Of a stretch of 64,000 bases of DNA, positions 1 to 64,000 are shown piece after piece. Within the stretch, counting starts at the first letter, position 1; each line of letters opens with the position of its first letter. The stretch covers positions 5,022,001 to 5,086,000 of the forward strand of contig NZ_CP060497.1 of NCBI RefSeq assembly GCF_014334135.1, read 5' to 3'. Origin of the DNA: Olivibacter sp. SDN3. Its GTDB lineage: Bacteria; Bacteroidota; Bacteroidia; Sphingobacteriales; Sphingobacteriaceae. Below the pieces are notes generated by a model. It searched no databases. It saw only the letters and a program-made list of their open reading frames with translations, and was not told the origin of the DNA. The position numbers and the translations under genes are program-made.

Positions 1-34
1 TAAAGCAAGAAATAAACAAATAAAAACAATCAAT

Positions 35-727
35 ATGAACACAGCAATTGAAAAACAAAAAGAAAAGGCTTTTGAGCCTATATTGATCTATGACGGAGTC
101 AAGGATGCTAATGGGTTTCTTTCAAAATTATCGCTATTAGGGATAGATTTGCGGAAACTGAAAAATGACTTTATAGAATTTGCGGAACCCATTGGTGGGG
201 TATGGAATAAACAAACCGCTAAAATCGCTATAAATAGTGGAATGACAGCGTTGATAGACAGTTTATGTATAGATTTCATTGGTAAACAGAACAAATACCT
301 AAGAAATGCCGTAGATAAAGAGCTTGCCCGCCCACGGGAAGAATTTGACGCTAAAGTATATGTTTTTAACCGGGCTGTGGAAAGGTCTAGAATGGATAGC
401 GTACACGGTTATTACCCAAGCAATTTAACTTCAGCAGACTTCCTGCCCATCAATGATACCGGTGAAATCGTGGTAACAGAGGAATATAAAGCATTGGTGA
501 AGGAGCAGTTCAATAAATATATAACCAATGAGAAGGATGCCGAAATTTTAACCTTGGTAAAAAACCTATTAAAGGAATGGGACGAAATGAAGTCTAAGTT
601 GGGGGACTATTCTTATCATCTATTATCTAGTATGAAAACGGATGGTCCTGACGGTTCGACCTTGAAAATGCCTTCAAGTACAACTCTTGCATGGATAATT
701 GAAGAAAGGAAAAAAACAACTAAATAA
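35..727 (+). CDS. Hypothetical protein in prophage-like region
   Basis: A 230-residue soluble protein that I do not recognise. It has no signal peptide or membrane segment and is rich in charged residues; the C-terminal third (about 150-230) looks helical. The ATG is preceded by an A-rich leader and no Shine-Dalgarno site. The next gene starts 17 bp after its stop and lies on the same strand, so the two are probably cotranscribed. Its place upstream of a tape-measure gene would suit a tail or tail-assembly protein, but that is inference from position only. Confidence 0.7.
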   Translation: MNTAIEKQKEKAFEPILIYDGVKDANGFLSKLSLLGIDLRKLKNDFIEFAEPIGGVWNKQTAKIAINSGMTALIDSLCIDFIGKQNKYLRNAVDKELARPREEFDAKVYVFNRAVERSRMDSVHGYYPSNLTSADFLPINDTGEIVVTEEYKALVKEQFNKYITNEKDAEILTLVKNLLKEWDEMKSKLGDYSYHLLSSMKTDGPDGSTLKMPSSTTLAWIIEERKKTTK

Positions 728-744
728 ATAAGGAGGAAATAAAT

Positions 745-1197
745 ATGGATTTACATAGAATTGCCCAAAAAGTAGTAGCTGATCAAAAAAAGAAAGAACA
801 AGAAGGGGCTCAAAAAGCTTCTGCTAGCGAAATGGTTGATCTAATGAAACAGATGGCCGCGGAACTACAGGCTTTAAAGAGCGCGAATCCCACATCCGGT
901 CAGGCTGATAAATTAAACCAAAGTAGAAAAGAGGATCTTTTACTAGCAATTACAGAATCGAGCAAAGAACACAAGCAAAAGGTATTGAGGAGCTTCGAAA
1001 GGATGAGTTTCACGTCGGACGACGACTTTAACCAATTCCTTGAAGATGAAAAGGCGTACGTGCAAACACTTCAGCAACAGGAATCGAATTCGAAGCTTGG
1101 AAAGGATTTTCCCAAGCCGGGTATACCTGGTAATTCTGGCGTCGCCTCTATTGACGACCCGGTACTTGACGAGGTTATGAAGAATATTCGTATTTAA
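745..1197 (+). CDS. Hypothetical charged helical protein, prophage-like region
   Basis: A 150-residue protein very rich in Lys, Glu and Gln, predicted by eye to be mostly helical or coiled (residues 1-60 and 70-115), with a Pro/Gly-rich linker near 120-135. The start is well supported by a strong AGGAGG site 8 bp upstream (731-736), which is unusual in Bacteroidota and more typical of highly expressed phage genes. A terminator hairpin follows the stop. Composition and position could fit a scaffold or tail-assembly role, but no family is recognised. Confidence 0.7.
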   Translation: MDLHRIAQKVVADQKKKEQEGAQKASASEMVDLMKQMAAELQALKSANPTSGQADKLNQSRKEDLLLAITESSKEHKQKVLRSFERMSFTSDDDFNQFLEDEKAYVQTLQQQESNSKLGKDFPKPGIPGNSGVASIDDPVLDEVMKNIRI

Positions 1198-1203
1198 CAT
1201 TAC

Positions 1204-1230
1204 CGCCCCTGGTAAACAGGGGCGTTTAAT
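1204..1230 (+). terminator. Intrinsic terminator after the 745-1197 gene
   Basis: An 8-bp GC-rich perfect stem (CGCCCCTG at 1204-1211 with CAGGGGCG at 1217-1224), a 5-nt loop and a short T-rich tail. It begins a few bases after the stop codon at 1197 and ends the short two-gene + strand unit. Confidence 0.75.
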
Positions 1231-1241
1231 TTAATGTAACG

Positions 1242-1730
1242 ATGAATAAAAAAAACAGCCCCCCCCTACTCACCAAAGAACCGGTCGTCATAACCAACAT
1301 GGATGATGTTCAGCAGTGGAAGGCAACTTACCTATCCCTAATACCCGCAGTGGACCTAATTAGGAAATGTTACAATGAGTTGTCTACTGTCACAAAAGAT
1401 AGTTTTTCGCAAGGCACACTGGTTAAAATCTATAAGGACCCGGCCTTTATTCAAGATGTAGTTGACAAAATTGAAAGCCACTACGGCACGAAAGATTTTG
1501 TCTTATATATGGCGAAGGTTGAAAAGCTATATCAAGCGATAGATGCTTTTAAAGGTATAATTAAGCTCGATAAAAACCAGCACAGCAACATTGACGGCCG
1601 ACCATTCGGTAAAGACGATCTCCTACACCCTTCAAATTATCACTTTGATGGCGATAGGCTAGTGTGGTCAGGTCAATACGAAATGTATGTTAAGTATTAT
1701 TTTCGAGAGTACATCATTTGTGAAGATTAA
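1242..1730 (+). CDS. Hypothetical protein, prophage-like region
   Basis: A 162-residue soluble protein with no recognised family and no signal peptide or membrane segment. Residues about 25-110 look helical; the C-terminus (about 130-160) is rich in Tyr and Trp. It starts 12 bp after the terminator arm, so it probably has its own promoter or depends on readthrough. The start is the only ATG close to the beginning of the frame. It lies left of the tape-measure gene on the same strand, which hints at the same element. Confidence 0.6.
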   Translation: MNKKNSPPLLTKEPVVITNMDDVQQWKATYLSLIPAVDLIRKCYNELSTVTKDSFSQGTLVKIYKDPAFIQDVVDKIESHYGTKDFVLYMAKVEKLYQAIDAFKGIIKLDKNQHSNIDGRPFGKDDLLHPSNYHFDGDRLVWSGQYEMYVKYYFREYIICED

Positions 1731-1790
1731 GTTTGCTATCGGGCTTACTCGATTTTAGGCTATCAAAACAAACATTTATACCCTGAAATC

Positions 1791-1817
1791 ATAGGTTCGA
1801 ATCCTCATCACTCTCAC
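1791..1817 (+). other. tRNA 3'-end-like remnant (T-arm and acceptor side)
   Basis: GGTTCGAATCC at 1794-1804 matches the canonical T-loop and flanking stem of a tRNA, followed by an acceptor-like stretch ending CTCTCAC. No matching 5' acceptor, D-arm or anticodon arm is visible upstream, so this is not a whole tRNA. It sits in the 212-bp gene-free gap between 1730 and 1943. A tRNA 3' end left by integration of an element (an att-like scar) would explain it; chance similarity cannot be excluded. It differs from the 3' end of the tRNA-Ser at 10402. Confidence 0.3.
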
Positions 1818-2014
1818 AAAAGCGCAAATAAATATTCTTATCTGGACTATACAGGTGTATTTTTTATTTTAGGCAGCAATTTTGGTAGCAAACAACCTTC
1901 AATTCGTTGCCTTATTTTATTTTGTTTTTCCGATTGGCCTGATTGAACACTATCCGTTTTCGTAAGTGCTCGCTTCTACCCTACTTTTATATAGTGTTTT
2001 CAAGAGATATAAAA

Positions 2015-2182
2015 ATGAATAAGGAGTTTTTAAGGATTAATGATGCCGCTGAGTTTCTCGGTATTACTAAAAAAGCGTTGTATATACAGGTGTCTAGAGG
2101 TAATATCACCCCTTTACGTCGCGGAAAGCTGTTATATTTCAAACAGTCATATTTAAGATCACTAATAGAAGGAGAAGTATAA
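2015..2182 (+). CDS. Excisionase-like helix-turn-helix protein
   Basis: With the ATG at 2015 this is a 55-residue protein, nearly all of it a MerR/excisionase-type winged helix (HTH_17 type): an N-terminal segment with the pattern LRINDAAEFLGI, then a recognition helix near residues 18-28, then a basic wing. The frame is open back to 1943, but the upstream 24 residues look non-coding, so I prefer the internal ATG. The stop is one base before the ATG of the tape-measure gene, suggesting translational coupling. Such proteins bind DNA in excision or in phage gene control; which applies here is unknown. Confidence 0.75.
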   Translation: MNKEFLRINDAAEFLGITKKALYIQVSRGNITPLRRGKLLYFKQSYLRSLIEGEV

Positions 2183-2183
2183 T

Positions 2184-5100
2184 ATGCCTGAGTTAAAGTA
2201 TGTTATTACCGCTAGGGATGATAAAAGCCTTGAAAAAGCCTTGAAGCGGGCAAATAAAATGGCTGCGGATGCCGGCAAGGCAATGACGGACGCCGCCGAT
2301 AAAGGCGCAAGCGGATCTAAAAAACAGGCGGAGGCTGCGAAAGAGGTTACTAAAGCCGTACAGGAACAGGGAGAGGCCGCTGCAAAAGCGGCAAAAGACG
2401 TTACGGAAGGAACCGATAAAGCTACCGAAAGTGTAAAAAAAGAGGCCGCTGCACTAAAAGAAGTTGACAAAGCAGCGAAAGATGCCCATGATTCGCTGTT
2501 ATCTGCCGCCGGTGCCGTAAAGTACATGGACGAAGAAACGCAGAAACTTACCCAACAGAACGCTAAGCAGTTAGCCGTTTTAAGTCAAGTTGGCAACAAA
2601 TACAAAAACTTGGTAAGCGATAGTATTTCCGGTTTTGAGGCACTGTCCGCCACTACTCAACGTCAGTACGATAGACTGTCAAAATTGGAAATTGAATTAA
2701 CCAATATAGCTGCTGCTCAGAAAGATCTATCGAAATCCTATGATTCCGGGAATATCACCCAAAAACAATTCCTTGAAGGCTCTAGAGCGCTTTCTGTACA
2801 GGAAAATGAAACCCGGCAGCGTATCTCGCAACTTAACGCCGAGATACAGCGAAACAGCAACATTGAGCGAGCAGCTATAGGATCTATTGCAGAAAAGACC
2901 GCAAAATTAACGCAGCTCCAGCAAGAATATACCGCCCTGTCTCAAGCTCAGCGGGAAAATGAAAAAGTTGGCGGCAGGCTCCGTAAAGAATACCAGGCCC
3001 TGTCAAAAGAAGTAGAAGGACTGAACAAAGATCTGCAGGGATCATCGGTCGGGGGATTGGGCGGGCTTCTAACCGGACTCAAGGGGATAGCAGCTGCGGC
3101 AGGAATTGCTTTTGGTACGCAGCAATTAATCAGTTTCGGTATGGAGCTGTTTGATATAGCTAAGAAGTCAGAAGGTGTGAGGATAGCTTTTGCACGAATA
3201 GGTGATTCAAATGATCTTCAAAACTTACGCGAAGCAACAAAGGGTACCGTAAACGATTTAGAGCTCATGCAAGCAGCTGTACGGGCAAAAAATTTCAAGA
3301 TCCCGTTGGATGTACTGGCAAAAGGATTACAGTTTGCGAAACAGCGTGCTTCTGATACCGGAAAAGAAGTAGATTTCCTGGTCAACTCTTTTGTAGATGG
3401 TATTGGGAGAAAATCATCACTCGTATTGGACAACCTTGGTATATCTGCTTCGGAGTTACAACAGGAAATTAAAAAAACTGGTGATTTCGCTCAAGCGGCA
3501 GGGAATATCATACAGCGGGAAATGGAGGCCGGTGGGCGTGCGGTTACCACGTTGTCTGACAGATCCAGCGCTCTAGCCACTATTTGGGCGAATCTTAAGA
3601 CTCAGATAGCCGGCGTCTTCTCGTCTTTTGACACAGACAAGATAGGCCGTATGACAAAAGCTTTTGAAAGAAACAATCCAATAGATAGGCTCAATCCGGA
3701 ACAGCGCGTTAGGGCCATAGAGATTCAAGGTGAAAAGATCATCAAGGTGCAGCAAAAGATTGATGAACTGGAGGAGAAAGCTTCAAGAAGGGATGCGTCC
3801 CGCACCTCCGGTGAGCAAGCATCGATAATGGCGGAAATACAGCGCCTACGTGAGCGGGAACAATGGTTATCAAACGGTTTGAGCTATCTTAGAGAGCAGA
3901 ATAGAGAGCTTGCCAAACAGGAGCGTATTTCAAATGGGTTGGTATCCAATGAAGAGCTGAAGCAACAAATACAGGCAAAGCAGTTAGAGGCTGACCAGCT
4001 GATTGTTTTCGGCAAATATGATGAGAAACGGCTAAAGGCTCTGAATAAAGAGATAACCGACCTGCAGGCTTTACTTGACAAGAGGACAGGTAAGCAGGAT
4101 AAAAAAGATAGTGAATCGGCTATAAAAGCATTAGAGCAGGAAGGGAAGGAACGTAAACGGATATTGGAGCAGTATGCGGATGTTACTACGGAATATACCC
4201 GTAAAGGAATGAACGAAGACGAGGCTCAGATACAGTCAGTCCGCGATAAATACTCGAAGATACGCAAGATAATTGCCGATTTCAATGCAAAAGCCAAAGG
4301 TGAAAAAATAGGTCTGGACGGTATAGATATTGATGAGCAGCGCGCTATAGACAATCTTAAGTATCGTCAGGAAACGGAGCGATATATGCAGTCTCTCGAA
4401 GAACAAAAGGTATTATTTCAAAATTACGAATCATTTAAGACAAAGTACGGCCAAGATGAAGCGGATAAGCGCTACTCACAAGATCTAGATGGATTTAAAT
4501 CGTATGTTGATAAACTCCAAGACGAAATGAAAAAGCTGGAAGATACCGGAGCAACCAGAGATCTTACAGGCCCTGAGCAGGAGCGTTTAAAAGCCCAAAA
4601 GGAAGAACTGAAGAAAGCTAATGCAGATGTTGCCAAACAGGAAGAACAACGGTACATCGAAGCTTTTGAGGCGGCTATTACCCATAATCAGCGAATGCTT
4701 GAAATTGACAGGGATTACCATACTAAAGTGAAAGCTTTAGGCGAAACCGCATCTAAGGATCAATTGGCAGAGTTAAAACGCGTCAGAGATCAGCGCGTGA
4801 GCGAGGAAACTTCTGCGAACCTAGCTATCATTAACGATTGGGAAAATATGTTTTCGGTAATGGAAGGTTTAGGGCGGAAATCTGTTCAAACGTACCTAGA
4901 TCAAGTTCAGGAAAGGGTTGACGCAGAACACAAAGCCGGTAAACTTTCGCCAAAGGATTATCAGGAATGGATTGATAAGTTGAATCAGAGTAATGAACAA
5001 CTGATGCACCGCAACCCTTTCATAGCACTTACTACCCACATAAAGCGGTACATCAAGGCGTTATCCGATAGTAACAAAAAGGAATCGGAAAAACTGGAAC

Positions 5101-6284
5101 TGCTGCGAAAAATCGGTGCCGCTGCAAATGTTGCTTTCGGAGATTTGAACAATGTAGCTTATACGTTAGCAGACGGTTTGCGAGAGGCGGGTATAGGTGG
5201 AGATAGACTAGTTGAAACTTTAGGGCGGGTTGGTAATGTTCTAGGAGGGCTCTCTGAGCTTGGTGAGGGTTTAGCCACTAAAAATCCGGTTACAATAATT
5301 ACAGGCGCTATACGTACCCTATCGAGTGTTATTGGATTATTCAATACCAAAGATAAGCGTATCCAAAAACAGATTGAAGGCTATGAGAATGCGCTTAAAT
5401 CACTGGAAAGGCAGTATACCCAGCTACAGAGATCGATCGAAAACAGTGTTGGGAATTCATTCTACGATGACAGTGCGGCTGCAGTCAATAACCTACGTCA
5501 ACAAATAAAAAATCTGGAAGCGGCACGGGACGCCGAAAGCCGGAAGAAAAAAGCCGACCAGGGGAAAATAGAAGCTTACAACGACCAGATAAATGCCGTC
5601 AATAATACAATACAGGACCTTCAAAAAAGCATAAGCGAAAATCTGTTACAAACAAACTTCAAGACCTTATCCGACAACCTAGCCAATGCTCTTTTAAGCG
5701 CCTTTGAAGCAGGTGAGGATGGTATAGAGTCAATGAATAAAACATTTGACGCCTTTATTAAGAATGCTCTGGCCAATAGTCTCAAACTAGCCATGATAGA
5801 GCCTCTTATGGAACAGATGACCAAAGATTTAACAGACTACATGCTGAACAACAATAAGTCGCTTGTGGGCTATGATTTTACCGGCTGGAGGGATCAACTC
5901 AACGAAGCGGGCAAAGATTTCAATAAAGCACTCGAAGAAGCATATAAAGGGTTGGGTCTCACGACGGAAAAAGAATCTCAACCGCGCGGCATGTCCGGGA
6001 TGATCGGCCGCGCAATAACTGAGGACACAGCCAACAAATGGATGGGCGTCCAGCTGAATATGTACACTATAGCGAAAAATCAATTCGCGGAAATACAGTC
6101 GCATTCAAAATTGATGCAGTCATACGTGTCGATAGCTCAAAAGAATCTCGATACCGCCTTGGGTATCGAGAGAAATACGGCTGAAACAGTAGGACAACTT
6201 AAAGTAGTGGTAAATAGGTTGGACTTAGTGGTCACTAACACTCGCCCGCAATATGACCTTGCAAGAAATAAAGGATTGGGATAA
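2184..6284 (+). CDS. Phage tail tape-measure protein
   Basis: A 1366-residue protein of classic tape-measure build. Residues about 1-280 and 480-960 are long charged Ala/Lys/Glu/Gln-rich coiled coils. A Gly/Ala-rich hydrophobic stretch lies near 289-320, and a second hydrophobic zone near 990-1053. The conserved-looking central part, about 320-480, has the 'SEGVRIAFARIGD' type segment seen in Bacteroidota tape-measure proteins. The family sets tail length and helps DNA pass the cell envelope; at the commonly cited 0.15 nm per residue this would be a tail of about 200 nm. It needs head and fibre proteins that are not in this window. The ATG follows the HTH gene by 1 bp and has a GGAG site about 9 bp upstream. 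Confidence 0.9.
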   Translation: MPELKYVITARDDKSLEKALKRANKMAADAGKAMTDAADKGASGSKKQAEAAKEVTKAVQEQGEAAAKAAKDVTEGTDKATESVKKEAAALKEVDKAAKDAHDSLLSAAGAVKYMDEETQKLTQQNAKQLAVLSQVGNKYKNLVSDSISGFEALSATTQRQYDRLSKLEIELTNIAAAQKDLSKSYDSGNITQKQFLEGSRALSVQENETRQRISQLNAEIQRNSNIERAAIGSIAEKTAKLTQLQQEYTALSQAQRENEKVGGRLRKEYQALSKEVEGLNKDLQGSSVGGLGGLLTGLKGIAAAAGIAFGTQQLISFGMELFDIAKKSEGVRIAFARIGDSNDLQNLREATKGTVNDLELMQAAVRAKNFKIPLDVLAKGLQFAKQRASDTGKEVDFLVNSFVDGIGRKSSLVLDNLGISASELQQEIKKTGDFAQAAGNIIQREMEAGGRAVTTLSDRSSALATIWANLKTQIAGVFSSFDTDKIGRMTKAFERNNPIDRLNPEQRVRAIEIQGEKIIKVQQKIDELEEKASRRDASRTSGEQASIMAEIQRLREREQWLSNGLSYLREQNRELAKQERISNGLVSNEELKQQIQAKQLEADQLIVFGKYDEKRLKALNKEITDLQALLDKRTGKQDKKDSESAIKALEQEGKERKRILEQYADVTTEYTRKGMNEDEAQIQSVRDKYSKIRKIIADFNAKAKGEKIGLDGIDIDEQRAIDNLKYRQETERYMQSLEEQKVLFQNYESFKTKYGQDEADKRYSQDLDGFKSYVDKLQDEMKKLEDTGATRDLTGPEQERLKAQKEELKKANADVAKQEEQRYIEAFEAAITHNQRMLEIDRDYHTKVKALGETASKDQLAELKRVRDQRVSEETSANLAIINDWENMFSVMEGLGRKSVQTYLDQVQERVDAEHKAGKLSPKDYQEWIDKLNQSNEQLMHRNPFIALTTHIKRYIKALSDSNKKESEKLELLRKIGAAANVAFGDLNNVAYTLADGLREAGIGGDRLVETLGRVGNVLGGLSELGEGLATKNPVTIITGAIRTLSSVIGLFNTKDKRIQKQIEGYENALKSLERQYTQLQRSIENSVGNSFYDDSAAAVNNLRQQIKNLEAARDAESRKKKADQGKIEAYNDQINAVNNTIQDLQKSISENLLQTNFKTLSDNLANALLSAFEAGEDGIESMNKTFDAFIKNALANSLKLAMIEPLMEQMTKDLTDYMLNNNKSLVGYDFTGWRDQLNEAGKDFNKALEEAYKGLGLTTEKESQPRGMSGMIGRAITEDTANKWMGVQLNMYTIAKNQFAEIQSHSKLMQSYVSIAQKNLDTALGIERNTAETVGQLKVVVNRLDLVVTNTRPQYDLARNKGLG

Positions 6285-6295
6285 ATAAGATAAAA

Positions 6296-6802
6296 ATGAA
6301 TAGAGAACAATTGATAAAAGATGCTAAATCTGCCGGTATAAGCCCGGATTGTTTGAAGAGGCTACATAGATGCAACACAGAAGAAAATCTGATACAGTTC
6401 TATAAGGATGCTATTGATTTCGGTATGGAGCATAATTTTCCGTCTTGTGGGTTCTGGAAGGATAACAGCCCAAATAAAGAAGAGTATGGTATACATGTGG
6501 ATGAGACATTCACTTCAAAAAATCACGAATTTAACGTGCTATTGGGAAGTTGTGACGCTAATTTAATCTTTGATGGTTACACTGTAGCTCAGGCGTATGT
6601 AAAGGATAATTCCAGCGTGGCAATATTGGCATCTGATAAAGTCTATGTAATGATCGATTGTTTTGACGATAGCGCTGTAAATATTGATGCCTCCGAAAAA
6701 TCAAAGGTAGTGGCCAATGTTTACGGGAATGCTGTTGTAACATGGACTGATCGATCAAAAGGCGCTGTGATCGTTAATCAGAAGAATAAGGCATGCTATT
6801 GA
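6296..6802 (+). CDS. Hypothetical protein after the tape-measure gene
   Basis: A 168-residue protein starting 11 bp after the tape-measure stop, so probably in the same transcript. Residues about 1-75 look helical, with several Cys. Residues about 75-168 carry repeated short beta-strand patterns (for example around VAQAYVKDNSSVAIL and VVANVYGNAVV) that resemble a small right-handed beta-solenoid. No family is recognised. A tail or adhesion accessory role is possible from its place alone. Confidence 0.7.
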   Translation: MNREQLIKDAKSAGISPDCLKRLHRCNTEENLIQFYKDAIDFGMEHNFPSCGFWKDNSPNKEEYGIHVDETFTSKNHEFNVLLGSCDANLIFDGYTVAQAYVKDNSSVAILASDKVYVMIDCFDDSAVNIDASEKSKVVANVYGNAVVTWTDRSKGAVIVNQKNKACY

Positions 6803-6971
6803 TTTTTTAGCACCTTCGCACAGGTTTAGGTTGATTTGACCCTTCCATACGAAAGCCCAAGTAGTTAAGGAGGGGTTCTTGATTATGTAAAACTTAGGGC
6901 AGCTGATGCTCTGATTACCGTCCGTACCTACCACGTGCGGGCGGTTGATGATATCGTTGTGGTTATAGAGA

Positions 6972-7295
6972 TCATTCGGGGGGTTCTTTAGAGGTGTAAT
7001 CCAGGTACTCAGCATGTACCAAACCGTCAATAGAGTCAGTTAGATGTTGAATTTTGTCATCTAGGATGCGATCCCATATTACGTTGGTCGGGTAGCTATC
7101 ACACTCTGTAATGCAGCCATTCTCCACCTTCATACGGAAGCAATGAGCTTGCATTCTATTAGGATTTAGTTTTTTACGATAGGTGCCGCTTATTTCTCCA
7201 TTTTTATCGTTCAGATCGCCATCTTTAATCTCTACCCGGATACCTCCGAATTCTTCTTTAACCTTTTCAGATATTATTTCTTTCGTTAATGCCAT
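6972..7295 (-). CDS. Hypothetical small protein, accessory region
   Basis: A 107-residue soluble, mixed-charge protein with no recognised family. It is the first gene on the opposite strand after the tail genes. A pair of 14-bp direct repeats lies 32-64 bp upstream of its ATG and may be operator sites. A TACCTTTG sequence (the - strand of 7301-7308) fits a Bacteroidota -7 box but is so close to the ATG that the transcript would be nearly leaderless. Confidence 0.55.
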   Translation of the reverse strand: MALTKEIISEKVKEEFGGIRVEIKDGDLNDKNGEISGTYRKKLNPNRMQAHCFRMKVENGCITECDSYPTNVIWDRILDDKIQHLTDSIDGLVHAEYLDYTSKEPPE

Positions 7296-7326
7296 AATAG
7301 CAAAGGTACTTGAAAAATAAATTAGA

Positions 7327-7359
7327 TTCTGTTAGGGGTAAACATTTCTGTTAGGGGTA
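7327..7359. repeat. Two 14-bp direct repeats (TTCTGTTAGGGGTA)
   Basis: Identical copies at 7327-7340 and 7346-7359, separated by 5 bp (period 19 bp, nearly two helical turns), lie just upstream of the - strand gene at 7295. Spacing on one DNA face is typical of tandem operator or iteron sites. No matching copy was noticed elsewhere in the window. Confidence 0.6.
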
Positions 7360-7376
7360 CAGTTTTAGGTTGAACG

Positions 7377-7406
7377 CCCCTCCGATCTTGCTAGAGTGAG
7401 GAGGGG
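7377..7406 (-). terminator. Hairpin after the 7407-7688 gene
   Basis: A 7-bp GC-rich stem (CCCCTCC at 7377-7383 with GGAGGGG at 7400-7406) and a 16-nt loop, immediately after the stop codon of the - strand gene ending at 7407. It lacks a long U tract on the - strand, so terminator function is tentative. Confidence 0.45.
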
Positions 7407-7688
7407 TTATAACACTCTAGTGATCTGATAAACGACATGGTGACCGCCGTCGCCTTCCCAGCCTTCAACATGCTTAAATTCATAATATTTACTCAAGAAG
7501 GCTTTAAATTCATCCACGTTTTCAAATGTTCTCTTCCCGTTTATCTCGTTGCCGTGAATTATATCAAACACCACATATGCGCCCTCTACAACTCCAGGAT
7601 TTCCTAATCTGTCAGCACAATCTTTAAGGTAAACAGGGTTAAATGGATACTGATACTTCTGGTATTTAGTTAAATCTTTCTGTAACAT
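7407..7688 (-). CDS. Hypothetical small protein, accessory region
   Basis: A 93-residue soluble protein without a signal or membrane segment, rich in aromatic residues and Gly/His near its C-terminus (pattern EGDGGHHVVYQI). The N-terminal 35 residues are Tyr- and Lys-rich. No family is recognised. It starts with ATG and has a good TAnnTTTG box upstream (7729-7736) and a terminator-like hairpin after the stop, so it is probably a single-gene unit. Confidence 0.6.
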   Translation of the reverse strand: MLQKDLTKYQKYQYPFNPVYLKDCADRLGNPGVVEGAYVVFDIIHGNEINGKRTFENVDEFKAFLSKYYEFKHVEGWEGDGGHHVVYQITRVL

Positions 7689-7728
7689 AAGTAATATAAT
7701 ATATATTCAGCACCATTACTGATCAATA

Positions 7729-7736
7729 CAAATATA
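7729..7736 (-). promoter_or_regulatory. Putative -7 box (TATATTTG) of the 7407-7688 gene
   Basis: On the - strand this reads TATATTTG, an exact match to the Bacteroidota -7 consensus TAnnTTTG, about 40 bp upstream of the ATG at 7688. I see no well-placed -33 TTG. Confidence 0.4.
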
Positions 7737-7790
7737 AATACAAAAAACGGTGAAGTGTTGTGGTGTGATGCATTGGAACTGAGCAGGTTT

Positions 7791-8348
7791 TTATGGTTCT
7801 AAATCCGGGAAAAGGTACTCGAACATCTTGTTTGCAGACTCGGATATATCCTCATGACCATCATTGTTATTGTTGAGAACAAGGTATGTACTGTTATTAA
7901 TATCTTCGAAATGACTAAATTGTTTTTCTCCAAATGTGTTTTCTATAGCCCTTCTGTATATTCTAAATCGCTTTGTATTTCTTCTGTTCTCTTTTATCCT
8001 GTTAACCGGATCATAGCTGGTAGACCCTAAAAACCCAAAGTTAGCAAACTTGTCTTTTTTCAGTAGATAAAGCATGATCTTAAGGCATGTTGCAACAATC
8101 CTAGAGCACCTATGTTCACCTGTAAGTATATTAAATCGCTTACTACTGCCTTTGAGGTATTTCGGGTAATACTTAATAACGTAAATGTTATTAGTATATT
8201 TTTCAACTTCAACGATGTATATCCTGCCGCGTCTGGCAAATTGGGAGGGGTCTGTTTTAAACTTAAACGTTATTAGACGTTCAAAATATTTCTTTCCATG
8301 TGAAATCTGATCATCAACCTTTTGGAAATGGTATGACCCGTCGAACAT
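7791..8348 (-). CDS. Hypothetical basic protein, translationally coupled
   Basis: A 185-residue basic protein with many Lys, Arg, Tyr and Asn. The first half has beta-type patterns (for example RIYIVEVEKY). The middle, about 105-150, has a segment with NTKRFRIYRRAIE that I have an impression of seeing in unannotated Bacteroidota proteins of mobile elements; no function is known to me. The C-terminus is Asn/Asp/Glu-rich. The ATG shares its A with the TAA of the upstream gene (TAATG at 8350-8346), so translation of the two is very probably coupled. Confidence 0.65.
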   Translation of the reverse strand: MFDGSYHFQKVDDQISHGKKYFERLITFKFKTDPSQFARRGRIYIVEVEKYTNNIYVIKYYPKYLKGSSKRFNILTGEHRCSRIVATCLKIMLYLLKKDKFANFGFLGSTSYDPVNRIKENRRNTKRFRIYRRAIENTFGEKQFSHFEDINNSTYLVLNNNNDGHEDISESANKMFEYLFPDLEP

Positions 8349-8539
8349 TAGGGGACTAGGTACTTATAGGCAGAACATCTTGAGTTTTTTAAATCTTTTG
8401 TTGCCCTCCTGACGAAATTTGATTTGCCAGCCTTTTTATATTGATTCAATGGTTTTATAGGAGACAAAGAAACCATAGTGTCGTATTGCGCCTTAAGGCT
8501 ACTACCTGAATGTGTTTGAGGAACTAGGATACCCATATC
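8348..8539 (-). CDS. Hypothetical small protein, first gene of coupled pair
   Basis: A 63-residue protein if it starts at the first ATG (8539). The frame could also open with TTG at 8572, but that codon overlaps a TATGTTTG sequence (- strand of 8570-8577) that fits a -7 promoter box and would give a 24-nt leader for the ATG. The protein is basic and Ser-rich, with no recognised motif. Its stop overlaps the next start by one base (TAATG). A small upstream partner with a larger coupled gene recalls toxin-antitoxin or anti-phage pairs, but nothing in either sequence proves that. Confidence 0.5.
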   Translation of the reverse strand, partial: DMGILVPQTHSGSSLKAQYDTMVSLSPIKPLNQYKKAGKSNFVRRATKDLKNSRCSAYKYLVP

Positions 8540-8572
8540 AATTAAAAAATGTGAGACGTTGATACCATGCAA

Positions 8573-8971
8573 ACATACATAATTTCGAACAAGTTTTAAA
8601 AAATTGAAACACTATTTTTATATTACTATTACAAACTATGCAACAAAGCGCGGTAAAGCGGAGTAAATATATATAAAATATTCCACCTTTTCCCTACCTA
8701 TGACTCCGTCCCACATAAAACAAATACGCCAATCTATACGTTTAAAGGATAAAACCCATGGCAATAGCAGCATTGATAATCGGAATGATAGTAACACTGG
8801 CAAGCGTACTTCCGTTGCCCAGATACTTTACAAACTTTTTGAATAAAAAGAGATTCACTAAATTATAGGGAGCCGACATAAGATATAAGCCCTACACCAC
8901 AAGGGCGCACACATCAGCGTTAAGATGTAATCCGGTTTCTCACACGGCGTCCGGCACTAACGTTAAAGTGC
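8573..8971. other. 399-bp gap with one small candidate gene and a hairpin
   Basis: Between the coupled pair and the next - strand gene there is no long gene. I see a 36-codon frame (8758-8868, listed separately) and a 6-bp hairpin (GGCACT at 8953-8958 with AGTGCC at 8967-8972) overlapping the stop of the gene at 8972. The rest is AT-rich (8580-8690) and shows no other repeat or motif that I can support. Confidence 0.5.
8758..8868 (+). CDS. Small membrane peptide, 36 residues (candidate)
   Basis: ATG at 8758 with an AAAGGA purine stretch about 9 bp upstream. The product has one hydrophobic segment (about residues 2-20, starting AIAALIIGMIVTLASVL) and then a basic tail (RYFTNFLNKKRF). This layout is common to phage- and plasmid-borne small membrane peptides, including type I toxins and holin-like peptides. 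It is the only + strand gene in this stretch. Coding status is uncertain because of its size. Confidence 0.35.
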   Translation: MAIAALIIGMIVTLASVLPLPRYFTNFLNKKRFTKL

Positions 8972-9229
8972 CTATAATCTTATATGATCCGTATATTCAA
9001 GCAGTGCTTCGTCCATCTTTCGGTAAGCAATCTCCACAAACAATTTAGGCCACTTTAAACGTTTTAGCGAACAGTACTTCCACGTATCACCTGTGCGCCT
9101 AAAGCGATGCCTTACCCCGTTTTTATCTGGCAGGTCTATGTAATAGCTATCCGCATAAAAAAACAGCGTATACTCTATGAAAATAAGCCTACCATCAAAG
9201 TCAATTGTTATCGTCCCCTTGCGCTCCAT
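8972..9229 (-). CDS. Hypothetical small protein, accessory region
   Basis: An 85-residue protein if it starts at the ATG at 9229; the frame could extend to a TTG at 9250. It is rich in aromatic and basic residues, with beta-type patterns in the first half (RKGTITIDFDGRLIFIEY) and a helical C-terminus. No signal peptide and no family recognised. A short hairpin overlaps its stop codon. Confidence 0.5.
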   Translation of the reverse strand: MERKGTITIDFDGRLIFIEYTLFFYADSYYIDLPDKNGVRHRFRRTGDTWKYCSLKRLKWPKLFVEIAYRKMDEALLEYTDHIRL

Positions 9230-9325
9230 ATTTACTAATATTATTAGCAATTATAGGGAAAAATCACGAGTTTCAGCAAAACAGAATCCTGAACACATTT
9301 TCTCATATTCATAGAAATTTTTACA

Positions 9326-9333
9326 TACTTTTG
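9326..9333 (+). promoter_or_regulatory. Putative -7 box (TACTTTTG) of the DUF4468 gene
   Basis: An exact TAnnTTTG match about 93 bp upstream of the ATG at 9427, in an AT-rich stretch. No TTG is seen at the expected 19-bp distance, so support is moderate. Confidence 0.35.
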
Positions 9334-9426
9334 CACAGTATTATCAATTTAAACTATTATTAATCATTAACCGGGAGGTAACACGAAAAAAAAGGACATA
9401 CTCCCAAACACCCTAAACTAAATCGA

Positions 9427-9984
9427 ATGAAAAAATTACTACTATCGCTTATGGTCTTTTTGCCCGCTTTCGGGTTTTGTCAGACTATGGAATTAACGCC
9501 TAATGGATTCGTTGACAAAGACGACAACAGCAAAAGTTACGTGGTCCTAACCTTCGACGGCGTAAGTCAGGCCAATCTATTCAAGAAGGCTAAGCAGTTT
9601 GTCAATCAAAGTTACAATAGTCCGAAAACTGTATCGAGTGAAATATCAAATGAACAACTAGTAATTGATGGACGCGATTCTAAGGATATTCGCGTCATAT
9701 ACCACGTTAGCGGGCCTAACTTATGGAATTTCACCTATAAATATGAAATGCAGTTCAAGGACGGGAAAATACGTTTCGCGCCCTTGTTCAAATCGTTACG
9801 GAATTCAGAGAATGCATCTGAGATCACCTTAATAGGCGCCGGGGTGTTGGGTTCAGCAACCGGCATGTTTAATAAGAAAGGTAAGGCATCTAGGGAAAAA
9901 GGCAATCAAGCAGTAGAAGAATCCGTTAACTCATTTATTAGTGAGCTCAAGAAAGCTATTGTAACAAAATCTGACGATTGGTAA
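9427..9984 (+). CDS. Exported DUF4468-like protein
   Basis: A 185-residue protein with a clear Sec signal peptide (about residues 1-19, cleavage near FCQ). Residues about 35-125 resemble DUF4468, a TBP-like fold common in exported Bacteroidota proteins of unknown role: a 'vltfdgvsqanLfkkAkqfv' type first helix, then beta strands. The Gly-rich stretch near 138-150 is followed by a charged C-terminal helix. It has its own leader and a terminator after the stop, so it looks monocistronic. Such genes occur both in core genomes and next to prophages. Confidence 0.7.
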   Translation: MKKLLLSLMVFLPAFGFCQTMELTPNGFVDKDDNSKSYVVLTFDGVSQANLFKKAKQFVNQSYNSPKTVSSEISNEQLVIDGRDSKDIRVIYHVSGPNLWNFTYKYEMQFKDGKIRFAPLFKSLRNSENASEITLIGAGVLGSATGMFNKKGKASREKGNQAVEESVNSFISELKKAIVTKSDDW

Positions 9985-9994
9985 AGCAAATAAA

Positions 9995-10033
9995 AAAGCC
10001 CTTGTTACAATCGTATCAGGGGCTTTGAGTTTT
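9995..10033. terminator. Bidirectional terminator
   Basis: Stem AAAGCCC (9995-10001) with GGGCTTT (10020-10026). On the - strand the stem is followed by TTTTTTA, a good U tract for the gene ending at 10077; on the + strand GAGTTTTA follows, weaker but usable for the gene ending at 9984. It separates convergent genes. Confidence 0.7.
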
Positions 10034-10076
10034 AACCTTCACAGCAATTTATGAAGTGATACAAATATAGTAAAAA

Positions 10077-10289
10077 CTATTGATCAGATTTATTTTCATA
10101 ATCCTGAATAGCCTCATTTCCCGCTTTCGTAACAAGTACCCGATAAGGTTCCGACTGTTGTTCTATTCGAATTATTTCAACTAGCCCTTCCTTATCTAAA
10201 TGTTCAATAACACTTGGATTGAATGATTTGTAATCTCCGCGAGAGCTTAACCCTATTAGCGTTTCATAATGTTCACGAGATAATTTCAT
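10077..10289 (-). CDS. Small winged-helix-like protein
   Basis: A 70-residue protein with the pattern of a minimal winged helix: helices at about 5-15 and 24-34, then two beta-type strands (LVEIIRIEQQ and PYRVLVTKAG) and a C-terminal helix. Such proteins usually bind DNA, but no close family is recognised. It is the last gene of the accessory region before tRNA-Ser and is followed by a strong terminator. Confidence 0.55.
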   Translation of the reverse strand: MKLSREHYETLIGLSSRGDYKSFNPSVIEHLDKEGLVEIIRIEQQSEPYRVLVTKAGNEAIQDYENKSDQ

Positions 10290-10351
10290 AATTGGAAAAT
10301 TAATGGTTTAACAATTTGTTTGGTTTACTACCCTTTTTACCACCCCTATCT

Positions 10352-10394
10352 AAAAAAGAAAGACAACTAGTTAAAAATCAACTAATTGCCTTTC
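10352..10394 (-). terminator. Intrinsic terminator of tRNA-Ser
   Basis: On the - strand a 15-bp stem forms between 10394-10380 and 10372-10358 with only two G-U pairs and no mismatch, a 7-nt loop, and then TTTTTT. It starts 8 bp after the tRNA 3' end. Confidence 0.85.
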
Positions 10395-10401
10395 ATAGGT
10401 G

Positions 10402-10489
10402 CGGAGAGAGAGGGATTCGAACCCTCGATACGCTTTTGACGTATACACACTTTCCAGGCGTGCTCCTTCAACCACTCGGACACCTCTCC
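10402..10489 (-). tRNA. tRNA-Ser, anticodon GGA
   Basis: An 88-nt class II tRNA on the - strand. The acceptor GGAGAGG pairs with TCTCTCC, the discriminator is G, the D-arm contains GAGTGG, the anticodon loop is CTGGAAA (GGA, reading UCC/UCU), there is a long variable arm, and the T-arm is GAGGG-TTCGAAT-CCCTC. CCA is not encoded, as usual in Bacteroidota. A perfect promoter lies upstream and a strong terminator downstream. The 3' end points to the prophage-like region, so this gene is the likely integration site of that element. Confidence 0.97.
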
Positions 10490-10519
10490 AAATAAAATTC
10501 ATTGCCTTAAAAAGGAAAG

Positions 10520-10552
10520 CAAAAATAGCGTCTTTAAACCAGTTGTCAAAAA
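10520..10552 (-). promoter_or_regulatory. Promoter of tRNA-Ser
   Basis: On the - strand TTTTTG (10552-10547), a 19-bp spacer, then TATTTTTG (10527-10520), an exact match to the Bacteroidota primary sigma promoter (-33 TTTG, -7 TAnnTTTG). Transcription would start about 20 bp before the tRNA. Confidence 0.75.
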
Positions 10553-10652
10553 TTAAATAGGATTCTTTTTTAAAGAATTGATATTAAATGTTTTAAACCT
10601 GAAAAATTCATCAAAAACGTTTTTTCAATATCTAATCGTTTTTCTTATGTAC

Positions 10653-12059
10653 CTAAACTGCCGTTGCTTTTAACATGAAGTTATGTAGCTCATAATTTTT
10701 TATAAACGGCTTAAGTGTTTCACTACCTGGTCCAAACATGGTCAATTCAACAAAATCCGATGAATGATCCATCGAACCCCATCCAATTGATAAGTATTTT
10801 TTCTGAATCTCTGCGTAAAATCCAAAAGGTAATTTACGCGGATTATACAACCCATCGCTGTCTAATTGTTTGTAGTGTGACAACAATTCTTTAGCTTCCG
10901 CATCAGCTAGACGATAGCCCTGCGCGTATTCTATACGCTCAATCAACTTGGATGCCGTATATGAACGATCCACACCAGTTAAAATCCAGTCGTTGGTGTG
11001 TTTGAAGTTTTGCACGCGATCAAAGTTACTATTAGCATTTGATCCCGAGAATAGTCCTGGATTTGCGTTTCCATGATCAGTTGTAATAATTACAAGCGTT
11101 TCATCATCCCTCTCAGCAAAACCCATAACTTCTGCTATTGCTTCATCAAAAGCTAGCTGATCATAAATCAACGCACCAGCATCATTAGCATGAGCAGCCC
11201 AGTCTACTTTCCCGCCTTCGACCTGCAACACAAAACCGTTTTCATTATGCTGTAATTGACTGATTGCCGTACGCGTCATTTCCGCTAACGAAGGTGTATC
11301 TACTTTCAACTCTTCGTCAGACGCACGATCTAATGCATACGGTAATCCATCTTCATAAAAAACACCTAACAGCGGCTTATTCAACACGTTCAACGCAAGC
11401 ATTTCGTCTCTATTCCTTACAACTTCGAAACCATCCTTTTTATAAAGCGAAAAAAGATCTTGTTTATCTTCCCGTTTTTCAGCAGTAAAAAATTCAAGCC
11501 CACCTCCCATCATTACGTCAAAGCGTAAATTGTTGTATTGCTTTGCAATACCAGGTTGATCATCGCGTATGCTACTATTTACACAAAATCCCGCAGGGGT
11601 GGCATGCGTAATAGGAACAGTTGTAACACATCCTACTGATTTACCTGCTGCTTTAAATTTTTGTAATATGGGCTCATTAAAAGATCCATCCGCGTTTACA
11701 TTAAGCGAACCATTATTTACGCGCACCCCGCCTCCCCATGCTGAGCTGGCAGCTGCAGAGTCGGTAACCAACGAATTGGCGGAAGCCGTATCCATCAGTG
11801 CCCGAGAAACATGCCCTCTTTCATACAACGATAGCCAATTACTTGAGCGCCCTTCCTTACGTCGCAAGAACATATCGGTCATTGTTAGTGTACCGATGCT
11901 CATACCGTCACTCACCATAAAAATTATATTTTTCGCCCTGTTTCCTAACGTCTTGTCTGGCGAAATTGAAGAGGTTCCTGCCAACAACTCGAGTGGAGAT
12001 AAGAAAGAGGTGCCTAAGGCGGTCAATGCTGTATTCTTAAAAAAGTCTCTGCGCTTCAT
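10653..12059 (-). CDS. Alkaline phosphatase (PhoA family), exported
   Basis: A 468-residue phosphomonoesterase that releases phosphate from organic phosphate esters outside the cytoplasm. The N-terminus starts KRRDFFKNTALTALG, a Tat-like signal. The full PhoA active site is visible: D51 (MVSDG), nucleophile S101 in VTDSAAAS, T151/T154 (THATPAG), E281, D286 and H290 (EGGKVDWAAHAND), D328/H329 (TTDHG) and H432 (MDHSSDF). Two Zn and one Mg site can be built from these. Length is normal for the family. It is monocistronic with a good promoter about 55 bp upstream. No pho-box-like repeat was seen. Confidence 0.93.
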   Translation of the reverse strand: MKRRDFFKNTALTALGTSFLSPLELLAGTSSISPDKTLGNRAKNIIFMVSDGMSIGTLTMTDMFLRRKEGRSSNWLSLYERGHVSRALMDTASANSLVTDSAAASSAWGGGVRVNNGSLNVNADGSFNEPILQKFKAAGKSVGCVTTVPITHATPAGFCVNSSIRDDQPGIAKQYNNLRFDVMMGGGLEFFTAEKREDKQDLFSLYKKDGFEVVRNRDEMLALNVLNKPLLGVFYEDGLPYALDRASDEELKVDTPSLAEMTRTAISQLQHNENGFVLQVEGGKVDWAAHANDAGALIYDQLAFDEAIAEVMGFAERDDETLVIITTDHGNANPGLFSGSNANSNFDRVQNFKHTNDWILTGVDRSYTASKLIERIEYAQGYRLADAEAKELLSHYKQLDSDGLYNPRKLPFGFYAEIQKKYLSIGWGSMDHSSDFVELTMFGPGSETLKPFIKNYELHNFMLKATAV

Positions 12060-12113
12060 GCAAATTCGTTATTTGTTTTATCAATCAATTACATGGGTTT
12101 TCCAATGAAGTCA

Positions 12114-12143
12114 CAAATATATCCCATTAACAATAAAATGCAA
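12114..12143 (-). promoter_or_regulatory. Promoter of the alkaline phosphatase gene
   Basis: On the - strand TTG (12143-12141), a 19-bp spacer and TATATTTG (12121-12114), an exact -7 box. This would give a leader of about 48 nt. Confidence 0.7.
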
Positions 12144-12474
12144 CTAAGTTTCATTTTAATTTTGTGTTAACTAATTGTCATCGATAAATTCTTAATTGTT
12201 TTGGTCCTCCATTTGCGCATCAGGTTTCTGGTAATTTCATCAGCTAAACAAATGTCGCCCAACCTTAAGGCTTACGCTTACTCCATCTCTCCTCAATTTT
12301 TTGTTTTAAATTGTGTAATCAGTATTCTGGATATGTTCTTCATAAGGAAAAGCCAAGGTCTAGTAAGGGTCCATTAATATAACAAGAAAGGGTTTATTCA
12401 ATGTTGATTTAGAAAGAAGCGAATAGATATACATAATTGACAGTCAGACGCTCATATAGCACCTATATATTAGA
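12144..12474. other. 331-bp gap without a visible gene
   Basis: The space between the phosphatase promoter and the end of the MFS gene is AT-rich and has no frame, repeat, RNA or terminator that I can support. It separates the phosphatase unit from the pectin locus. Confidence 0.5.
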
Positions 12475-13641
12475 TCATCTTATTGCAGAAATTTTAGACA
12501 CTAATAAGCTGATCAATAACCCGAAGGCGCCGATGATTGCATAAGAGTATTTCAGGTTGGCCAATTCAGCCACATAACCGATTAACGGTGGTCCCATTAA
12601 AAAACCCAAATAACTCACACTTGAAACCATGGCCAACGCAATACCAGGCGGTACTTTCGCATTTCTTCCCGCTACACTATAAACTGTAGGCACGACTGTG
12701 GCAACTCCTAAACCAACCAACATAAAGGCTAAAGTTGCGGGGACGATAAACGGAAACAGGACGGCAATAAACATTCCGATGGAAATGAATAGTCCACTAA
12801 TTTGAAGAACTCTTTTTCTTCCTAACCGGGCGATCAATTGATCGCCCACAAACCTACCACCAGCCATCATGATCATAAAGGATGCATAACCGAGAATCAC
12901 TAAGGATTGCGGCGCATGTACAATTTCTTTAAAATATACCCCACTCCAATCGAACATAGCGCCTTCAGTAGCCATGCTACAGAAACCTATTACACCTAAT
13001 TGTAAAAGAACGCCTTCGGGTTTTGAAAACAGGCGCCCTCTTTTCGCAGATGGATTAGTTACTCCACCGATTAAAAATCTTCTATTGACAAATATATTTA
13101 TCCAAACCAGAAAAGTTATAAACCAGAAGTGCGTATAAGGACTCACCTGTAGATTTATCATCAATAAACCAATCAATGCCCCCGTGAAGCCAGCAATACT
13201 CCAAGCACCATGAAAAGATGACATAATAGGTTTTTCGAACAAGCCTTCTGCTGCCACTCCTTGGGTATTAACCGCGATATTACACATGTTACCCACTACG
13301 CCAAATAAGAATAATGCAACTCCCAAATGCCAGGCCTGACTGGCCAGTCCTAAATTTGTTAGTGTCAACGCGTAAAGTGCTGCAGCTATAGACAACACAC
13401 CTTTGCTTCCATACTTGGTAACTAAGCTGCCTGAAATTGCCATAGTGGCCAGTTGCCCCAAAGGTAGGGCAAATAATAAACTTCCGAGTTGGCCTTCCGA
13501 AAGGTTTAAAGCAGTCTTGATATCTGGTATTCTACTTGCCCAGGAAGCAAAAGCCAAACCCTGACCAAAATAAAACAGTGAAACAGCTAAACGGATGCGA
13601 TCACGGTTATACGTAGCGATTGTTTGAACTTCTTTTTTCAC
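12475..13641 (-). CDS. MFS transporter, YbjJ-like
   Basis: A 388-residue major facilitator with about 12 hydrophobic segments. It lacks the N-terminal hydrophilic domain of drug pumps. The first segment (GQGLAFASWASRIPDIK) is typical of the YbjJ-like branch, often annotated as an inner-membrane or fucose-permease-like protein. The substrate cannot be read from the sequence. It is the last gene of the - strand uronate run, 125 bp after exuT, so a pectin-derived sugar or sugar acid is likely. The start is GTG (no ATG nearby); a pair of overlapping hairpins lies directly before it. Confidence 0.8.
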   Translation of the reverse strand: MKKEVQTIATYNRDRIRLAVSLFYFGQGLAFASWASRIPDIKTALNLSEGQLGSLLFALPLGQLATMAISGSLVTKYGSKGVLSIAAALYALTLTNLGLASQAWHLGVALFLFGVVGNMCNIAVNTQGVAAEGLFEKPIMSSFHGAWSIAGFTGALIGLLMINLQVSPYTHFWFITFLVWINIFVNRRFLIGGVTNPSAKRGRLFSKPEGVLLQLGVIGFCSMATEGAMFDWSGVYFKEIVHAPQSLVILGYASFMIMMAGGRFVGDQLIARLGRKRVLQISGLFISIGMFIAVLFPFIVPATLAFMLVGLGVATVVPTVYSVAGRNAKVPPGIALAMVSSVSYLGFLMGPPLIGYVAELANLKYSYAIIGAFGLLISLLVSKISAIR

Positions 13642-13648
13642 AAAAATG

Positions 13649-13734
13649 ACGCTTTCTTTTTCAACACAAAGTTTATAAAAAGAAAGCGTATAATCTATGA
13701 TATTTTAAAAGATTCTTATCGATAGATTATACGC
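13649..13734 (-). promoter_or_regulatory. Two overlapping hairpins, possible attenuator
   Basis: On the - strand, the arm at 13734-13722 pairs perfectly over 13 bp with 13698-13686 and is followed by TTTCTTTTT, a terminator-like form after exuT. The arm at 13689-13677 pairs perfectly over 13 bp with 13661-13649. The two hairpins share GCGT (13686-13689), so both cannot form fully at once. The second would lie 8 bp before the GTG start of the MFS gene. This is the layout of a terminator/antiterminator switch, though it may simply be a terminator plus a second inverted repeat. Confidence 0.5.
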
Positions 13735-13766
13735 CAGCTGATCAAGTCGTTTTATGCGTCTATAGG

Positions 13767-15140
13767 TTACAAATCGCTAATGGGTCTATATTTAGGCACC
13801 AAAAATTTCATAATAGCCCAGGCAATAAGGTATGCCAGTGCACATATGGTAAACATAATGGTATAGCCTGTTTGTATATGTCCCAGAGCTTTATAATGAT
13901 CGAACAATGCACCACCAAGTTTAGACATCACGACGCCGCCAATTCCCCCGGCCATGCCGCCAATACCAACTACAGAACCAATTGCTTTCTTAGGGAACAT
14001 ATCAGATACGGTGGTGAAAATATTAGCGCTCCATGCCTGATGGGCTGCTGCTCCAACTCCTATTAATAAAACAGGCACCCAGTGACTAATATGTCCGAAT
14101 GGTTGAGCTGCCAAAACCACTAATGGAAAGAGCGCAATCACAAACATAGCTCGCATCCGCCCATCGTAAACCAAGTACCCCTTACGTATAAAAAACATCG
14201 GAAGCCAGCCCCCCCACACACTTCCTATCATAGACATCGTATATAACACTGCTAGCGGGAGCATGACACCTTCATCAACAATATCATATTGTGCTTTCAA
14301 AAATGCTGGAAGCCAAAATAAAAAAAACCACCAAACGCCATCGGTCATAAATTTACCAACGGTAAAAGACCAAGTCTGCCTATACCCAAGTAGCTTAAAC
14401 CACGAAACTTTGTCCGCCGGCTTTACTGGCTCCTGCACAACTTCCTGTGCTTCATCGTCGTCATTTATATATGCCAGCTCTTCAGAAGATAATCTTTTTT
14501 GCTTTTCTGGATTATCGTAAAAGATGAACCAAAGAATAAGCCAGATGAAACCGACGGCACCAACAATAATGAATGCCGCTTCCCAGCCTAAATGGCTATA
14601 GATCCAAGGAATAGTAAGCGGTGCAAGAACTGCACCTATATTGGCTCCTGAGTTAAAAATGCCTGTTGCCAAAGAGCGTTCTTTCTTTGGAAAATATTCG
14701 GCAGTTGCCTTAATTGCCGCTGGAAAATTACCTGCTTCACCGAAAGCTAGAACGGCCCTCGCAAACATAAAACCGACAACCGAAACCGAAAACGCCGATA
14801 AACCAACGAAGCCCAAGATGGCAACCAATGACTCGCCAATAGGAATAGCCAATGCGTGGATCATTGCCCCAATAGACCAAACAATAATAGCCCAACCATA
14901 TCCCCATTTAGTTCCTAATTTATCAATAATACGTCCTGCAAACAACATACTAATCGCATAGGCAAACTGGAATATTGCAGTAATGTTTGCATAATCGGTG
15001 TTTGTCCACCCGAAAATTTCCTCCAATCGGGGTTGTAATAAGCTTAAAACCTGTCTATCGAGATAATTTACTGTTGTAGCAAAGAAGAGTAAGGCGCAAA
15101 TCGTCCACCTGTATTTGCCGATGGTCTGTTTTTGGTTCAT
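13767..15140 (-). CDS. exuT: Hexuronate/proton symporter (ExuT-type MFS)
   Basis: A 457-residue MFS protein of the anion:cation symporter family, with about 12 membrane segments. The motif NYLDRQVLSLL in the first helix and GRIIDKLGTKWGYGW after helix 2 are typical of ExuT/GudP proteins, which bring galacturonate and glucuronate into the cytoplasm. There is a charged loop near residues 215-245 between the two halves. It follows uxaC by 178 bp on the same strand, and the supply of galacturonate to UxaC is its evident role. A LacI-type half-match (AAACGTTT) lies about 40 bp upstream of the ATG. Confidence 0.9.
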   Translation of the reverse strand: MNQKQTIGKYRWTICALLFFATTVNYLDRQVLSLLQPRLEEIFGWTNTDYANITAIFQFAYAISMLFAGRIIDKLGTKWGYGWAIIVWSIGAMIHALAIPIGESLVAILGFVGLSAFSVSVVGFMFARAVLAFGEAGNFPAAIKATAEYFPKKERSLATGIFNSGANIGAVLAPLTIPWIYSHLGWEAAFIIVGAVGFIWLILWFIFYDNPEKQKRLSSEELAYINDDDEAQEVVQEPVKPADKVSWFKLLGYRQTWSFTVGKFMTDGVWWFFLFWLPAFLKAQYDIVDEGVMLPLAVLYTMSMIGSVWGGWLPMFFIRKGYLVYDGRMRAMFVIALFPLVVLAAQPFGHISHWVPVLLIGVGAAAHQAWSANIFTTVSDMFPKKAIGSVVGIGGMAGGIGGVVMSKLGGALFDHYKALGHIQTGYTIMFTICALAYLIAWAIMKFLVPKYRPISDL

Positions 15141-15175
15141 TATTTCTGGTTATATCATTTAATTAGGTGAAAAGA

Positions 15176-15190
15176 AGAAAACGTTTGCAC
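15176..15190 (-). promoter_or_regulatory. Weak LacI-family-like operator before exuT
   Basis: AAAACGTTTGCA at 15178-15189 has the central CG and flanks of LacI/CcpA-type operators and lies 36-50 bp upstream of the exuT ATG. It does not match the three strong palindromes elsewhere in the locus, so if real it is for another regulator. Confidence 0.25.
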
Positions 15191-15318
15191 GTATTAATTT
15201 TATTAAAAACGCCTCTTTCGTCTACAATGATATCAATTTTTTCATCAATTCCAAAGCTTTCATCCAATCCCTATCACAATTATACATTATCTATTGTCAC
15301 GTTCCACCTGTTGCTCGA

Positions 15319-16743
15319 TTACAACGTTGTATCTAATTTTTTCGGCCAATTGAAATAGTGTTTTGCATTATTATAACATATATCTTGTATAATTTTGCCT
15401 ATCCACGGTAAATCATGCGGTAGTTCACCACGCTCAACTTCATCACCAAACTGATTACATAATATTCGCCTAAAATATTCATGCCTCGGATAAGATAGAA
15501 AACTCCTCGAATCGGTTAACATCCCTACAAACCGACTAATCAAACCCATATTTGCCAGAGCATTCATCTGCCGAATCATTCCGTCTTTCTGATCTAAAAA
15601 CCACCAACCAGATCCAAATTGTACTTTTCCGGCAACCGATCCGTCATTAAAATTACCGATCATTGTTGCCATCAATTCGTTGTCGGAAGGATTCAAATTA
15701 TACAGAATTGTTTTTGCAAGTTTGTCTTGACTATCAAGTTTGTCTAAAAAGCCTGCTAAGGCCTTTCCTTGCGAAAAATCGCCGATAGAGTCCCACCCTG
15801 TATCTGGTCCCAGACGCCCCATCATTCGCGAATTATTGTTTCGCAGCGCTCCTAGGTGATACTGTTGCACCCATCCTTTTTCGTGATCCCATTGGGCAAA
15901 ATGAGTCAACATTGCCGAACGAAACTGACGATGTTCATCCGCTGTTATTGGACTTCCGTTCAAAGCTCTGAAAAATATTTCACTGATATCCTCGGGTTGA
16001 TAGGCCACATTGTAAATCTCTTCCAGACCATGGTCCGAAACGCAGCAACCATTTGCGGCGAAATAGTCATGACGCGACTTAAGAGCGTGTAAAAAGGCCT
16101 CGAAATCGCCAATCACTATATCGGATACTATTGCCAACTTCTTAACGTAGTTTTGGAACTTAGGTAAGTCAGACAAATTCATAGCGCTGTCAGGACGAAA
16201 GGCTGGCAATACCTGAATTTCAAACCCTTCGTCTTTTAGCTGCTGATGATATTCCAATGTATCTGTCGGATCATCTGTAGTACAAACAATTTTCACATTC
16301 ATCTTACGCAACAGATTACGCACACTATAAGTGGTTTCCTGTAGCCGTTCATTGCACGTATCATAGATCTTTTCGGCAGTTTCAGGGCTCAATAGTTCAT
16401 GCACGTCAAAGTAACGCTGTAACTCCAAATGCGTCCAGTGATATAACGGATTCCTCATTGTATAAGGTACCGTTTCAGCCCATTTCAAGAATTTGTCACG
16501 ATCACTCTGATCACCGGTACAATAACTTTCATCTACTCCATTTGTTCGCATCGCTCGCCATTTATAGTGATCACCGTACAACCAAACCTGCGTGATGTTT
16601 TCAAACTGAACATCCTCCGCTATCTGCTTTGGCGACAGATGGCAGTGATAATCTATAATAGGCATTTGCACTGCATAATTATGATATAAAGTCTGCGCCG
16701 TCGTGCTTTCCAACAGGAAATTCTTATCTAAGAAAGGTTTCAT
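15319..16743 (-). CDS. uxaC: Uronate isomerase UxaC
   Basis: A 474-residue cytoplasmic enzyme of the amidohydrolase superfamily that converts D-galacturonate to D-tagaturonate (and D-glucuronate to D-fructuronate). The metal-binding pair H33/H35 is in DYHCHLSP. Further typical blocks are WLYGDHYKWRAMR, TTDDPTDTLEYH and FGSGWWFLDQ. Length is normal for the family. It lies 133 bp after uxaA on the same strand, so it belongs to the galacturonate operon, possibly with an extra internal promoter. Fructuronate-branch genes (uxuA, uxuB) are not in the window. Confidence 0.96.
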   Translation of the reverse strand: MKPFLDKNFLLESTTAQTLYHNYAVQMPIIDYHCHLSPKQIAEDVQFENITQVWLYGDHYKWRAMRTNGVDESYCTGDQSDRDKFLKWAETVPYTMRNPLYHWTHLELQRYFDVHELLSPETAEKIYDTCNERLQETTYSVRNLLRKMNVKIVCTTDDPTDTLEYHQQLKDEGFEIQVLPAFRPDSAMNLSDLPKFQNYVKKLAIVSDIVIGDFEAFLHALKSRHDYFAANGCCVSDHGLEEIYNVAYQPEDISEIFFRALNGSPITADEHRQFRSAMLTHFAQWDHEKGWVQQYHLGALRNNNSRMMGRLGPDTGWDSIGDFSQGKALAGFLDKLDSQDKLAKTILYNLNPSDNELMATMIGNFNDGSVAGKVQFGSGWWFLDQKDGMIRQMNALANMGLISRFVGMLTDSRSFLSYPRHEYFRRILCNQFGDEVERGELPHDLPWIGKIIQDICYNNAKHYFNWPKKLDTTL

Positions 16744-16876
16744 ATTTATTTATGTTTTGGCTACCGATCGCCAATAGTTTCGATAACTTTACTGTTTTTA
16801 ACTTATGCTTATCTTCTACTATCTTATCAAATACTTGATAGTTATTAACCTGTTTAAAGATGTCAGAATAATTTTT

Positions 16877-18520
16877 TTATAGGGAAACCCCTCTCTTCCA
16901 AGGAATGAAATCGTCTTGGTTTAACGACACAGCCTTAGGAGTTATCTCGCCACTAGCGGCTTTAATACAATATTCTAGTATATCTTCCCCCATCTGTTCT
17001 ATCGTTTTTTGTCCAGATATGATGGGACCACAATCTATGTCGATAATATCGGACATACGCTCTGCCAATTGCGAATTAGTTGCTACTTTTATAACTGGGC
17101 AAATAGGATTTCCGGTCGGCGTTCCCAGTCCGGTTGTAAATAAAATCAATGTTGCACCACTGGCGGCCTTCCCTGTAGTCGCCTCCACATCATTTCCTGG
17201 CGTGCAGACTAAATTTAATCCCGGTTTTGTTGCAGGTTCTGTATAATCCAATACATCTTCTACAGGAGCTGTTCCTCCTTTTTTCGCTGCACCATTACTC
17301 TTAATAGCGTCTGTTATAAGACCATCCTTTATATTTCCAGGAGAAGGGTTCATATGAAAACCGGAACCTACATTTTCAGCAGCCTGACTATAAGCTTTCA
17401 TCAGCTGGATAAATTTCTTAGCGGCATGTTCATCCTTGGTCCGATCAATTAAGTTCTGTTCCGCCCCACATAACTCGGGAAATTCTGCCAACAAAACTTT
17501 CCCGCCCAAGGCTACCAATAAATCAGCGCAATAACCTACTGCCGGGTTAGCTGATATACCGCTAAACCCATCACTGCCTCCACATTTAACACCGAGTGTC
17601 AACTGACTTAATGGCGCTGGTTTACGCTTCAGCTTATTTGCCTCCACTAAACCAATAAATGTTTGGCGGATAGCTTCCGTAATCATTTCCTCTTCACTTT
17701 TTGATTGTTGTTGTTCAAAGATGTACAGAGGTTTATCGAATGTTGGATTACGCGCTTTTAGGTCGGTTAAAAAGTCCTGCACCTGTAAATTTTGACAACC
17801 CAAACTTAATACGGTTACTCCACCTACGTTGGGATGGTCGGCATAGGCCGCCAACAGTTTACTTAGCACAGCGGCATCCTGCCGGATGCCACCACAGCCC
17901 CCCTGATGATTTAAAAATTTAATACCATCTACATTTTTAAAGAGTCGATCTGTTGGCAAAACAGCTTCTTTTAAGCCTAGATCAACAGACGAGACATCTT
18001 TTCCACTTTGATACCACTCTTTTAGAAGTTTTGTCTTCTGTTTATACTTATCGGTGACAGCATAACCCAATTCATTGTGTAGCGCTTCTCTTATAACATC
18101 CAGGTTCCGGTTTTCACAGAAAACTGTTGGTATAAATAGCCAATAATTAGCGGTACCCACATTGCCATTACCACGATGATATCCCATAAAAGTACGATGA
18201 GCAATTCGCGATACATCTGGAGCTTCCCAATGATATTGATATGGACGATAAGTATAAGTGGCGGCAGCATGTTTCAGGTTGTCGGTGCGCATACGTTCGC
18301 CCTTCTTCACAGTGCATTCCGTTTTACCCACCAACACTCCGTACATAATCACCTCCTCTCCTTTTTCCATGTCGAACATATAAAATTTATGCTTCGCTGG
18401 TATATTTTCCAATACCGGATAGGTTTCACCCTTATAATCTATCTGCTCATTGGCTGTAATATCCTGTAAGGCTACCAAAACATTGTCGTTTGGGTGTATC
18501 TTTAAAACTCGCATTCCCAT
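16877..18520 (-). CDS. uxaA: Altronate dehydratase UxaA
   Basis: A 547-residue cytoplasmic dehydratase that turns D-altronate into 2-keto-3-deoxy-D-gluconate. The N-terminal SAF domain (about 1-95) begins VLKIHPNDNVLVAL. The large UxaA/GarD catalytic domain follows, with blocks such as FLNHQGGCGGIRQD, GCQNLQ and LGVKCGGSDGFSGISANPA, the Cys-rich elements of this iron-dependent family. It is complete. It starts 22 bp after uxaB. A second possible ATG (two codons in) exists; the upstream one has an AAAGGAA leader. Confidence 0.96.
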   Translation of the reverse strand: MGMRVLKIHPNDNVLVALQDITANEQIDYKGETYPVLENIPAKHKFYMFDMEKGEEVIMYGVLVGKTECTVKKGERMRTDNLKHAAATYTYRPYQYHWEAPDVSRIAHRTFMGYHRGNGNVGTANYWLFIPTVFCENRNLDVIREALHNELGYAVTDKYKQKTKLLKEWYQSGKDVSSVDLGLKEAVLPTDRLFKNVDGIKFLNHQGGCGGIRQDAAVLSKLLAAYADHPNVGGVTVLSLGCQNLQVQDFLTDLKARNPTFDKPLYIFEQQQSKSEEEMITEAIRQTFIGLVEANKLKRKPAPLSQLTLGVKCGGSDGFSGISANPAVGYCADLLVALGGKVLLAEFPELCGAEQNLIDRTKDEHAAKKFIQLMKAYSQAAENVGSGFHMNPSPGNIKDGLITDAIKSNGAAKKGGTAPVEDVLDYTEPATKPGLNLVCTPGNDVEATTGKAASGATLILFTTGLGTPTGNPICPVIKVATNSQLAERMSDIIDIDCGPIISGQKTIEQMGEDILEYCIKAASGEITPKAVSLNQDDFIPWKRGVSL

Positions 18521-18542
18521 TATTTTATTCCTTTTTCATCAT

Positions 18543-20072
18543 CTAAACTGATCTCATTTCTCCTGTTACTGATATAATGACCTGCAGTACATTTTTTGCT
18601 TGCAACTCAGACAGGTAATGTTTCACTCGATCAGAAAAATGAGGTATTAAAGTTAAATCAGTCTTCCATAGTTTTTGATTTTTCAATGCTTTATCTACCA
18701 CATCGTCCCCTTCATTTTGTTTCCACAACTGAGCAAAGTATTCAGCCTGTTCGTCATTAATTGGGTAGTATCCTTTGACAGTATAACCTTTGTATACCTC
18801 ATCAATACGCTTATTACCCTTCATAAACAATAAATAAGCAGCAAAACCCAAAGCCATGTATTCGGGTGAATTACCGTTATGTTTAGCAAAACCATTTAAC
18901 AATGCCACATTCCGCATTTCCATTTTAGAAGAATAATTCAATGTAATATTGATCCACTTATGGTCGAGTGACTGGTTACGAAACCGATCTAACACATGTT
19001 TAGCAAAACTATTAACTTCAACTTCAGGTAAATTTTGCGCCAGAACAGTTGGTACAATTTCCTTAAATAACAGTCCTTTTACGAAGGTTTCCATGGCCGG
19101 ATTTGCCAATGCTTCTTTTACTGTGTCAAAACCGGCCAATACCGCCAATCCACAGGAAAACGTATGAGTTCCATTTAGTAAACGAAGCTTGAGTTCCTTA
19201 AATTTTTTAATATCATCAGCTATCACCATCCCCTCATCTACTTCACTAAACGACAAGACTTTTTTCACCTCTTCACTATCAGATTGGATAGCCCATAATC
19301 TAAAGGGCTCTGCCATGATCATCAAATCATCTCTGTACCCTAATCGATTTTCCATTTCCTCCTGTTCCGCATAGGATAACTTACCGGGAACGATACGATC
19401 CACCAAAGAATTACAAAAATAATTAGCACTTTCCAACCAATTTATAAATGCTTCTTCCAGTTGATGTGTATGCGCCAATTTTAACACAATCTCTTTCAAT
19501 ATAGAACCGTTATCATTAATCAGTTCGGTAGGCACGATCACCATTCCAGCTTGCGTGTCACCCTTAAAATACTTGTAACGTCTATAAAGAAAAGCTGTTA
19601 GCTTTGCAGGAAAAGAAGCCGGGGGAAGAGCAAAAAGATAGTCGTGTTTATCATATACTATGCCTACCTCCGTAGTATTGGAAAGTACGATTTTCATTTC
19701 CGGATGATCGGCATAAGTCAGGATTTCCTCCCACTGCGCTGCTGTTATCACCTTTTCTATGGAAGAATTTATAATCTGCTCATCTACCTCTTTTCCGTCC
19801 TGTACTCCCTTTACACAAATCGTATATAAGCCATCCTGCTCGTCGAAGCCTTCCGCTTTGCCTTTAGCAGTAGACTTCACCACAATAATGCGACCATTAA
19901 ATACTCCGGCCTTATTGGCTTTATCTATGAAATAATCAGGCAAGCCTCTTAACAATACGCCTGTTCCGAATTGAAGAACTTTGGGAGGTAATCTATCCCA
20001 ATCTTCTTTCGGGTAGCTCATGGACTGATCAGCTTTTCTACCTTCAATAAATGCTTTATTTAATTGCTTCAT
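18543..20072 (-). CDS. uxaB: Tagaturonate reductase UxaB
   Basis: A 509-residue NAD-dependent enzyme of the mannitol dehydrogenase family that reduces D-tagaturonate to D-altronate. The Rossmann start is LQFGTGVLLRG (about residues 33-43), and the C-terminal domain contains LNGTHTFSCGLAVLAGF, where the family has its catalytic His/Asn set. Length fits UxaB. Order on the - strand is GH105, uxaB (37-bp gap), uxaA (22-bp gap), so extracellular pectin cleavage and galacturonate catabolism appear to share a transcript. Confidence 0.95.
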   Translation of the reverse strand: MKQLNKAFIEGRKADQSMSYPKEDWDRLPPKVLQFGTGVLLRGLPDYFIDKANKAGVFNGRIIVVKSTAKGKAEGFDEQDGLYTICVKGVQDGKEVDEQIINSSIEKVITAAQWEEILTYADHPEMKIVLSNTTEVGIVYDKHDYLFALPPASFPAKLTAFLYRRYKYFKGDTQAGMVIVPTELINDNGSILKEIVLKLAHTHQLEEAFINWLESANYFCNSLVDRIVPGKLSYAEQEEMENRLGYRDDLMIMAEPFRLWAIQSDSEEVKKVLSFSEVDEGMVIADDIKKFKELKLRLLNGTHTFSCGLAVLAGFDTVKEALANPAMETFVKGLLFKEIVPTVLAQNLPEVEVNSFAKHVLDRFRNQSLDHKWINITLNYSSKMEMRNVALLNGFAKHNGNSPEYMALGFAAYLLFMKGNKRIDEVYKGYTVKGYYPINDEQAEYFAQLWKQNEGDDVVDKALKNQKLWKTDLTLIPHFSDRVKHYLSELQAKNVLQVIISVTGEMRSV

Positions 20073-20109
20073 TAAAAAAAATCTATTCGCCTATTATATT
20101 TTGATTCTA

Positions 20110-22017
20110 CTATTTCAATAGCCATTTTACCCAGTCATGTGCAGCTGGATAGTTTTGAAAGTCTGAAGGCAGCTTCCTTCCGTCGAGGTACTCGTTGTAA
20201 ATCCAGGGATCGCCCAATGCGAAAACCTTACCTCTTCCATATTTGGTAGTCGCCATAATATTAATATCTGCAGTACCCAGAATGGGTGAACTCGGTGCGT
20301 GTACTATAAGTGAACTGATCTCTTTCAGGTAGAGCTTATACGGCTTCTTGAAAATGCTGTTCTTCTCTTGCACCTGCACCGCTCCTTGCTGATAATTATT
20401 TTGCTTAACCATCAAATGATTATCTTTATTAAACTGAATACCAAAAGGCTTAGCTAAGCGATTGAAATGATCAAACTCTGCATTACCGGCATCATTTCCC
20501 AATAACACCAGAGTACCACCGGTCTTTACCCATTTTTTGATGGTTTCAATCTCCTCTTCCTGCAAAAAATTAGGATTTTCTGTTTCCTGTTCCGTATCCG
20601 GATCAACAATGATGTATACATCGGCCTTTCGCAGATTGGCCAGGGTAGGCTTTACGCTTAGTGAATCTGTCTGTGCACCATAATCTCGAAAAATATGGCC
20701 CAGTAAGGAATAGCCATTGTTTGATTGCTCCTCCCAGGTATAGTGATAACGTATTGACCTGCCGAATGCATCTTTTTTCCATTCATTATTATAATAGTAA
20801 TCCAGTAATACCGTCTTTCCCTTTGCATATCTCAAGGAATGCAGCTTTTCCATCTCTACCGCACACTTTATAAATGCCCCGATTCCTTTCGGATCGTTTT
20901 GGATAACCGGTTCGCTCATATAATAATCAAAGCTACCATCCCTATATGGATTTCCACCCAAGCCGGAAACCTTGACGGTGCCATTTAAATTGACCTTGCC
21001 CTGACTATCTTCCTCTACAAACTCTTTTAATATCCCTTCGTAACCTTTTCTAGCATTCTTCAAAAATTTGGCTGGTAAATAACCTAGTCTTACCCCTTTG
21101 GCCAAGGTATATACAACCATCGAGGAGGCTGACGCTTCTGGGTAATTTTTTTCGCGGTCGGGAAAGTCCACCACTTGGTACCACAATCCATTTTTCTGCT
21201 GATAGCGCACCAAAGCTTCAGCATACCTATTCAATACCTCAACGATCCGCTGTCGACCAGGATGGTCACTTGGAAAATGGTCCAAGGCATCAACCATCGC
21301 CATACCATACCACCCCAAAGCCCTGCCCCAAAAATGTGGCGAATTGCCGGTTTCCTTATTTGCCCATTGCTGCTCTTTCGATTCATCCCAACCATGGTAA
21401 AGCAACCCTGTCTCTTCATCACGCGTATGTTCTTCTATAAGAACAAATTGTCGTGTGATGTCGTCAAAAACCTCAGGCTCATGGAAAAGTTTAGCATACT
21501 CCGCGTAGAAGGGTTGCCCCATATACAAACCATCTAACCAGACTTGGTGTGGGTATATATTTTTGTGCCAAAAGCTTCCCTCCTTTGTACGTGGATGCGT
21601 TTCCAACTGCGCTCTCAAGGCTTTACTTGCTTTTAAGTATTTTTCTTTTCCTGTGACCTGGTATAAGAATAGCAAGACCTTTCCATTGTTAATAAAATCA
21701 ATGTTATAATCATCTCTGTCATACGCATTGATCGTTCCATCATCCTGAACATAGTAATCCATTTTACGCTGGATGTAATCGAAATATTTTTTGTCACCGG
21801 TAGCCTTCCACACCCCCTCTACTCCTTTGAGTATCACACCTAAGTCGTAGCTCCACTTGGCTGATTTACCTTTTTCTAGCACAAAGGCTTCTGGCCACAC
21901 ACGCATAGCCGTTTCTGACATACGTTCACTGTATTTTTTTTGCTGTGCGGGGGCATTCATAATGTAAACCGTCAGAAAAGCAAGTAGTATATACTTCAGT
22001 AATGTAGGTATCTTCAT
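20110..22017 (-). CDS. GH105 unsaturated uronyl hydrolase with extra C-terminal domain
   Basis: A 635-residue exported enzyme with a Sec signal (about 1-24, ending NAPAQ). Residues about 30-400 are a six-hairpin (alpha/alpha)6 GH88/GH105 domain of the YteR type, which removes the 4,5-unsaturated galacturonyl residue left by pectate or rhamnogalacturonan lyases. D162 in WLDGLYMGQP matches the catalytic Asp, and FWGRALGWY is typical. Residues about 430-635 form a second domain with KTGGTLVLLGNDAG and a GRGKVFALGDPW block, similar to GATase-like/DUF4350 domains; its role is unknown. It starts 1 bp after the GH28 stop. Confidence 0.93.
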   Translation of the reverse strand: MKIPTLLKYILLAFLTVYIMNAPAQQKKYSERMSETAMRVWPEAFVLEKGKSAKWSYDLGVILKGVEGVWKATGDKKYFDYIQRKMDYYVQDDGTINAYDRDDYNIDFINNGKVLLFLYQVTGKEKYLKASKALRAQLETHPRTKEGSFWHKNIYPHQVWLDGLYMGQPFYAEYAKLFHEPEVFDDITRQFVLIEEHTRDEETGLLYHGWDESKEQQWANKETGNSPHFWGRALGWYGMAMVDALDHFPSDHPGRQRIVEVLNRYAEALVRYQQKNGLWYQVVDFPDREKNYPEASASSMVVYTLAKGVRLGYLPAKFLKNARKGYEGILKEFVEEDSQGKVNLNGTVKVSGLGGNPYRDGSFDYYMSEPVIQNDPKGIGAFIKCAVEMEKLHSLRYAKGKTVLLDYYYNNEWKKDAFGRSIRYHYTWEEQSNNGYSLLGHIFRDYGAQTDSLSVKPTLANLRKADVYIIVDPDTEQETENPNFLQEEEIETIKKWVKTGGTLVLLGNDAGNAEFDHFNRLAKPFGIQFNKDNHLMVKQNNYQQGAVQVQEKNSIFKKPYKLYLKEISSLIVHAPSSPILGTADINIMATTKYGRGKVFALGDPWIYNEYLDGRKLPSDFQNYPAAHDWVKWLLK

Positions 22018-22018
22018 C

Positions 22019-23668
22019 TTAGTTAATTTTTACCAGGTTTTCATTGGCACCATGATCTGTTATTAATATCTTCTCCGCCTTTGTATGGTCAGAGTTTTTC
22101 GCTTCGATATTTTTCGAGCGATCACCCTGCACATGCATGAACACCTGCGCTTGATTATATTGTAAACTATCCAGCACTACTTGATCACCGTTCAGTACAT
22201 AAACCAGAGGGAGTGTACTTTCGGCCTCAATCCATGCATTTTTTATTTTTATATTATTTCCTTCTTGTATATCGATACCTTCTTTTGCTTGGATTTTAAG
22301 ATTGTTGAGCTCAATATTTTTAATGGCCATTTCTGGAAGTCCACGGATGAACACACCTTTCGCCGCACCATCACAAATGATATTGGAAATTTCGAAATTG
22401 CGGAACTGAGGCGTTTCTTCGGTCACTTCTTTCACCTCCACCTTCGGTGGCTCTCTCCGTTCACCAATCAAAGCGACTGGGTCTGTTCCTTCATAATACA
22501 TATCGAATAAGATCGCCTCTCCCGGAATATCTTTCATATAGATATTCTTGATATAGACGTTTTCTACAATGCCTCCCCGACCCCTTGTAGTCTTAAAGCG
22601 TAAACCAATATCTGTACCTATGAAAGTACAGTCCTCTACATACAGATTCTTTGCACCCCCACTCATCTCACTACCTACTACAAAACCACCGTGCGCATGA
22701 TAAACAGTACAGTTCTTCACCCATAAATCCTGTGTAGGCATCCCGCGTTCACGACCTACCTCATCTCTGCCACTCTTAATACATATGGCGTCATCACCTA
22801 CGTCGAATGTGCTGTTCTCTAGAAGTACATTTTGACAGGATTCAATGTCTATACCGTCGCCATTCTGCGAATACCATGGATTCCGAACATTGATATCTCT
22901 GATAGTAATATTTTTACTCATCAGTGGATGAATATTCCAAGCGGCCGAGTTTTGGAAGGTCACTCCTTCCAATAGCACACCTTCACATTCTTCAATTAAT
23001 ACCATATTCGGTCGGAGAAAATCTTTGATCGACTGGTAAAAATCAGCTGGTTTATCTCCGGTAATCCTACCGGGATCTTTATTTTCCACTCCTTTCAAGG
23101 AACTTTCAGAAGGATACCATATATCGCCTTTTTCATTTAGATGTCCACCAGAAGCCACTAATTTGTTCCATTGTGACCTAGTCATCTTACCTTTTTTTAC
23201 CATGCGCCAAGCGTCCCCATTCCCATCAATGATCCCTTTTCCAGTAATGGCTATATTCTTTTCGTTTAATGCCCATATAGGCGACTGGTTTCGCTTCTGA
23301 GGAATGCCCTCCCAACTGGTTTCTATCAGTGGATATTGATCGAAATCTTTCGTAAATAACAGCAAGGCGTTCTTGGCCAAATGCAGATTAATATCGCTTT
23401 TAAGCTTGATTGGTCCCGACTCCCATACGCCTGCCGGAATAAGCACTACACCTCCCCCCGCTTGATGCAGGCTATCTATTGCATGATTAATGCTTTGGGT
23501 ATTGGTTTGGAAGTTACCCGAAACGGCACCAAAATCGATAATATTGACAGTGTCCTGTCTAAAAGTAGGAACCGGTATCTGACTATTTTGTTCTTTAAAG
23601 GATTGCGCTCCTCCACAAGCGGTCAAAAACGCCGCACCTCCCACAACTGTTTTAAGTATCTGATTCAT
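22019..23668 (-). CDS. GH28 polygalacturonase-like lipoprotein
   Basis: A 549-residue right-handed beta-helix enzyme. The signal ends in lipobox LTAC (Cys18), so it is probably a surface or periplasmic lipoprotein. GH28 catalytic elements are present: D271 (NGDGID), D292/D293 (GDDA), H326 (AHGGF) and R357/K359 (RFK). These hydrolyse alpha-1,4-galacturonide bonds, acting on homogalacturonan or rhamnogalacturonan. The insert at about 155-215 suggests an exo-acting or rhamnogalacturonan-directed member, but specificity cannot be fixed by eye. It is first in the run GH28-GH105-uxaBAC, behind a strong palindromic operator. Confidence 0.93.
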   Translation of the reverse strand: MNQILKTVVGGAAFLTACGGAQSFKEQNSQIPVPTFRQDTVNIIDFGAVSGNFQTNTQSINHAIDSLHQAGGGVVLIPAGVWESGPIKLKSDINLHLAKNALLLFTKDFDQYPLIETSWEGIPQKRNQSPIWALNEKNIAITGKGIIDGNGDAWRMVKKGKMTRSQWNKLVASGGHLNEKGDIWYPSESSLKGVENKDPGRITGDKPADFYQSIKDFLRPNMVLIEECEGVLLEGVTFQNSAAWNIHPLMSKNITIRDINVRNPWYSQNGDGIDIESCQNVLLENSTFDVGDDAICIKSGRDEVGRERGMPTQDLWVKNCTVYHAHGGFVVGSEMSGGAKNLYVEDCTFIGTDIGLRFKTTRGRGGIVENVYIKNIYMKDIPGEAILFDMYYEGTDPVALIGERREPPKVEVKEVTEETPQFRNFEISNIICDGAAKGVFIRGLPEMAIKNIELNNLKIQAKEGIDIQEGNNIKIKNAWIEAESTLPLVYVLNGDQVVLDSLQYNQAQVFMHVQGDRSKNIEAKNSDHTKAEKILITDHGANENLVKIN

Positions 23669-23747
23669 TCCTACGGAAAAATTGGTTCTGTTTCTACAAT
23701 TCTAAGGCTATAATTAGCGGTTTTCAAACAATTCAGCATGTTTATTT

Positions 23748-23775
23748 GCGCAATCGTTACCGATAACGATTGCGC
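23748..23775. promoter_or_regulatory. Palindromic operator A, before GH28
   Basis: A 28-bp palindrome with arms GCGCAATCGTTA and TAACGATTGCGC; only the inner pair of bases fails to match. It lies 80 bp upstream of the GH28 ATG and 17 bp after the susD stop, so it can separately control the GH28-GH105-uxa run. Core and arms match operators B (28768) and C (33100). The LacI-type protein at 33266 is the natural candidate to bind it. Confidence 0.8.
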
Positions 23776-23791
23776 TTCCCATAGTATTGGA

Positions 23792-25489
23792 TTAATGTGC
23801 TTGATAACCCGGATTCTGAATAACTTCAGCTTCATTTAAATCAATAGCATCTTGGGGTATTGGCCGATATATTTTGTCTTGACCGTCCAAGCCTCTGAAG
23901 GCAGCATCGACTCCAATACGTCTAATATCGTAGTTGTACAAACCACAAAATTCTTTCAATTTACCTGTACGCCTTAACTCTGGCCAACGCAAATATTCTC
24001 CCGCGAATTCCTTTGCACTTTCAATAAGATATGCATTGAGCGCTGCATCTTGGCTACCAGTCGTTGCTATGTCTATATTGGGATATAAGCGTTCGCCATC
24101 TTTGGTATTACCGGGTCGATCCAACACCTGTTGCACATAATTTGCTGCTGTTGCAAAATCATTTAGTGCGATGCACGCTTCAGCATAAATGAAATACGTC
24201 TCGGCTAAGCGGGCTAACACGATATCACGTACACTGGACGTTTGACTCCAAATCTGACGGGTTTGTGGGCTATCAAATTTTTTAATAACAGGTGTACTCA
24301 TATCTGCGTCATAAAATGCCCGGTAGGCTTCCTCATCATATCTAAAAGGATAGTATCTAAAATTGCCAGCAATCCGACCCTGGTGTTGAGCTGCCCAAGC
24401 CGACGAATCTGCGGGAGTATACTCTCTTCCCCAAACCCTTGGATAATATGCACGTATTTGTATAGAAGCCGTATCTTTATCGTAATAGTCAAAATATTGA
24501 TCGTAAATTGTTAACATAAACGTGGCATCGTACCTTGCATCGTTTTCAGCGTAGAAGTTATGTAGGTTCCAAGAAGGATAAAGCTGTGTTGCCATATATT
24601 TATGGTTCAATTCCGCACCTCCCAAATAAGGACCAAAAAGACTTTGCTGATTATTTCCGTCTTCTACTGAAGCGATCGATTCAACGTTATACTGCACGGC
24701 AAAAATCACCTCATCATTATTCTCATTGTAAGGGCTCCATAATTCTTCGAAGGGAATACTAATGTTTCTACCAGCAATTGCAGCATCAGCATATGTTTTC
24801 GCGCTTTCGAAATCAGCCGACTGATTTAAATCCCAGCCTCTGGTCAGATAAACCTTTGCCAGGTAATGATTAACCACCGTTTGGTTAACCCTTGCTTTCT
24901 CCTGTCCCACATCCGGTAAAGCAGCCTCCATTTCGGCAATGATGAAGGTGTAACACTCCTCCAATGTATTTCTAGGTGTATTCATCCTCGGCTCAAAAGT
25001 TGCCTCAGTATTAATGAATACACCACCAAACTGCTCAACCAATAAAAAATGATAAAAAGCCCTTAGGAAACGAAGTTCTGCCAGATAACTTGCACGTTGA
25101 GTATCCGAAATATCGGGAAGATCATTATAGAAGACGCCCATATTGATCGTTTGGATAGCACTATAACAGTTTTGGTAATACGTTTTAACATACGAATCGT
25201 TTGAAAATAATTGCTCATACTCTTGAATGGAACGATCGCCGGTACCACGCCCCCGTTGATACATATCAGTACCCGCAAGCAGAAGCCATGGCGTTTCACG
25301 AAAAGTAGCGCGAAGCGAATTATAAGAGGCAATAATCAACGTTTCATAACCGGCAGCCGTTTCATAAAACTCGTCATTAGAAATTCCGCCCTTATTATCT
25401 TCATCGAGCAGTTTTTTACACCCACTAAGCGAAAAAGTACATAAGATGATAACAATCAAAAATTTATTTAATATATTTTGCCTGTTCAT
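23792..25489 (-). CDS. SusD/RagB family lipoprotein (pectin locus)
   Basis: A 565-residue outer-membrane lipoprotein. The signal ends in SLSGC (Cys near residue 24). The N-terminal TPR-like part with DNKGGISNDEFYE and the family block RAEFLRAFYHFLLVEQFGG-type region (about residues 130-150) are clear, and the C-terminus has RPIPQDAIDLNE and NPGY, typical SusD endings. It binds glycan at the surface and hands it to the SusC partner encoded just before it (10-bp gap). The neighbours imply pectic oligosaccharides as ligand. Confidence 0.95.
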   Translation of the reverse strand: MNRQNILNKFLIVIILCTFSLSGCKKLLDEDNKGGISNDEFYETAAGYETLIIASYNSLRATFRETPWLLLAGTDMYQRGRGTGDRSIQEYEQLFSNDSYVKTYYQNCYSAIQTINMGVFYNDLPDISDTQRASYLAELRFLRAFYHFLLVEQFGGVFINTEATFEPRMNTPRNTLEECYTFIIAEMEAALPDVGQEKARVNQTVVNHYLAKVYLTRGWDLNQSADFESAKTYADAAIAGRNISIPFEELWSPYNENNDEVIFAVQYNVESIASVEDGNNQQSLFGPYLGGAELNHKYMATQLYPSWNLHNFYAENDARYDATFMLTIYDQYFDYYDKDTASIQIRAYYPRVWGREYTPADSSAWAAQHQGRIAGNFRYYPFRYDEEAYRAFYDADMSTPVIKKFDSPQTRQIWSQTSSVRDIVLARLAETYFIYAEACIALNDFATAANYVQQVLDRPGNTKDGERLYPNIDIATTGSQDAALNAYLIESAKEFAGEYLRWPELRRTGKLKEFCGLYNYDIRRIGVDAAFRGLDGQDKIYRPIPQDAIDLNEAEVIQNPGYQAH

Positions 25490-25499
25490 AACAATGTAT

Positions 25500-28400
25500 T
25501 TAAAATTTGAGGTTCACACCTAATTGATAGATAATATTACTGGGCCCATTTCCATTCTGCAAAGTTGTGGTAGCATACTCCGGGTCCCAACCTTGATAAT
25601 CTGTGAAAGTGAACGGGTTTAAGATATTCAGATAAATCCTACACTGACTAATACGAGCTTTTGAGAGCATAGTTTGTGGAAGAGAATAACCTAATATGAT
25701 ATTGCGCACTTTAATGAACGAAGCATCAGTATATTGTGCGTTGCTGCCATAATATGGTCCTGGATTATTAATCGCAGGATATTGAGCATCTTCATTACCT
25801 GCCGCTGGCGCCCAGCTAGCGATGGGTTGTCCGTTGGCCCCACTCCCCCAGTTATTCCAATCATAACGATCAATACCGGCGGGCACAAAATAATCGAAAG
25901 AAACTTTAGGTCTACCCCTTTGTGTATTCCCGGGTCCGAACTCTTCCAAAAAGCGATCACTCACGAAGATTCCTTGACGTGTAAACAAATCGACAGAAAG
26001 ATCCCAGTTTTTATATGTAAAACTTGAGCGTAAGTTAGCAGTCCAATCCGGGTTCGAACTGCCCAAGATTACCCGATCATCGTTAGCTGTTATAGCACCA
26101 TCACCATTCACATCTTCTGCACGTGCCTGACCAGGCTGTTGCCCCCAGCGCGCGGCCTCCTCGATCTCGGATGATTTCCAAATACCTACCACACGATAGT
26201 CGTATATCACTTCAATTGGTTGTCCGATAAATCTCGCTTCGCCAGGTACGTCCTCCCGTTTGCCATATAGCGACTCAATAGCATTTCTATTATGTGCAAA
26301 ATTCAAAGAAGTAGTCCACTGAAAGTTATTGGTACGAATATTTGTTGAATTGATAGCCAATTCTATACCTTTATTACTTACCGAACCTATGTTATCCGTC
26401 ATACTAGGCACACCAGATTCAATTGCTAACGTACGACTCATCAACAAGCCATCTGACAGTTTATCGTATACATCTAGCGAACCATAAACGCGTTGATTAA
26501 AGAAACCAAAATCCAGTCCTAAATTGATTTCACGTGTTTTTTCCCAAGTAATATTTGGATTTACGGGACTTCCGGGCGCAAAACCTGAAACAATACTTCC
26601 ATCAAAGTCATACCATACCAGTTGGTCTGTCATAGGTGTCTGCATAGACCCATAAGGATTGATACCATTATTATTACCGGAGTATCCGAAACTAAAGCGT
26701 GCTTTTAGATCGGAAATAAAATCCTTCTGAAGAAATTCTTCTTCAGATAAACGCCAACCTAAAGCAAAAGATGGAAACGACGCCCATTTGTCGGCCAATT
26801 TAGAGCTACCGTCATAACGCACCGTACCGGTAACCAGGTATTTGCCCTTATAATCATAATTCACCCGTGCGGCATACGATAGCAAAGACGATTCGTTATA
26901 TGCCGTATTAGAGTTTGCGTTCTGAATTGTTCCACTGAACAGATTATACCATAAGGAATTATAAGGTAAATTCTGCGCTGCAGCCTGAATTCTTTCAAAA
27001 CGGGTTTTATATACACTATTGATAACGGTTGCGTTTAAGTTATGGACATCATTAAACGTTTTTGAATAGGTTAGTTGGTTATCCCAAGTATATTCCAGTG
27101 CTTCTGTATTCGATTGGTACGCTTCATTTTGATTTCTGTTGCCCGGCACCACGTCATAAAACTGCCCTATGCGTTCTCTCGTGAAACGAGGCATGATCGT
27201 GCTCTTAAAGTTCAATCCTGCGAAAGGTGTAACCTGCACATAAAAACTTCCCAGCACGTCGTATCGTCTGGTTTCTTGGTTACCACTATTGATTTCATTT
27301 AGCGGATTAGGTGAACTGGTAAAATTACCCGTACCTAAAATCGCATCAGCAATACCCGGTTGCGGAATCAGGTCGCCATTTTCGTCATAGGCTTTTAAAA
27401 TATTTGGCATTCGCATAATATCCCGGTAACCAAACTGACTTCCCTGATTGGTAATGGTTTGTGATAAATTGACGTTACCACCAGTGCTGAAATATTTATT
27501 TCCTTTATGATCGATACTCAGTTTCATGTTATATCGATCCAGGTCTTCATTGATGAAATTACCCTCTTCATTCTGATAACCCAACCCCAAGTTATACGAT
27601 ATATCACTCGTCATTCCGGCGATATTCACGTAATGGTTTTGTTGCTGTCCGTTTTGAGTTGCTAGACCTAACCAATCTTCATAATCCTCATCAAAGAGGC
27701 GCTGTTCCAGTAATGGACTACGCTGCAACACAGAATTCCTATTCGGCTCCGTTAACTCATACTGATCAAGGTTAGGATTGTATGTATAATAGGCGGCGGT
27801 ACGAAAGTCGACCCACTCTCTTCCTGTCATGAACTGTGGGATGCGAGCTGTTGTCCGAATACCATAAAAGCCATCATAACTTACAGCCATACGGGAAGCA
27901 GTATTCGATCCGGCATTTTTGGTACGAACGATCACCACCCCGTTAGACCCTCTAGACCCGTATATTGCCGTTGATGAAGCATCTTTCAGTACGTCAATAG
28001 CCTCGATATCCGCTGGATTCAGGAAGTTAATGTCCCCCATGACAATGCCATCCACTACATATAATGGATTTCCTCCAGCCAAAGAATTCTGTCCCCTAAT
28101 TTGTACAGAAAAATTGCCGCCCGGTCGACCAGAGTTTGAGCTGATATCAACTCCCGGCACGGCACCCTGCAAAGCAGCCATGGCAGAAGTTGTTCCCCGA
28201 GACTGGATGGTTTCGGCACTTACCGTTCCGACCGCTCCCGTGAGATCTCCTTTTTTTACAGTACCATAACCAACCACCACCACTTCATCCAAACCAGTAG
28301 CGTCTTCTTCCAAGGTGATGGTATAACTGTTTCTTTCTTCTAGTGGTAATTCGAACAATTTATACCCCAAATAGGTTATTACAAGTAGCTGGTTTTCTGC

Positions 28401-28598
28401 GTTGGGTACAGGAATAGTGAAATTTCCGGACTCATTAGTGCTGGTAGTGACAGCGGTTCCTTTTAACTGCACAGTAACCCCGGCAAGAGGTTCTTGAGCT
28501 GCATTTAAAATAGTGCCTGAAACTTGGCGTGTTTGTGCCTTTAGCGACAAAATACTAAAAAGGAGCAAACAATAAAGCGTCCATAGTTTTTTAATCAT
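25500..28598 (-). CDS. SusC/RagA TonB-dependent transporter (pectin locus)
   Basis: A 1032-residue outer-membrane importer. After the signal (about 1-21) comes a carboxypeptidase-regulatory-like domain (about 23-100), then the TonB-box region DEVVVVGYGTVKKGDLTG, the plug (about 115-230, with VDGIVMGDINFLNPADIE and IYGSRGSNGVV), and a beta-barrel ending in GVNLKF. It has no STN domain, so it is not set up to signal to a FecR protein; this agrees with LacI-type control. It is first on the - strand of the pectin locus, downstream of operator B. Confidence 0.96.
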   Translation of the reverse strand: MIKKLWTLYCLLLFSILSLKAQTRQVSGTILNAAQEPLAGVTVQLKGTAVTTSTNESGNFTIPVPNAENQLLVITYLGYKLFELPLEERNSYTITLEEDATGLDEVVVVGYGTVKKGDLTGAVGTVSAETIQSRGTTSAMAALQGAVPGVDISSNSGRPGGNFSVQIRGQNSLAGGNPLYVVDGIVMGDINFLNPADIEAIDVLKDASSTAIYGSRGSNGVVIVRTKNAGSNTASRMAVSYDGFYGIRTTARIPQFMTGREWVDFRTAAYYTYNPNLDQYELTEPNRNSVLQRSPLLEQRLFDEDYEDWLGLATQNGQQQNHYVNIAGMTSDISYNLGLGYQNEEGNFINEDLDRYNMKLSIDHKGNKYFSTGGNVNLSQTITNQGSQFGYRDIMRMPNILKAYDENGDLIPQPGIADAILGTGNFTSSPNPLNEINSGNQETRRYDVLGSFYVQVTPFAGLNFKSTIMPRFTRERIGQFYDVVPGNRNQNEAYQSNTEALEYTWDNQLTYSKTFNDVHNLNATVINSVYKTRFERIQAAAQNLPYNSLWYNLFSGTIQNANSNTAYNESSLLSYAARVNYDYKGKYLVTGTVRYDGSSKLADKWASFPSFALGWRLSEEEFLQKDFISDLKARFSFGYSGNNNGINPYGSMQTPMTDQLVWYDFDGSIVSGFAPGSPVNPNITWEKTREINLGLDFGFFNQRVYGSLDVYDKLSDGLLMSRTLAIESGVPSMTDNIGSVSNKGIELAINSTNIRTNNFQWTTSLNFAHNRNAIESLYGKREDVPGEARFIGQPIEVIYDYRVVGIWKSSEIEEAARWGQQPGQARAEDVNGDGAITANDDRVILGSSNPDWTANLRSSFTYKNWDLSVDLFTRQGIFVSDRFLEEFGPGNTQRGRPKVSFDYFVPAGIDRYDWNNWGSGANGQPIASWAPAAGNEDAQYPAINNPGPYYGSNAQYTDASFIKVRNIILGYSLPQTMLSKARISQCRIYLNILNPFTFTDYQGWDPEYATTTLQNGNGPSNIIYQLGVNLKF

Positions 28599-28767
28599 AG
28601 TGGTTACAATTAGTTAAATGATTTGGTTTATTTTCAGGTTATAGGTGGCTATAGTCCTTTTTTCAATACAATAAATTTATTTTTGGTCTACTTTGTAATT
28701 GCTTAGCTTTTCGTGGAGCAATTATAGAACTATCTCTTTATTTATCCAACGTTGGCAGGATTTTAAA

Positions 28768-28799
28768 TTACGCAATCGATACCGGCAACGATTGCGTAA
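28768..28799. promoter_or_regulatory. Palindromic operator B, between susC and GH43
   Basis: A 32-bp palindrome with outer arms TTACGCAATCG and CGATTGCGTAA around a CCGG centre; 28 of 32 positions are symmetrical. It lies in the 332-bp divergent gap, 170 bp from the susC ATG and 132 bp from the GH43 ATG, so it can control both. A TATTTTTG sequence at 28678-28685 matches a + strand -7 box 83 bp before the operator. No other gene or RNA is seen in this gap. Confidence 0.8.
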
Positions 28800-28930
28800 A
28801 AAATGCATTCTATTGTTTGGTTTATTTCATAAAATTCTGATTATCCTTGCTATAAAACCAATAAGAACGAGGCATTTAGCATACCGAATTAATAAAATTT
28901 TCTTTGTACGAGAATTTATAATTATAAACC

Positions 28931-30580
28931 ATGAAGATCGAGCAATTAACAACAGTTCTGATAGTATTATTAACTGGGTATACGAATCAATTAAAAGCGC
29001 AAACAGAACAGCATGTACCTTATATTTCCAAAGCCTGGGTGGCCGATCAAGGAAATGGGCAATATAAAAATCCTATTTTGAATGCAGATTACTCCGATCC
29101 GGATGTTATCCGCGTAGATGACGATTTCTATATGACAACCTCAAGTTTCGATGCGATACCAGGTCTTCCAATTTTACATTCGAAGGATTTGGTGAACTGG
29201 AAAATTATCGGTCACGCTTTAAAAAGACAACAGCCTTTTGATCACTTTTCTCAAACACAACATGGAAATGGCGTATGGGCACCTTCAATACGTTTTCATG
29301 AAGGTGAATTTTACATCTATTACGGCGATCCAGATTTTGGAATCTACATGATCAAAACGAAAGACCCAGCGACAGACTGGGAAGCCCCTGTGTTGGTAGA
29401 AGCAGGAAAAGGTATGATTGATGTATGCCCTTTGTGGGATGATGATGGGCAAGCGTATATCGCTTATGCATATGCCGGTAGCCGCGCAGGCATTAAGAGT
29501 GTTATTGCAGTTAAGAAATTAAGCTCCGACGGGAGAAAAACGCTCGACGAGGGCGTTATTGTGTACGACGGACACGAAATGGATCCTACGATTGAAGGAC
29601 CTAAGTTTTACAAAAGGAACGGCTTTTACTATATCATGGCACCGGCAGGCGGTGTGTCTACCGGATGGCAGTTGACCTTACGATCGAAAAATATTTATGG
29701 GCCATATGAACGCCATGTATCTATGAAACAAGGCGATACTCCCATTAATGGCCCACACCAGGGTGGTTGGGTCGACACCCAAACTGGAGAAGATTGGTTC
29801 ATACATTTTCAAGATAAAGCTGCTTACGGCCGAGTGGTACACCTTCAACCGATGAAGTGGTTAAACGACTGGCCAATGATTGGTAAACAGATCCCGGGAA
29901 GCCAAACAGGAGAACCTGTTCTTACTTTTAAAAAGCCAAACGTTGGAAAAACACACCCCATAGAGACACCCGTTGAAAGTGACAACTTTAACGGTAAAAC
30001 CATGGGTAAGCAATGGCAATGGCAAGCGAATCCGCGTGCAACATGGTCTTTCTTATATCCCGAAAAGGGCGTACTTCGACTCTATACACAGCTAGTGGCA
30101 GACAGCGCACAGAATTTGTGGGATGTACCTCATGTGTTACTACAAAAGTTTCCGTCAGAAGAATTCACTGCTACAACCAAAGTTACGTTTCACCCAAATG
30201 AAAAATTGGAAAAAGAAAAAACTGGTTTAATAGTTATGGGACAAAGTTATGCCAATTTAGCTCTGGTCAGTGAAAAAGACGGAATGTATCTTGTTTTTGG
30301 CGAAGCTATTGACGCCCACAGAGGTGCGCCTGAGCAGGAGACTGTGCTCTCCAAATTAAACACCAACACCTTATATCTCAGGGTAACTGTTAGTAATGGG
30401 GCAAAATGCCTATTTAGCTACAGTAAAGACGGCAAAAATTTCGAGCCTGTCTACAAAGTGTTTCAGGCTACACCAGGTCAATGGATCGGTGCAAAAGTAG
30501 GCCTTTTCAGTACGCGTGGCACACAAATAAACGACTCGGGCTGGGGTGATTACGATTGGTTCAGTATAGAAAATAAATAA
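28931..30580 (+). CDS. GH43 glycosidase, exported
   Basis: A 549-residue enzyme with a signal peptide (about 1-23, ending LKAQ). Residues about 45-345 are a five-bladed beta-propeller with the GH43 set: D56 (YSDPD, base), D164 (GMIDVCP) and E222 (IEGPK, acid). Residues about 355-549 are the beta-sandwich GH43_C2-type domain. GH43 enzymes remove arabinose, xylose or galactose from side chains, so an arabinan or galactan side chain of pectin is the likely target; the exact bond is not readable. PL10 starts 3 bp after its stop. Confidence 0.93.
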   Translation: MKIEQLTTVLIVLLTGYTNQLKAQTEQHVPYISKAWVADQGNGQYKNPILNADYSDPDVIRVDDDFYMTTSSFDAIPGLPILHSKDLVNWKIIGHALKRQQPFDHFSQTQHGNGVWAPSIRFHEGEFYIYYGDPDFGIYMIKTKDPATDWEAPVLVEAGKGMIDVCPLWDDDGQAYIAYAYAGSRAGIKSVIAVKKLSSDGRKTLDEGVIVYDGHEMDPTIEGPKFYKRNGFYYIMAPAGGVSTGWQLTLRSKNIYGPYERHVSMKQGDTPINGPHQGGWVDTQTGEDWFIHFQDKAAYGRVVHLQPMKWLNDWPMIGKQIPGSQTGEPVLTFKKPNVGKTHPIETPVESDNFNGKTMGKQWQWQANPRATWSFLYPEKGVLRLYTQLVADSAQNLWDVPHVLLQKFPSEEFTATTKVTFHPNEKLEKEKTGLIVMGQSYANLALVSEKDGMYLVFGEAIDAHRGAPEQETVLSKLNTNTLYLRVTVSNGAKCLFSYSKDGKNFEPVYKVFQATPGQWIGAKVGLFSTRGTQINDSGWGDYDWFSIENK

Positions 30581-30583
30581 GTT

Positions 30584-31645
30584 ATGTATGCATCGCTCTT
30601 TCAGTACTTGATAAACATTCTTATCGGATTTTCTTCGGTCTTATATTGCGAGCAACTATTCGCCCAACGTAACCTTAGAGAAGATCTTATTGCAAATAAT
30701 ATGTTAGCACTTCAGCGTAATTATGGCGGATGGTCTAAATTTTTCAATCAACGAGCCGTTCGTTATGATAAGCCGCTTACCGACCACGAAATTGCATTAG
30801 CAAAAGCACAACAAGATAAAAAAGATGCTACTATAGACAATGACGCTACCAGCAAAGAAATTCGGTACCTACTGTGGTATTACCATAAAACACAGGACAA
30901 CCGTTATCTAAAAGCCGTAAAGAATGGAATTGACTACCTATTACGTGCGCAATATGCCAATGGAGGATGGCCACAGTATTATCCAGATACGAGCTTATAC
31001 CGAGCGCAAATCACCTACAATGACTGTGCGATGATCAATGTGCTGTCAATTATAAGAGATATTGTATATAGGCGAGATGGTTTTGATATTTTAGCTACTG
31101 GTTACCGTCGGCGTGCCAAAAGCGCACTGGATAAGGGGATTCAATGTATTCTACAAACACAAGTTGTCATAGACGGCAAGAAAACCATATGGGCGGCACA
31201 ATACGATAAGAAATTATTGGTTCCTGCACAAGCTCGTTCCTACGAATTGCCATCGTTGGCTGCAGCAGAATCAAGCGATATCCTACTCTTTTTGATGTCT
31301 CTCCCCAGCCCTTCAGTCGCCATTAAACACGCCATCGAAGCAGGAACTTCTTGGTTTGAAAAGCACAAAATACAGAACAAAACCGACACCATAGTAAACG
31401 GTGCCGAAACAGCAAGTGGCCGCGACAGAATTTTGATAAAAAGAGTAGGTGCGATTACTTGGGCGCGCTTTTATGATCTTAACAAACAGGAACCTCTTTT
31501 TGCAGGACGAGACGGCACTCCGCAGAAAGAACTCACCTCCATCGAAGATGAACGCAGACTGGGTTACGCCTGGTATGGCAACTGGGGTATAAAAGTGAAA
31601 CAAAACTATCAAATATGGAAAAAACGCACACCAACTAGCTATTAG
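30584..31645 (+). CDS. PL10 pectate lyase, exported
   Basis: A 353-residue lyase with a signal peptide (about 1-28). It has the PL10 (alpha/alpha)3 barrel blocks: MLALQRNYGGWSKF, TIDNDATSKEIRYL, GGWPQYYPD (about 128-135), ITYNDCAM (D147), ARSYELPSLAAAES and RVGAITWARFYDLN. It splits polygalacturonate by calcium-assisted beta-elimination, giving unsaturated ends that GH105 then removes. It is cotranscribed with GH43 (ATG 3 bp after TAA). Its end overlaps the end of the broken CE8 gene on the other strand by 11 bp. Confidence 0.93.
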   Translation: MYASLFQYLINILIGFSSVLYCEQLFAQRNLREDLIANNMLALQRNYGGWSKFFNQRAVRYDKPLTDHEIALAKAQQDKKDATIDNDATSKEIRYLLWYYHKTQDNRYLKAVKNGIDYLLRAQYANGGWPQYYPDTSLYRAQITYNDCAMINVLSIIRDIVYRRDGFDILATGYRRRAKSALDKGIQCILQTQVVIDGKKTIWAAQYDKKLLVPAQARSYELPSLAAAESSDILLFLMSLPSPSVAIKHAIEAGTSWFEKHKIQNKTDTIVNGAETASGRDRILIKRVGAITWARFYDLNKQEPLFAGRDGTPQKELTSIEDERRLGYAWYGNWGIKVKQNYQIWKKRTPTSY

Positions 31646-32226
31646 GTATATCAGAAAATAGCTTCCATCCTTCGAGGATAATACCTTTTGTATATAAGGC
31701 CAGACGTTGGGTGTCAAGTTGCACAATCCATGGCAACCGGCTATCAACCATTGCCGCCAGGTCCTTTACTCTCATATTCCGCAAAAAAGCGGTTGACTCA
31801 TTTTCTTTCTTATTCCAATTATTCCGACCTTCAGCGATAATATGTTGTTCCATTACACTGTTAATATAAACGACTTTTGCATAGGGCCGCCAAGGTCTTC
31901 CAAGAGCCACTGTTTCTTTTGGAATATCGCCTGTTAATCGACAATCTATAAAAACAAAAACCGCAAGCTTTATCTTGAGGAGTAGATGCCGCAGTTATAT
32001 ATCCTGCACCTATACTGTGCAATTGACAATCCACAAATAGCGCCGTCGCTGCACCGAAAATAAAATCCACACTACCTTCTATATAACAATTCTCATAATA
32101 CTGTAGGCTTTGATTTTCGCTATTGTCCTGAGATCCTTTGGCATACAATGTATCCTGAAAGCCCAAAAAACGACAATTTCTAAAGGCCACCCGATTATCC
32201 GTAACGTTCACCGCAACCGCCCTCAT
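31635..32226 (-). pseudogene. Broken CE8 pectin methylesterase (5'-truncated, frameshifted)
   Basis: Two adjoining frames together give the C-terminal two-thirds of a CE8 esterase, which removes methyl groups from homogalacturonan. The first holds GFQDTLYAKG and GSVDFIFGAATALF (catalytic Gln and Asp residues), the second GRPWRPYAKVVY (catalytic Arg). The break is at an A5 run on the + strand (31956-31960): dropping one base restores FVFIDCRLTGDIPKE in one frame. The usual first ~120-130 residues and signal peptide are missing, and only 8 bp separates the fragment from the CE12 gene upstream. The frameshift could be a sequencing error; the missing 5' part could not. Confidence 0.85.
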
Positions 32227-32234
32227 AGGACATT

Positions 32235-33008
32235 TTATTTTAGGTCATGCACTAATTCTAAATCGAGTTCTTTCATTCCTTCTACGGCAAGTTTTGCAAC
32301 CGCCAAGGCTCCTTCCCTATTCAGGTGAGTATTATCAATAACACCTTCCGGGTAGTTTACATGTCCGGATGATAAATGCAAGAAAAGACTTATTGATTTC
32401 TTCTCACCTAATGCTGTTAACAATTTTCCCGTTTTTACCGTTAAATCAATTAAAGGCACGCTCAGGCTATCGGCTACCTCGCGCACCGCATCTGGATATC
32501 CCATATGCGTATCAGCAACAACACCTTTCTCAAAATGTCGTCTAGCAATGGGAGTCAATAAAACAGGTTCTGTCCCCTTAGTTCTCGCTTCGCTGACAAA
32601 CCTGCTTAAATTTTTCTTAAAAACGCAAAGACTGGTACCAACGCCAGGTTTATCTACCTTTTCATCATTATGGCCAAATTGAATAAATAGGTAATCCCCC
32701 TTCACTAAATTATAATATACCTCTTCCCAAAGGCCTTCACTAATGAAGGAACACGTGCTCCTTCCATTTTTTGCTTTGTTCTCAACAGCTATATTGCCTT
32801 TAAAAAAGGTGGTAAAAGGCATGCCCCACCCTGTTTCCGGATATTTATCCTCATCTTTTATCGACATCGTAGAATCTCCTATCATCCATATTTTCTTCTC
32901 TTGTTTATCCGGTGTTGGGTACAAGGTAAAAGGTATTAAACAAAAGAAGATTGCGTAAAAGAAAAGCTTACCACACATCATTATTATTAGATTTATATTA
33001 TGGAACAT
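32235..33008 (-). CDS. CE12-type GDSL esterase (rhamnogalacturonan acetylesterase-like)
   Basis: A 257-residue SGNH esterase with an N-terminal signal segment. The nucleophile S46 is in MIGDSTMS, the N114 block is FGHNDEK, and the C-terminal D225xxH228 is in DNTHLN. It would remove acetyl groups from pectin backbones so that lyases and GH28 can act. The start could also be one of two ATGs at 32981 and 32978, which give a better signal peptide (MMCGKLFFYAIFF). It opens the - strand unit that ends in the broken CE8 gene and lies downstream of operator C. Confidence 0.9.
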   Translation of the reverse strand: MFHNINLIIMMCGKLFFYAIFFCLIPFTLYPTPDKQEKKIWMIGDSTMSIKDEDKYPETGWGMPFTTFFKGNIAVENKAKNGRSTCSFISEGLWEEVYYNLVKGDYLFIQFGHNDEKVDKPGVGTSLCVFKKNLSRFVSEARTKGTEPVLLTPIARRHFEKGVVADTHMGYPDAVREVADSLSVPLIDLTVKTGKLLTALGEKKSISLFLHLSSGHVNYPEGVIDNTHLNREGALAVAKLAVEGMKELDLELVHDLK

Positions 33009-33099
33009 ACCCCCATCGACACAGGTTGCCTCACTTAACTCTTGCCAATTTTACGAAATTAGGTGATCACATAAATTACAAATCAAACAGAAAATAAAC

Positions 33100-33123
33100 G
33101 CAATCGATGCCGGGATCGATTGC
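33100..33123. promoter_or_regulatory. Palindromic operator C, between CE12 and lacI-type gene
   Basis: GCAATCGATGCC and GGGATCGATTGC form a 24-bp palindrome with CCGG at the centre and one mismatched position per arm. It lies 91 bp before the CE12 start and 142 bp before the regulator, in a divergent gap, so it may control CE12 and the regulator itself. It shares GCAATCG...CGATTGC with operators A and B. Confidence 0.8.
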
Positions 33124-33238
33124 AGTTCATATCGACCTAAGTACCTTATGCCAAGCATTACGCTATACTATTATTAAGCATAAGATAAAGCTACAGCAAG
33201 ATTAACGGTCGTCCCTGTTAAATACGGTGGATTTTCAT

Positions 33239-33246
33239 TAACTTTG
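33239..33246 (+). promoter_or_regulatory. Putative -7 box (TAACTTTG) of the LacI-type gene
   Basis: An exact TAnnTTTG match 19 bp before the GTG start, giving a leader of roughly a dozen bases. No clear -33 TTG. Confidence 0.4.
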
Positions 33247-33265
33247 ATTTTCAAAAAAACTAAAT

Positions 33266-34291
33266 GTGTTTAAACCAATAACCATAAAAGATATAGCGGT
33301 TGCACTCAATTTATCTGCCTCTACTGTATCAAGAGCATTGAGTGATAGTTATGAAATTAATCAAGACACTAAAAAACGTGTGCTGGAGTATGCGGAGAAG
33401 AACAATTATAAGCGTAACCCCATTGCCCTTAGTTTAAAACAGCGGAAAAGTTACTCGATAGGCATCATCGTATGTGAGGTGGCCAACAGCTTTTTTTCAC
33501 AGGCGATAGATGGTATCGAATCAGTTGCATATAAGAAGGGATATAATATTATTATTAGTCAAAGCCATGATTCTTATGAGAGAGAGGTCATCAATATCGA
33601 GCATCTCGCCAATCGGTCTGTTGATGGTTTGCTGATATCTCTTTCTGCGGAGACAAAAGATTTTGAACATCTGAAAAAACTTCATGCCGGTGGCTTACCA
33701 ATTGTTTTTTTTGATAGGATATACGATGGTATCGAAACACATAAAGTGGCTTCAAACAATAAAAAGGGCGCAAAAATGGCGACTCAGCACCTAATAAATA
33801 AAGGTTATAGAAAAATAGCGCATCTCGCCAACGCTCCCCACCTTTCTATCACTAAAGAACGTTTAGCAGGTTACCAGGAAGCATTAGCTGAAAACGGTTT
33901 CCGCTTGGATCAAAAAAACATCAGCTACTGTCACCATGGAGGCAGTAACCAAAAAGAAGTGGAAACCGCTGTACAGTATTTCTTATCAATGAATGAAAAG
34001 CCAGATGCTATTTTCGTCGCAAGCGACCGCTTAAGTATAGGTTGCCTTACAGCTCTTAAAAAACTCAGTGATAATGATTACAACCCTGCTATTGCCGGTT
34101 TTTCAAACAGTGATGTACTCGATTTATTCCAATCGGATTTCTCCAGCATCCGCCAGCCAGCCTTTGAAATGGGCAGAGCAGCGACAGACTTACTTATACA
34201 ACTAATAGAGAGTAAATATCCCATATATGAACATCAGTCGGTTGTATTAGATACTGAACTCATCGAACGAGTAAAAGGAAAATCTAAATAA
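33266..34291 (+). CDS. LacI-family transcription regulator of the pectin locus
   Basis: A 341-residue repressor-type protein. Residues about 4-55 are the LacI helix-turn-helix and hinge (ITIKDIAVALNLSASTVSRAL); residues about 60-335 are the periplasmic-binding-protein-like sensor domain (SIGIIV, then VDGLLISLS, GFSNSDVLDLF). Such proteins release or bind operators when a sugar or sugar acid binds. Three matching palindromes stand before the pectin genes and one of them before this gene. The start is GTG; an out-of-frame ATG overlaps it. Its last 8 bp overlap the end of the convergent TIM-barrel gene. Confidence 0.93.
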   Translation: MFKPITIKDIAVALNLSASTVSRALSDSYEINQDTKKRVLEYAEKNNYKRNPIALSLKQRKSYSIGIIVCEVANSFFSQAIDGIESVAYKKGYNIIISQSHDSYEREVINIEHLANRSVDGLLISLSAETKDFEHLKKLHAGGLPIVFFDRIYDGIETHKVASNNKKGAKMATQHLINKGYRKIAHLANAPHLSITKERLAGYQEALAENGFRLDQKNISYCHHGGSNQKEVETAVQYFLSMNEKPDAIFVASDRLSIGCLTALKKLSDNDYNPAIAGFSNSDVLDLFQSDFSSIRQPAFEMGRAATDLLIQLIESKYPIYEHQSVVLDTELIERVKGKSK

Positions 34292-35261
34292 GATTTTCCT
34301 TCACATAATGAAAACTTCTCCGTATGCTTTCGTAATGATTATCCATATAAATGCCATCTTGTTCGACAAAGAAATGCGACAGTCCTGCTTTATCTGCAGC
34401 TTTGAAAATAGTCTTAAAATCTATGGTGCCATTACCTACTTCTGTAAACCTGATGTCTCCTAAAATTTCCATAGACGGTAACGCATCTTTTCCATGCCCC
34501 ACTATAACCTCTGGTTTTGACTGATCTATATCTTTTACATGCCACATTTCGAATCTCTTTGGGTAGTTGTTAAACAATTCAACTGGGTCAATACCTGATT
34601 TAACGGTCCAAAATAAATCAAGCTCAAATGTTACTAGATCAGGTTCAGTTTGATTTAACAAAATTTCATACCCAGTTTGGTTATCTTCTTCATTTCCCCT
34701 GAATTCCCAGAAATGATTGTGATAGCCTATTTTTAAGCCAGCCTGTTTACAATATTCTCCCCCTCTGTTTAGCTGTTCCGCCATGAATTGAAAATCAGGT
34801 AGGGTTAATTTATCTAAAAGTTGCATGGGGGGCACTGGTATTACGAAATACTGCTGACCTAGATTTGCTGCGATCTCTACTTGTTGTTTTAGCTCATCAT
34901 CATTTCCTTTACCCATAGTTAAATAACTGTTTAAAGTATAATGACCACTGAACGATCGAAGGTTATTGTCTGCTAATATTTTTTTAAGTTCGCCTGTGCT
35001 CAGGTTCCAAAATTTCCCAGAGCCTTTATTGTTTTGATAATCGTAAAATGTTTCTACATGCCCATAGCCAATATTTGCTATTTTCATAAGTGTCTTTTTA
35101 GCATCTTCCGCCAGATCATCACGCATGGTAAATAGCTGTAAACCTATTTTTGACTCTTGAGGTCTTTTGGAACAGGCACCTAAAAGTGCATTTCCAGCTA
35201 GCAAGGAAGTAACAGCAAAACCTGACTGTTTTATAAATCTTCTTCTTGGTATCATAAACAT
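34284..35261 (-). CDS. Xylose isomerase-like TIM-barrel lipoprotein
   Basis: A 325-residue sugar phosphate isomerase/epimerase-like protein (AP endonuclease 2 fold). The N-terminus has RRRFIKQSG and then LLGAC, a Tat-type lipobox signal, so it acts outside the cytoplasm. Metal-binding blocks of the fold are seen: GYHNHFWEF, FELDLFW, WHVKDID and HFFVEQD. Many Bacteroidota carry such exported proteins next to glycan loci, with unknown substrate. Its C-terminal 8 bp overlap the regulator gene tail to tail. The start could also be the second ATG (35255). Confidence 0.88.
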   Translation of the reverse strand: MFMIPRRRFIKQSGFAVTSLLAGNALLGACSKRPQESKIGLQLFTMRDDLAEDAKKTLMKIANIGYGHVETFYDYQNNKGSGKFWNLSTGELKKILADNNLRSFSGHYTLNSYLTMGKGNDDELKQQVEIAANLGQQYFVIPVPPMQLLDKLTLPDFQFMAEQLNRGGEYCKQAGLKIGYHNHFWEFRGNEEDNQTGYEILLNQTEPDLVTFELDLFWTVKSGIDPVELFNNYPKRFEMWHVKDIDQSKPEVIVGHGKDALPSMEILGDIRFTEVGNGTIDFKTIFKAADKAGLSHFFVEQDGIYMDNHYESIRRSFHYVKENLI

Positions 35262-35883
35262 GGGAATTTTGTAATTGATCGGTCTAATTTACACTTATTT
35301 CCGATAAATCAAATGCTAGATTGATTTTTGTCCGAATGATTATTTACAACTTTATTTCGCACCCTAAAACGACTACTTTACCTCTATTGAATCCATTTTC
35401 ATCTATCTCCTACGCTCCAATTTATGATCTTGGTTGGCCGCCTGCCACTCATTCGATAATAAATTGGGCTTTACTGGCTAGCAATAGAGCAGATCGACTG
35501 CAGATCAGCCCAAGAGGAAATATAAGTCACCTAACCAAAAGCGTAGTATTTCCAAGCAGTCTTCGAAGTTTTATCAGGTATTTATCAGGTCTCGACAGGT
35601 TTTGATCAGGTTAACCTGATCAAAACCTGTCGAGACCTGTAAAAAATCTGGAAAACCACCGAATTAGGTATGAAGTTAATCCGAAGACATGCTATACTTA
35701 CTTAAGTGAATTACTCCATGACTCCCAGCACATCAAGAAAGCTGATAGCGGTTGACCCGATGGTGCTCTATTGATTATTTAACAGCGGTAAATTTTGAGT
35801 TCCGTTAACAATCATCTAACTTTACCCGGCATCGGGCATGTTAACTGCACGATTTTATAAATACGTAAAAGCCGAATAAAAAT
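35262..35883. other. 622-bp gap with a long palindrome and no gene
   Basis: No frame in this gap looks like a protein: the longest (about 94 codons, 35321-35605, + strand) has no family pattern and runs into a perfect palindrome. The palindrome at 35586-35639 is listed separately. A TAACTTTA sequence at 35817-35824 is a near match to a -7 box for the ridA-like gene at 35884. Confidence 0.5.
35586..35639. repeat. Perfect 54-bp palindrome
   Basis: Two 27-bp arms are exactly reverse-complementary with no loop; the left arm begins CAGGTCTCGACAGG and the centre is GGTTAACC. Short CAGGT units recur within and just left of it (35575-35580, 35586-35590, 35596-35600, 35607-35611). There is no U tract on either strand, so it is not a standard terminator. 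Its origin (repeat element, insertion scar or recombination site) is unknown. Confidence 0.9.
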
Positions 35884-36354
35884 ATGGAAAACTTTAATGC
35901 AGATAAAAACTTTGAGGCCTTGGGCCTATTCCTGCCTCCTGCACCTGCTCCTTTAGGTGTATATAAGCCCTATCTAATTGACGGAAAATATCTATATCTG
36001 TCAGGCCATGGCCCCGTTCAAGATGACAAAAGCTTAATTATCGGTAGAATTGGGGAAAGCCTAAATATGGAGCAAGGAAAAGAAGCAGCACAACAGGTGG
36101 GCTTAACCATGTTGTCTACCATTAAAACTAATTTGGGCAGCCTCAATAAAGTGAAACGAGTGATTAAAGTGTTGGGAATGGTAAATTGTACGAGTAATTT
36201 CGAAAAACATCCATTTATTATTAATGGATGCAGTGAACTTTTTGCAAAAGTTTGGGGAGAAGAAAATGGTATCGGTGTGCGTAGTGCAGTTGGTATGGGC
36301 AGCCTTCCTGATAATATCCCTGTCGAAGTAGAGGCACTGTTTGAGTTGGCTTAA
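35884..36354 (+). CDS. RidA/YjgF-family protein
   Basis: A 156-residue member of the Rid family, which in its RidA branch hydrolyses reactive enamine/imine products of amino-acid dehydratases. The family pattern LYLSGHGPVQDD and the C-terminal NIPVEVEALFELA are clear; the protein is slightly longer than RidA itself and belongs to a subgroup with an N-terminal extension. The canonical Arg near the C-terminus is not obvious (VEVEALFE), so the enamine activity is uncertain. It opens a three-gene unit with a D-amino-acid enzyme (11-bp gap) and a dipeptidase. Confidence 0.88.
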   Translation: MENFNADKNFEALGLFLPPAPAPLGVYKPYLIDGKYLYLSGHGPVQDDKSLIIGRIGESLNMEQGKEAAQQVGLTMLSTIKTNLGSLNKVKRVIKVLGMVNCTSNFEKHPFIINGCSELFAKVWGEENGIGVRSAVGMGSLPDNIPVEVEALFELA

Positions 36355-36365
36355 TCTGCGATTGT

Positions 36366-37487
36366 ATGGAGAATAATCAATGGTATGCGCTTCATGAAGT
36401 CTCGGCCATAGCCACACCGACATTGCTGGTGTATTCACAAAGGGTTCAGGAGAACATAACAAAACTATTAGCGATGGCTGGTGGTGATACCTCTAGGCTA
36501 CGTCCACATATTAAAACGTGTAAGTCTCCAGATGCGATAAAAGCAATGATGCAAGCTGGTCTATCCAAATTTAAATGCGCTACGATTGCTGAAGCTGAAT
36601 TGCTGGGAATCTGCGGTGCAACTGATGTATTAATAGCTTATCAACCTGTAGGAGCTAACATTAAAAGATTAATTCAATTAATTAAACAATATCCCGAAAC
36701 AGCTTATGCTTGTTTAGTTGACAACTTCTCGCTTGCTCAGGATCTCGAACAAGTCGCCATTAAAAATAGGCTTACCATAAAAGTATACATAGATGTGAAT
36801 GTGGGGATGAACCGTACCGGTATTGCTCCCGACTATTTATGGGAGTTACTAATCGGATGTTCGTCACTAACCCATTTGGCGCTAATCGGCATCCATTGCT
36901 ATGACGGTCATATCCACGACCACTCATTAGACGACAGACGTGCGAAATGTGAAGCTTATTTTCTACCTATTTTATCGATCACTGAAAAATATGCAAAAGA
37001 TTATGGCCAGGAATTGACGATTGTAATCGGAGGTACACCTACCTTTCCCATACATATAGAACGCTCGGAAAAAAATATAGAATGCAGTCCTGGTACTTTT
37101 GTCTATTGGGATTACGGCTACCAAAACCTTTGCGCAGAACAGCCCTTTTTGACTGCTGCGCTTGTCCTAAGTCGGGTAATCTCTCTTCCCTCTAAAAACA
37201 AAATATGCGTAGATCTTGGTCATAAGGCTGTTGCCGCAGAAAACGAATTGGCTAAGCGCGTCCTTTTTCTCAACGCTCCCGAAGCAAAACCTGTTGCACA
37301 AAGTGAAGAACATTTAGTGCTGGATGTGGGTCAAAACCATTCTTACCAAGTGGGTGATTTTTTATACGGACTACCTTACCATATCTGCCCTACCGTGGCA
37401 CTGTATGAAGAAGCGTTGGAGGTAATTGATCATCAAGCACGAGGCTTGTGGAAGATTCCGGCAAGAAAACGTAAAATAAATATTTAG
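36366..37487 (+). CDS. D-threonine aldolase / D-serine dehydratase-like PLP enzyme
   Basis: A 373-residue fold-type III PLP enzyme of the alanine-racemase N-terminal family. K50 in RPHIKTCK is the expected PLP lysine, and YHICPT near the C-terminus (H339, C341) matches the His-x-Cys metal site of this branch, so a Zn- or Mn-dependent D-amino-acid lyase or dehydratase is likely. The cytoplasmic substrate (D-Thr, D-Ser, hydroxy-D-Asp) cannot be told by eye. It sits between a RidA-like protein and a dipeptidase, 11 and 22 bp away. Confidence 0.9.
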   Translation: MENNQWYALHEVSAIATPTLLVYSQRVQENITKLLAMAGGDTSRLRPHIKTCKSPDAIKAMMQAGLSKFKCATIAEAELLGICGATDVLIAYQPVGANIKRLIQLIKQYPETAYACLVDNFSLAQDLEQVAIKNRLTIKVYIDVNVGMNRTGIAPDYLWELLIGCSSLTHLALIGIHCYDGHIHDHSLDDRRAKCEAYFLPILSITEKYAKDYGQELTIVIGGTPTFPIHIERSEKNIECSPGTFVYWDYGYQNLCAEQPFLTAALVLSRVISLPSKNKICVDLGHKAVAAENELAKRVLFLNAPEAKPVAQSEEHLVLDVGQNHSYQVGDFLYGLPYHICPTVALYEEALEVIDHQARGLWKIPARKRKINI

Positions 37488-37509
37488 AGAAAAGATAAAC
37501 AATAGAAAA

Positions 37510-38586
37510 ATGTTTACGATAGATGCACATCTCGACCTCAGCATGAATGCCCTGGAATGGAATCGCGATTTAACAAGGCCTTTGGAAGAGATAAATGCCC
37601 GGGAGCATGGATTAACAGACAAACCCGACAGAGGCAATGCAGTAGTTTCACTGCCCGACCTGCGTAAGGGCAATATCGGTCTGGTTGTGGCGACTCAAAT
37701 TGCCCGTTTTGTGTCGCGCGATAATCCGTTGCCTGGATGGCATTCACCCGAACAAGCTTGGGCGCAAACACAGGGGCAATTGGCTTGGTATAAGGCTATG
37801 GAAGCAAAAGGTGAAATGGTACAGATTACAGATTTAGCCTCGTTAGAAAATCATCTTCATTTATGGATGCAGGACCCTGCTCCCAGTTCAGCAAAAGCAA
37901 TTGGTTATATCTTAAGCTTAGAAGGTGCCGATTCTATCGTAAATATGGATAATTTGCACATTTCATGGCAAAATGGTTTGCGGGCACTTGGACCAGCACA
38001 TTATGGCCCTGGGAGGTATGCACAAGGAACAGATGCAACGGGTTTCTTGGGGACTAAAGGCAAGGAATTGCTAAGAGAAATGGAACAATTGAATATTATA
38101 TTAGATGCTACGCATCTATGTGATGACAGCTTTTGGGAAGCATTGGATCATTTCAATGGGCACGTCTGGGCAAGTCATAACAATTGTAGAGCGTTGGTGA
38201 ACCATAACAGGCAATACAGTGACGACCAGCTAAAGGCACTTATTGCTCGCGATGCAGTAATTGGTGGTGCTTTAGATGCTTGGATGATGGTACCAAATTG
38301 GCAACGTGGCGTATCTACCCCGCAAGAAATGGCCTGTAGCCTGGATGTATTAATCGATCATCTAGATCATATTTGTCAGTTAGCCGGCAACAGCCTTCAT
38401 GTAGGTATTGGATCGGATCTTGACGGTGCTTTTGGCCGTGAGCAATGTCCCTACGACTTACACAGCATAGCAGATCTACAGCTATTAAAGGAGAAACTAT
38501 CAAAGCGTGGTTACAGTAATTTGGATATACAACATGTTTTTCACGGCAATTGGTTGAGATTTTTAAGGAGAGCATGGGGTAATTAG
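37510..38586 (+). CDS. Membrane-dipeptidase family (M19) enzyme
   Basis: A 358-residue zinc dipeptidase of the renal dipeptidase family. The H7xD9 pair (IDAHLDLS), bridging E138 (LSLEGAD), DATHLCDDSFWE, ASHNNCRAL and GIGSDLDGAFG are the family's metal and substrate blocks. Bacterial members cleave dipeptides including those with a D-residue at the C-terminus. No signal peptide is seen, so it is cytoplasmic. With the D-threonine-aldolase-like enzyme and RidA before it, release and breakdown of D-amino acids is a reasonable joint role. Confidence 0.92.
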   Translation: MFTIDAHLDLSMNALEWNRDLTRPLEEINAREHGLTDKPDRGNAVVSLPDLRKGNIGLVVATQIARFVSRDNPLPGWHSPEQAWAQTQGQLAWYKAMEAKGEMVQITDLASLENHLHLWMQDPAPSSAKAIGYILSLEGADSIVNMDNLHISWQNGLRALGPAHYGPGRYAQGTDATGFLGTKGKELLREMEQLNIILDATHLCDDSFWEALDHFNGHVWASHNNCRALVNHNRQYSDDQLKALIARDAVIGGALDAWMMVPNWQRGVSTPQEMACSLDVLIDHLDHICQLAGNSLHVGIGSDLDGAFGREQCPYDLHSIADLQLLKEKLSKRGYSNLDIQHVFHGNWLRFLRRAWGN

Positions 38587-38592
38587 CTGAAT

Positions 38593-39243
38593 CTATGCTT
38601 GAACATCTACTGGGTCATTAATTGCTTTGTCCCTTTTTCTTGAGGAAAAATATTTTCCTAGATTAATCAATCCCAATATTAATAACACCATAAGAAATAG
38701 GTGTAGCTTGCCCCATAGGTATGCCAAAAAAAAGGCATACAATAACAGGGCAGATGCGTGGCTTTTCTTTTGCAATAACTTGCGCCCGGCAATAATGTAG
38801 ATAACTATAGGCAAAAACAATAAAAAAAAGGCTATAATTGGGGTATTAAAATATTGTACGATTACGTCGATTTTTTTTGATTGAATGACTTCACCTTCTG
38901 ACGACTCAAGTCCATAAAAAGTATCACTATTACCCCTAGAGATATATACTATCAAGTAGCTGTGCGCTTTTAACTCGTTAATCTTAGGACTAGGCAAGTA
39001 AGTTTTATTGATGTAGGCATGTTTATATACTTTACCATTTTTGAAGACAATAGAAATCAACTTTATTTCTCCTTCTGCTGTATACTTCTGCGTAATATGT
39101 TCCACTTCTCCAGCTGTTTTATGGAGCAAAAAATTAGACATTAACCCCTTAACGAAGCCGATGACCACTAAACAGCCAATAAAAACTAATCCAAGTTTAA
39201 TGAAGTTATCTTTCTTTGAGGCTTGCATAGCGATAGAAAACAT
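38593..39243 (-). CDS. Membrane protein of unknown function
   Basis: A 216-residue protein with one N-terminal membrane segment (about 16-34), a roughly 90-residue outside or inside domain rich in beta patterns (about 40-130), and two or three hydrophobic segments at about 133-152 and 165-195, then a basic tail. No family is recognised. It converges with the dipeptidase gene (6 bp between stops). The start could be the second ATG (39228). Confidence 0.65.
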   Translation of the reverse strand: MFSIAMQASKKDNFIKLGLVFIGCLVVIGFVKGLMSNFLLHKTAGEVEHITQKYTAEGEIKLISIVFKNGKVYKHAYINKTYLPSPKINELKAHSYLIVYISRGNSDTFYGLESSEGEVIQSKKIDVIVQYFNTPIIAFFLLFLPIVIYIIAGRKLLQKKSHASALLLYAFFLAYLWGKLHLFLMVLLILGLINLGKYFSSRKRDKAINDPVDVQA

Positions 39244-39357
39244 GATTTAATCGTTAGAATTATCCACCAATTTGTATGGTTATATTCCTTTTACATACAA
39301 ACAATACTTCCTCTTATCTGTTTTATAACCAAAATAAAATCAATAGTACACAATAAA

Positions 39358-39600
39358 ATGACCCACATCGATATGCCCTCGTTTGAGATAGAAGCTATTA
39401 TAAACGGAATCCCACAAAAGGTTACAGTGAAAACAGAAGAAACTACAGACGGTGTGCCGTATTACGTTTGTTCAATTGCAGGCGAACAAGTGTCTGAAAT
39501 AAGAAATGATATCGATGATACGTGGTTACAGCTTTGGGGCAATCTAGACAAACAAAGTGTAAAATCTATCGGAGAAGAAATTGAAAAAGTTCATCATTGA
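39358..39600 (+). CDS. Small hypothetical protein, 80 residues
   Basis: The ATG at 39358 follows an A-rich leader (ACACAATAAA); the frame stays open upstream to 39223, but that part overlaps the start region of the gene on the other strand and looks non-coding. The product is acidic with two beta-type strands (FEIEAIINGIPQKVTVK and PYYVCSIAGEQV). It resembles small conserved hypothetical proteins of Sphingobacteriaceae; no function is known to me. Confidence 0.65.
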   Translation: MTHIDMPSFEIEAIINGIPQKVTVKTEETTDGVPYYVCSIAGEQVSEIRNDIDDTWLQLWGNLDKQSVKSIGEEIEKVHH

Positions 39601-39619
39601 TTGTTTTGCAACGTCAAGC

Positions 39620-39709
39620 CTATCGCCCATGATAAAATACAAGAACAGCGATAATAACAATTAAAATCGCCAAAACCAGCATAGCAATCAATAGAAAAAA
39701 TAGTACCAT
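39620..39709 (-). CDS. 29-residue membrane peptide downstream of acyltransferase
   Basis: A frame of 29 codons starting 13 bp after the acyltransferase stop, on the same strand. The product is one continuous hydrophobic segment (about residues 2-25, Leu/Ile/Val only with two Ala and one Met), then YHGR. Such single-pass mini-proteins are often left out of annotations. The intact long hydrophobic run and tight spacing argue that it is translated; size and low complexity argue caution. Confidence 0.45.
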   Translation of the reverse strand: MVLFFLLIAMLVLAILIVIIAVLVFYHGR

Positions 39710-39722
39710 CTAATCTATTTGC

Positions 39723-40577
39723 TCATAACCAACGTCGATGAGACCATAACCACAATTCGGGATTTTTAACAATAGCTTCTTCCAGTTGCCGATAATATTT
39801 TTGTAGAACAACCAACGGCTTCTCTTCGGCAGCATTGATTGACAGCACGTTAAAACTGTAGCTATAATGATATCTAAGTGTTTTTTTAACATTGAGGAAG
39901 AGTACTGCCGCCCCTATCTTTTCTGCTATTTTTTCAGCCCCTACTTGGACAGCTGTTTCTTGTTTCAAGAACGTAAGGTTGTATTTTGATTTTGCGGGGC
40001 GTTGATCGGCAATGACAATAAACAGTGTGGGCTTTGTCCTTTTTTCCTTTACGATTGTTCGGTATCCTTCTTGCTTAGTCATCAACCGCACACCGTATTT
40101 CTGCCGCATCTTTAACATGCTGTTATGTAAAAAACTGTTCTTTATAGGAGAATAGATAGCTACCACATCGTAATTACTTACGGCTGGCAGTGTATTTATA
40201 TACTCCCAATTACCATAATGAGCAGCCATTAGTACAACATCTCTATGCTGTGCGTAAAGCTCACTTAGCAAATAGAGGTTTTTGTATTTCACAATGGTCC
40301 CGATACTGTTATAACCTAAAGTAGCGGCTAAGAACGGTTCAACGATGAGGTCTGCCATATGGCGATAAAAAGATTTTATTACTCGCTGATTGTTGACCAG
40401 CGAAAAATCACCGAACGATCGCTGAAGATTTTCTGAAATCACTACTTTGCGGTATCTCAATATATATCTAATAAAAAAATATAGTACTTCTGCACATACT
40501 CGATACCCAGCGAAAATGGTTTTGGTTAATACATTTGAAAATTTCAAAGAAATTATGTGAACAGCTATCGTTATCAT
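39723..40577 (-). CDS. LpxL/HtrB-type lipid A acyltransferase family protein
   Basis: With the ATG at 40577 this is 284 residues; the frame could start at a TTG (40607) but the ATG gives a normal N-terminal membrane anchor (ITIAVHIISL). The HX4E motif of the family (H120...E125 in AAHYGNWE) and IADQRPAK are present. The family adds a secondary acyl chain to lipid A (or, in some Bacteroidota homologues, other amphiphiles) at the inner face of the inner membrane. It is divergent from the DinB-like gene. Confidence 0.88.
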   Translation of the reverse strand: MITIAVHIISLKFSNVLTKTIFAGYRVCAEVLYFFIRYILRYRKVVISENLQRSFGDFSLVNNQRVIKSFYRHMADLIVEPFLAATLGYNSIGTIVKYKNLYLLSELYAQHRDVVLMAAHYGNWEYINTLPAVSNYDVVAIYSPIKNSFLHNSMLKMRQKYGVRLMTKQEGYRTIVKEKRTKPTLFIVIADQRPAKSKYNLTFLKQETAVQVGAEKIAEKIGAAVLFLNVKKTLRYHYSYSFNVLSINAAEEKPLVVLQKYYRQLEEAIVKNPELWLWSHRRWL

Positions 40578-40734
40578 ATGTAATTTTTGTTTGTATAGTG
40601 AAGACAACCAAAAGTCACCTCACCCCTACATCAAATTACAATCGCTATATACCTTTCTCTTATTTTTTTCCGTTAATTATAAAATACCAATCATTAGCTG
40701 TTTTCACTGAATTACAAACACTAATACAAAACAT

Positions 40735-41193
40735 ATGAGTAATAACACATATCTTATGGTTTACCTGAGGACATACGTTCTTCGATTGATAAATGATTTA
40801 TCATTGAAAGAACTGAGCACCATACCTCAAGGATTCAATAACAACATTGTTTGGAATGTCGGCCATTTAATTGCTACAGATCAACGGGTATGGTATATGA
40901 GATCTGGACTTACTCCTCCTGTGGAACCTAACTTTATAGCAAGATATCAAAAAGGCACTAAGCCAACGGTTTTTGTAGAGGAAGCAGAGGTTATACAGAT
41001 TAAACAACTATTGTTTTTCAGTTTGGAGCAGTTTGAAGCTGATTTAAACAGTCATTTGTTTGCGGATTATGAAACATGGGCTACGCCTTATGGAAACACC
41101 ATTCATACGATTGAAGAAGCCACAAATTTTCTACCTTTCCATGAAGGGCTTCACATAGGCTGTATTAAGTCTTTAAAACAGCTTGTTAGCTGA
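40735..41193 (+). CDS. DinB-like superfamily protein
   Basis: A 152-residue four-helix-bundle protein with the metal-binding His triad of DinB-like enzymes: H44 (NVGHLIA), H136 and H140 (FHEGLHIG). The family contains thiol transferases (bacillithiol, mycothiol) and many unassigned members. It lies 15 bp before the AraC-type gene on the same strand, so both are probably cotranscribed. Confidence 0.85.
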   Translation: MSNNTYLMVYLRTYVLRLINDLSLKELSTIPQGFNNNIVWNVGHLIATDQRVWYMRSGLTPPVEPNFIARYQKGTKPTVFVEEAEVIQIKQLLFFSLEQFEADLNSHLFADYETWATPYGNTIHTIEEATNFLPFHEGLHIGCIKSLKQLVS

Positions 41194-41208
41194 TAATATT
41201 TGGTCTAT

Positions 41209-42123
41209 ATGAGCAAGACAGAGAGTGTACAGGAATTTTATGCACGTAATCCAAAAGCCAATCCTAGTGGCCTTTCGGTTAACAATGCAAATGGCATTGG
41301 ACATTTTAATGTGTTTTCAAGGGAAAATTGCTTTAGATCAACACCTTATAGCCGTCGTGACTTTTATAAGATTACATTGATTATCGGTTCTGGTAAATTA
41401 TATTATGCCGACAAGTGTGTGGATATCGATAAACCAGCTTTGCTGTTTTCTAACCCATCGACTCCTTATTCGTGGGAGGCGATCAGCGATAAACAAACAG
41501 GATACTTTTGCTTATTTACGCCATCATTCATGCATGCCGAACACCAACATTTTATATTACATCAATCTGCTCTTTTTAAAGTTGGTGGTAACTATGTCTT
41601 TTTTCTAAATCCCCAGCAAGTGATTTCACTTAGTGGTGTTTTTATGCAAATGATAGAAGAAATAAAATCAGATTACATCCATAAATATGATCTCATTCGT
41701 AATTATGTACAGGTCATTATACATGAGGCGCTTAAGATGCAACCTGCAAACACTTATCAACCACATTCATCTGCTGTCCGTATTAGCAACTTATTCGTGG
41801 ACCTTTTAGAAAGACAATTTCCGATTGATAGCCAGGAACGGTCGCTCGAATTAAAAACAGCAAAAGATTATGCTTCAAAACTAGCGATACATGTAAATCA
41901 CCTCAATCGTGCTGTTAAGGAAAACACTGGCAAGACTACTACACAGCATATCAGTGATAGGGTAATCAGGGAAGCAAAAGCGTTATTGATACACTCTAAT
42001 TGGACAATTGCCGAAATTGCCTACAGTTTAGGTTTTTCATATCCGCCATACTTTAATAATTTTTTTAGAAAACATACTAAAATGACCCCAGGCATTTTCA
42101 GAGAGCAGTACCTTCATGTTTGA
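41209..42123 (+). CDS. AraC-family transcription regulator
   Basis: A 304-residue regulator (start at the ATG 41209; an in-frame TTG at 41200 is less likely). The N-terminal part (about 30-180) is a cupin-like sensor; the C-terminal 100 residues contain two helix-turn-helix units (YASKLAIHVNHLNRAVKE and IAEIAYSLGFSYPPYFNNFF), typical AraC/XylS. It lies just before the aldo/keto reductase gene (77-bp gap), which is its probable target, as in many AraC/reductase pairs. Confidence 0.92.
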   Translation: MSKTESVQEFYARNPKANPSGLSVNNANGIGHFNVFSRENCFRSTPYSRRDFYKITLIIGSGKLYYADKCVDIDKPALLFSNPSTPYSWEAISDKQTGYFCLFTPSFMHAEHQHFILHQSALFKVGGNYVFFLNPQQVISLSGVFMQMIEEIKSDYIHKYDLIRNYVQVIIHEALKMQPANTYQPHSSAVRISNLFVDLLERQFPIDSQERSLELKTAKDYASKLAIHVNHLNRAVKENTGKTTTQHISDRVIREAKALLIHSNWTIAEIAYSLGFSYPPYFNNFFRKHTKMTPGIFREQYLHV

Positions 42124-42175
42124 ATATTATAATCTTCTGCTTGATTGTTATAGCAGATGTATATGACTTTCACCT

Positions 42176-42183
42176 TAAATTTG
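42176..42183 (+). promoter_or_regulatory. Putative -7 box (TAAATTTG) of the aldo/keto reductase gene
   Basis: An exact TAnnTTTG match 17 bp before the ATG at 42201, in the gap after the AraC gene. A -33 element is not evident, which would suit an activator-dependent promoter. Confidence 0.35.
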
Positions 42184-42200
42184 TTAAAAACTAAAAAGAC

Positions 42201-43202
42201 ATGAAGTACCGAATATTAAGTAACACAGCTGAAAAGCTATCAGCCGTAGGCTTAGGCTGTATGGGCATGAGCTTTGCCTATGGTCCCTCAGACGATGCGG
42301 AAAGCATTGCTACGCTTCATAAAGCCTTAGACTTGGGAATTAACTTTTGGGACACTGCGGACATGTACGGCAACGGATTAAATGAAGAGCTTATTTCTAA
42401 AGTACTGACCTCAAATAGGAGCAAAGTTTTTATTGCCACAAAGTTTGGTTTTCGCTTCAAAAATGGTGTTGCTGGGCCGAGCGCTGCAGCGGGAACTTAC
42501 TTTGATGGTTCACCAGCGTGGATGAAGGTAGCTGTTGAAAATAGTTTAAAGCGATTGAATATTGATACTATCGACCTGTATTACACCCACCGTGTTGATC
42601 CCAATATTCCGATAGAAGAAACTGTGGGTGCGATGTCAATGCTTGTAAAAGAAGGAAAAGTACGGTATTTAGGCCTCAGTGAAGCTTCAGCGGATTCTCT
42701 CAGGCGAGCACATGCCGTACATCCCATTGCGGCACTTCAAAGTGAATATTCACTCTTAACCAGAGATATAGAAGGTAAAATCCTGCAGACCGCCAGAGAT
42801 TTAAGCATTTCCTTAGTGCCTTATTCTCCATTGGCAAGAGGGCTTGTTACCAATACGCTTGATGTGAATGCACTTAATGAAAGTGATTTTAGAAAAACAC
42901 TTCCAAGGTATAGTGGTGAGAACTTAAAAAACAATCAGTCTTTAGCGCGGGAATTTGCGCTAATAGCCAAAGAAAAAAATATCACCTCAGCCCAATTGGC
43001 ATTAGCCTGGGTGCTTGCGCAAGGAGACGACATTATCCCCATACCGGGAACTAAAAAAAGGAAATATTTAGAAGAAAATGCCAATGCTGTAGAGGTTACT
43101 TTGACAAAGGCGGATTTAGTCAAAATAAAGCAATTGATTGATAAGTATCCCAATGTAGGCAAACGATACAGTGATGGCGCGCTAAAGTTAGTAAATAATT
43201 AA
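42201..43202 (+). CDS. Aldo/keto reductase
   Basis: A 333-residue NADPH-dependent TIM-barrel oxidoreductase. The catalytic tetrad is complete: D51 and Y56 (WDTADMYG), K81 (ATKFG), H130 (YYTHRVD). The C-terminal cofactor block IIPIPGTKKRKYLEEN is also present. The sequence resembles the AKR13/YakC-like group that reduces a range of aldehydes. Substrate is not readable. Confidence 0.93.
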   Translation: MKYRILSNTAEKLSAVGLGCMGMSFAYGPSDDAESIATLHKALDLGINFWDTADMYGNGLNEELISKVLTSNRSKVFIATKFGFRFKNGVAGPSAAAGTYFDGSPAWMKVAVENSLKRLNIDTIDLYYTHRVDPNIPIEETVGAMSMLVKEGKVRYLGLSEASADSLRRAHAVHPIAALQSEYSLLTRDIEGKILQTARDLSISLVPYSPLARGLVTNTLDVNALNESDFRKTLPRYSGENLKNNQSLAREFALIAKEKNITSAQLALAWVLAQGDDIIPIPGTKKRKYLEENANAVEVTLTKADLVKIKQLIDKYPNVGKRYSDGALKLVNN

Positions 43203-43252
43203 ACCTACTATTGTTTTATTCTTTCTATATTGATACTGTATAAGAAAGGTAT

Positions 43253-43293
43253 AAAAAGCAAGCGTGGCATTTGCACGCTACACTTGCTTTTTT
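43253..43293. terminator. Bidirectional terminator between AKR and Hsp20
   Basis: Outer stem AAAAAGCAAG with CTTGCTTTTTTT and inner stem CGTG/CACG around 43262-43277. T runs follow the stem on both strands. It serves the convergent genes ending at 43202 and 43293. Confidence 0.75.
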
Positions 43294-43736
43294 TAAGAAA
43301 TATTAATCAACCGTGGCCCTTTTCTTCTAGCTTCTTCCTTTTTTGGGATGGTTAAACGCAGCAAACCATCCACATATTTTGCTTCAATTTTGTCCTCGTC
43401 CACTACATCCTTTGGGAAATTGAAACTTCTACGAAAAGATTGGTAGCTGAATTCCTTTCTAGAATAACCATTATCCTCTTTTTTTTCCTGTTGCTCTCTG
43501 CTGGAGGATATGGTTAACAGGTTTCCATCCAACTCCACTTTAAAATCCTCTTTTTTCATACCAGGAGCTGCCATCTCTACTTCATAACTATCCGTTGTTT
43601 CCCTAACATTAACAGAAGGGATTGTCGTACTCGTTGAAGAAAAGTTCGCATTTCCCCAGTTAAAAAGATCTTGATTAAGAAAATCATCGAATATAGAGGG
43701 AAAATTATTCCCGCTTCTTCTCATTAGTGACATCAT
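43293..43736 (-). CDS. Hsp20 small heat-shock protein
   Basis: A 147-residue ATP-independent chaperone. The alpha-crystallin domain spans about 38-135 (VRETTDSYEVEMAAPGMKKEDFKV is its start in family terms) and the C-terminal I-x-I anchor is INI (144-146). A strong AAGGAGG site lies 3 bp before the first ATG and 6 bp before the second, so translation may begin at the second Met (43733). It is a single-gene unit. No CIRCE element was seen. Confidence 0.94.
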   Translation of the reverse strand: MMSLMRRSGNNFPSIFDDFLNQDLFNWGNANFSSTSTTIPSVNVRETTDSYEVEMAAPGMKKEDFKVELDGNLLTISSSREQQEKKEDNGYSRKEFSYQSFRRSFNFPKDVVDEDKIEAKYVDGLLRLTIPKKEEARRKGPRLINIS

Positions 43737-43831
43737 AAACCTCCTTTTTTAATCCTTCTATTTAAACCACCAAATAAGGCCACGATTACATTTATAAAAA
43801 CAGTATAAAAAATAAAATGTTTTAGAAGAAA

Positions 43832-45532
43832 TTAATCCACTGATAGTACCTGCTTTTCTTGCATAAGCTCCTCTTTTAACAACTCATAATCAACATCTTG
43901 AACTAAATATTCATTTTGTATAGCTTGTACGGCGGCCAACGCTGCACTCTGACTTAAAATCATAAATACCGGTTCCATTCTAATGGATCCGAACGCGATA
44001 TGCGAACTTGACAAACACACTGGTACCAATAGGTTACCACACTCCTCTTTTTTCGGTAAAATTGATCTGTAAGAAATTTGGTAGGGCTTCTTGGGATGTA
44101 CACCTATATCACCTTCATTCTGCACAAAACCATCAGGCTTGATATAACGCTGTGCGTTATGAGAATCTAATGCATAAGACCCCATACCTATAGGATCTAA
44201 AATTTCCCTTTCACTGAATGTGTCATGTTCTGTCATTACATACATTCCAATCATCCGGCGTGCCTCTCTTACATATATTTGGTGCGGCCAATTGTTATTA
44301 TCTGTAAATTCGTCTTTAGCTAAGCCCCATTGATTCATTTCCTCACGAACATCCTCAGGTACTTTCGGATCATTCGCCAAAAAGTACATCAATCCTTTTT
44401 GATAATCTTCATGATGCTGAACAATCCGTTGTCTTTCCTGGTAACTAGCTTCTGGGTAGTCATAATTTTCACCGATGAAATCTGTACTGAAGGGTCCGTG
44501 GTTATTGGTATCAGTTTTTCTATTGGGAATTTTGTCAAATTTCCGGAACGTTTCCCTCCACCCCGAGGCAAATACTCTCGCCAACAATTCATAGTTTGCG
44601 GAATCATAATTTGCTGGCTTAGGAAAAGGTATACGGTTATCAGGGTGGTTACTCAAAGTCATGCGAAAACAGTAGGCTTGTAAACGATGATCGCCTTCAC
44701 CATATTTACCAGGATCTGCTGATGAAACGCCAAACAGCAGTCCGCTCGTGCTATCACCCTCAATTTTATAAGGGCTGATGTCGTGTTTAAAATAATGGTC
44801 GTGGTGCAAAACGCCCGTTTGAATGCCATTCCATTTTTCATTGTACTCACTATTTGCTTCACGTCCTACATGGTAACTAACACCTGACGCGGCCATTAAA
44901 TCACCTTCATAGCTAGCATCTATAAACATTTTGGCTTTGAAGATTTTGCCATTTAAGGTTTTGAAAGCTGTAATCCTGTTACCATCTTTCTCCACGCCTT
45001 TTTCGCGATCAAGCCACTCATCACGATACACTTTTATTTCATTTTCGTTCACGAAATCTTCAAACACCTGTTCAGCCACATGGGGTTCGAAAATCCACAT
45101 CGTACGGGCATCTCCATCAATCGCAGGTGTACCTTGCCCCATATTGCCGTATTCTTCACGCTTTTCCCACGTCCAGGCTGTACTATCCTGATAATGCAGA
45201 TAAACACGATGATAAAATTCTCGGGAAAGACCACCTATCACCGACTTATCACCTGTATCAGTAAAACCGAGACCGCCGGAAGATAAGCCTCCCAGATGGA
45301 TATCTGGCGAAACCACCAACACGGTTTTACCCGATCTTTTAACTTGAACAGCCGCTGTTACCGCTGCCGATGTACCACCGTAAATAATTACATCCGCTTC
45401 GTGAATTTCACCTTTGTTTTCTGATCTACATGAAAACAAGCAGAGACAGATAACTAAACACAGAAATAAATAGGCTTCACGACAAGCACAACTGTTATAG
45501 GTACGGCTTATCAAAAAAAATTGATTGATCAT
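43832..45532 (-). CDS. FAD-dependent oxidoreductase lipoprotein (PF12831 type), copy 2
   Basis: A 566-residue flavoprotein with a lipobox signal (FSC near residue 35). The FAD-binding start is VIIYGGTSAAVTAAV, followed by HLGGLSSGGLGFTD, the FAD_oxidored family hallmark. The C-terminal block NLLVPVCLSSSHIAFGSIRMEP matches its neighbour. The substrate is unknown; members are often listed as putative xanthan lyase without support. It is the paralogue of the next gene, follows it by 26 bp and is the last gene of the - arm of the second locus. Confidence 0.9.
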   Translation of the reverse strand: MINQFFLISRTYNSCACREAYLFLCLVICLCLFSCRSENKGEIHEADVIIYGGTSAAVTAAVQVKRSGKTVLVVSPDIHLGGLSSGGLGFTDTGDKSVIGGLSREFYHRVYLHYQDSTAWTWEKREEYGNMGQGTPAIDGDARTMWIFEPHVAEQVFEDFVNENEIKVYRDEWLDREKGVEKDGNRITAFKTLNGKIFKAKMFIDASYEGDLMAASGVSYHVGREANSEYNEKWNGIQTGVLHHDHYFKHDISPYKIEGDSTSGLLFGVSSADPGKYGEGDHRLQAYCFRMTLSNHPDNRIPFPKPANYDSANYELLARVFASGWRETFRKFDKIPNRKTDTNNHGPFSTDFIGENYDYPEASYQERQRIVQHHEDYQKGLMYFLANDPKVPEDVREEMNQWGLAKDEFTDNNNWPHQIYVREARRMIGMYVMTEHDTFSEREILDPIGMGSYALDSHNAQRYIKPDGFVQNEGDIGVHPKKPYQISYRSILPKKEECGNLLVPVCLSSSHIAFGSIRMEPVFMILSQSAALAAVQAIQNEYLVQDVDYELLKEELMQEKQVLSVD

Positions 45533-45558
45533 AAATAAAGATTTTTAAAAATAGCTAA

Positions 45559-47553
45559 CTAATCGTTTCCTTTTGGTATAAATAGTAAAGAATTTACTGT
45601 AATTATCCCGTCTGCATCTTCGTTACTTACTTCGATAAAAGATTGTTTTCCATTAATCTGGTAATTACCTAAAGGCAACCATTCTCCAGAAGTCTGCCCT
45701 TCAATCTGCACACTTGCCAGGTCTAACTCTTTTGTCACAACTTGATCTCCATTGTAGATTTTGTAGGTAACCACATTGCTTGTACCCTCAAGTTTAGGAA
45801 AATAGGTATAGATATCATAATATCCCGCTTCTAAATCTATTAATTTGAAGTTCGCCGTACTAGGTTGATCTGCCTTATCAGCCTTTTTATAGGCCAGCCC
45901 AAATCCACCTTTGGTTTCCTGCTCCCACGTGCCCGTATAAGTTACTGATTTTTCATCCTGACTGTCAACCCACCTATCAGGTACCCTTCCATCGCCTTTA
46001 GGATTTTGTATCCATTTTTCCTTTATTTTTGATATTTGAACCTGTTGAACGGTACTTTTTGCATCAATAGCTTCACACGCAGCGAAAGCAGCAGATTGTG
46101 CTAATACCATAAATACTGGTTCCATTCTTATGGAGCCGTAAGCAATGTGGCTAGCGGATAAACATACCGGCACCAACAAGTTGGTACATTCATTTGCTTT
46201 TGGTATAATGGCGCCATAAGCAATAGGAAAAGGAGGGAAACCTCCCACTTCCACATTCCCTTCGTTCTTTACCATGCCATTGACCACTAAACGGTCGCAG
46301 TTATGCGAATCCATTGTATAAGCCGCATAGCCTATATCATCGTCAACAACTGTTCTTCCCTGGCAATGATGTTGTGTCATCACCGTTTCACCAATCATAC
46401 GTCTCGATTCACGTATGTACAATTGCGGAGTCCAGTGATTATTCTCTAGATATTCATCTTTTGGATACCCCCATTTTTGCATTTCTTCACGTATAAAGGC
46501 TGGAACGGAAGGATCATTGCCAACAAAATACAATAAACCTTTCGTATAATCTTCGTGGTTTTTAATAATTTCTTGCCGTTTTCTAAAATCGGCTTCTGGA
46601 TATTCCCAGTTCATGCCAATCATATCGGTAGAAAAACCATTTCGATTGTTAATATCTGTTTTACCGTTCGGCATCAAACTCCATATAAACACATCATTGA
46701 GTCCTTTCCATGGCCTTTTTTCTTTTAGCCGTTTCAATAGCTCATACTTAGTCGGATCATAATTGGTTGGTTTTTCTATTGGCAAACGATTTTCTGGAAC
46801 ATTCGTCAAGGCAATCCGATAATTGTACGCCTGTACTTTTTGATCACCTGTGCCATCAGGCTGTAGTGTATGTGCATTGATTCCCCACAACAAACCACTG
46901 CTTGAGTCGCCTGGAATAACGTAAGGATCGATGCCATCGGGAAACTGATGCCCATCCATTAATTGTACACCATTTAGCGTTTCATCGTACACCTGATTAT
47001 CTTCACGTCCCACATGATAGGAAACACCGGCTTTAGCCATGAGATCTCCTTCATATGAGCAGTCAAGAAAAATTTTGGCACTTACACTTAAAGGCTCTTC
47101 ATTTGCTTCGGAAACTGCTTGAACCTCTATTTTAGCGATTTGCGTTTCTTTTTTATGTACTGCTATGAGTGTTTTTTCAAAAAGCACATCGATATCAATA
47201 GCCTGGATATAACTTTGAAAGATACTATCGGCCACTTTCGGTTCAAAAATCCATTGTTCCAGTGTGCCATAATGCTGACCTATTTTTCTGTAGAAGTCTA
47301 GAGCCAAACCCTTTACCACATACTTATTACCTATATCCGTATAGCCCAAACCGCCAGCGCTCATACCTCCGAATCGTTTTCCAGGATCTATCAGCACAAC
47401 AGACTTACCTGCTTTTGCCGCCGTATAAGCAGCTATAACTCCTGCTGATGTTGCACCATAGATACAGAGGTCATATTCGGTTGTTTGCTTTGTTTTTGCT
47501 GAAATGGTTGACAACAAGCAGCATAATAAACTATAGACAATAATTGATTTCAT
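45559..47553 (-). CDS. FAD-dependent oxidoreductase (PF12831 type), copy 1, with C-terminal golvesin-like domain
   Basis: A 664-residue exported flavoprotein (start at MKSIIVYSL, 47553; the frame is open upstream into the susD gene, but that part has no signal peptide). FAD block LCIYGATSAGVIAAYTA, then RFGGMSAGGLGYTD. It shares long blocks with copy 2 (VSYHVGRE, FSTDMIG, IRESRRMIGE, SHIAYGSIRMEPVF). An extra ~120-residue beta domain at the C-terminus (YTGTWEQETKGGFG, then YYDIYTYFP) resembles golvesin/Xly-type sugar-binding modules. It follows susD by 37 bp. Confidence 0.9.
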   Translation of the reverse strand: MKSIIVYSLLCCLLSTISAKTKQTTEYDLCIYGATSAGVIAAYTAAKAGKSVVLIDPGKRFGGMSAGGLGYTDIGNKYVVKGLALDFYRKIGQHYGTLEQWIFEPKVADSIFQSYIQAIDIDVLFEKTLIAVHKKETQIAKIEVQAVSEANEEPLSVSAKIFLDCSYEGDLMAKAGVSYHVGREDNQVYDETLNGVQLMDGHQFPDGIDPYVIPGDSSSGLLWGINAHTLQPDGTGDQKVQAYNYRIALTNVPENRLPIEKPTNYDPTKYELLKRLKEKRPWKGLNDVFIWSLMPNGKTDINNRNGFSTDMIGMNWEYPEADFRKRQEIIKNHEDYTKGLLYFVGNDPSVPAFIREEMQKWGYPKDEYLENNHWTPQLYIRESRRMIGETVMTQHHCQGRTVVDDDIGYAAYTMDSHNCDRLVVNGMVKNEGNVEVGGFPPFPIAYGAIIPKANECTNLLVPVCLSASHIAYGSIRMEPVFMVLAQSAAFAACEAIDAKSTVQQVQISKIKEKWIQNPKGDGRVPDRWVDSQDEKSVTYTGTWEQETKGGFGLAYKKADKADQPSTANFKLIDLEAGYYDIYTYFPKLEGTSNVVTYKIYNGDQVVTKELDLASVQIEGQTSGEWLPLGNYQINGKQSFIEVSNEDADGIITVNSLLFIPKGND

Positions 47554-47590
47554 TTTTTTCTTAATAATCAACATATCAAAACATTTTTTG

Positions 47591-49054
47591 TTAATATCCA
47601 GGATTTTGATCGCTTGCATCCAGTGCATTATTGTTGTCCATCTCCACTCTCGGAATTGGCCACAAAAACTGACTGTCACTCACAGCTCTTCCCTTCGCTT
47701 CCTGTATAATAGCCTTAACCCGCTCGTTACCAAGCCTTTTTAAATCGTTCCACCGTTTACCTTCCACCATGAACTCATACGCTCTTTCTTCAAATACGGC
47801 CTCCCGGAAACCAACTTGATCCAAGCCCGTTAAATCAACGGTGGCATCGGCAATATGAATAGCCTTGCCATATGCCCTCCGCCTTACCTGATTAATGGCT
47901 TCGTAGGCTTCCGGTGTTGGGCCACCTGCTGCTTGACTTGCCGATTCGGCATAGATTAATAGTACATCTGCGTAGCGTAATACAGGCATATCGTTTGCAC
48001 TGGCATCTGAAGCAACCGATGAATAATCTTTAAATTTCCTAAATTGATAAGGTTCATTGGATGGTAATTGTACTGTAGCCCCGCTATTGCGGTGGATATA
48101 GGAGTCATATAAATTGAACTCCTTACGCAGATCTTCATCCGACCAGTCGGCAATTAAAGGAAAAATCTCCCTTGCGTAAATTGTTCTAAAACCATACGGA
48201 GCATACAAAGTATTCTCCCCATGGATATAAACGAGGTATTCAAACCCTTGCCCACCAGCCGAGGAATATTTAAAGGAGAAAACTTCTTCTGAACTGTTGA
48301 TCACTCCAGCCCCAAAAAGATTTTCAAAATCTTCTACTTCGACTACCGGTACCAATTGATACCTGCCCGCATCAATTACTTCGCCCGAAAGGTCACGGGC
48401 CATTTCCCAGTCCTCCAACGTGAGGTACACATATGCCAGCAGTGTTTTTGCCGCTAAATTATTTGGTCGCCCCGCAATGGAGGGTACATTAGGCAGATCG
48501 TTGGCAGCACTTTCTAAATCTGCTATAATGAATTGATATATTTCTTCTGTACTGCTGCGGGGCAGATCCGTAGGATCATCGATGGATTGCCTCAAAGGTA
48601 CTCCTCCAAAATTTCTGACCAAGTCGAAATAGGCCACCGCCCGAAGAAATCTGGCCTCGGCAAGCAGTCCGGCCTTATCATTTTCGTCCATTTCTATAGT
48701 CGGCACTTTATCTAAGACCGTATTTGCCCGCAAAATAGCTCTATAAGCCAGCGTCCACATACTTTCTGCCCGGGCAATATTTGCGCCATCCAGACCATTA
48801 TATTCACTTACCGGGGCAAAAGAACCTCTGCCATTGGCATAATCGGAGCACGATTCTGTAAGTAACATATAAAAGCCTCCATAGTAAGACAATTCACGGA
48901 AAGGTTCATAAATAGCATTGACGGCAGCTTCCGCATCCTGTGCCGTTTGATAAAAAATCTCTTCTGACAGGCGATCGCTCGGCACTTCTTCCAAAGTTTT
49001 GCTGCAGCCTGCAAAGAAAAGAATAGATAGGTATAAATATAGTCTTGTTTTCAT
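47591..49054 (-). CDS. SusD/RagB family lipoprotein (second locus, - arm)
   Basis: A 487-residue lipoprotein if it starts at the second in-frame ATG (49054), which gives a short signal ending FFAGC; the frame also opens at 49081. SusD blocks are clear: DRLSEEIFYQTAQDAEAAVNAIY, AEARFLRAVAYFDLVRNFG-type region, and the C-terminal IPRVEMDNNNALDQNPGY-like ending. It is the surface ligand binder for the STN-SusC encoded before it. The ligand is unknown. Confidence 0.94.
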   Translation of the reverse strand: MKTRLYLYLSILFFAGCSKTLEEVPSDRLSEEIFYQTAQDAEAAVNAIYEPFRELSYYGGFYMLLTESCSDYANGRGSFAPVSEYNGLDGANIARAESMWTLAYRAILRANTVLDKVPTIEMDENDKAGLLAEARFLRAVAYFDLVRNFGGVPLRQSIDDPTDLPRSSTEEIYQFIIADLESAANDLPNVPSIAGRPNNLAAKTLLAYVYLTLEDWEMARDLSGEVIDAGRYQLVPVVEVEDFENLFGAGVINSSEEVFSFKYSSAGGQGFEYLVYIHGENTLYAPYGFRTIYAREIFPLIADWSDEDLRKEFNLYDSYIHRNSGATVQLPSNEPYQFRKFKDYSSVASDASANDMPVLRYADVLLIYAESASQAAGGPTPEAYEAINQVRRRAYGKAIHIADATVDLTGLDQVGFREAVFEERAYEFMVEGKRWNDLKRLGNERVKAIIQEAKGRAVSDSQFLWPIPRVEMDNNNALDASDQNPGY

Positions 49055-49094
49055 TTCAATAATAGCAAAAAGTTTAACCATTTTCTGTTGAGTA

Positions 49095-52000
49095 TTAAAA
49101 GTTGGCCTGCAAGCCTACTGTATATGTTTTCGCCACCGGGTAACTCGACTGGTCTATCCCCAGCGTGGTGGCCGACTGCCCGGTACGTGTACTTACTTCC
49201 GGATCATACCATGAGTAGTCAGTAATGGTCCACAGATTTTGCCCACTTACATATACCTGAAGAGATTTAAATAAATTCAAATTGCTCACCGGCAAGTCAT
49301 AGCCTAAACGAATATTTTTTAGGCGGATGAAGGAACCGTTTTCTATGAATCGGTCCGATTCCCGAAAACTCGATCCAACGCTTACCATTGGGTTTGCAGC
49401 AGTGGAATTCTGGTTATCTGCTGTCCACCGATCTAAGCTAGCCACCGTTTGGTTTTCACCAAAATTAAAGGCATTGGCATGATTGGATAGATTGAAATTA
49501 AATATATCAAGCCCTTGTACCCCTTGGAGGAAAACATTGAGCGTAAAATTCTTATAGCTAAAATTGTTATTAAAGCCAAAAATAAAATCGGGATTCGGGT
49601 TCCCGATAATCGTACGATCCAGATTATTGATCACACCATTTCCGTCCAGATCCCGGTATTGTATACGTCCTTCACTGTTTAGGCCATCTTCTAAAAATCC
49701 AAAGAACACACCTACGGGGTGACCCTCACGCACTAAATTGGGGCTCACGCTTAAAGGAATCGATAGTGATTGCCCAAATACATCGGCATGATTAGCCAGT
49801 TCCAGTACTTTATTTCTATTGGCTGCCATGTTGAAAGACGCATCCCATCTAAAGTTTCCCCTGAAAATATCGGCACCCAGCTCAATCTCCAAACCTTGAT
49901 TACGGATACTTCCGATATTCTGATACTGACTGAGGTAACCAGTAGAGGTCGGCTGCGGCACACTGGCCAATAGATCTCTGGTATTCTTTATATAATAATC
50001 GGCGGTTAAGCGCAAGCGTTCATTCCAAACCCCTAAATCAAATCCAATATTGGTTTGTGTAGTGGTTTCCCATTTCAGATCAGGGTTAGGCCGTATATCT
50101 TGTGGAGCGAAACCGGTGTATAAATTATCCCCTAGAATAATATTGAAACCCGACAATACATTCAATGAACCATAGGGATCGATAGCTGTATTGCCCGATT
50201 GCCCCCAACTGGCACGAAATTTAAGGTTGGAAATACTGTTAACATCTTTCAGAAAATCCTCTTGATTGACACGCCAGGCAAAAGCGGCCGAAGGGAAGTA
50301 ACCCCATTGGTTTGTTGTGCCAAAACGTGAGGAACCATCGGCACGTATACTGGCCGTAAACAGGTATCTGTCCTGCAAGGTATAATTGGCTCTCAGCAAT
50401 CCCGACAATAATTTCCACTCATTCACGCTAGCCTCAGGAGTACCGATAACCGTTGCGGCCTGCAAATTATTGTTTTTCAACACATCCGTTGTAAAACCAC
50501 TGGCACTTTGAATGTTTCCTTGAGTGACTTCCGATTGATAGGTTATACCTCCCGTAAGATCCAGTTGATGCTCACCAAAACTTTTGTTGTAATTCAATAT
50601 ATTCTCATTAAGAAAATTGGTGCGCGTTGAATATTCGGTCGTTGCATTTCCTGCGGGAGTCGATCGTATCAATCTCGAGGAATAATAGTCACGTTTTGAA
50701 TTCGCGTAATCAATCCCCGCAGAAACCCGCAGGGTAAGGCCTTCAATAAAGGTATAGGAAAGAGCTAAATTTGACAGCACGCCGCTACCTGTCGTTCTAT
50801 TCAAGCGCTCGTAAGCCAAAGCCACCGGATTTTCTGCGGCATTGGAACTAAAAGAATAGGGCACCACGTTGGAATAGTTGCCGTTCTCATCGTAAACGGG
50901 GATCGTAGGTGGAGCAACCAGAGCTGCGGAGACGACACCCGATCCTCTCGACTGATTATCATTCGTTAAGGCATTATTAATGGTACGGCTAAGGATCGTA
51001 CTCAGGTTAACCTTGAACTTTTCCGACACCTGCTGTTCCAGGTTAGATCGTATAGAGCCTCGTTTATAACCTGAATTGATTACAATACCATCCTGGCCGA
51101 AATAGCTGCCCGATACCGAATAACGCGTACGTTCATTTCCTCCTGCTACATTAAGGCTATGATTTTGTATCGGGGCTGTCCGAAAAATAGCGTCCTGCCA
51201 ATCGGTCCCCTCACCAAAACCAGCAACTTCGTCTGCTGAAAAATAAGGCGAGACACCGTCATTGCTAGCACGTTCATTGGCCAATTCCGCAAATTGACGG
51301 GCATTTAGCATATCTAGTTTTTTAATAACGTTCTGAAAGCCCACATAACTATTAAAACTGACCTGATTGACATCTTGCTTCCCGCTTTTAGTCGTAATAA
51401 TTACTACGCCATTCGCCCCTCTGGAACCATATATAGCAGTTGCAGAGGCATCTTTGAGTACTTCCATTGACTCGATATCTGCAGGGTCTAATATGGTTGG
51501 ACTTCCGGAAATGGCAAATCCATCCACCACATACAGCGGCTCATTACTTCCCAGTAGAGAGTTACCACCACGGATACGTACATTAATACCCGACCCAGGG
51601 GCACCGGAGCCTTGGATCACCTGCACACCCGCGCTACGCCCCGTTAAACTTTGCATCGCGTTGATTGAAGGCAGAGCGGTAATATCGTCCGATTTCACTG
51701 AAGAAACGGAACCTGTCAAATCACCTTTACGAACTGTACCATAACCTACTACCACAACTTCATCCAATGCTGCCTCTTCCGGTAAGAGGGTTACCTCTAA
51801 TACACTTCGATTGTCAAGGCTTATTTCCTGTTTACCGTAACCCGTATAAGTAAAAACTAAAATAGCCGTTGACGATGCCTTCAAGGAATAATTCCCCTGC
51901 TGATCGGTTACTGTCCCTGTACCGGGACTCCCCTTGACAGCCACTGAAACGCCAGGTAGTGCCTCCCCCAATTCATCTACCACTCGTCCGGTAACGGCAG

Positions 52001-52385
52001 ATTGTCTGTCACTAATTTGTTCTGTCACATTCTTCTTTCGTGCCGGCCTTAACACAATCACTTTATCGCGGCGAATTTCATAACCGATCCCCTTTTGTTT
52101 TAGGAGTGGCTCTAAAACTTCCTCTAGAGAAGCATTACGGTAATTAACCGTAATTTTTTCGTTGTCGTCCAACAATTGATTACCGTAAAAGACGGTTAAA
52201 CCTGTTTGCTTTTTAATACTTTGGAATAATTGGTTAAATGTCATCCCTTCACCTTTGATAGTCAGTTTATGCTGCGCAAACAAAGAAATTGCGTGTAACT
52301 CCACATGTAGGAATAAGCATAGTATTAGAAAGGTTCTCGAAAAATACAGGTACAGATACCTGTGCTTGGTCCATTTTTTTTGCAT
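49095..52385 (-). CDS. SusC/RagA TonB-dependent transducer with STN domain
   Basis: A 1096-residue outer-membrane importer. After the signal comes an STN domain (about 45-115, LTIKGEGMTFNQLFQSIKKQ), then the carboxypeptidase-regulatory-like domain (about 128-210), the TonB-box region DEVVVVGYGTVRKGDLTG, plug and barrel. The STN domain contacts the FecR anti-sigma factor, and the FecR and sigma genes stand directly upstream, so ligand uptake probably switches on this operon. Confidence 0.96.
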   Translation of the reverse strand: MQKKWTKHRYLYLYFSRTFLILCLFLHVELHAISLFAQHKLTIKGEGMTFNQLFQSIKKQTGLTVFYGNQLLDDNEKITVNYRNASLEEVLEPLLKQKGIGYEIRRDKVIVLRPARKKNVTEQISDRQSAVTGRVVDELGEALPGVSVAVKGSPGTGTVTDQQGNYSLKASSTAILVFTYTGYGKQEISLDNRSVLEVTLLPEEAALDEVVVVGYGTVRKGDLTGSVSSVKSDDITALPSINAMQSLTGRSAGVQVIQGSGAPGSGINVRIRGGNSLLGSNEPLYVVDGFAISGSPTILDPADIESMEVLKDASATAIYGSRGANGVVIITTKSGKQDVNQVSFNSYVGFQNVIKKLDMLNARQFAELANERASNDGVSPYFSADEVAGFGEGTDWQDAIFRTAPIQNHSLNVAGGNERTRYSVSGSYFGQDGIVINSGYKRGSIRSNLEQQVSEKFKVNLSTILSRTINNALTNDNQSRGSGVVSAALVAPPTIPVYDENGNYSNVVPYSFSSNAAENPVALAYERLNRTTGSGVLSNLALSYTFIEGLTLRVSAGIDYANSKRDYYSSRLIRSTPAGNATTEYSTRTNFLNENILNYNKSFGEHQLDLTGGITYQSEVTQGNIQSASGFTTDVLKNNNLQAATVIGTPEASVNEWKLLSGLLRANYTLQDRYLFTASIRADGSSRFGTTNQWGYFPSAAFAWRVNQEDFLKDVNSISNLKFRASWGQSGNTAIDPYGSLNVLSGFNIILGDNLYTGFAPQDIRPNPDLKWETTTQTNIGFDLGVWNERLRLTADYYIKNTRDLLASVPQPTSTGYLSQYQNIGSIRNQGLEIELGADIFRGNFRWDASFNMAANRNKVLELANHADVFGQSLSIPLSVSPNLVREGHPVGVFFGFLEDGLNSEGRIQYRDLDGNGVINNLDRTIIGNPNPDFIFGFNNNFSYKNFTLNVFLQGVQGLDIFNFNLSNHANAFNFGENQTVASLDRWTADNQNSTAANPMVSVGSSFRESDRFIENGSFIRLKNIRLGYDLPVSNLNLFKSLQVYVSGQNLWTITDYSWYDPEVSTRTGQSATTLGIDQSSYPVAKTYTVGLQANF

Positions 52386-52427
52386 AGTTCAACGTTTAAA
52401 TTGGTTTTTAGCCTGGTTTTACTATAA

Positions 52428-52438
52428 GTACACGTAAC
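52428..52438 (-). promoter_or_regulatory. GTTACGTGTAC motif before STN-susC
   Basis: On the - strand GTTACGTGTAC lies 43-53 bp upstream of the susC ATG. The same CGTGTAC core occurs twice before the divergent susC (54409 and 54496), so it may be a promoter element of the locus sigma factor or an operator. Confidence 0.45.
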
Positions 52439-52484
52439 TATGCAAAACGGGTGAACGAAAAAAAATATTTATGAAAGCGTGATA

Positions 52485-53642
52485 CTAATAAAAGTAAACA
52501 CCTTTCTCGCTGAGTCGATATTTTATATTCAAACTTGCTTCTAAATCATTTAAAAACCCTTCCAAATCCTGTTTTTCAAGTAAACCGGTTATTGTTTTGG
52601 ATTTTATGTTGTCATTATCAAAAAAAACTGGTAGATCAAACCATCTGTAAATGATATTACCGATCTCAAGTAACGATCTGTTTCTAAAATAACACACACC
52701 TTCTTTCCAGCTCAGTACTTCACTTGCGTCAAAACTTTCTTTTGAGAGCATGTTTTTATCATAAACACCTTTGTATCCCGGTATGAGTTCGACTACAGCC
52801 CCACCCGAGGTTTCCATTTGCACCTTTCCTTCCACGAGCGCGGTGGTAACAGCCTGCTGGTCATAGGCTGATAAATTAAATTTTGTGCCAAGCACACGAA
52901 TTGTACTCTCAGCTGTATGCACAATAAATGGTTTTTCCACATCGGAGGCAATCTCAAAATAAGCTTCACCCTCTAGGTACACCTCTCTTGACTCGGCTAA
53001 AAAGGCCATGGGAAATTTTAATCGGGAAGACGAATTGAGCCAAACTTTTGTTCCGTCGGCCAACGTAAGCTTATAATCTTTTGTAGGTGGAACAACCAAT
53101 GTATTGATCTTTTCCAAGGAATTAGCCAAGTCTCTATATATCAGCTCTCCATTTTCTCTTTTCACCGTCTGTCCGGCAACACTTATCGTATTACGTGTAT
53201 TTTCTAAATCCACTTCTTCCTCTCCTTCTCCTACCAAAAGTTGAACTTCTCTTTTTTTTCCGTCAAACGCCGCAATTTTAGTATTTTCTTCCTGTTTCTT
53301 GGAATCATTTATAGTATTGAACAGCTGAAAAATGTAGGCAGCTACACCGAATAACAGTAAAATTGCTGCGGCATGAGTCAGTCCCATTTTTCTTTTATGA
53401 CCACTAGCATTACTGCGTAACTTACGTTTTACGCTGGTCAGATCTTTTTTCACATCAATGTTCATGACGAAAGCCTCGAGATCGATACGATCCCCCCGTA
53501 TTTGAAGACGCTGCCATAACTTACGACTCTCCTCTTCTTGTAATAGCTGTTCCTGTAACCACCGCTCATTCTCTTCGGAGATTACCCCAGCTATTTTCTC
53601 TATATATAGTTGACGTATACGTTCTTCAGTTGCCATCATCAT
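52485..53642 (-). CDS. FecR-family anti-sigma factor
   Basis: A 385-residue inner-membrane regulator. The first ~85 residues are cytoplasmic and would hold the sigma factor; one membrane segment lies at about 88-108; the FecR domain (about 190-290, with GTKVWLNSSSRLKFP and VEKPFIVHTAE) is periplasmic; and the C-terminal ~70 residues are DUF4974-like. It is encoded 26 bp after the sigma factor and 99 bp before the STN-susC. Three adjacent ATGs make the exact start uncertain. Confidence 0.94.
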   Translation of the reverse strand: MMMATEERIRQLYIEKIAGVISEENERWLQEQLLQEEESRKLWQRLQIRGDRIDLEAFVMNIDVKKDLTSVKRKLRSNASGHKRKMGLTHAAAILLLFGVAAYIFQLFNTINDSKKQEENTKIAAFDGKKREVQLLVGEGEEEVDLENTRNTISVAGQTVKRENGELIYRDLANSLEKINTLVVPPTKDYKLTLADGTKVWLNSSSRLKFPMAFLAESREVYLEGEAYFEIASDVEKPFIVHTAESTIRVLGTKFNLSAYDQQAVTTALVEGKVQMETSGGAVVELIPGYKGVYDKNMLSKESFDASEVLSWKEGVCYFRNRSLLEIGNIIYRWFDLPVFFDNDNIKSKTITGLLEKQDLEGFLNDLEASLNIKYRLSEKGVYFY

Positions 53643-53668
53643 TACTACACGGATAATATCAATTCGGG

Positions 53669-54220
53669 TTAATTTTTTTTTAATTTTTCAACTTTTTTTC
53701 GGAGATTCTTTAACCCTATTTTTAAATGTGTTTTTAAGGAGTTAATACTGATCCCCATTGTATCGGCTACCTCCCGATATTTTTTATCTTGCAGGTACAC
53801 CAAACTTATGGCTTCACGTCTTTGTGTAGGAAGTTCATTCAAGTTTGCTTCTAATGCATTATACACCTTTTCTAGTGATCGCATATCGTCTTCCTGTTCC
53901 ACTGCCGCATCATACTTTTGACAATCGTGATAATTTAGGTGTTTTCGTAACTTGACCTCCCGATTTCTTACATAATTTAAGCATTTATTATGTATAGCTT
54001 TATAAAGATAATTTTTCACATCACCTTCTAATTTATCCAGACGTCCTTTTTCCCATAATTCTATAAATAAACCTTGTACCATATCTTTGGCTTCTTCTTC
54101 TTCTCTAACAATGAAGTAGGCATATGCACACATCACTTTATAATATCGCTGAAATAAGACCTCAAATGCATCGATATTTCGACCATGATCCTTTTTTAGT
54201 GATTTTGAGTTAATGTGCAT
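53669..54220 (-). CDS. FecI-like ECF sigma factor
   Basis: A 183-residue sigma-70 family protein with region 2 (about 22-90, DMVQGLFIELWEKG) and region 4 (about 122-175, LPTQRREAISLVYLQDKKYREVA). It has no region 3 and matches the ECF family paired with FecR in Bacteroidota. It should be kept inactive by the FecR protein encoded next and then drive the SusC/SusD/oxidoreductase genes. The start is the ATG at 54220. Confidence 0.94.
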   Translation of the reverse strand: MHINSKSLKKDHGRNIDAFEVLFQRYYKVMCAYAYFIVREEEEAKDMVQGLFIELWEKGRLDKLEGDVKNYLYKAIHNKCLNYVRNREVKLRKHLNYHDCQKYDAAVEQEDDMRSLEKVYNALEANLNELPTQRREAISLVYLQDKKYREVADTMGISINSLKTHLKIGLKNLRKKVEKLKKN

Positions 54221-54552
54221 TGGTTTTTCCGATTTTGTAGCAATACATGCTATATATATGTCGCCAGCGGATTACAGCAATCAGGTTTATAACGGCTTGC
54301 TCGTTGTACGAAATTAATTTTTTCCACTATAAAAAACAAATCTCAAAGACAAAGGATAGGCCGATAAACGTAAAAAAATTTGATAGTTTGTTTTTATTAG
54401 TTATATTGCGTGTACGTAACCGATATTATAAATTTAGTAGTAGTTTAATGTATTTGAGGGCTATCATTGTAGGTGAATAACTATTTAACCATACACGTGT
54501 ACGTACACGCGTATAACCTCCCTACAAAAGATAATAGTTAAAACAAATAAAA
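54221..54552. other. 332-bp divergent gap between sigma and susC genes
   Basis: No protein-coding frame of credible composition. It holds the two CGTGTAC motifs listed separately. The sigma gene leader is AT-rich with TATATATATG about 30 bp before its start codon. Confidence 0.5.
54409..54509 (+). promoter_or_regulatory. Repeated CGTGTACGTA motifs before the second susC
   Basis: CGTGTACGTAAC at 54409-54420 and the perfect 14-bp palindrome CGTGTACGTACACG at 54496-54509, 76 bp apart from end to start. The palindrome ends 68 bp before the preferred susC ATG. The same core is before the other susC (52428). Either an ECF promoter element or a dimeric regulator site. Confidence 0.5.
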
Positions 54553-54576
54553 GTGACGAATATAAAACTTAAGGCC

Positions 54577-57500
54577 ATGAGATCTGAGCTATTCCGAAAA
54601 CCAATCTACATTTTGCTTTATCTGCTCCCCGTCCTATTTTTTGGAAAACTATATGCGCAAACGCTAACTATTCAGGGTACGGTAATGGGCAAAGACACAC
54701 GCCCCTTGCCTGGGGTCACCGTGCAAGATACCATCAATAACATTGTTGCAAGCACCGATGAGCAAGGACGTTTCCGTATCAGCACACCTGCTTCAGCCAC
54801 ATTGTCTTTTTCACTTGTGGGTTATATATCACAAGAGGTCGTGGTTAATAACCAAACATCTCTGACAGTTACCCTCTTGGAAGATATCTCTGCATTAGAC
54901 GAAGTTGTAGTTATCGGCTACGGATCGATGAAAAAATCATCCGTCACAGCCGCAGTAACAAAACTGGAAAATAAAAACCTGGAACAGATTCCGCTTGCTC
55001 GGCCGGAAACGGCTCTTCAGGGCAGGCTTGCAGGCGTCAATATTTCACAAACCCGTAGCGCTCCGGGATCAGCCCCACTCATTCGCATCAGAGGTGGTTC
55101 CGGTTCCATTGACGCCGGTAACGACCCCTTGATTGTCATCGATGGCTTTCCTGGTGGTTCCTTCGCCAATGTCAATATGAACGACGTGGAATCCATTGAA
55201 GTACTAAAAGATGCTTCTTCCGCCGCTATTTATGGCTCAAGAGGCGCAGGAGGCGTTGTTATTGTGACGACGAAAAGAGGAAAAACCGGCCAGCCTATTC
55301 TGAATATTAATGTCAATGGTGGAATATCCAATGCCATTGGTCATAAAGATTGGTTAGATAAGGATGCATATTATGCCTATGCCGTTAAATATCAAAACAG
55401 GGAATATGCTTATGTAGGAGGAGATACAAGTATACCGATATGGGGAGATGATCGGAGACCCGCACAATACCAGGTGAGTGATGCACTACGGAATAACGCC
55501 AATACCAATTGGCAGGATGCATTGTTATCACCTGCGCCTTTCCAAAACTATGACCTCTCTGTGAGTGGTGGTACGGAAAATGTTAAATACTATGCCTCGG
55601 CTATTGTAAAAGATGTACAGGGTACGCTAAAAAACACCTGGTTCAAAAGCTATGGCGCCCGGGCAAATGTGGATGTTAAAGTGAATGAAAAAATCAATAT
55701 GGGTTTTATGATCAATCCCAATTTTACCCGTAACCGTTTGTCGCCCCACTCAATGATCGACTTGGTAAAGTACCCCCCTTTCGTACCCGTACAGAATCCC
55801 GACGGAAGCTATCCACGGGCGCGTGACTATTGGGGACTAGTGGTGTCGGGTCAGAATAATCCCATGGCCTTTATGGAGGGGTCTTTTTATTATGATGATG
55901 CCATGACCACTATTGGAGAAATGTTTGCCAGTATAGATCTTGCAGAAGGACTGTCTTTCAAAACCTCGGTAGGTACAACAATTGAATACAATACTTCCGA
56001 CAGATTCCGCACATCCTGGGGTTCAACCAATGAGCTGTCTACGGGAACCGCTGCAGATGCCAGACATATTAATCTTTTAAATGAAAATGTGCTCAGCTAC
56101 AATAAAGATTTCGGCGATCATCACTTTGATGCGATTCTAGGTGCGTCCTATCAAAAAACCAACTCCCGTTCTTCTGCCATGGGTGCGGTGCCCGGATCAT
56201 TCAATAATGATATTATCCAAACCTTGAATAATGCAATCATTGACCCTGCCCAAACCAGAACCTCCAAGACACAATGGGGATTGGTGTCTTACTTCTCAAG
56301 GATACATTATGCTTACAAAGATAGGTATTTATTCTCCGCTTCAATTCGAACAGATGCGTCGTCGCGTTTTGGACCCGATAACAAATGGGGTTGGTTCCCA
56401 TCGGCTTCTGCTGCATGGCGTATTTCTGAGGAGGGCTTTATGAGTAATGTGACCACCATAAGTGATCTCAAGCTACGTGCAAGCTATGGTTCAACAGGAA
56501 ATTTCAATATTGGAAATTTCGACTATCTGGGACAGATCGGAAGTGTTTACTATTCACCGGGCAATGAACTGGTAAACGCACAGGCGCAGACAACGCTGGG
56601 AAATCCTTCCTTAAGTTGGGAAAAAACACAGGAATATGACATTGGTTTAGATCTCGGCCTTTTTCAGAACCGCTTAAATATAATTGTTGACCTTTATCAG
56701 AAGAATACTTCCAGCCTACTCTATAATGTATCGATACCGGCTATCACCGGATTCACGAGCTGGCTTACTAATATTGGCGAAATCCGCAATGAAGGTATCG
56801 AACTTGAAATTTCCTCACAAAACCTACAGGGGCCCTTTACTTGGAACACTTCGTTCAATCTTGCCCGAAACAGAAATAAAGTAGTTGACCTCGGGGGACT
56901 GGAAGAACGTATTTATACGGATAGGTTTGGGATGAGCTGGCTTTTACGTTTAGGAGAACCGATGTTCTCATACTATGGCTACAATGCTATCGGTGTATTA
57001 TCAGATCAGGCTGATGTAGAGAATAATCCCATTTTATCTGGATCAAAACCAGGAAATCCAATTTATGAGGACGTCAATAACGATGGAAGAATTACGCCCG
57101 ATGACCGTATCACTTTAGGACACTACATGCCTAAGATGATATTAGGCATGGTGAACGATTTTTCCTGGAAAAATTTTGACTTAAGTGTTGCAATACAAGC
57201 GTCACTTGGCGCAAAAACCTACAATTTTGAAAATCAGTACTACCAAGGCAATGTGCTTGGGGCTATGCGACGTTCGTTGGTGGAAGGACAATGGTGGTCA
57301 GCAGATGAAGCCGGAGATGGGAGAATGCCTGCAGCCGCGCTTAGCCAACTTGAATATCAGGCAAACTCCAGCATTTACGTAGAAAATGCTTCTTTCTTAT
57401 CTATCCGAAACTTAAACTTTGGGTACACACTCCCCGAACATTTATCAAAAAAACTCCGTATGAGAAAATGCAGGTTCTATACCTCTATTAATAACTTACT

Positions 57501-57648
57501 AATGGTGACAGATAAAAATTTCCATGGTTATAACCCAGAGGGCTATACGGCCGGTGAAATTGATGGTATTAACAGTACTCCCGGTTATAACAGCGGATCA
57601 GAACCAATCAACCGGATTTATACATTTGGAATAAACGTCAACTTCTAA
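54577..57648 (+). CDS. SusC/RagA TonB-dependent transporter (second locus, + arm)
   Basis: A 1023-residue outer-membrane importer starting at ATG 54577 (a GTG at 54553 is in frame but would put 8 extra residues before the signal peptide). Signal about 1-28, carboxypeptidase-regulatory-like domain about 32-110, TonB-box region DEVVVIGYGSMKKSSVT, plug with VIDGFPGGSFANVNMND and IYGSRGAGGVV, barrel ending GINVNF. No STN domain, unlike the SusC on the - arm. It is followed 11 bp later by its susD partner. Confidence 0.96.
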   Translation: MRSELFRKPIYILLYLLPVLFFGKLYAQTLTIQGTVMGKDTRPLPGVTVQDTINNIVASTDEQGRFRISTPASATLSFSLVGYISQEVVVNNQTSLTVTLLEDISALDEVVVIGYGSMKKSSVTAAVTKLENKNLEQIPLARPETALQGRLAGVNISQTRSAPGSAPLIRIRGGSGSIDAGNDPLIVIDGFPGGSFANVNMNDVESIEVLKDASSAAIYGSRGAGGVVIVTTKRGKTGQPILNINVNGGISNAIGHKDWLDKDAYYAYAVKYQNREYAYVGGDTSIPIWGDDRRPAQYQVSDALRNNANTNWQDALLSPAPFQNYDLSVSGGTENVKYYASAIVKDVQGTLKNTWFKSYGARANVDVKVNEKINMGFMINPNFTRNRLSPHSMIDLVKYPPFVPVQNPDGSYPRARDYWGLVVSGQNNPMAFMEGSFYYDDAMTTIGEMFASIDLAEGLSFKTSVGTTIEYNTSDRFRTSWGSTNELSTGTAADARHINLLNENVLSYNKDFGDHHFDAILGASYQKTNSRSSAMGAVPGSFNNDIIQTLNNAIIDPAQTRTSKTQWGLVSYFSRIHYAYKDRYLFSASIRTDASSRFGPDNKWGWFPSASAAWRISEEGFMSNVTTISDLKLRASYGSTGNFNIGNFDYLGQIGSVYYSPGNELVNAQAQTTLGNPSLSWEKTQEYDIGLDLGLFQNRLNIIVDLYQKNTSSLLYNVSIPAITGFTSWLTNIGEIRNEGIELEISSQNLQGPFTWNTSFNLARNRNKVVDLGGLEERIYTDRFGMSWLLRLGEPMFSYYGYNAIGVLSDQADVENNPILSGSKPGNPIYEDVNNDGRITPDDRITLGHYMPKMILGMVNDFSWKNFDLSVAIQASLGAKTYNFENQYYQGNVLGAMRRSLVEGQWWSADEAGDGRMPAAALSQLEYQANSSIYVENASFLSIRNLNFGYTLPEHLSKKLRMRKCRFYTSINNLLMVTDKNFHGYNPEGYTAGEIDGINSTPGYNSGSEPINRIYTFGINVNF

Positions 57649-57659
57649 CGAATATTCTT

Positions 57660-59132
57660 ATGAAAAAGTTACGCAATACATACCTGGGATTATTCCTACT
57701 ATTTTGTGGATGTCACGACAACTTACTGAATCCAACCCCGGAATCCATTTTAACAGAAACAAACTATTATAATACCTCAAAAGACATCGACTTGGCTGTA
57801 TTAGGTATTTATAATAGCTATCAAAGTAGAAAGCCAACAGATTACCGCATTCTGGAAGTCCCTACAGATAATCTTTACCTTGCAAGCAACACCTTGATCG
57901 AGGGCACCCCGGAAATGGATATGCTGGCAGTCAACGCAACAAACCCACTGATCGCCAACTTTTGGGAAGCTACCTATAACGGGATTTTTCTGGCGAATGC
58001 CGTATTGACAAATATCGACCGCCCTACAGACTATCAGGGAGAAGATCGAGCGCAATATGAAGGTGAAGCAAGGTTTATGCGGGCGCTATATTATTTTGAT
58101 CTGGTCAGGCTATTTGGCGATGTACCTTTGGTAACAGACATTTTATCCGTTGAAGAAGCCGTAGATATTGGCAGAGCAGATGCGCAGGATATATTCTCTT
58201 TAGTGATTGCAGATCTCGAAACGGCTATTAACCTGTTACCCAATAAACAAGCGATTGAAAACGGAAGAACGAATAAAGCCGCTGCTTTGGCACTCCTGAT
58301 CAAAGTTTATGTTTACCGACAAGACTGGGACAACGCTAATGTCAAGCTGGAAGAATTTTTTGGCACTTTTGGTTCAACTTTCTCCTTGGTAGAGGACTTT
58401 GCATCCTTATGGCAGATTGCCACGGAAAATAATGAGGAAACCCTTTTTTCTTTAAATTATATAGATGGTTCAAATGGACATAGTTTATCGACTGATTTCC
58501 TGCCAAACTCAGGGGTAATCGGCATTGCTAGTCGCGGTAACGAAATTGCCTTACCTTCATGGAATCTACATAAAAAATACCATCAACTTGATTCCCGCAA
58601 AGACGTCACCATAACCGAATGGTGGATTCCGCCCAATACACCGAACGTCCCCGCCATATGGTATCCCTACGTAAATAAATATGCCGTAGCACATACACAA
58701 GGCCAGTCCGGCTTGGATATACCTATTATCCGCTATGCCGATGTACTTCTCCTGCAGGCAGAAACAGCCTACCATTTAGGGCAATTGCCTGTTGCCTTAG
58801 AAGCCTTGAACACGGTGCGGGAAAGGGCTTTTGGTAATGATGAACATGATTATACCATGGCAGATATTACCTCAAAAAGCGATTTTATAGCACTCTTATT
58901 TTTAGAAAGACAATTGGAGTTCGCTTATGAGAACGAAAGATGGTTCGACTTAAAAAGGTCGGGTCTTTTTCTGGAAGTGATGCAGGAAGAAGAACGTTTA
59001 TTCAATAATGCTAACCAAAGCCCGGTAACCGTTAGCCTTAATCCACAAGCCTATATGACGCTCTTTCCTATCCCACAACGGCAAATCGAGCAGTCTAACG
59101 AGGGTGTTTTAGTTCAAAATGAAGGTTATTAA
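57660..59132 (+). CDS. SusD/RagB family lipoprotein (second locus, + arm)
   Basis: A 490-residue surface lipoprotein; lipobox FCGC (Cys near residue 18). SusD blocks: ILTETNYYNTSKDIDLAVLGIYN, then GEARFMRALYYFDLVRLFGD (about 135-155), and the ending LFPIPQRQIEQSNEGVLVQN. The mature part is typical in length. It pairs with the SusC just before it and opens a tight run with the transporter and enzymes behind it (17-bp gap). Confidence 0.95.
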   Translation: MKKLRNTYLGLFLLFCGCHDNLLNPTPESILTETNYYNTSKDIDLAVLGIYNSYQSRKPTDYRILEVPTDNLYLASNTLIEGTPEMDMLAVNATNPLIANFWEATYNGIFLANAVLTNIDRPTDYQGEDRAQYEGEARFMRALYYFDLVRLFGDVPLVTDILSVEEAVDIGRADAQDIFSLVIADLETAINLLPNKQAIENGRTNKAAALALLIKVYVYRQDWDNANVKLEEFFGTFGSTFSLVEDFASLWQIATENNEETLFSLNYIDGSNGHSLSTDFLPNSGVIGIASRGNEIALPSWNLHKKYHQLDSRKDVTITEWWIPPNTPNVPAIWYPYVNKYAVAHTQGQSGLDIPIIRYADVLLLQAETAYHLGQLPVALEALNTVRERAFGNDEHDYTMADITSKSDFIALLFLERQLEFAYENERWFDLKRSGLFLEVMQEEERLFNNANQSPVTVSLNPQAYMTLFPIPQRQIEQSNEGVLVQNEGY

Positions 59133-59149
59133 TCAAGGATCTGTAAGCG

Positions 59150-60415
59150 ATGAATGAAACAACAAAAAATGAAATTAAACACACTATGACACCGGATAAG
59201 TCGAAATCCAATACCAAGCATACCGCCCAGCTTTGGTTAAGATCACTCGGCCCCGGACTTGTTACTGCTGCTCTGGTGTTTGGCCCTAGTAAAATGACAA
59301 TCACATCAAAATTGGGTGCTGACTATGGCTTTCAATTACTATGGATCGTCGTGATAGCCACGTTTTTTATGATCATATTCACAGGAATGACAAATCGCAT
59401 AGGCTTATCAACGACCAAATCATTATTACATATCATCCGTGAACGATGGGGCAAAGGCATATCCGTCGCCGTTGGACTCGGTGTTTTTTTTGTCGCAACT
59501 TCCTTTCAGTCTGGAAATGCTGTGGGTGTTGGCATTTCCATAGCAGAAATAAATGGTACTTCTGCCACGCCGTGGATTATATTGTTTACGATTATCGGCA
59601 TCGGATTGCTTTTTCTGAAAGACCTTTACAAGGTATTGGAAAAGCTGATGATTGTCATGATTGTGCTTATGTTATTCGCGTTTGTCACAACGCTGTTTTT
59701 CATAAAGCCCGATATCACTGGTATCGTTGACGGTTTCATCCCACGGATTCCGTCGGAATCGGTTGGATTGGTCATTGCTTTCTTCGCTTCGTGCTTTTCA
59801 ATCGTTGGGGCATTCTACCAGGCCTATCTTGTGCAGGAAAAAAGAAAACTACGTACAAGTCCTGATCAGCATGGCAACAGCAATATCATCGGCATCCTAC
59901 TACTCGGCTTTATGAGTGCCATGGTCATGATTGCCGCAGCTGCGGTGTTGCACGCCGACGGAATTACCGTAACGAATGCTTTGGATATGGCTAAAGCTTT
60001 AGAACCTATTTTTGGTGGATACGCCTCTTATATTTTTCTTTTGGGACTATTTGGCGCTTCTTTCTCTTCGCTGATTGGAAATGCCACAATCGGCGGAACG
60101 CTTTTAGGAGACGCTTTTGGTATTAGTCGGGCACTGGACACCAAGGTCATCCGTTTTTTTATCGCCTTGGTCATGGTTATCGGAAGTGTTATTGCCATTG
60201 TATTTGGCAAGATGCCGCTGGAGCTGATTGTCATGGCGCAAAGTGTAACCATCTTCCTAGTCCCATTCATTGGTATAGCAATATATCTGATTTCCAGTGA
60301 CCCACGGATTATGGGATATCAAGTCAATAACACGGTTACAAAAATTTGGGGAATAATTGGATTAATGATCCTTATATTATTAGCAGTCAGAAATTTACAA
60401 GAATTATTTTTTTAA
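59150..60415 (+). CDS. Nramp-fold transporter lacking canonical metal-site residues
   Basis: A 421-residue inner-membrane protein with about 11 membrane segments and the Nramp (SLC11) start SLGPGLVTAAL. In metal-transporting members, TM1 has DPGN; here residues 45-48 are GPSK. The TM6 Met-Pro-His site is also absent (GAFYQAY at about 220-226). So classic Mn/Fe transport is unlikely, and the substrate may be another cation or an organic solute. It sits between susD and four catabolic enzymes with 17-bp gaps, where an inner-membrane carrier for the locus substrate would be expected. Confidence 0.88.
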   Translation: MNETTKNEIKHTMTPDKSKSNTKHTAQLWLRSLGPGLVTAALVFGPSKMTITSKLGADYGFQLLWIVVIATFFMIIFTGMTNRIGLSTTKSLLHIIRERWGKGISVAVGLGVFFVATSFQSGNAVGVGISIAEINGTSATPWIILFTIIGIGLLFLKDLYKVLEKLMIVMIVLMLFAFVTTLFFIKPDITGIVDGFIPRIPSESVGLVIAFFASCFSIVGAFYQAYLVQEKRKLRTSPDQHGNSNIIGILLLGFMSAMVMIAAAAVLHADGITVTNALDMAKALEPIFGGYASYIFLLGLFGASFSSLIGNATIGGTLLGDAFGISRALDTKVIRFFIALVMVIGSVIAIVFGKMPLELIVMAQSVTIFLVPFIGIAIYLISSDPRIMGYQVNNTVTKIWGIIGLMILILLAVRNLQELFF

Positions 60416-60432
60416 TCGATAAATATATTTTT

Positions 60433-61449
60433 ATGTCAGATTTAATGCAATTAAGTCAACAATCATATACTCCTTCGGAGGATTTGTTACAAGATATTAC
60501 TAAAATCGATGGCGACATCCTGTTACTGGGTGTTGGCGGTAAAATGGGCCCCAGCATGGCTAAATTAGCAAAACAGGCTATTGACCATACGGGCCAACAA
60601 AAACGTGTTATTGGTGTTTCCAGATTTTCTGAACCGTCTGCACAAAAAGATTTAAAGGCCGCGGGTATAGAAACCATTGCAGCCGACTTACTAGATGAAA
60701 AACAATTAGCTTCTTTGCCCGATGCCAAGAACGTCATTTTCCTAGCCGGGCAGAAATTTGGCACGACGGGCAATGAATCCTTTACATGGGCTATGAATAC
60801 CTATTTACCTGGGCGCGTTGCCGAACGTTATCGAGATGCCAACATCGTAGCTTTTTCTACTGGAAATGTATACCCCTTCTCTACAGTGGTTAGAGGTGGA
60901 GCCTGTGAAACAGACGTTCCCGAACCGATAGGAGAATACGGACAATCTTGTCTTGGTAGAGAACGTTTGTTTCAATATTTTTCCACTAAATATCAAATAC
61001 CTACCTTGATTTACCGGCTTAATTATGCTATCGACCTACACTATGGTGTGTTGATGGAAGTTGCTAAAATGGTACAGGAACAAAAGTCTATTGATCTCTC
61101 TATGGGAAATGTAAATGTGATTTGGCAAGCGGATGCCAACGAAATCGCCTTGCGCTCCCTCCTTCATTGCGAAGTACCTGCAAAAATATTGAATATAACC
61201 GGACCCGAAACGGTTTCGGTGAGATGGTTAGCCAATCAATTTGGATTATTATTCGGCAAAGATCCACAATTTATCAACGAAGAGCGTCCTACAGCTCTTT
61301 TAAGTAATGCCGCTCAAGCCCATCAATTATTTGGTTATCCAAAGGTTACCCTAAAACAAATGATCTCACTCACCGCCGAATGGCTGAAAGATGGGAAGAA
61401 CACCGTCCGTAAACCTACACATTTTCAGGAGAGAACAGGGAAATTCTAA
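60433..61449 (+). CDS. NAD-dependent epimerase/dehydratase-like (extended SDR) protein
   Basis: A 338-residue cytoplasmic protein, starting at ATG 60433 (the frame stays open upstream into the transporter gene). The nucleotide-binding loop GVGGKMG is at 33-39 and the active-site Ser is S142 (FSTGNVY). The YxxxK motif of SDR enzymes reads Y169-GQS-C173, that is without the lysine, so activity may differ from normal epimerases. It is 17 bp after the transporter and 16 bp before the DapA-like gene. Confidence 0.85.
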   Translation: MSDLMQLSQQSYTPSEDLLQDITKIDGDILLLGVGGKMGPSMAKLAKQAIDHTGQQKRVIGVSRFSEPSAQKDLKAAGIETIAADLLDEKQLASLPDAKNVIFLAGQKFGTTGNESFTWAMNTYLPGRVAERYRDANIVAFSTGNVYPFSTVVRGGACETDVPEPIGEYGQSCLGRERLFQYFSTKYQIPTLIYRLNYAIDLHYGVLMEVAKMVQEQKSIDLSMGNVNVIWQADANEIALRSLLHCEVPAKILNITGPETVSVRWLANQFGLLFGKDPQFINEERPTALLSNAAQAHQLFGYPKVTLKQMISLTAEWLKDGKNTVRKPTHFQERTGKF

Positions 61450-61465
61450 AAACAGAACAAAAATC

Positions 61466-62545
61466 ATGAACAAGCAAGAACTAGCGCCTGATAAGAAAAA
61501 AAAATTACTGGAAGGGACAGTTATCCCTGCGCATCCACTTGCCTTAGACGCCGACAGGAAGTTGGATGAAAAACGTCAACGTCAATTAACGGCTTACTAT
61601 CTTGCAACCGGCGCCGGGGGAATAGCTATAGGCGTACATAGCACGCAATTCGCTATACGGGATCCAAAAATCAACCTATATGAACGCGTATTGGAATTAG
61701 CTGCGGATGAGATCGGATTAAAAGTGGTGGATGCGCTGTTCTTAAAGGTTGCCGGTATTTGTGGAACAACAACACAGGCCTTAAAGGAAGCAGCCATTGC
61801 CCGTAAATATGGATATGATTTAGGACTGGTAAGCTTAGCCGGCTTAAATAGCTTGTCGGAACAAGAACTTATTGAGCATATAAAAAGGATAGCGGAAGTA
61901 ATACCCATCTTTGGCTTTTACCTTCAACCCAGTGTGGGTGGGCGAATTCTAAGTTATGATTTTTGGTTAAAATTCGCTGAAATACGTAATGTGCATGCCA
62001 TAAAGGTTGCATCTTTTAATCGTTATCAAACCTTAGACGTTGTACGGGCAGTTTGTCATTCCAGTCGCCCGCAAGATATCGCGTTATATACCGGAAATGA
62101 CGATAACATTGTTGCCGATTTATTAACATCCTACACCTTTCCCATAATGGGCAAAAATATTACCAAACAATTTGTAGGGGGCTTACTAGGACATTGGGCG
62201 GTTTGGACACAAAAGGCAGTGGAACTGCTTCAAGAAGTTAAACAATGTAAGACAAACGGATATCAGAATGTGGCTCAGCTGTTAACCAAAGGAACGCAGA
62301 TAACCGATATGAATGCTGCCATTTTTGATCCTGCTCATGATTTTCATGGTTGTATTCCCGGGATACACGAAGTGTTACGCAAACAAGGTTTACTAAAAGG
62401 TAGATGGTGTTTAGATGTTTCAGAGAACTTATCCGAAGGCCAATTAGCAGAAATCGATCGTGTCTGTAAGGCTTACCCACAATTGACCGATGATGCTTTC
62501 GTGGAGAAATTTCTATCGACAAACCCAACTGATTACGATGAATAA
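61466..62545 (+). CDS. Dihydrodipicolinate synthase-family (DapA-like) lyase/aldolase
   Basis: A 359-residue class I aldolase-type TIM barrel, longer than DapA (about 290). The Schiff-base lysine is K180 (HAIKVASFN) and the partner Tyr is Y152 (FGFYLQP). Family members act on pyruvate-linked sugar acids (KDG aldolase, KDO/sialate lyases, dehydratases) as well as in lysine synthesis; the context here is catabolic. The start is the ATG at 61466, with a short A-rich leader. Its stop overlaps the next gene by 8 bp. Confidence 0.9.
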   Translation: MNKQELAPDKKKKLLEGTVIPAHPLALDADRKLDEKRQRQLTAYYLATGAGGIAIGVHSTQFAIRDPKINLYERVLELAADEIGLKVVDALFLKVAGICGTTTQALKEAAIARKYGYDLGLVSLAGLNSLSEQELIEHIKRIAEVIPIFGFYLQPSVGGRILSYDFWLKFAEIRNVHAIKVASFNRYQTLDVVRAVCHSSRPQDIALYTGNDDNIVADLLTSYTFPIMGKNITKQFVGGLLGHWAVWTQKAVELLQEVKQCKTNGYQNVAQLLTKGTQITDMNAAIFDPAHDFHGCIPGIHEVLRKQGLLKGRWCLDVSENLSEGQLAEIDRVCKAYPQLTDDAFVEKFLSTNPTDYDE

Positions 62546-63833
62546 ACCATTAATTGATATTGAAGATAGCGCGTCAAGTTTTGAGCAGGAGAAATTAATA
62601 CGTTCTTTCGGATTCAAAGGAAATTACCTCACAGCATTATGGCAGGTAGCAAGCCAATTAACAAGTGCCAACGGTTACACAGGCCTCGGTTTGTCCACAC
62701 AGAGTGTGTTATACAGTGACGCTAGTCTCTTCGCTAAGCATACTGAAACTGCCGGAAACTCGTTAATGTATAAATTAACTCAGGAATCTTTAAGTGTCAT
62801 CGAAAAGACGCTATTTTTTGATCCTATTCATTTACAGGAACAAATATTACCTCAGATCACGGCCATAGGCAAACGGCTAACCAATAAAGATGACTTACAT
62901 ATTAACTTTATGCTGAATGCTTTGGTCAGTATAGATCATGCAGCGTGGCTGGTATACGCCGGTGAAAATCAACTCACAACTTTCAATCAGCTTCTTCCCG
63001 ACGCCTATCAATCTTCACTTTCCTATCGCAATAACAGGCTTGCCATAGCTTATCAAATTCCCTACAATATGCCTATAGACGATGTCAAACAGGCTGCCAA
63101 ACAAGGTTATTTTGTTTTCAAAATTAAAACAGGTTTCCCCGGAGATCAGGAACAGATGCTTCAGCGGGACTCGGAAAGATTATTACAGATCCACGAGGTC
63201 TTAAGGCACTGCCAAACTCCCTATACTTCTGATGGCAAAATACGGTATACCATGGATGCAAACGGGCGGTATGAAAAGAAGGAAACCTTACTGCGCTATT
63301 TAGATTATGCCGAAAATATCGGAGCCAGGCAACAAATTTTATTTTATGAGGAACCTTTTACCGAAACAAATGAAGAAGATATCTCTGATCTGGAAATTCG
63401 CATTGCCGGCGACGAAAGTATAGTTGATGAAAAAAGCGCTTATCGTCGGATAGAGCAAGGTTACCAAACTTTTATATTGAAAGGAATAGCTAAAACACTA
63501 AGCTTATCCATTAAAATAGCCAAAATCGCACATGAACGAAATATTCCTTGTGCATTTTCTGACTTAACGGTGAACCCTATTTTGGTTGACTGGCATAAAA
63601 ACCTGGTTTGCAGGTACAGGCCTTTCCCTGATATTGGCATGGGATTGATAGAAACCAATGGCCAGCAAAACTATAAAAATTGGGAGCGTATGTGCAGCTA
63701 CCATCCGCTCTGCGGGAAGAGTTGGACAAGTGAGAAAAACGGTGTTTTTATATTGGACGATGATTATTATGAAAACAGCGGTGGTATTTTTAAAGAATCC
63801 GACCATTATCAAGAACATTTTACCAAAAGATAA
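62538..63833 (+). CDS. Enolase-superfamily enzyme (mandelate racemase/muconate-lactonizing-like)
   Basis: A 431-residue enzyme starting at ATG 62538, overlapping the end of the DapA-like gene by 8 bp. The barrel shows the K195-x-K197 pair (FKIKTG), metal ligands D240 (DANG), E271/E272 (YEEPF) and D292 (AGDES), and a second-side lysine K315 (ILKG), an arrangement closest to the muconate-lactonizing subgroup. Such enzymes remove an alpha proton from a carboxylate and then dehydrate, racemise or cycloisomerise. A sugar acid is the likely substrate class. Confidence 0.88.
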   Translation: MNKPLIDIEDSASSFEQEKLIRSFGFKGNYLTALWQVASQLTSANGYTGLGLSTQSVLYSDASLFAKHTETAGNSLMYKLTQESLSVIEKTLFFDPIHLQEQILPQITAIGKRLTNKDDLHINFMLNALVSIDHAAWLVYAGENQLTTFNQLLPDAYQSSLSYRNNRLAIAYQIPYNMPIDDVKQAAKQGYFVFKIKTGFPGDQEQMLQRDSERLLQIHEVLRHCQTPYTSDGKIRYTMDANGRYEKKETLLRYLDYAENIGARQQILFYEEPFTETNEEDISDLEIRIAGDESIVDEKSAYRRIEQGYQTFILKGIAKTLSLSIKIAKIAHERNIPCAFSDLTVNPILVDWHKNLVCRYRPFPDIGMGLIETNGQQNYKNWERMCSYHPLCGKSWTSEKNGVFILDDDYYENSGGIFKESDHYQEHFTKR

Positions 63834-63847
63834 GGATTGTCAAATAA

Positions 63848-64000
63848 ATGCTAAAGAATATGAAAAACGTAGATATGCAACATTCCAGAAGGTCTTTTCT
63901 GAGAGACTCCACTGCCTTAGCAGCTGTCCTCAGTCTGGGAACCTTACCGGGCTATTCCATGAATAGTGGAACCCCTCAAGATAAAGTAAAGATGGGTTTT
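63848..64000 (+). CDS. Tat-exported protein, partial (probable Gfo/Idh/MocA oxidoreductase)
   Basis: Only the first 51 codons are inside the window. The N-terminus carries SRRSFLRDSTALAAVLSL, a Tat signal, and ends in DKVKMGF, which in many Bacteroidota proteins is the step into the Rossmann fold of Gfo/Idh/MocA oxidoreductases. That assignment is inference from pattern and neighbours. A second ATG at 63860 is also possible as start. It lies 14 bp after the enolase-superfamily gene. Confidence 0.65.
   Translation, partial: MLKNMKNVDMQHSRRSFLRDSTALAAVLSLGTLPGYSMNSGTPQDKVKMGF

Follow-up and report, generated by a model that had tools for sequence, protein, structure and literature searches.

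The Nramp-related protein NR (421 aa; 59150..60415, plus strand), a member of the GPSK clade of the PF01566 family, probably serves as the inner-membrane importer for the organic substrate, probably a sugar acid, of a saccharide-catabolic operon in the Bacteroidota. It is encoded in a 64,000 nucleotide stretch of Olivibacter sp. SDN3 DNA, here termed the window. A first-pass annotation of this DNA had proposed a changed, perhaps organic, substrate for the protein, and the comparative evidence, comprising the loss of the metal site, a fixed catabolic operon, an exchange of transporters in other phyla and the precedent of PxpT, argues for this proposal. Loss of the DPGN and MPH motifs has already been described for Nramp-related proteins and is not unique to NR; what is new is the GPSK clade, together with its fixed operon and the evidence for transporter exchange.

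The NR protein and its predicted fold

The NR open reading frame is uninterrupted, with no internal stop codons, and the encoded protein belongs to the Nramp family (Pfam PF01566, 227.5 bits over residues 54-394, cut-off 29.8). The first-pass description of an intact 421-residue protein of the Nramp fold is borne out by these data. NR also passes the broad NCBIfam naming model NF037982 (89.6 against a cut-off of 50), by which it would be labelled a divalent metal transporter, and fails the MntH and nramp subfamily cut-offs (118 versus 430 and 46.5 versus 272.5 bits, respectively). In an AlphaFold2 (AF2) model built from 59 orthologs (pLDDT 84, pTM 0.82), TM1 is broken at residues 44-45 and TM6 at residues 216-217, as expected for a LeuT-fold site. 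The top ranks in Foldseek and VIA-align comparisons of this model are all Nramps, with Z scores of 46.6 to DraNramp (8e60) and 45.8-46.2 to EleNRMT (7qia). The structure prediction suggested in the first-pass annotation accordingly gives an Nramp fold, which is intact in the model.

The former metal site and proton pathway

Using the residue numbering of DraNramp as reference, two independent alignments (phmmer and MAFFT L-INS-i) place G45-P46-S47-K48 of NR (59282..59293, plus strand) at the TM1 site D56-P57-G58-N59, with D56 replaced by G45 and N59 by K48. The earlier reading of GPSK in place of DPGN was therefore exact. In TM6, the alignments and the AF2 model place S214-C-F-S217-I-V219 (59789..59806, plus strand) at A227-T-V-M230-P-H232, with A227 replaced by S214, M230 by S217 and H232 by V219. 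The loss of the Met/His site had been correctly recognised, but the segment assigned to it, GAFYQAY (residues 220-226), lies 3-6 residues too far downstream, the site being SCFSIV. The acids of the proton pathway are likewise replaced: E124 by F113 and, in the aligned TM3 segment Q120-x-G-N123 (59507..59518, plus strand), D131 by Q120 and E134 by N123. In TM9, I334 occupies the position of R352, while R353 is retained as R335 (R/K at this position). NR shares its fold and Pfam family with the canonical Nramp/MntH protein DraNramp, but is only ~20% identical to it and lacks DPGN, A-x-x-M-P-H and the canonical set of TM3/TM9 proton residues.

The possibility, raised at the outset, that the metal residues had been shifted yet were still present was pursued in the alignments and the model, in which the positions of TM1 and TM6 are unambiguous, and is rejected. 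Throughout the GPSK clade the alignment instead gives Gly for the Asp, Ser for the Met and Lys for the Asn, with no acidic and no Met ligands at the metal-site positions and a Lys added. We propose that this site may form a polar, non-acidic pocket suited to an organic, probably anionic, molecule.

The operon around NR in the window

The gene order in the window is SusC-SusD-NR-EPI-DHD-MR/MLE. Upstream of NR, a SusC/RagA TonB-dependent outer-membrane transporter (54553..57648, plus strand; NCBIfam TIGR04056, 838.9 bits) and a SusD-like outer-membrane lipoprotein (57660..59132, plus strand; Pfam SusD_RagB, 110.5 bits) are encoded. NR is followed by the gene for an NAD(P)-epimerase-like enzyme, EPI (60433..61449, plus strand; Pfam Epimerase, 30.5 bits), the open reading frame of which opens at 60346 and the start of which, judged by ortholog length, is likely at 60433. 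The next gene codes for a DHDPS-family lyase/dehydratase, DHD (61466..62545, plus strand; Pfam DHDPS, 33.2 bits; open reading frame from 61391, likely start 61466), and is followed by that for an enolase-superfamily (MR/MLE) enzyme resembling acid-sugar dehydratases (62538..63833, plus strand; Pfam MR_MLE_C, 41.2 bits; open reading frame from 62490, likely start 62538). Divergent from SusC is a candidate regulator, which from its sequence and position we take to be an ECF-sigma-like gene (53669..54220, minus strand), and the adjoining gene (52485..53642, minus strand) is presumably a FecR-like anti-sigma gene; both names are drawn from family knowledge. Past the end of the window, Gfo/Idh, GSDH-cytochrome c and GMC genes are found, and then NagB, NagA and MFS genes on the opposite strand.

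The Schiff-base Lys205 and Tyr177 of DHD are invariant. DHD is remote from all named members of its family, its best PDB match being N-acetylneuraminate lyase with just 34 bits. A sialic-acid (nan) operon was considered as a model and rejected; given this low DHD score and the SusD score of 88, far below the NanU cut-off of 425, it is no more than a loose analogy. The chitin-oxidation (ong) pathway was also set aside, since it has different enzymes and an inner-membrane carrier from the SSS family (PMC9537276). In EPI, Tyr198 is invariant and the nucleotide-binding motif reads GxGGKxGP, with Cys202 at the usual position of the YxxxK lysine in the window protein; from these sequence features the active site appears to be of an altered short-chain-dehydrogenase type.

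Conservation of the GPSK clade and its operon

When 84,980 genomes were scanned with a TM8 pattern, which is independent of TM1 and TM6, as the seed, 213 loci were obtained, and the best 80 were kept. All 80 are from Bacteroidota, show 52-67% identity to NR and read GPSK. Residues 44-48 of NR, along with many other columns, are invariant in all 59 aligned orthologs. The invariance of GPSK in these best 80 of 213 orthologous loci suggests that it is a selected state rather than the product of decay, and the stop-free reading frame and the residues that are invariant across orthologs rule out a pseudogene. Stop codons in two loci (L084 and L093), which gave the appearance of broken genes, stem from tblastn ranges that overran the normal stop, and both open reading frames are full-length.

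Among 81 loci (the best 80 of 213 plus the window), EPI is found near NR in 77 and DHD in 72, almost always in the order NR-EPI-DHD, in keeping with the initial placement of NR inside a catabolic operon. A GSDH quinoprotein fused to cytochrome c is encoded in 52 of these 81 loci, SusC in 49, SusD in 45, a large beta-propeller in 30, a BNR4 protein in 26, GH20 in 14 and an enolase-superfamily (MR/MLE) enzyme in 12. A common order is SusC-SusD-BNR4-GSDH-NR-EPI-DHD-c6. By hydropathy, NR is the sole polytopic protein of the operon in 76 of the same 81 loci. No publication joining an Nramp protein, the DHDPS family and SusD in such an operon was found in a literature search. In many loci, a secreted beta-propeller of ~650 aa, c6, is encoded 3' of DHD (e.g. 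L127, 11301-13370). Searches with c6 returned no Pfam families and no useful PDB matches; it is a candidate extracellular enzyme of the pathway.

The loss of all classical functional residues would fit a decayed or non-transporting relative, for instance a sensor. Given the many columns that are invariant in the 59 orthologs, the fixed place in the operon and a predicted fold that is intact, with TM1 and TM6 broken, such a reading is extremely unlikely.

Exchange of the transporter outside the Bacteroidota

Plasmids from other phyla encode DHD homologs with 46-62% identity, making EPI-DHD a cross-phylum pathway. The EPI-DHD pair is located beside a carbohydrate ABC importer in Paenibacillus and Streptomyces, beside other ABC systems in Tistrella and Sulfitobacter, beside an MFS carrier in Rhodococcus, and in Nitratireductor beside a tripartite tricarboxylate transporter and a mandelate-racemase-family gene. 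Both enzymes are HMM-confirmed in five loci (Paenibacillus, Mesobacillus, Tistrella, Nitratireductor and Sulfitobacter). The ORF caller recovered EPI alone in Streptomyces and DHD alone in Rhodococcus, the partners being taken from annotation or tblastn, while it recovered neither in Aquisphaera, where the pair is deduced from tblastn and annotation. In Paenibacillus, Mesobacillus and Streptomyces, a beta-propeller of the c6 type is again encoded next to EPI-DHD (HMM check). In seven of the eight plasmid records, to which this search was confined, an NR homolog is absent; that of Mesobacillus encodes one elsewhere, no closer to NR than other members of the family are. Since the same EPI-DHD pair is served by carbohydrate and carboxylate importers elsewhere, NR appears to fill the place of these transporters, and this comparison of gene neighbourhoods is the strongest single argument that the substrate of NR would be organic.

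Phylogeny and related clades

In a midpoint-rooted tree of 91 family members, the long branches of which leave the root and the deepest joins insecure, the GPSK proteins form one clade (100/99), nested in a clade of GPSK, GPGS and GPGN proteins (100/99). Canonical DPGN (100/100), DxxG/NRMT (100/98), GPGT (100/99) and GTGS (100/100) proteins fall in separate clades. The phylogeny called for in the first-pass annotation thus sets the GPSK proteins apart from both the DPGN and the DxxG/NRMT groups. NRMT proteins (Mg2+) are marked by DxxG in TM1 and TxxA/T in TM6, and the plant NRAT proteins (Al3+) by DxxN in TM1 and AxxT in TM6 (PMC8806188). With GPSK and SCFS at these positions and a place outside the DxxG clade, NR agrees with neither. 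EleNRMT resembles NR in its Nramp fold, in the absence of a canonical metal motif and in missing most proton-pathway residues, but it retains the Asp of TM1 (DxxG) and a Glu in TM3 and belongs to the separate DxxG clade.

As a PF01566 protein that has lost the metal motif and the proton residues, NR falls within the non-canonical, paraphyletic Nramp-related proteins as defined in the accessible part of the BfraNramp preprint (PMC12873925). According to that part of the preprint, of the groups without DPGN/MPH only those that contain MntG and NRMT have been characterised at all; like NR these groups lack the metal or proton motif, but the operon, the substrate and the GPSK subgroup are not discussed there. 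A 2026 study models the Nramp-related proteins of its alignment as "likely metal transporters" (PMC13060092).

Genes of the GPGT clade directly adjoin pxpA/pxpB/pxpC in Bacteroidota (L184-L190) and hyuA/hyuB in haloarchaea (L058, L145 and L147), by which the 5-oxoproline/hydantoin link of GPGT proteins is extended to two more groups. Growth on 5-oxoproline requires PxpT in C. glutamicum, and the same need is reported for PxpT/YcsG proteins encoded in pxp operons (PMC13274462). YcsG/MntG of B. subtilis has, however, been reported to raise cellular Mn and argued to be an Mn importer (PMC10448178), so that a catabolic operon context is also compatible with metal transport. The GPGT clade is here equated with the PxpT/YcsG type by its pxpABC adjacency rather than by the YcsG/PxpT sequences. 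NR is similar to this type in being an Nramp-family carrier encoded in a catabolic operon, and the pxpABC-adjacent GPGT proteins likewise lack DPGN/MPH. That NR is itself a PxpT-type 5-oxoproline transporter would be consistent with the shared Pfam family and with the presence of the pxpABC-adjacent clade in the same phylum, but is very improbable indeed: GPSK/SCFS stands against GPGT/TTVV, the two clades are separate with 100/99 support each, and pxpABC genes were not recognised beside NR in the GPSK loci, where different enzymes, EPI and DHD, are the fixed neighbours.

Haloarchaeal GPGS members are located near heparinase and Gfo/Idh genes, and a rhizobial GPGN member is found in a LacI-DHDPS-Nramp locus. 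Members of the GTGS clade (L198, 7443-8717; L200, 7299-8519) follow genes for a PfkB kinase and a KDPG aldolase or lie near GH20 and a NagB-like gene, and this is possibly another organic-acid clade.

Co-occurrence with DHD and canonical MntH

Across 100 relatives, a close NR homolog is present in 13 and DHD in exactly the same 13, while the other 87 have neither. The two genes are ~130 kb apart in one of the genomes (G044), which suggests that the link between NR and DHD is not only physical. In a set of 296 genomes across the phylum, close NR homologs are encoded, besides the window genome, in G248, G252 and G261, all with DHD; G110 in this set encodes a distant DHD (36% identical) and no close NR. 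Canonical MntH is kept by 10 of the 13 relatives that carry NR, which argues against NR as a general replacement for MntH. In the window's own genome canonical MntH was sought and not found. The only other PF01566 protein above the cut-off in that genome (G000:C1:5266235-5267218, L002; 62.6 bits) is very divergent and has a GPGF motif.

These distributions bear on whether NR continues to import a divalent metal (Mn or Mg) through a rebuilt site and is kept in the operon to provide enzymes of the pathway, e.g. the enolase-superfamily dehydratase, with that metal. The family takes its name from metal transport and NR passes NF037982, YcsG/MntG is a non-canonical member in a catabolic operon with a reported effect on Mn, and the window genome is without canonical MntH, all of which would suit a metal importer. 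Such a role is nonetheless quite unlikely, as the NR site has a Lys and no acidic or Met ligand, and D56G alone abolishes Mn transport by DraNramp in a deep mutational study (PMC13060092). Retention of MntH in most NR-bearing relatives, the scarcity of the enolase-like gene in the 81 loci and the pairing of the same enzymes with sugar or organic-acid transporters elsewhere also speak against it. Transport of a metal chelate (a metal-sugar-acid complex), or exchange of an organic anion through export or antiport of a pathway product, would bring the Nramp ancestry and the Mn role claimed for YcsG into line with the organic contexts, and the direction of transport cannot be read from sequence. 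This alternative is rather improbable in view of the 76 of 81 operons (best 80 of 213 plus the window) that encode no other polytopic protein to import the substrate. Even when taken together, the metal readings of NR are unlikely.

Proposed role of NR

The reading preferred here is that NR imports the organic substrate of the operon, and, by analogy, the best reading of its mode of action is that it would work in the manner of the related PxpT clade with 5-oxoproline. SusC/SusD would carry the substrate through the outer membrane, and periplasmic enzymes, including the glucose/sorbosone-type quinoprotein dehydrogenase with its cytochrome c domain, would convert it, probably to a sugar acid. 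NR would then move the organic product of the periplasmic steps across the inner membrane, and EPI, the Schiff-base enzyme DHD and, in some loci, the enolase-superfamily dehydratase would break it down. Enzymes of the DHDPS family and the enolase superfamily usually act on sugar acids. Because of these usual substrates, the quinoprotein aldose-type dehydrogenase often encoded just upstream of NR, the tricarboxylate transporter at the homologous Nitratireductor locus and the suitability of Lys48 for a carboxylate, the substrate is most likely of the sugar-acid class; both this class and the direction of import are probable. In some loci, neighbouring GH20, NagA/NagB and BNR genes instead suggest amino sugars or their derivatives, as against plain aldonates.

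A direct pairing of Lys48 with a substrate carboxylate could be suggested at most tentatively. Three loci with the same triad operon (L047, L181 and L182) read GPGS, with Ser at position 48, rather than GPSK, so that Lys48 would seem to be clade-specific and inessential to the function of the operon, and the notion of a carboxylate anchor is weakened.

The chances appear evenly balanced that the whole Bacteroidota clade transports sugar acids, or another saccharide-derived anion, on an Nramp (SLC11) fold by way of the Lys-containing former metal site. If so, and counting in PxpT as well as the GTGS and haloarchaeal clades, organic substrates would be common, perhaps ancestral, among "Nramp-related" proteins annotated as divalent-metal transporters. 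If this clade does carry organic anions, a single fold would have seen its substrate class switch between metal ions and organic molecules, in one direction or the other. The disagreement on whether YcsG handles manganese or 5-oxoproline would then become a general question, for which NR, with every metal ligand lost, is a clean test case. NR would also supply the missing inner-membrane step of a widespread SusCD operon.

Other loci in the window

A pectin/uronate-type cluster occupies positions 13767-30580, with genes for an MFS protein, the glucuronate isomerase UxaC, a mannitol-dehydrogenase family protein, GH88, GH28 and GH43. At 43832-47679, FAD_oxidored (PF12831) proteins are encoded by two adjacent genes downstream of another SusC-like gene on the minus strand; one of the pair carries a Golvesin_C domain.
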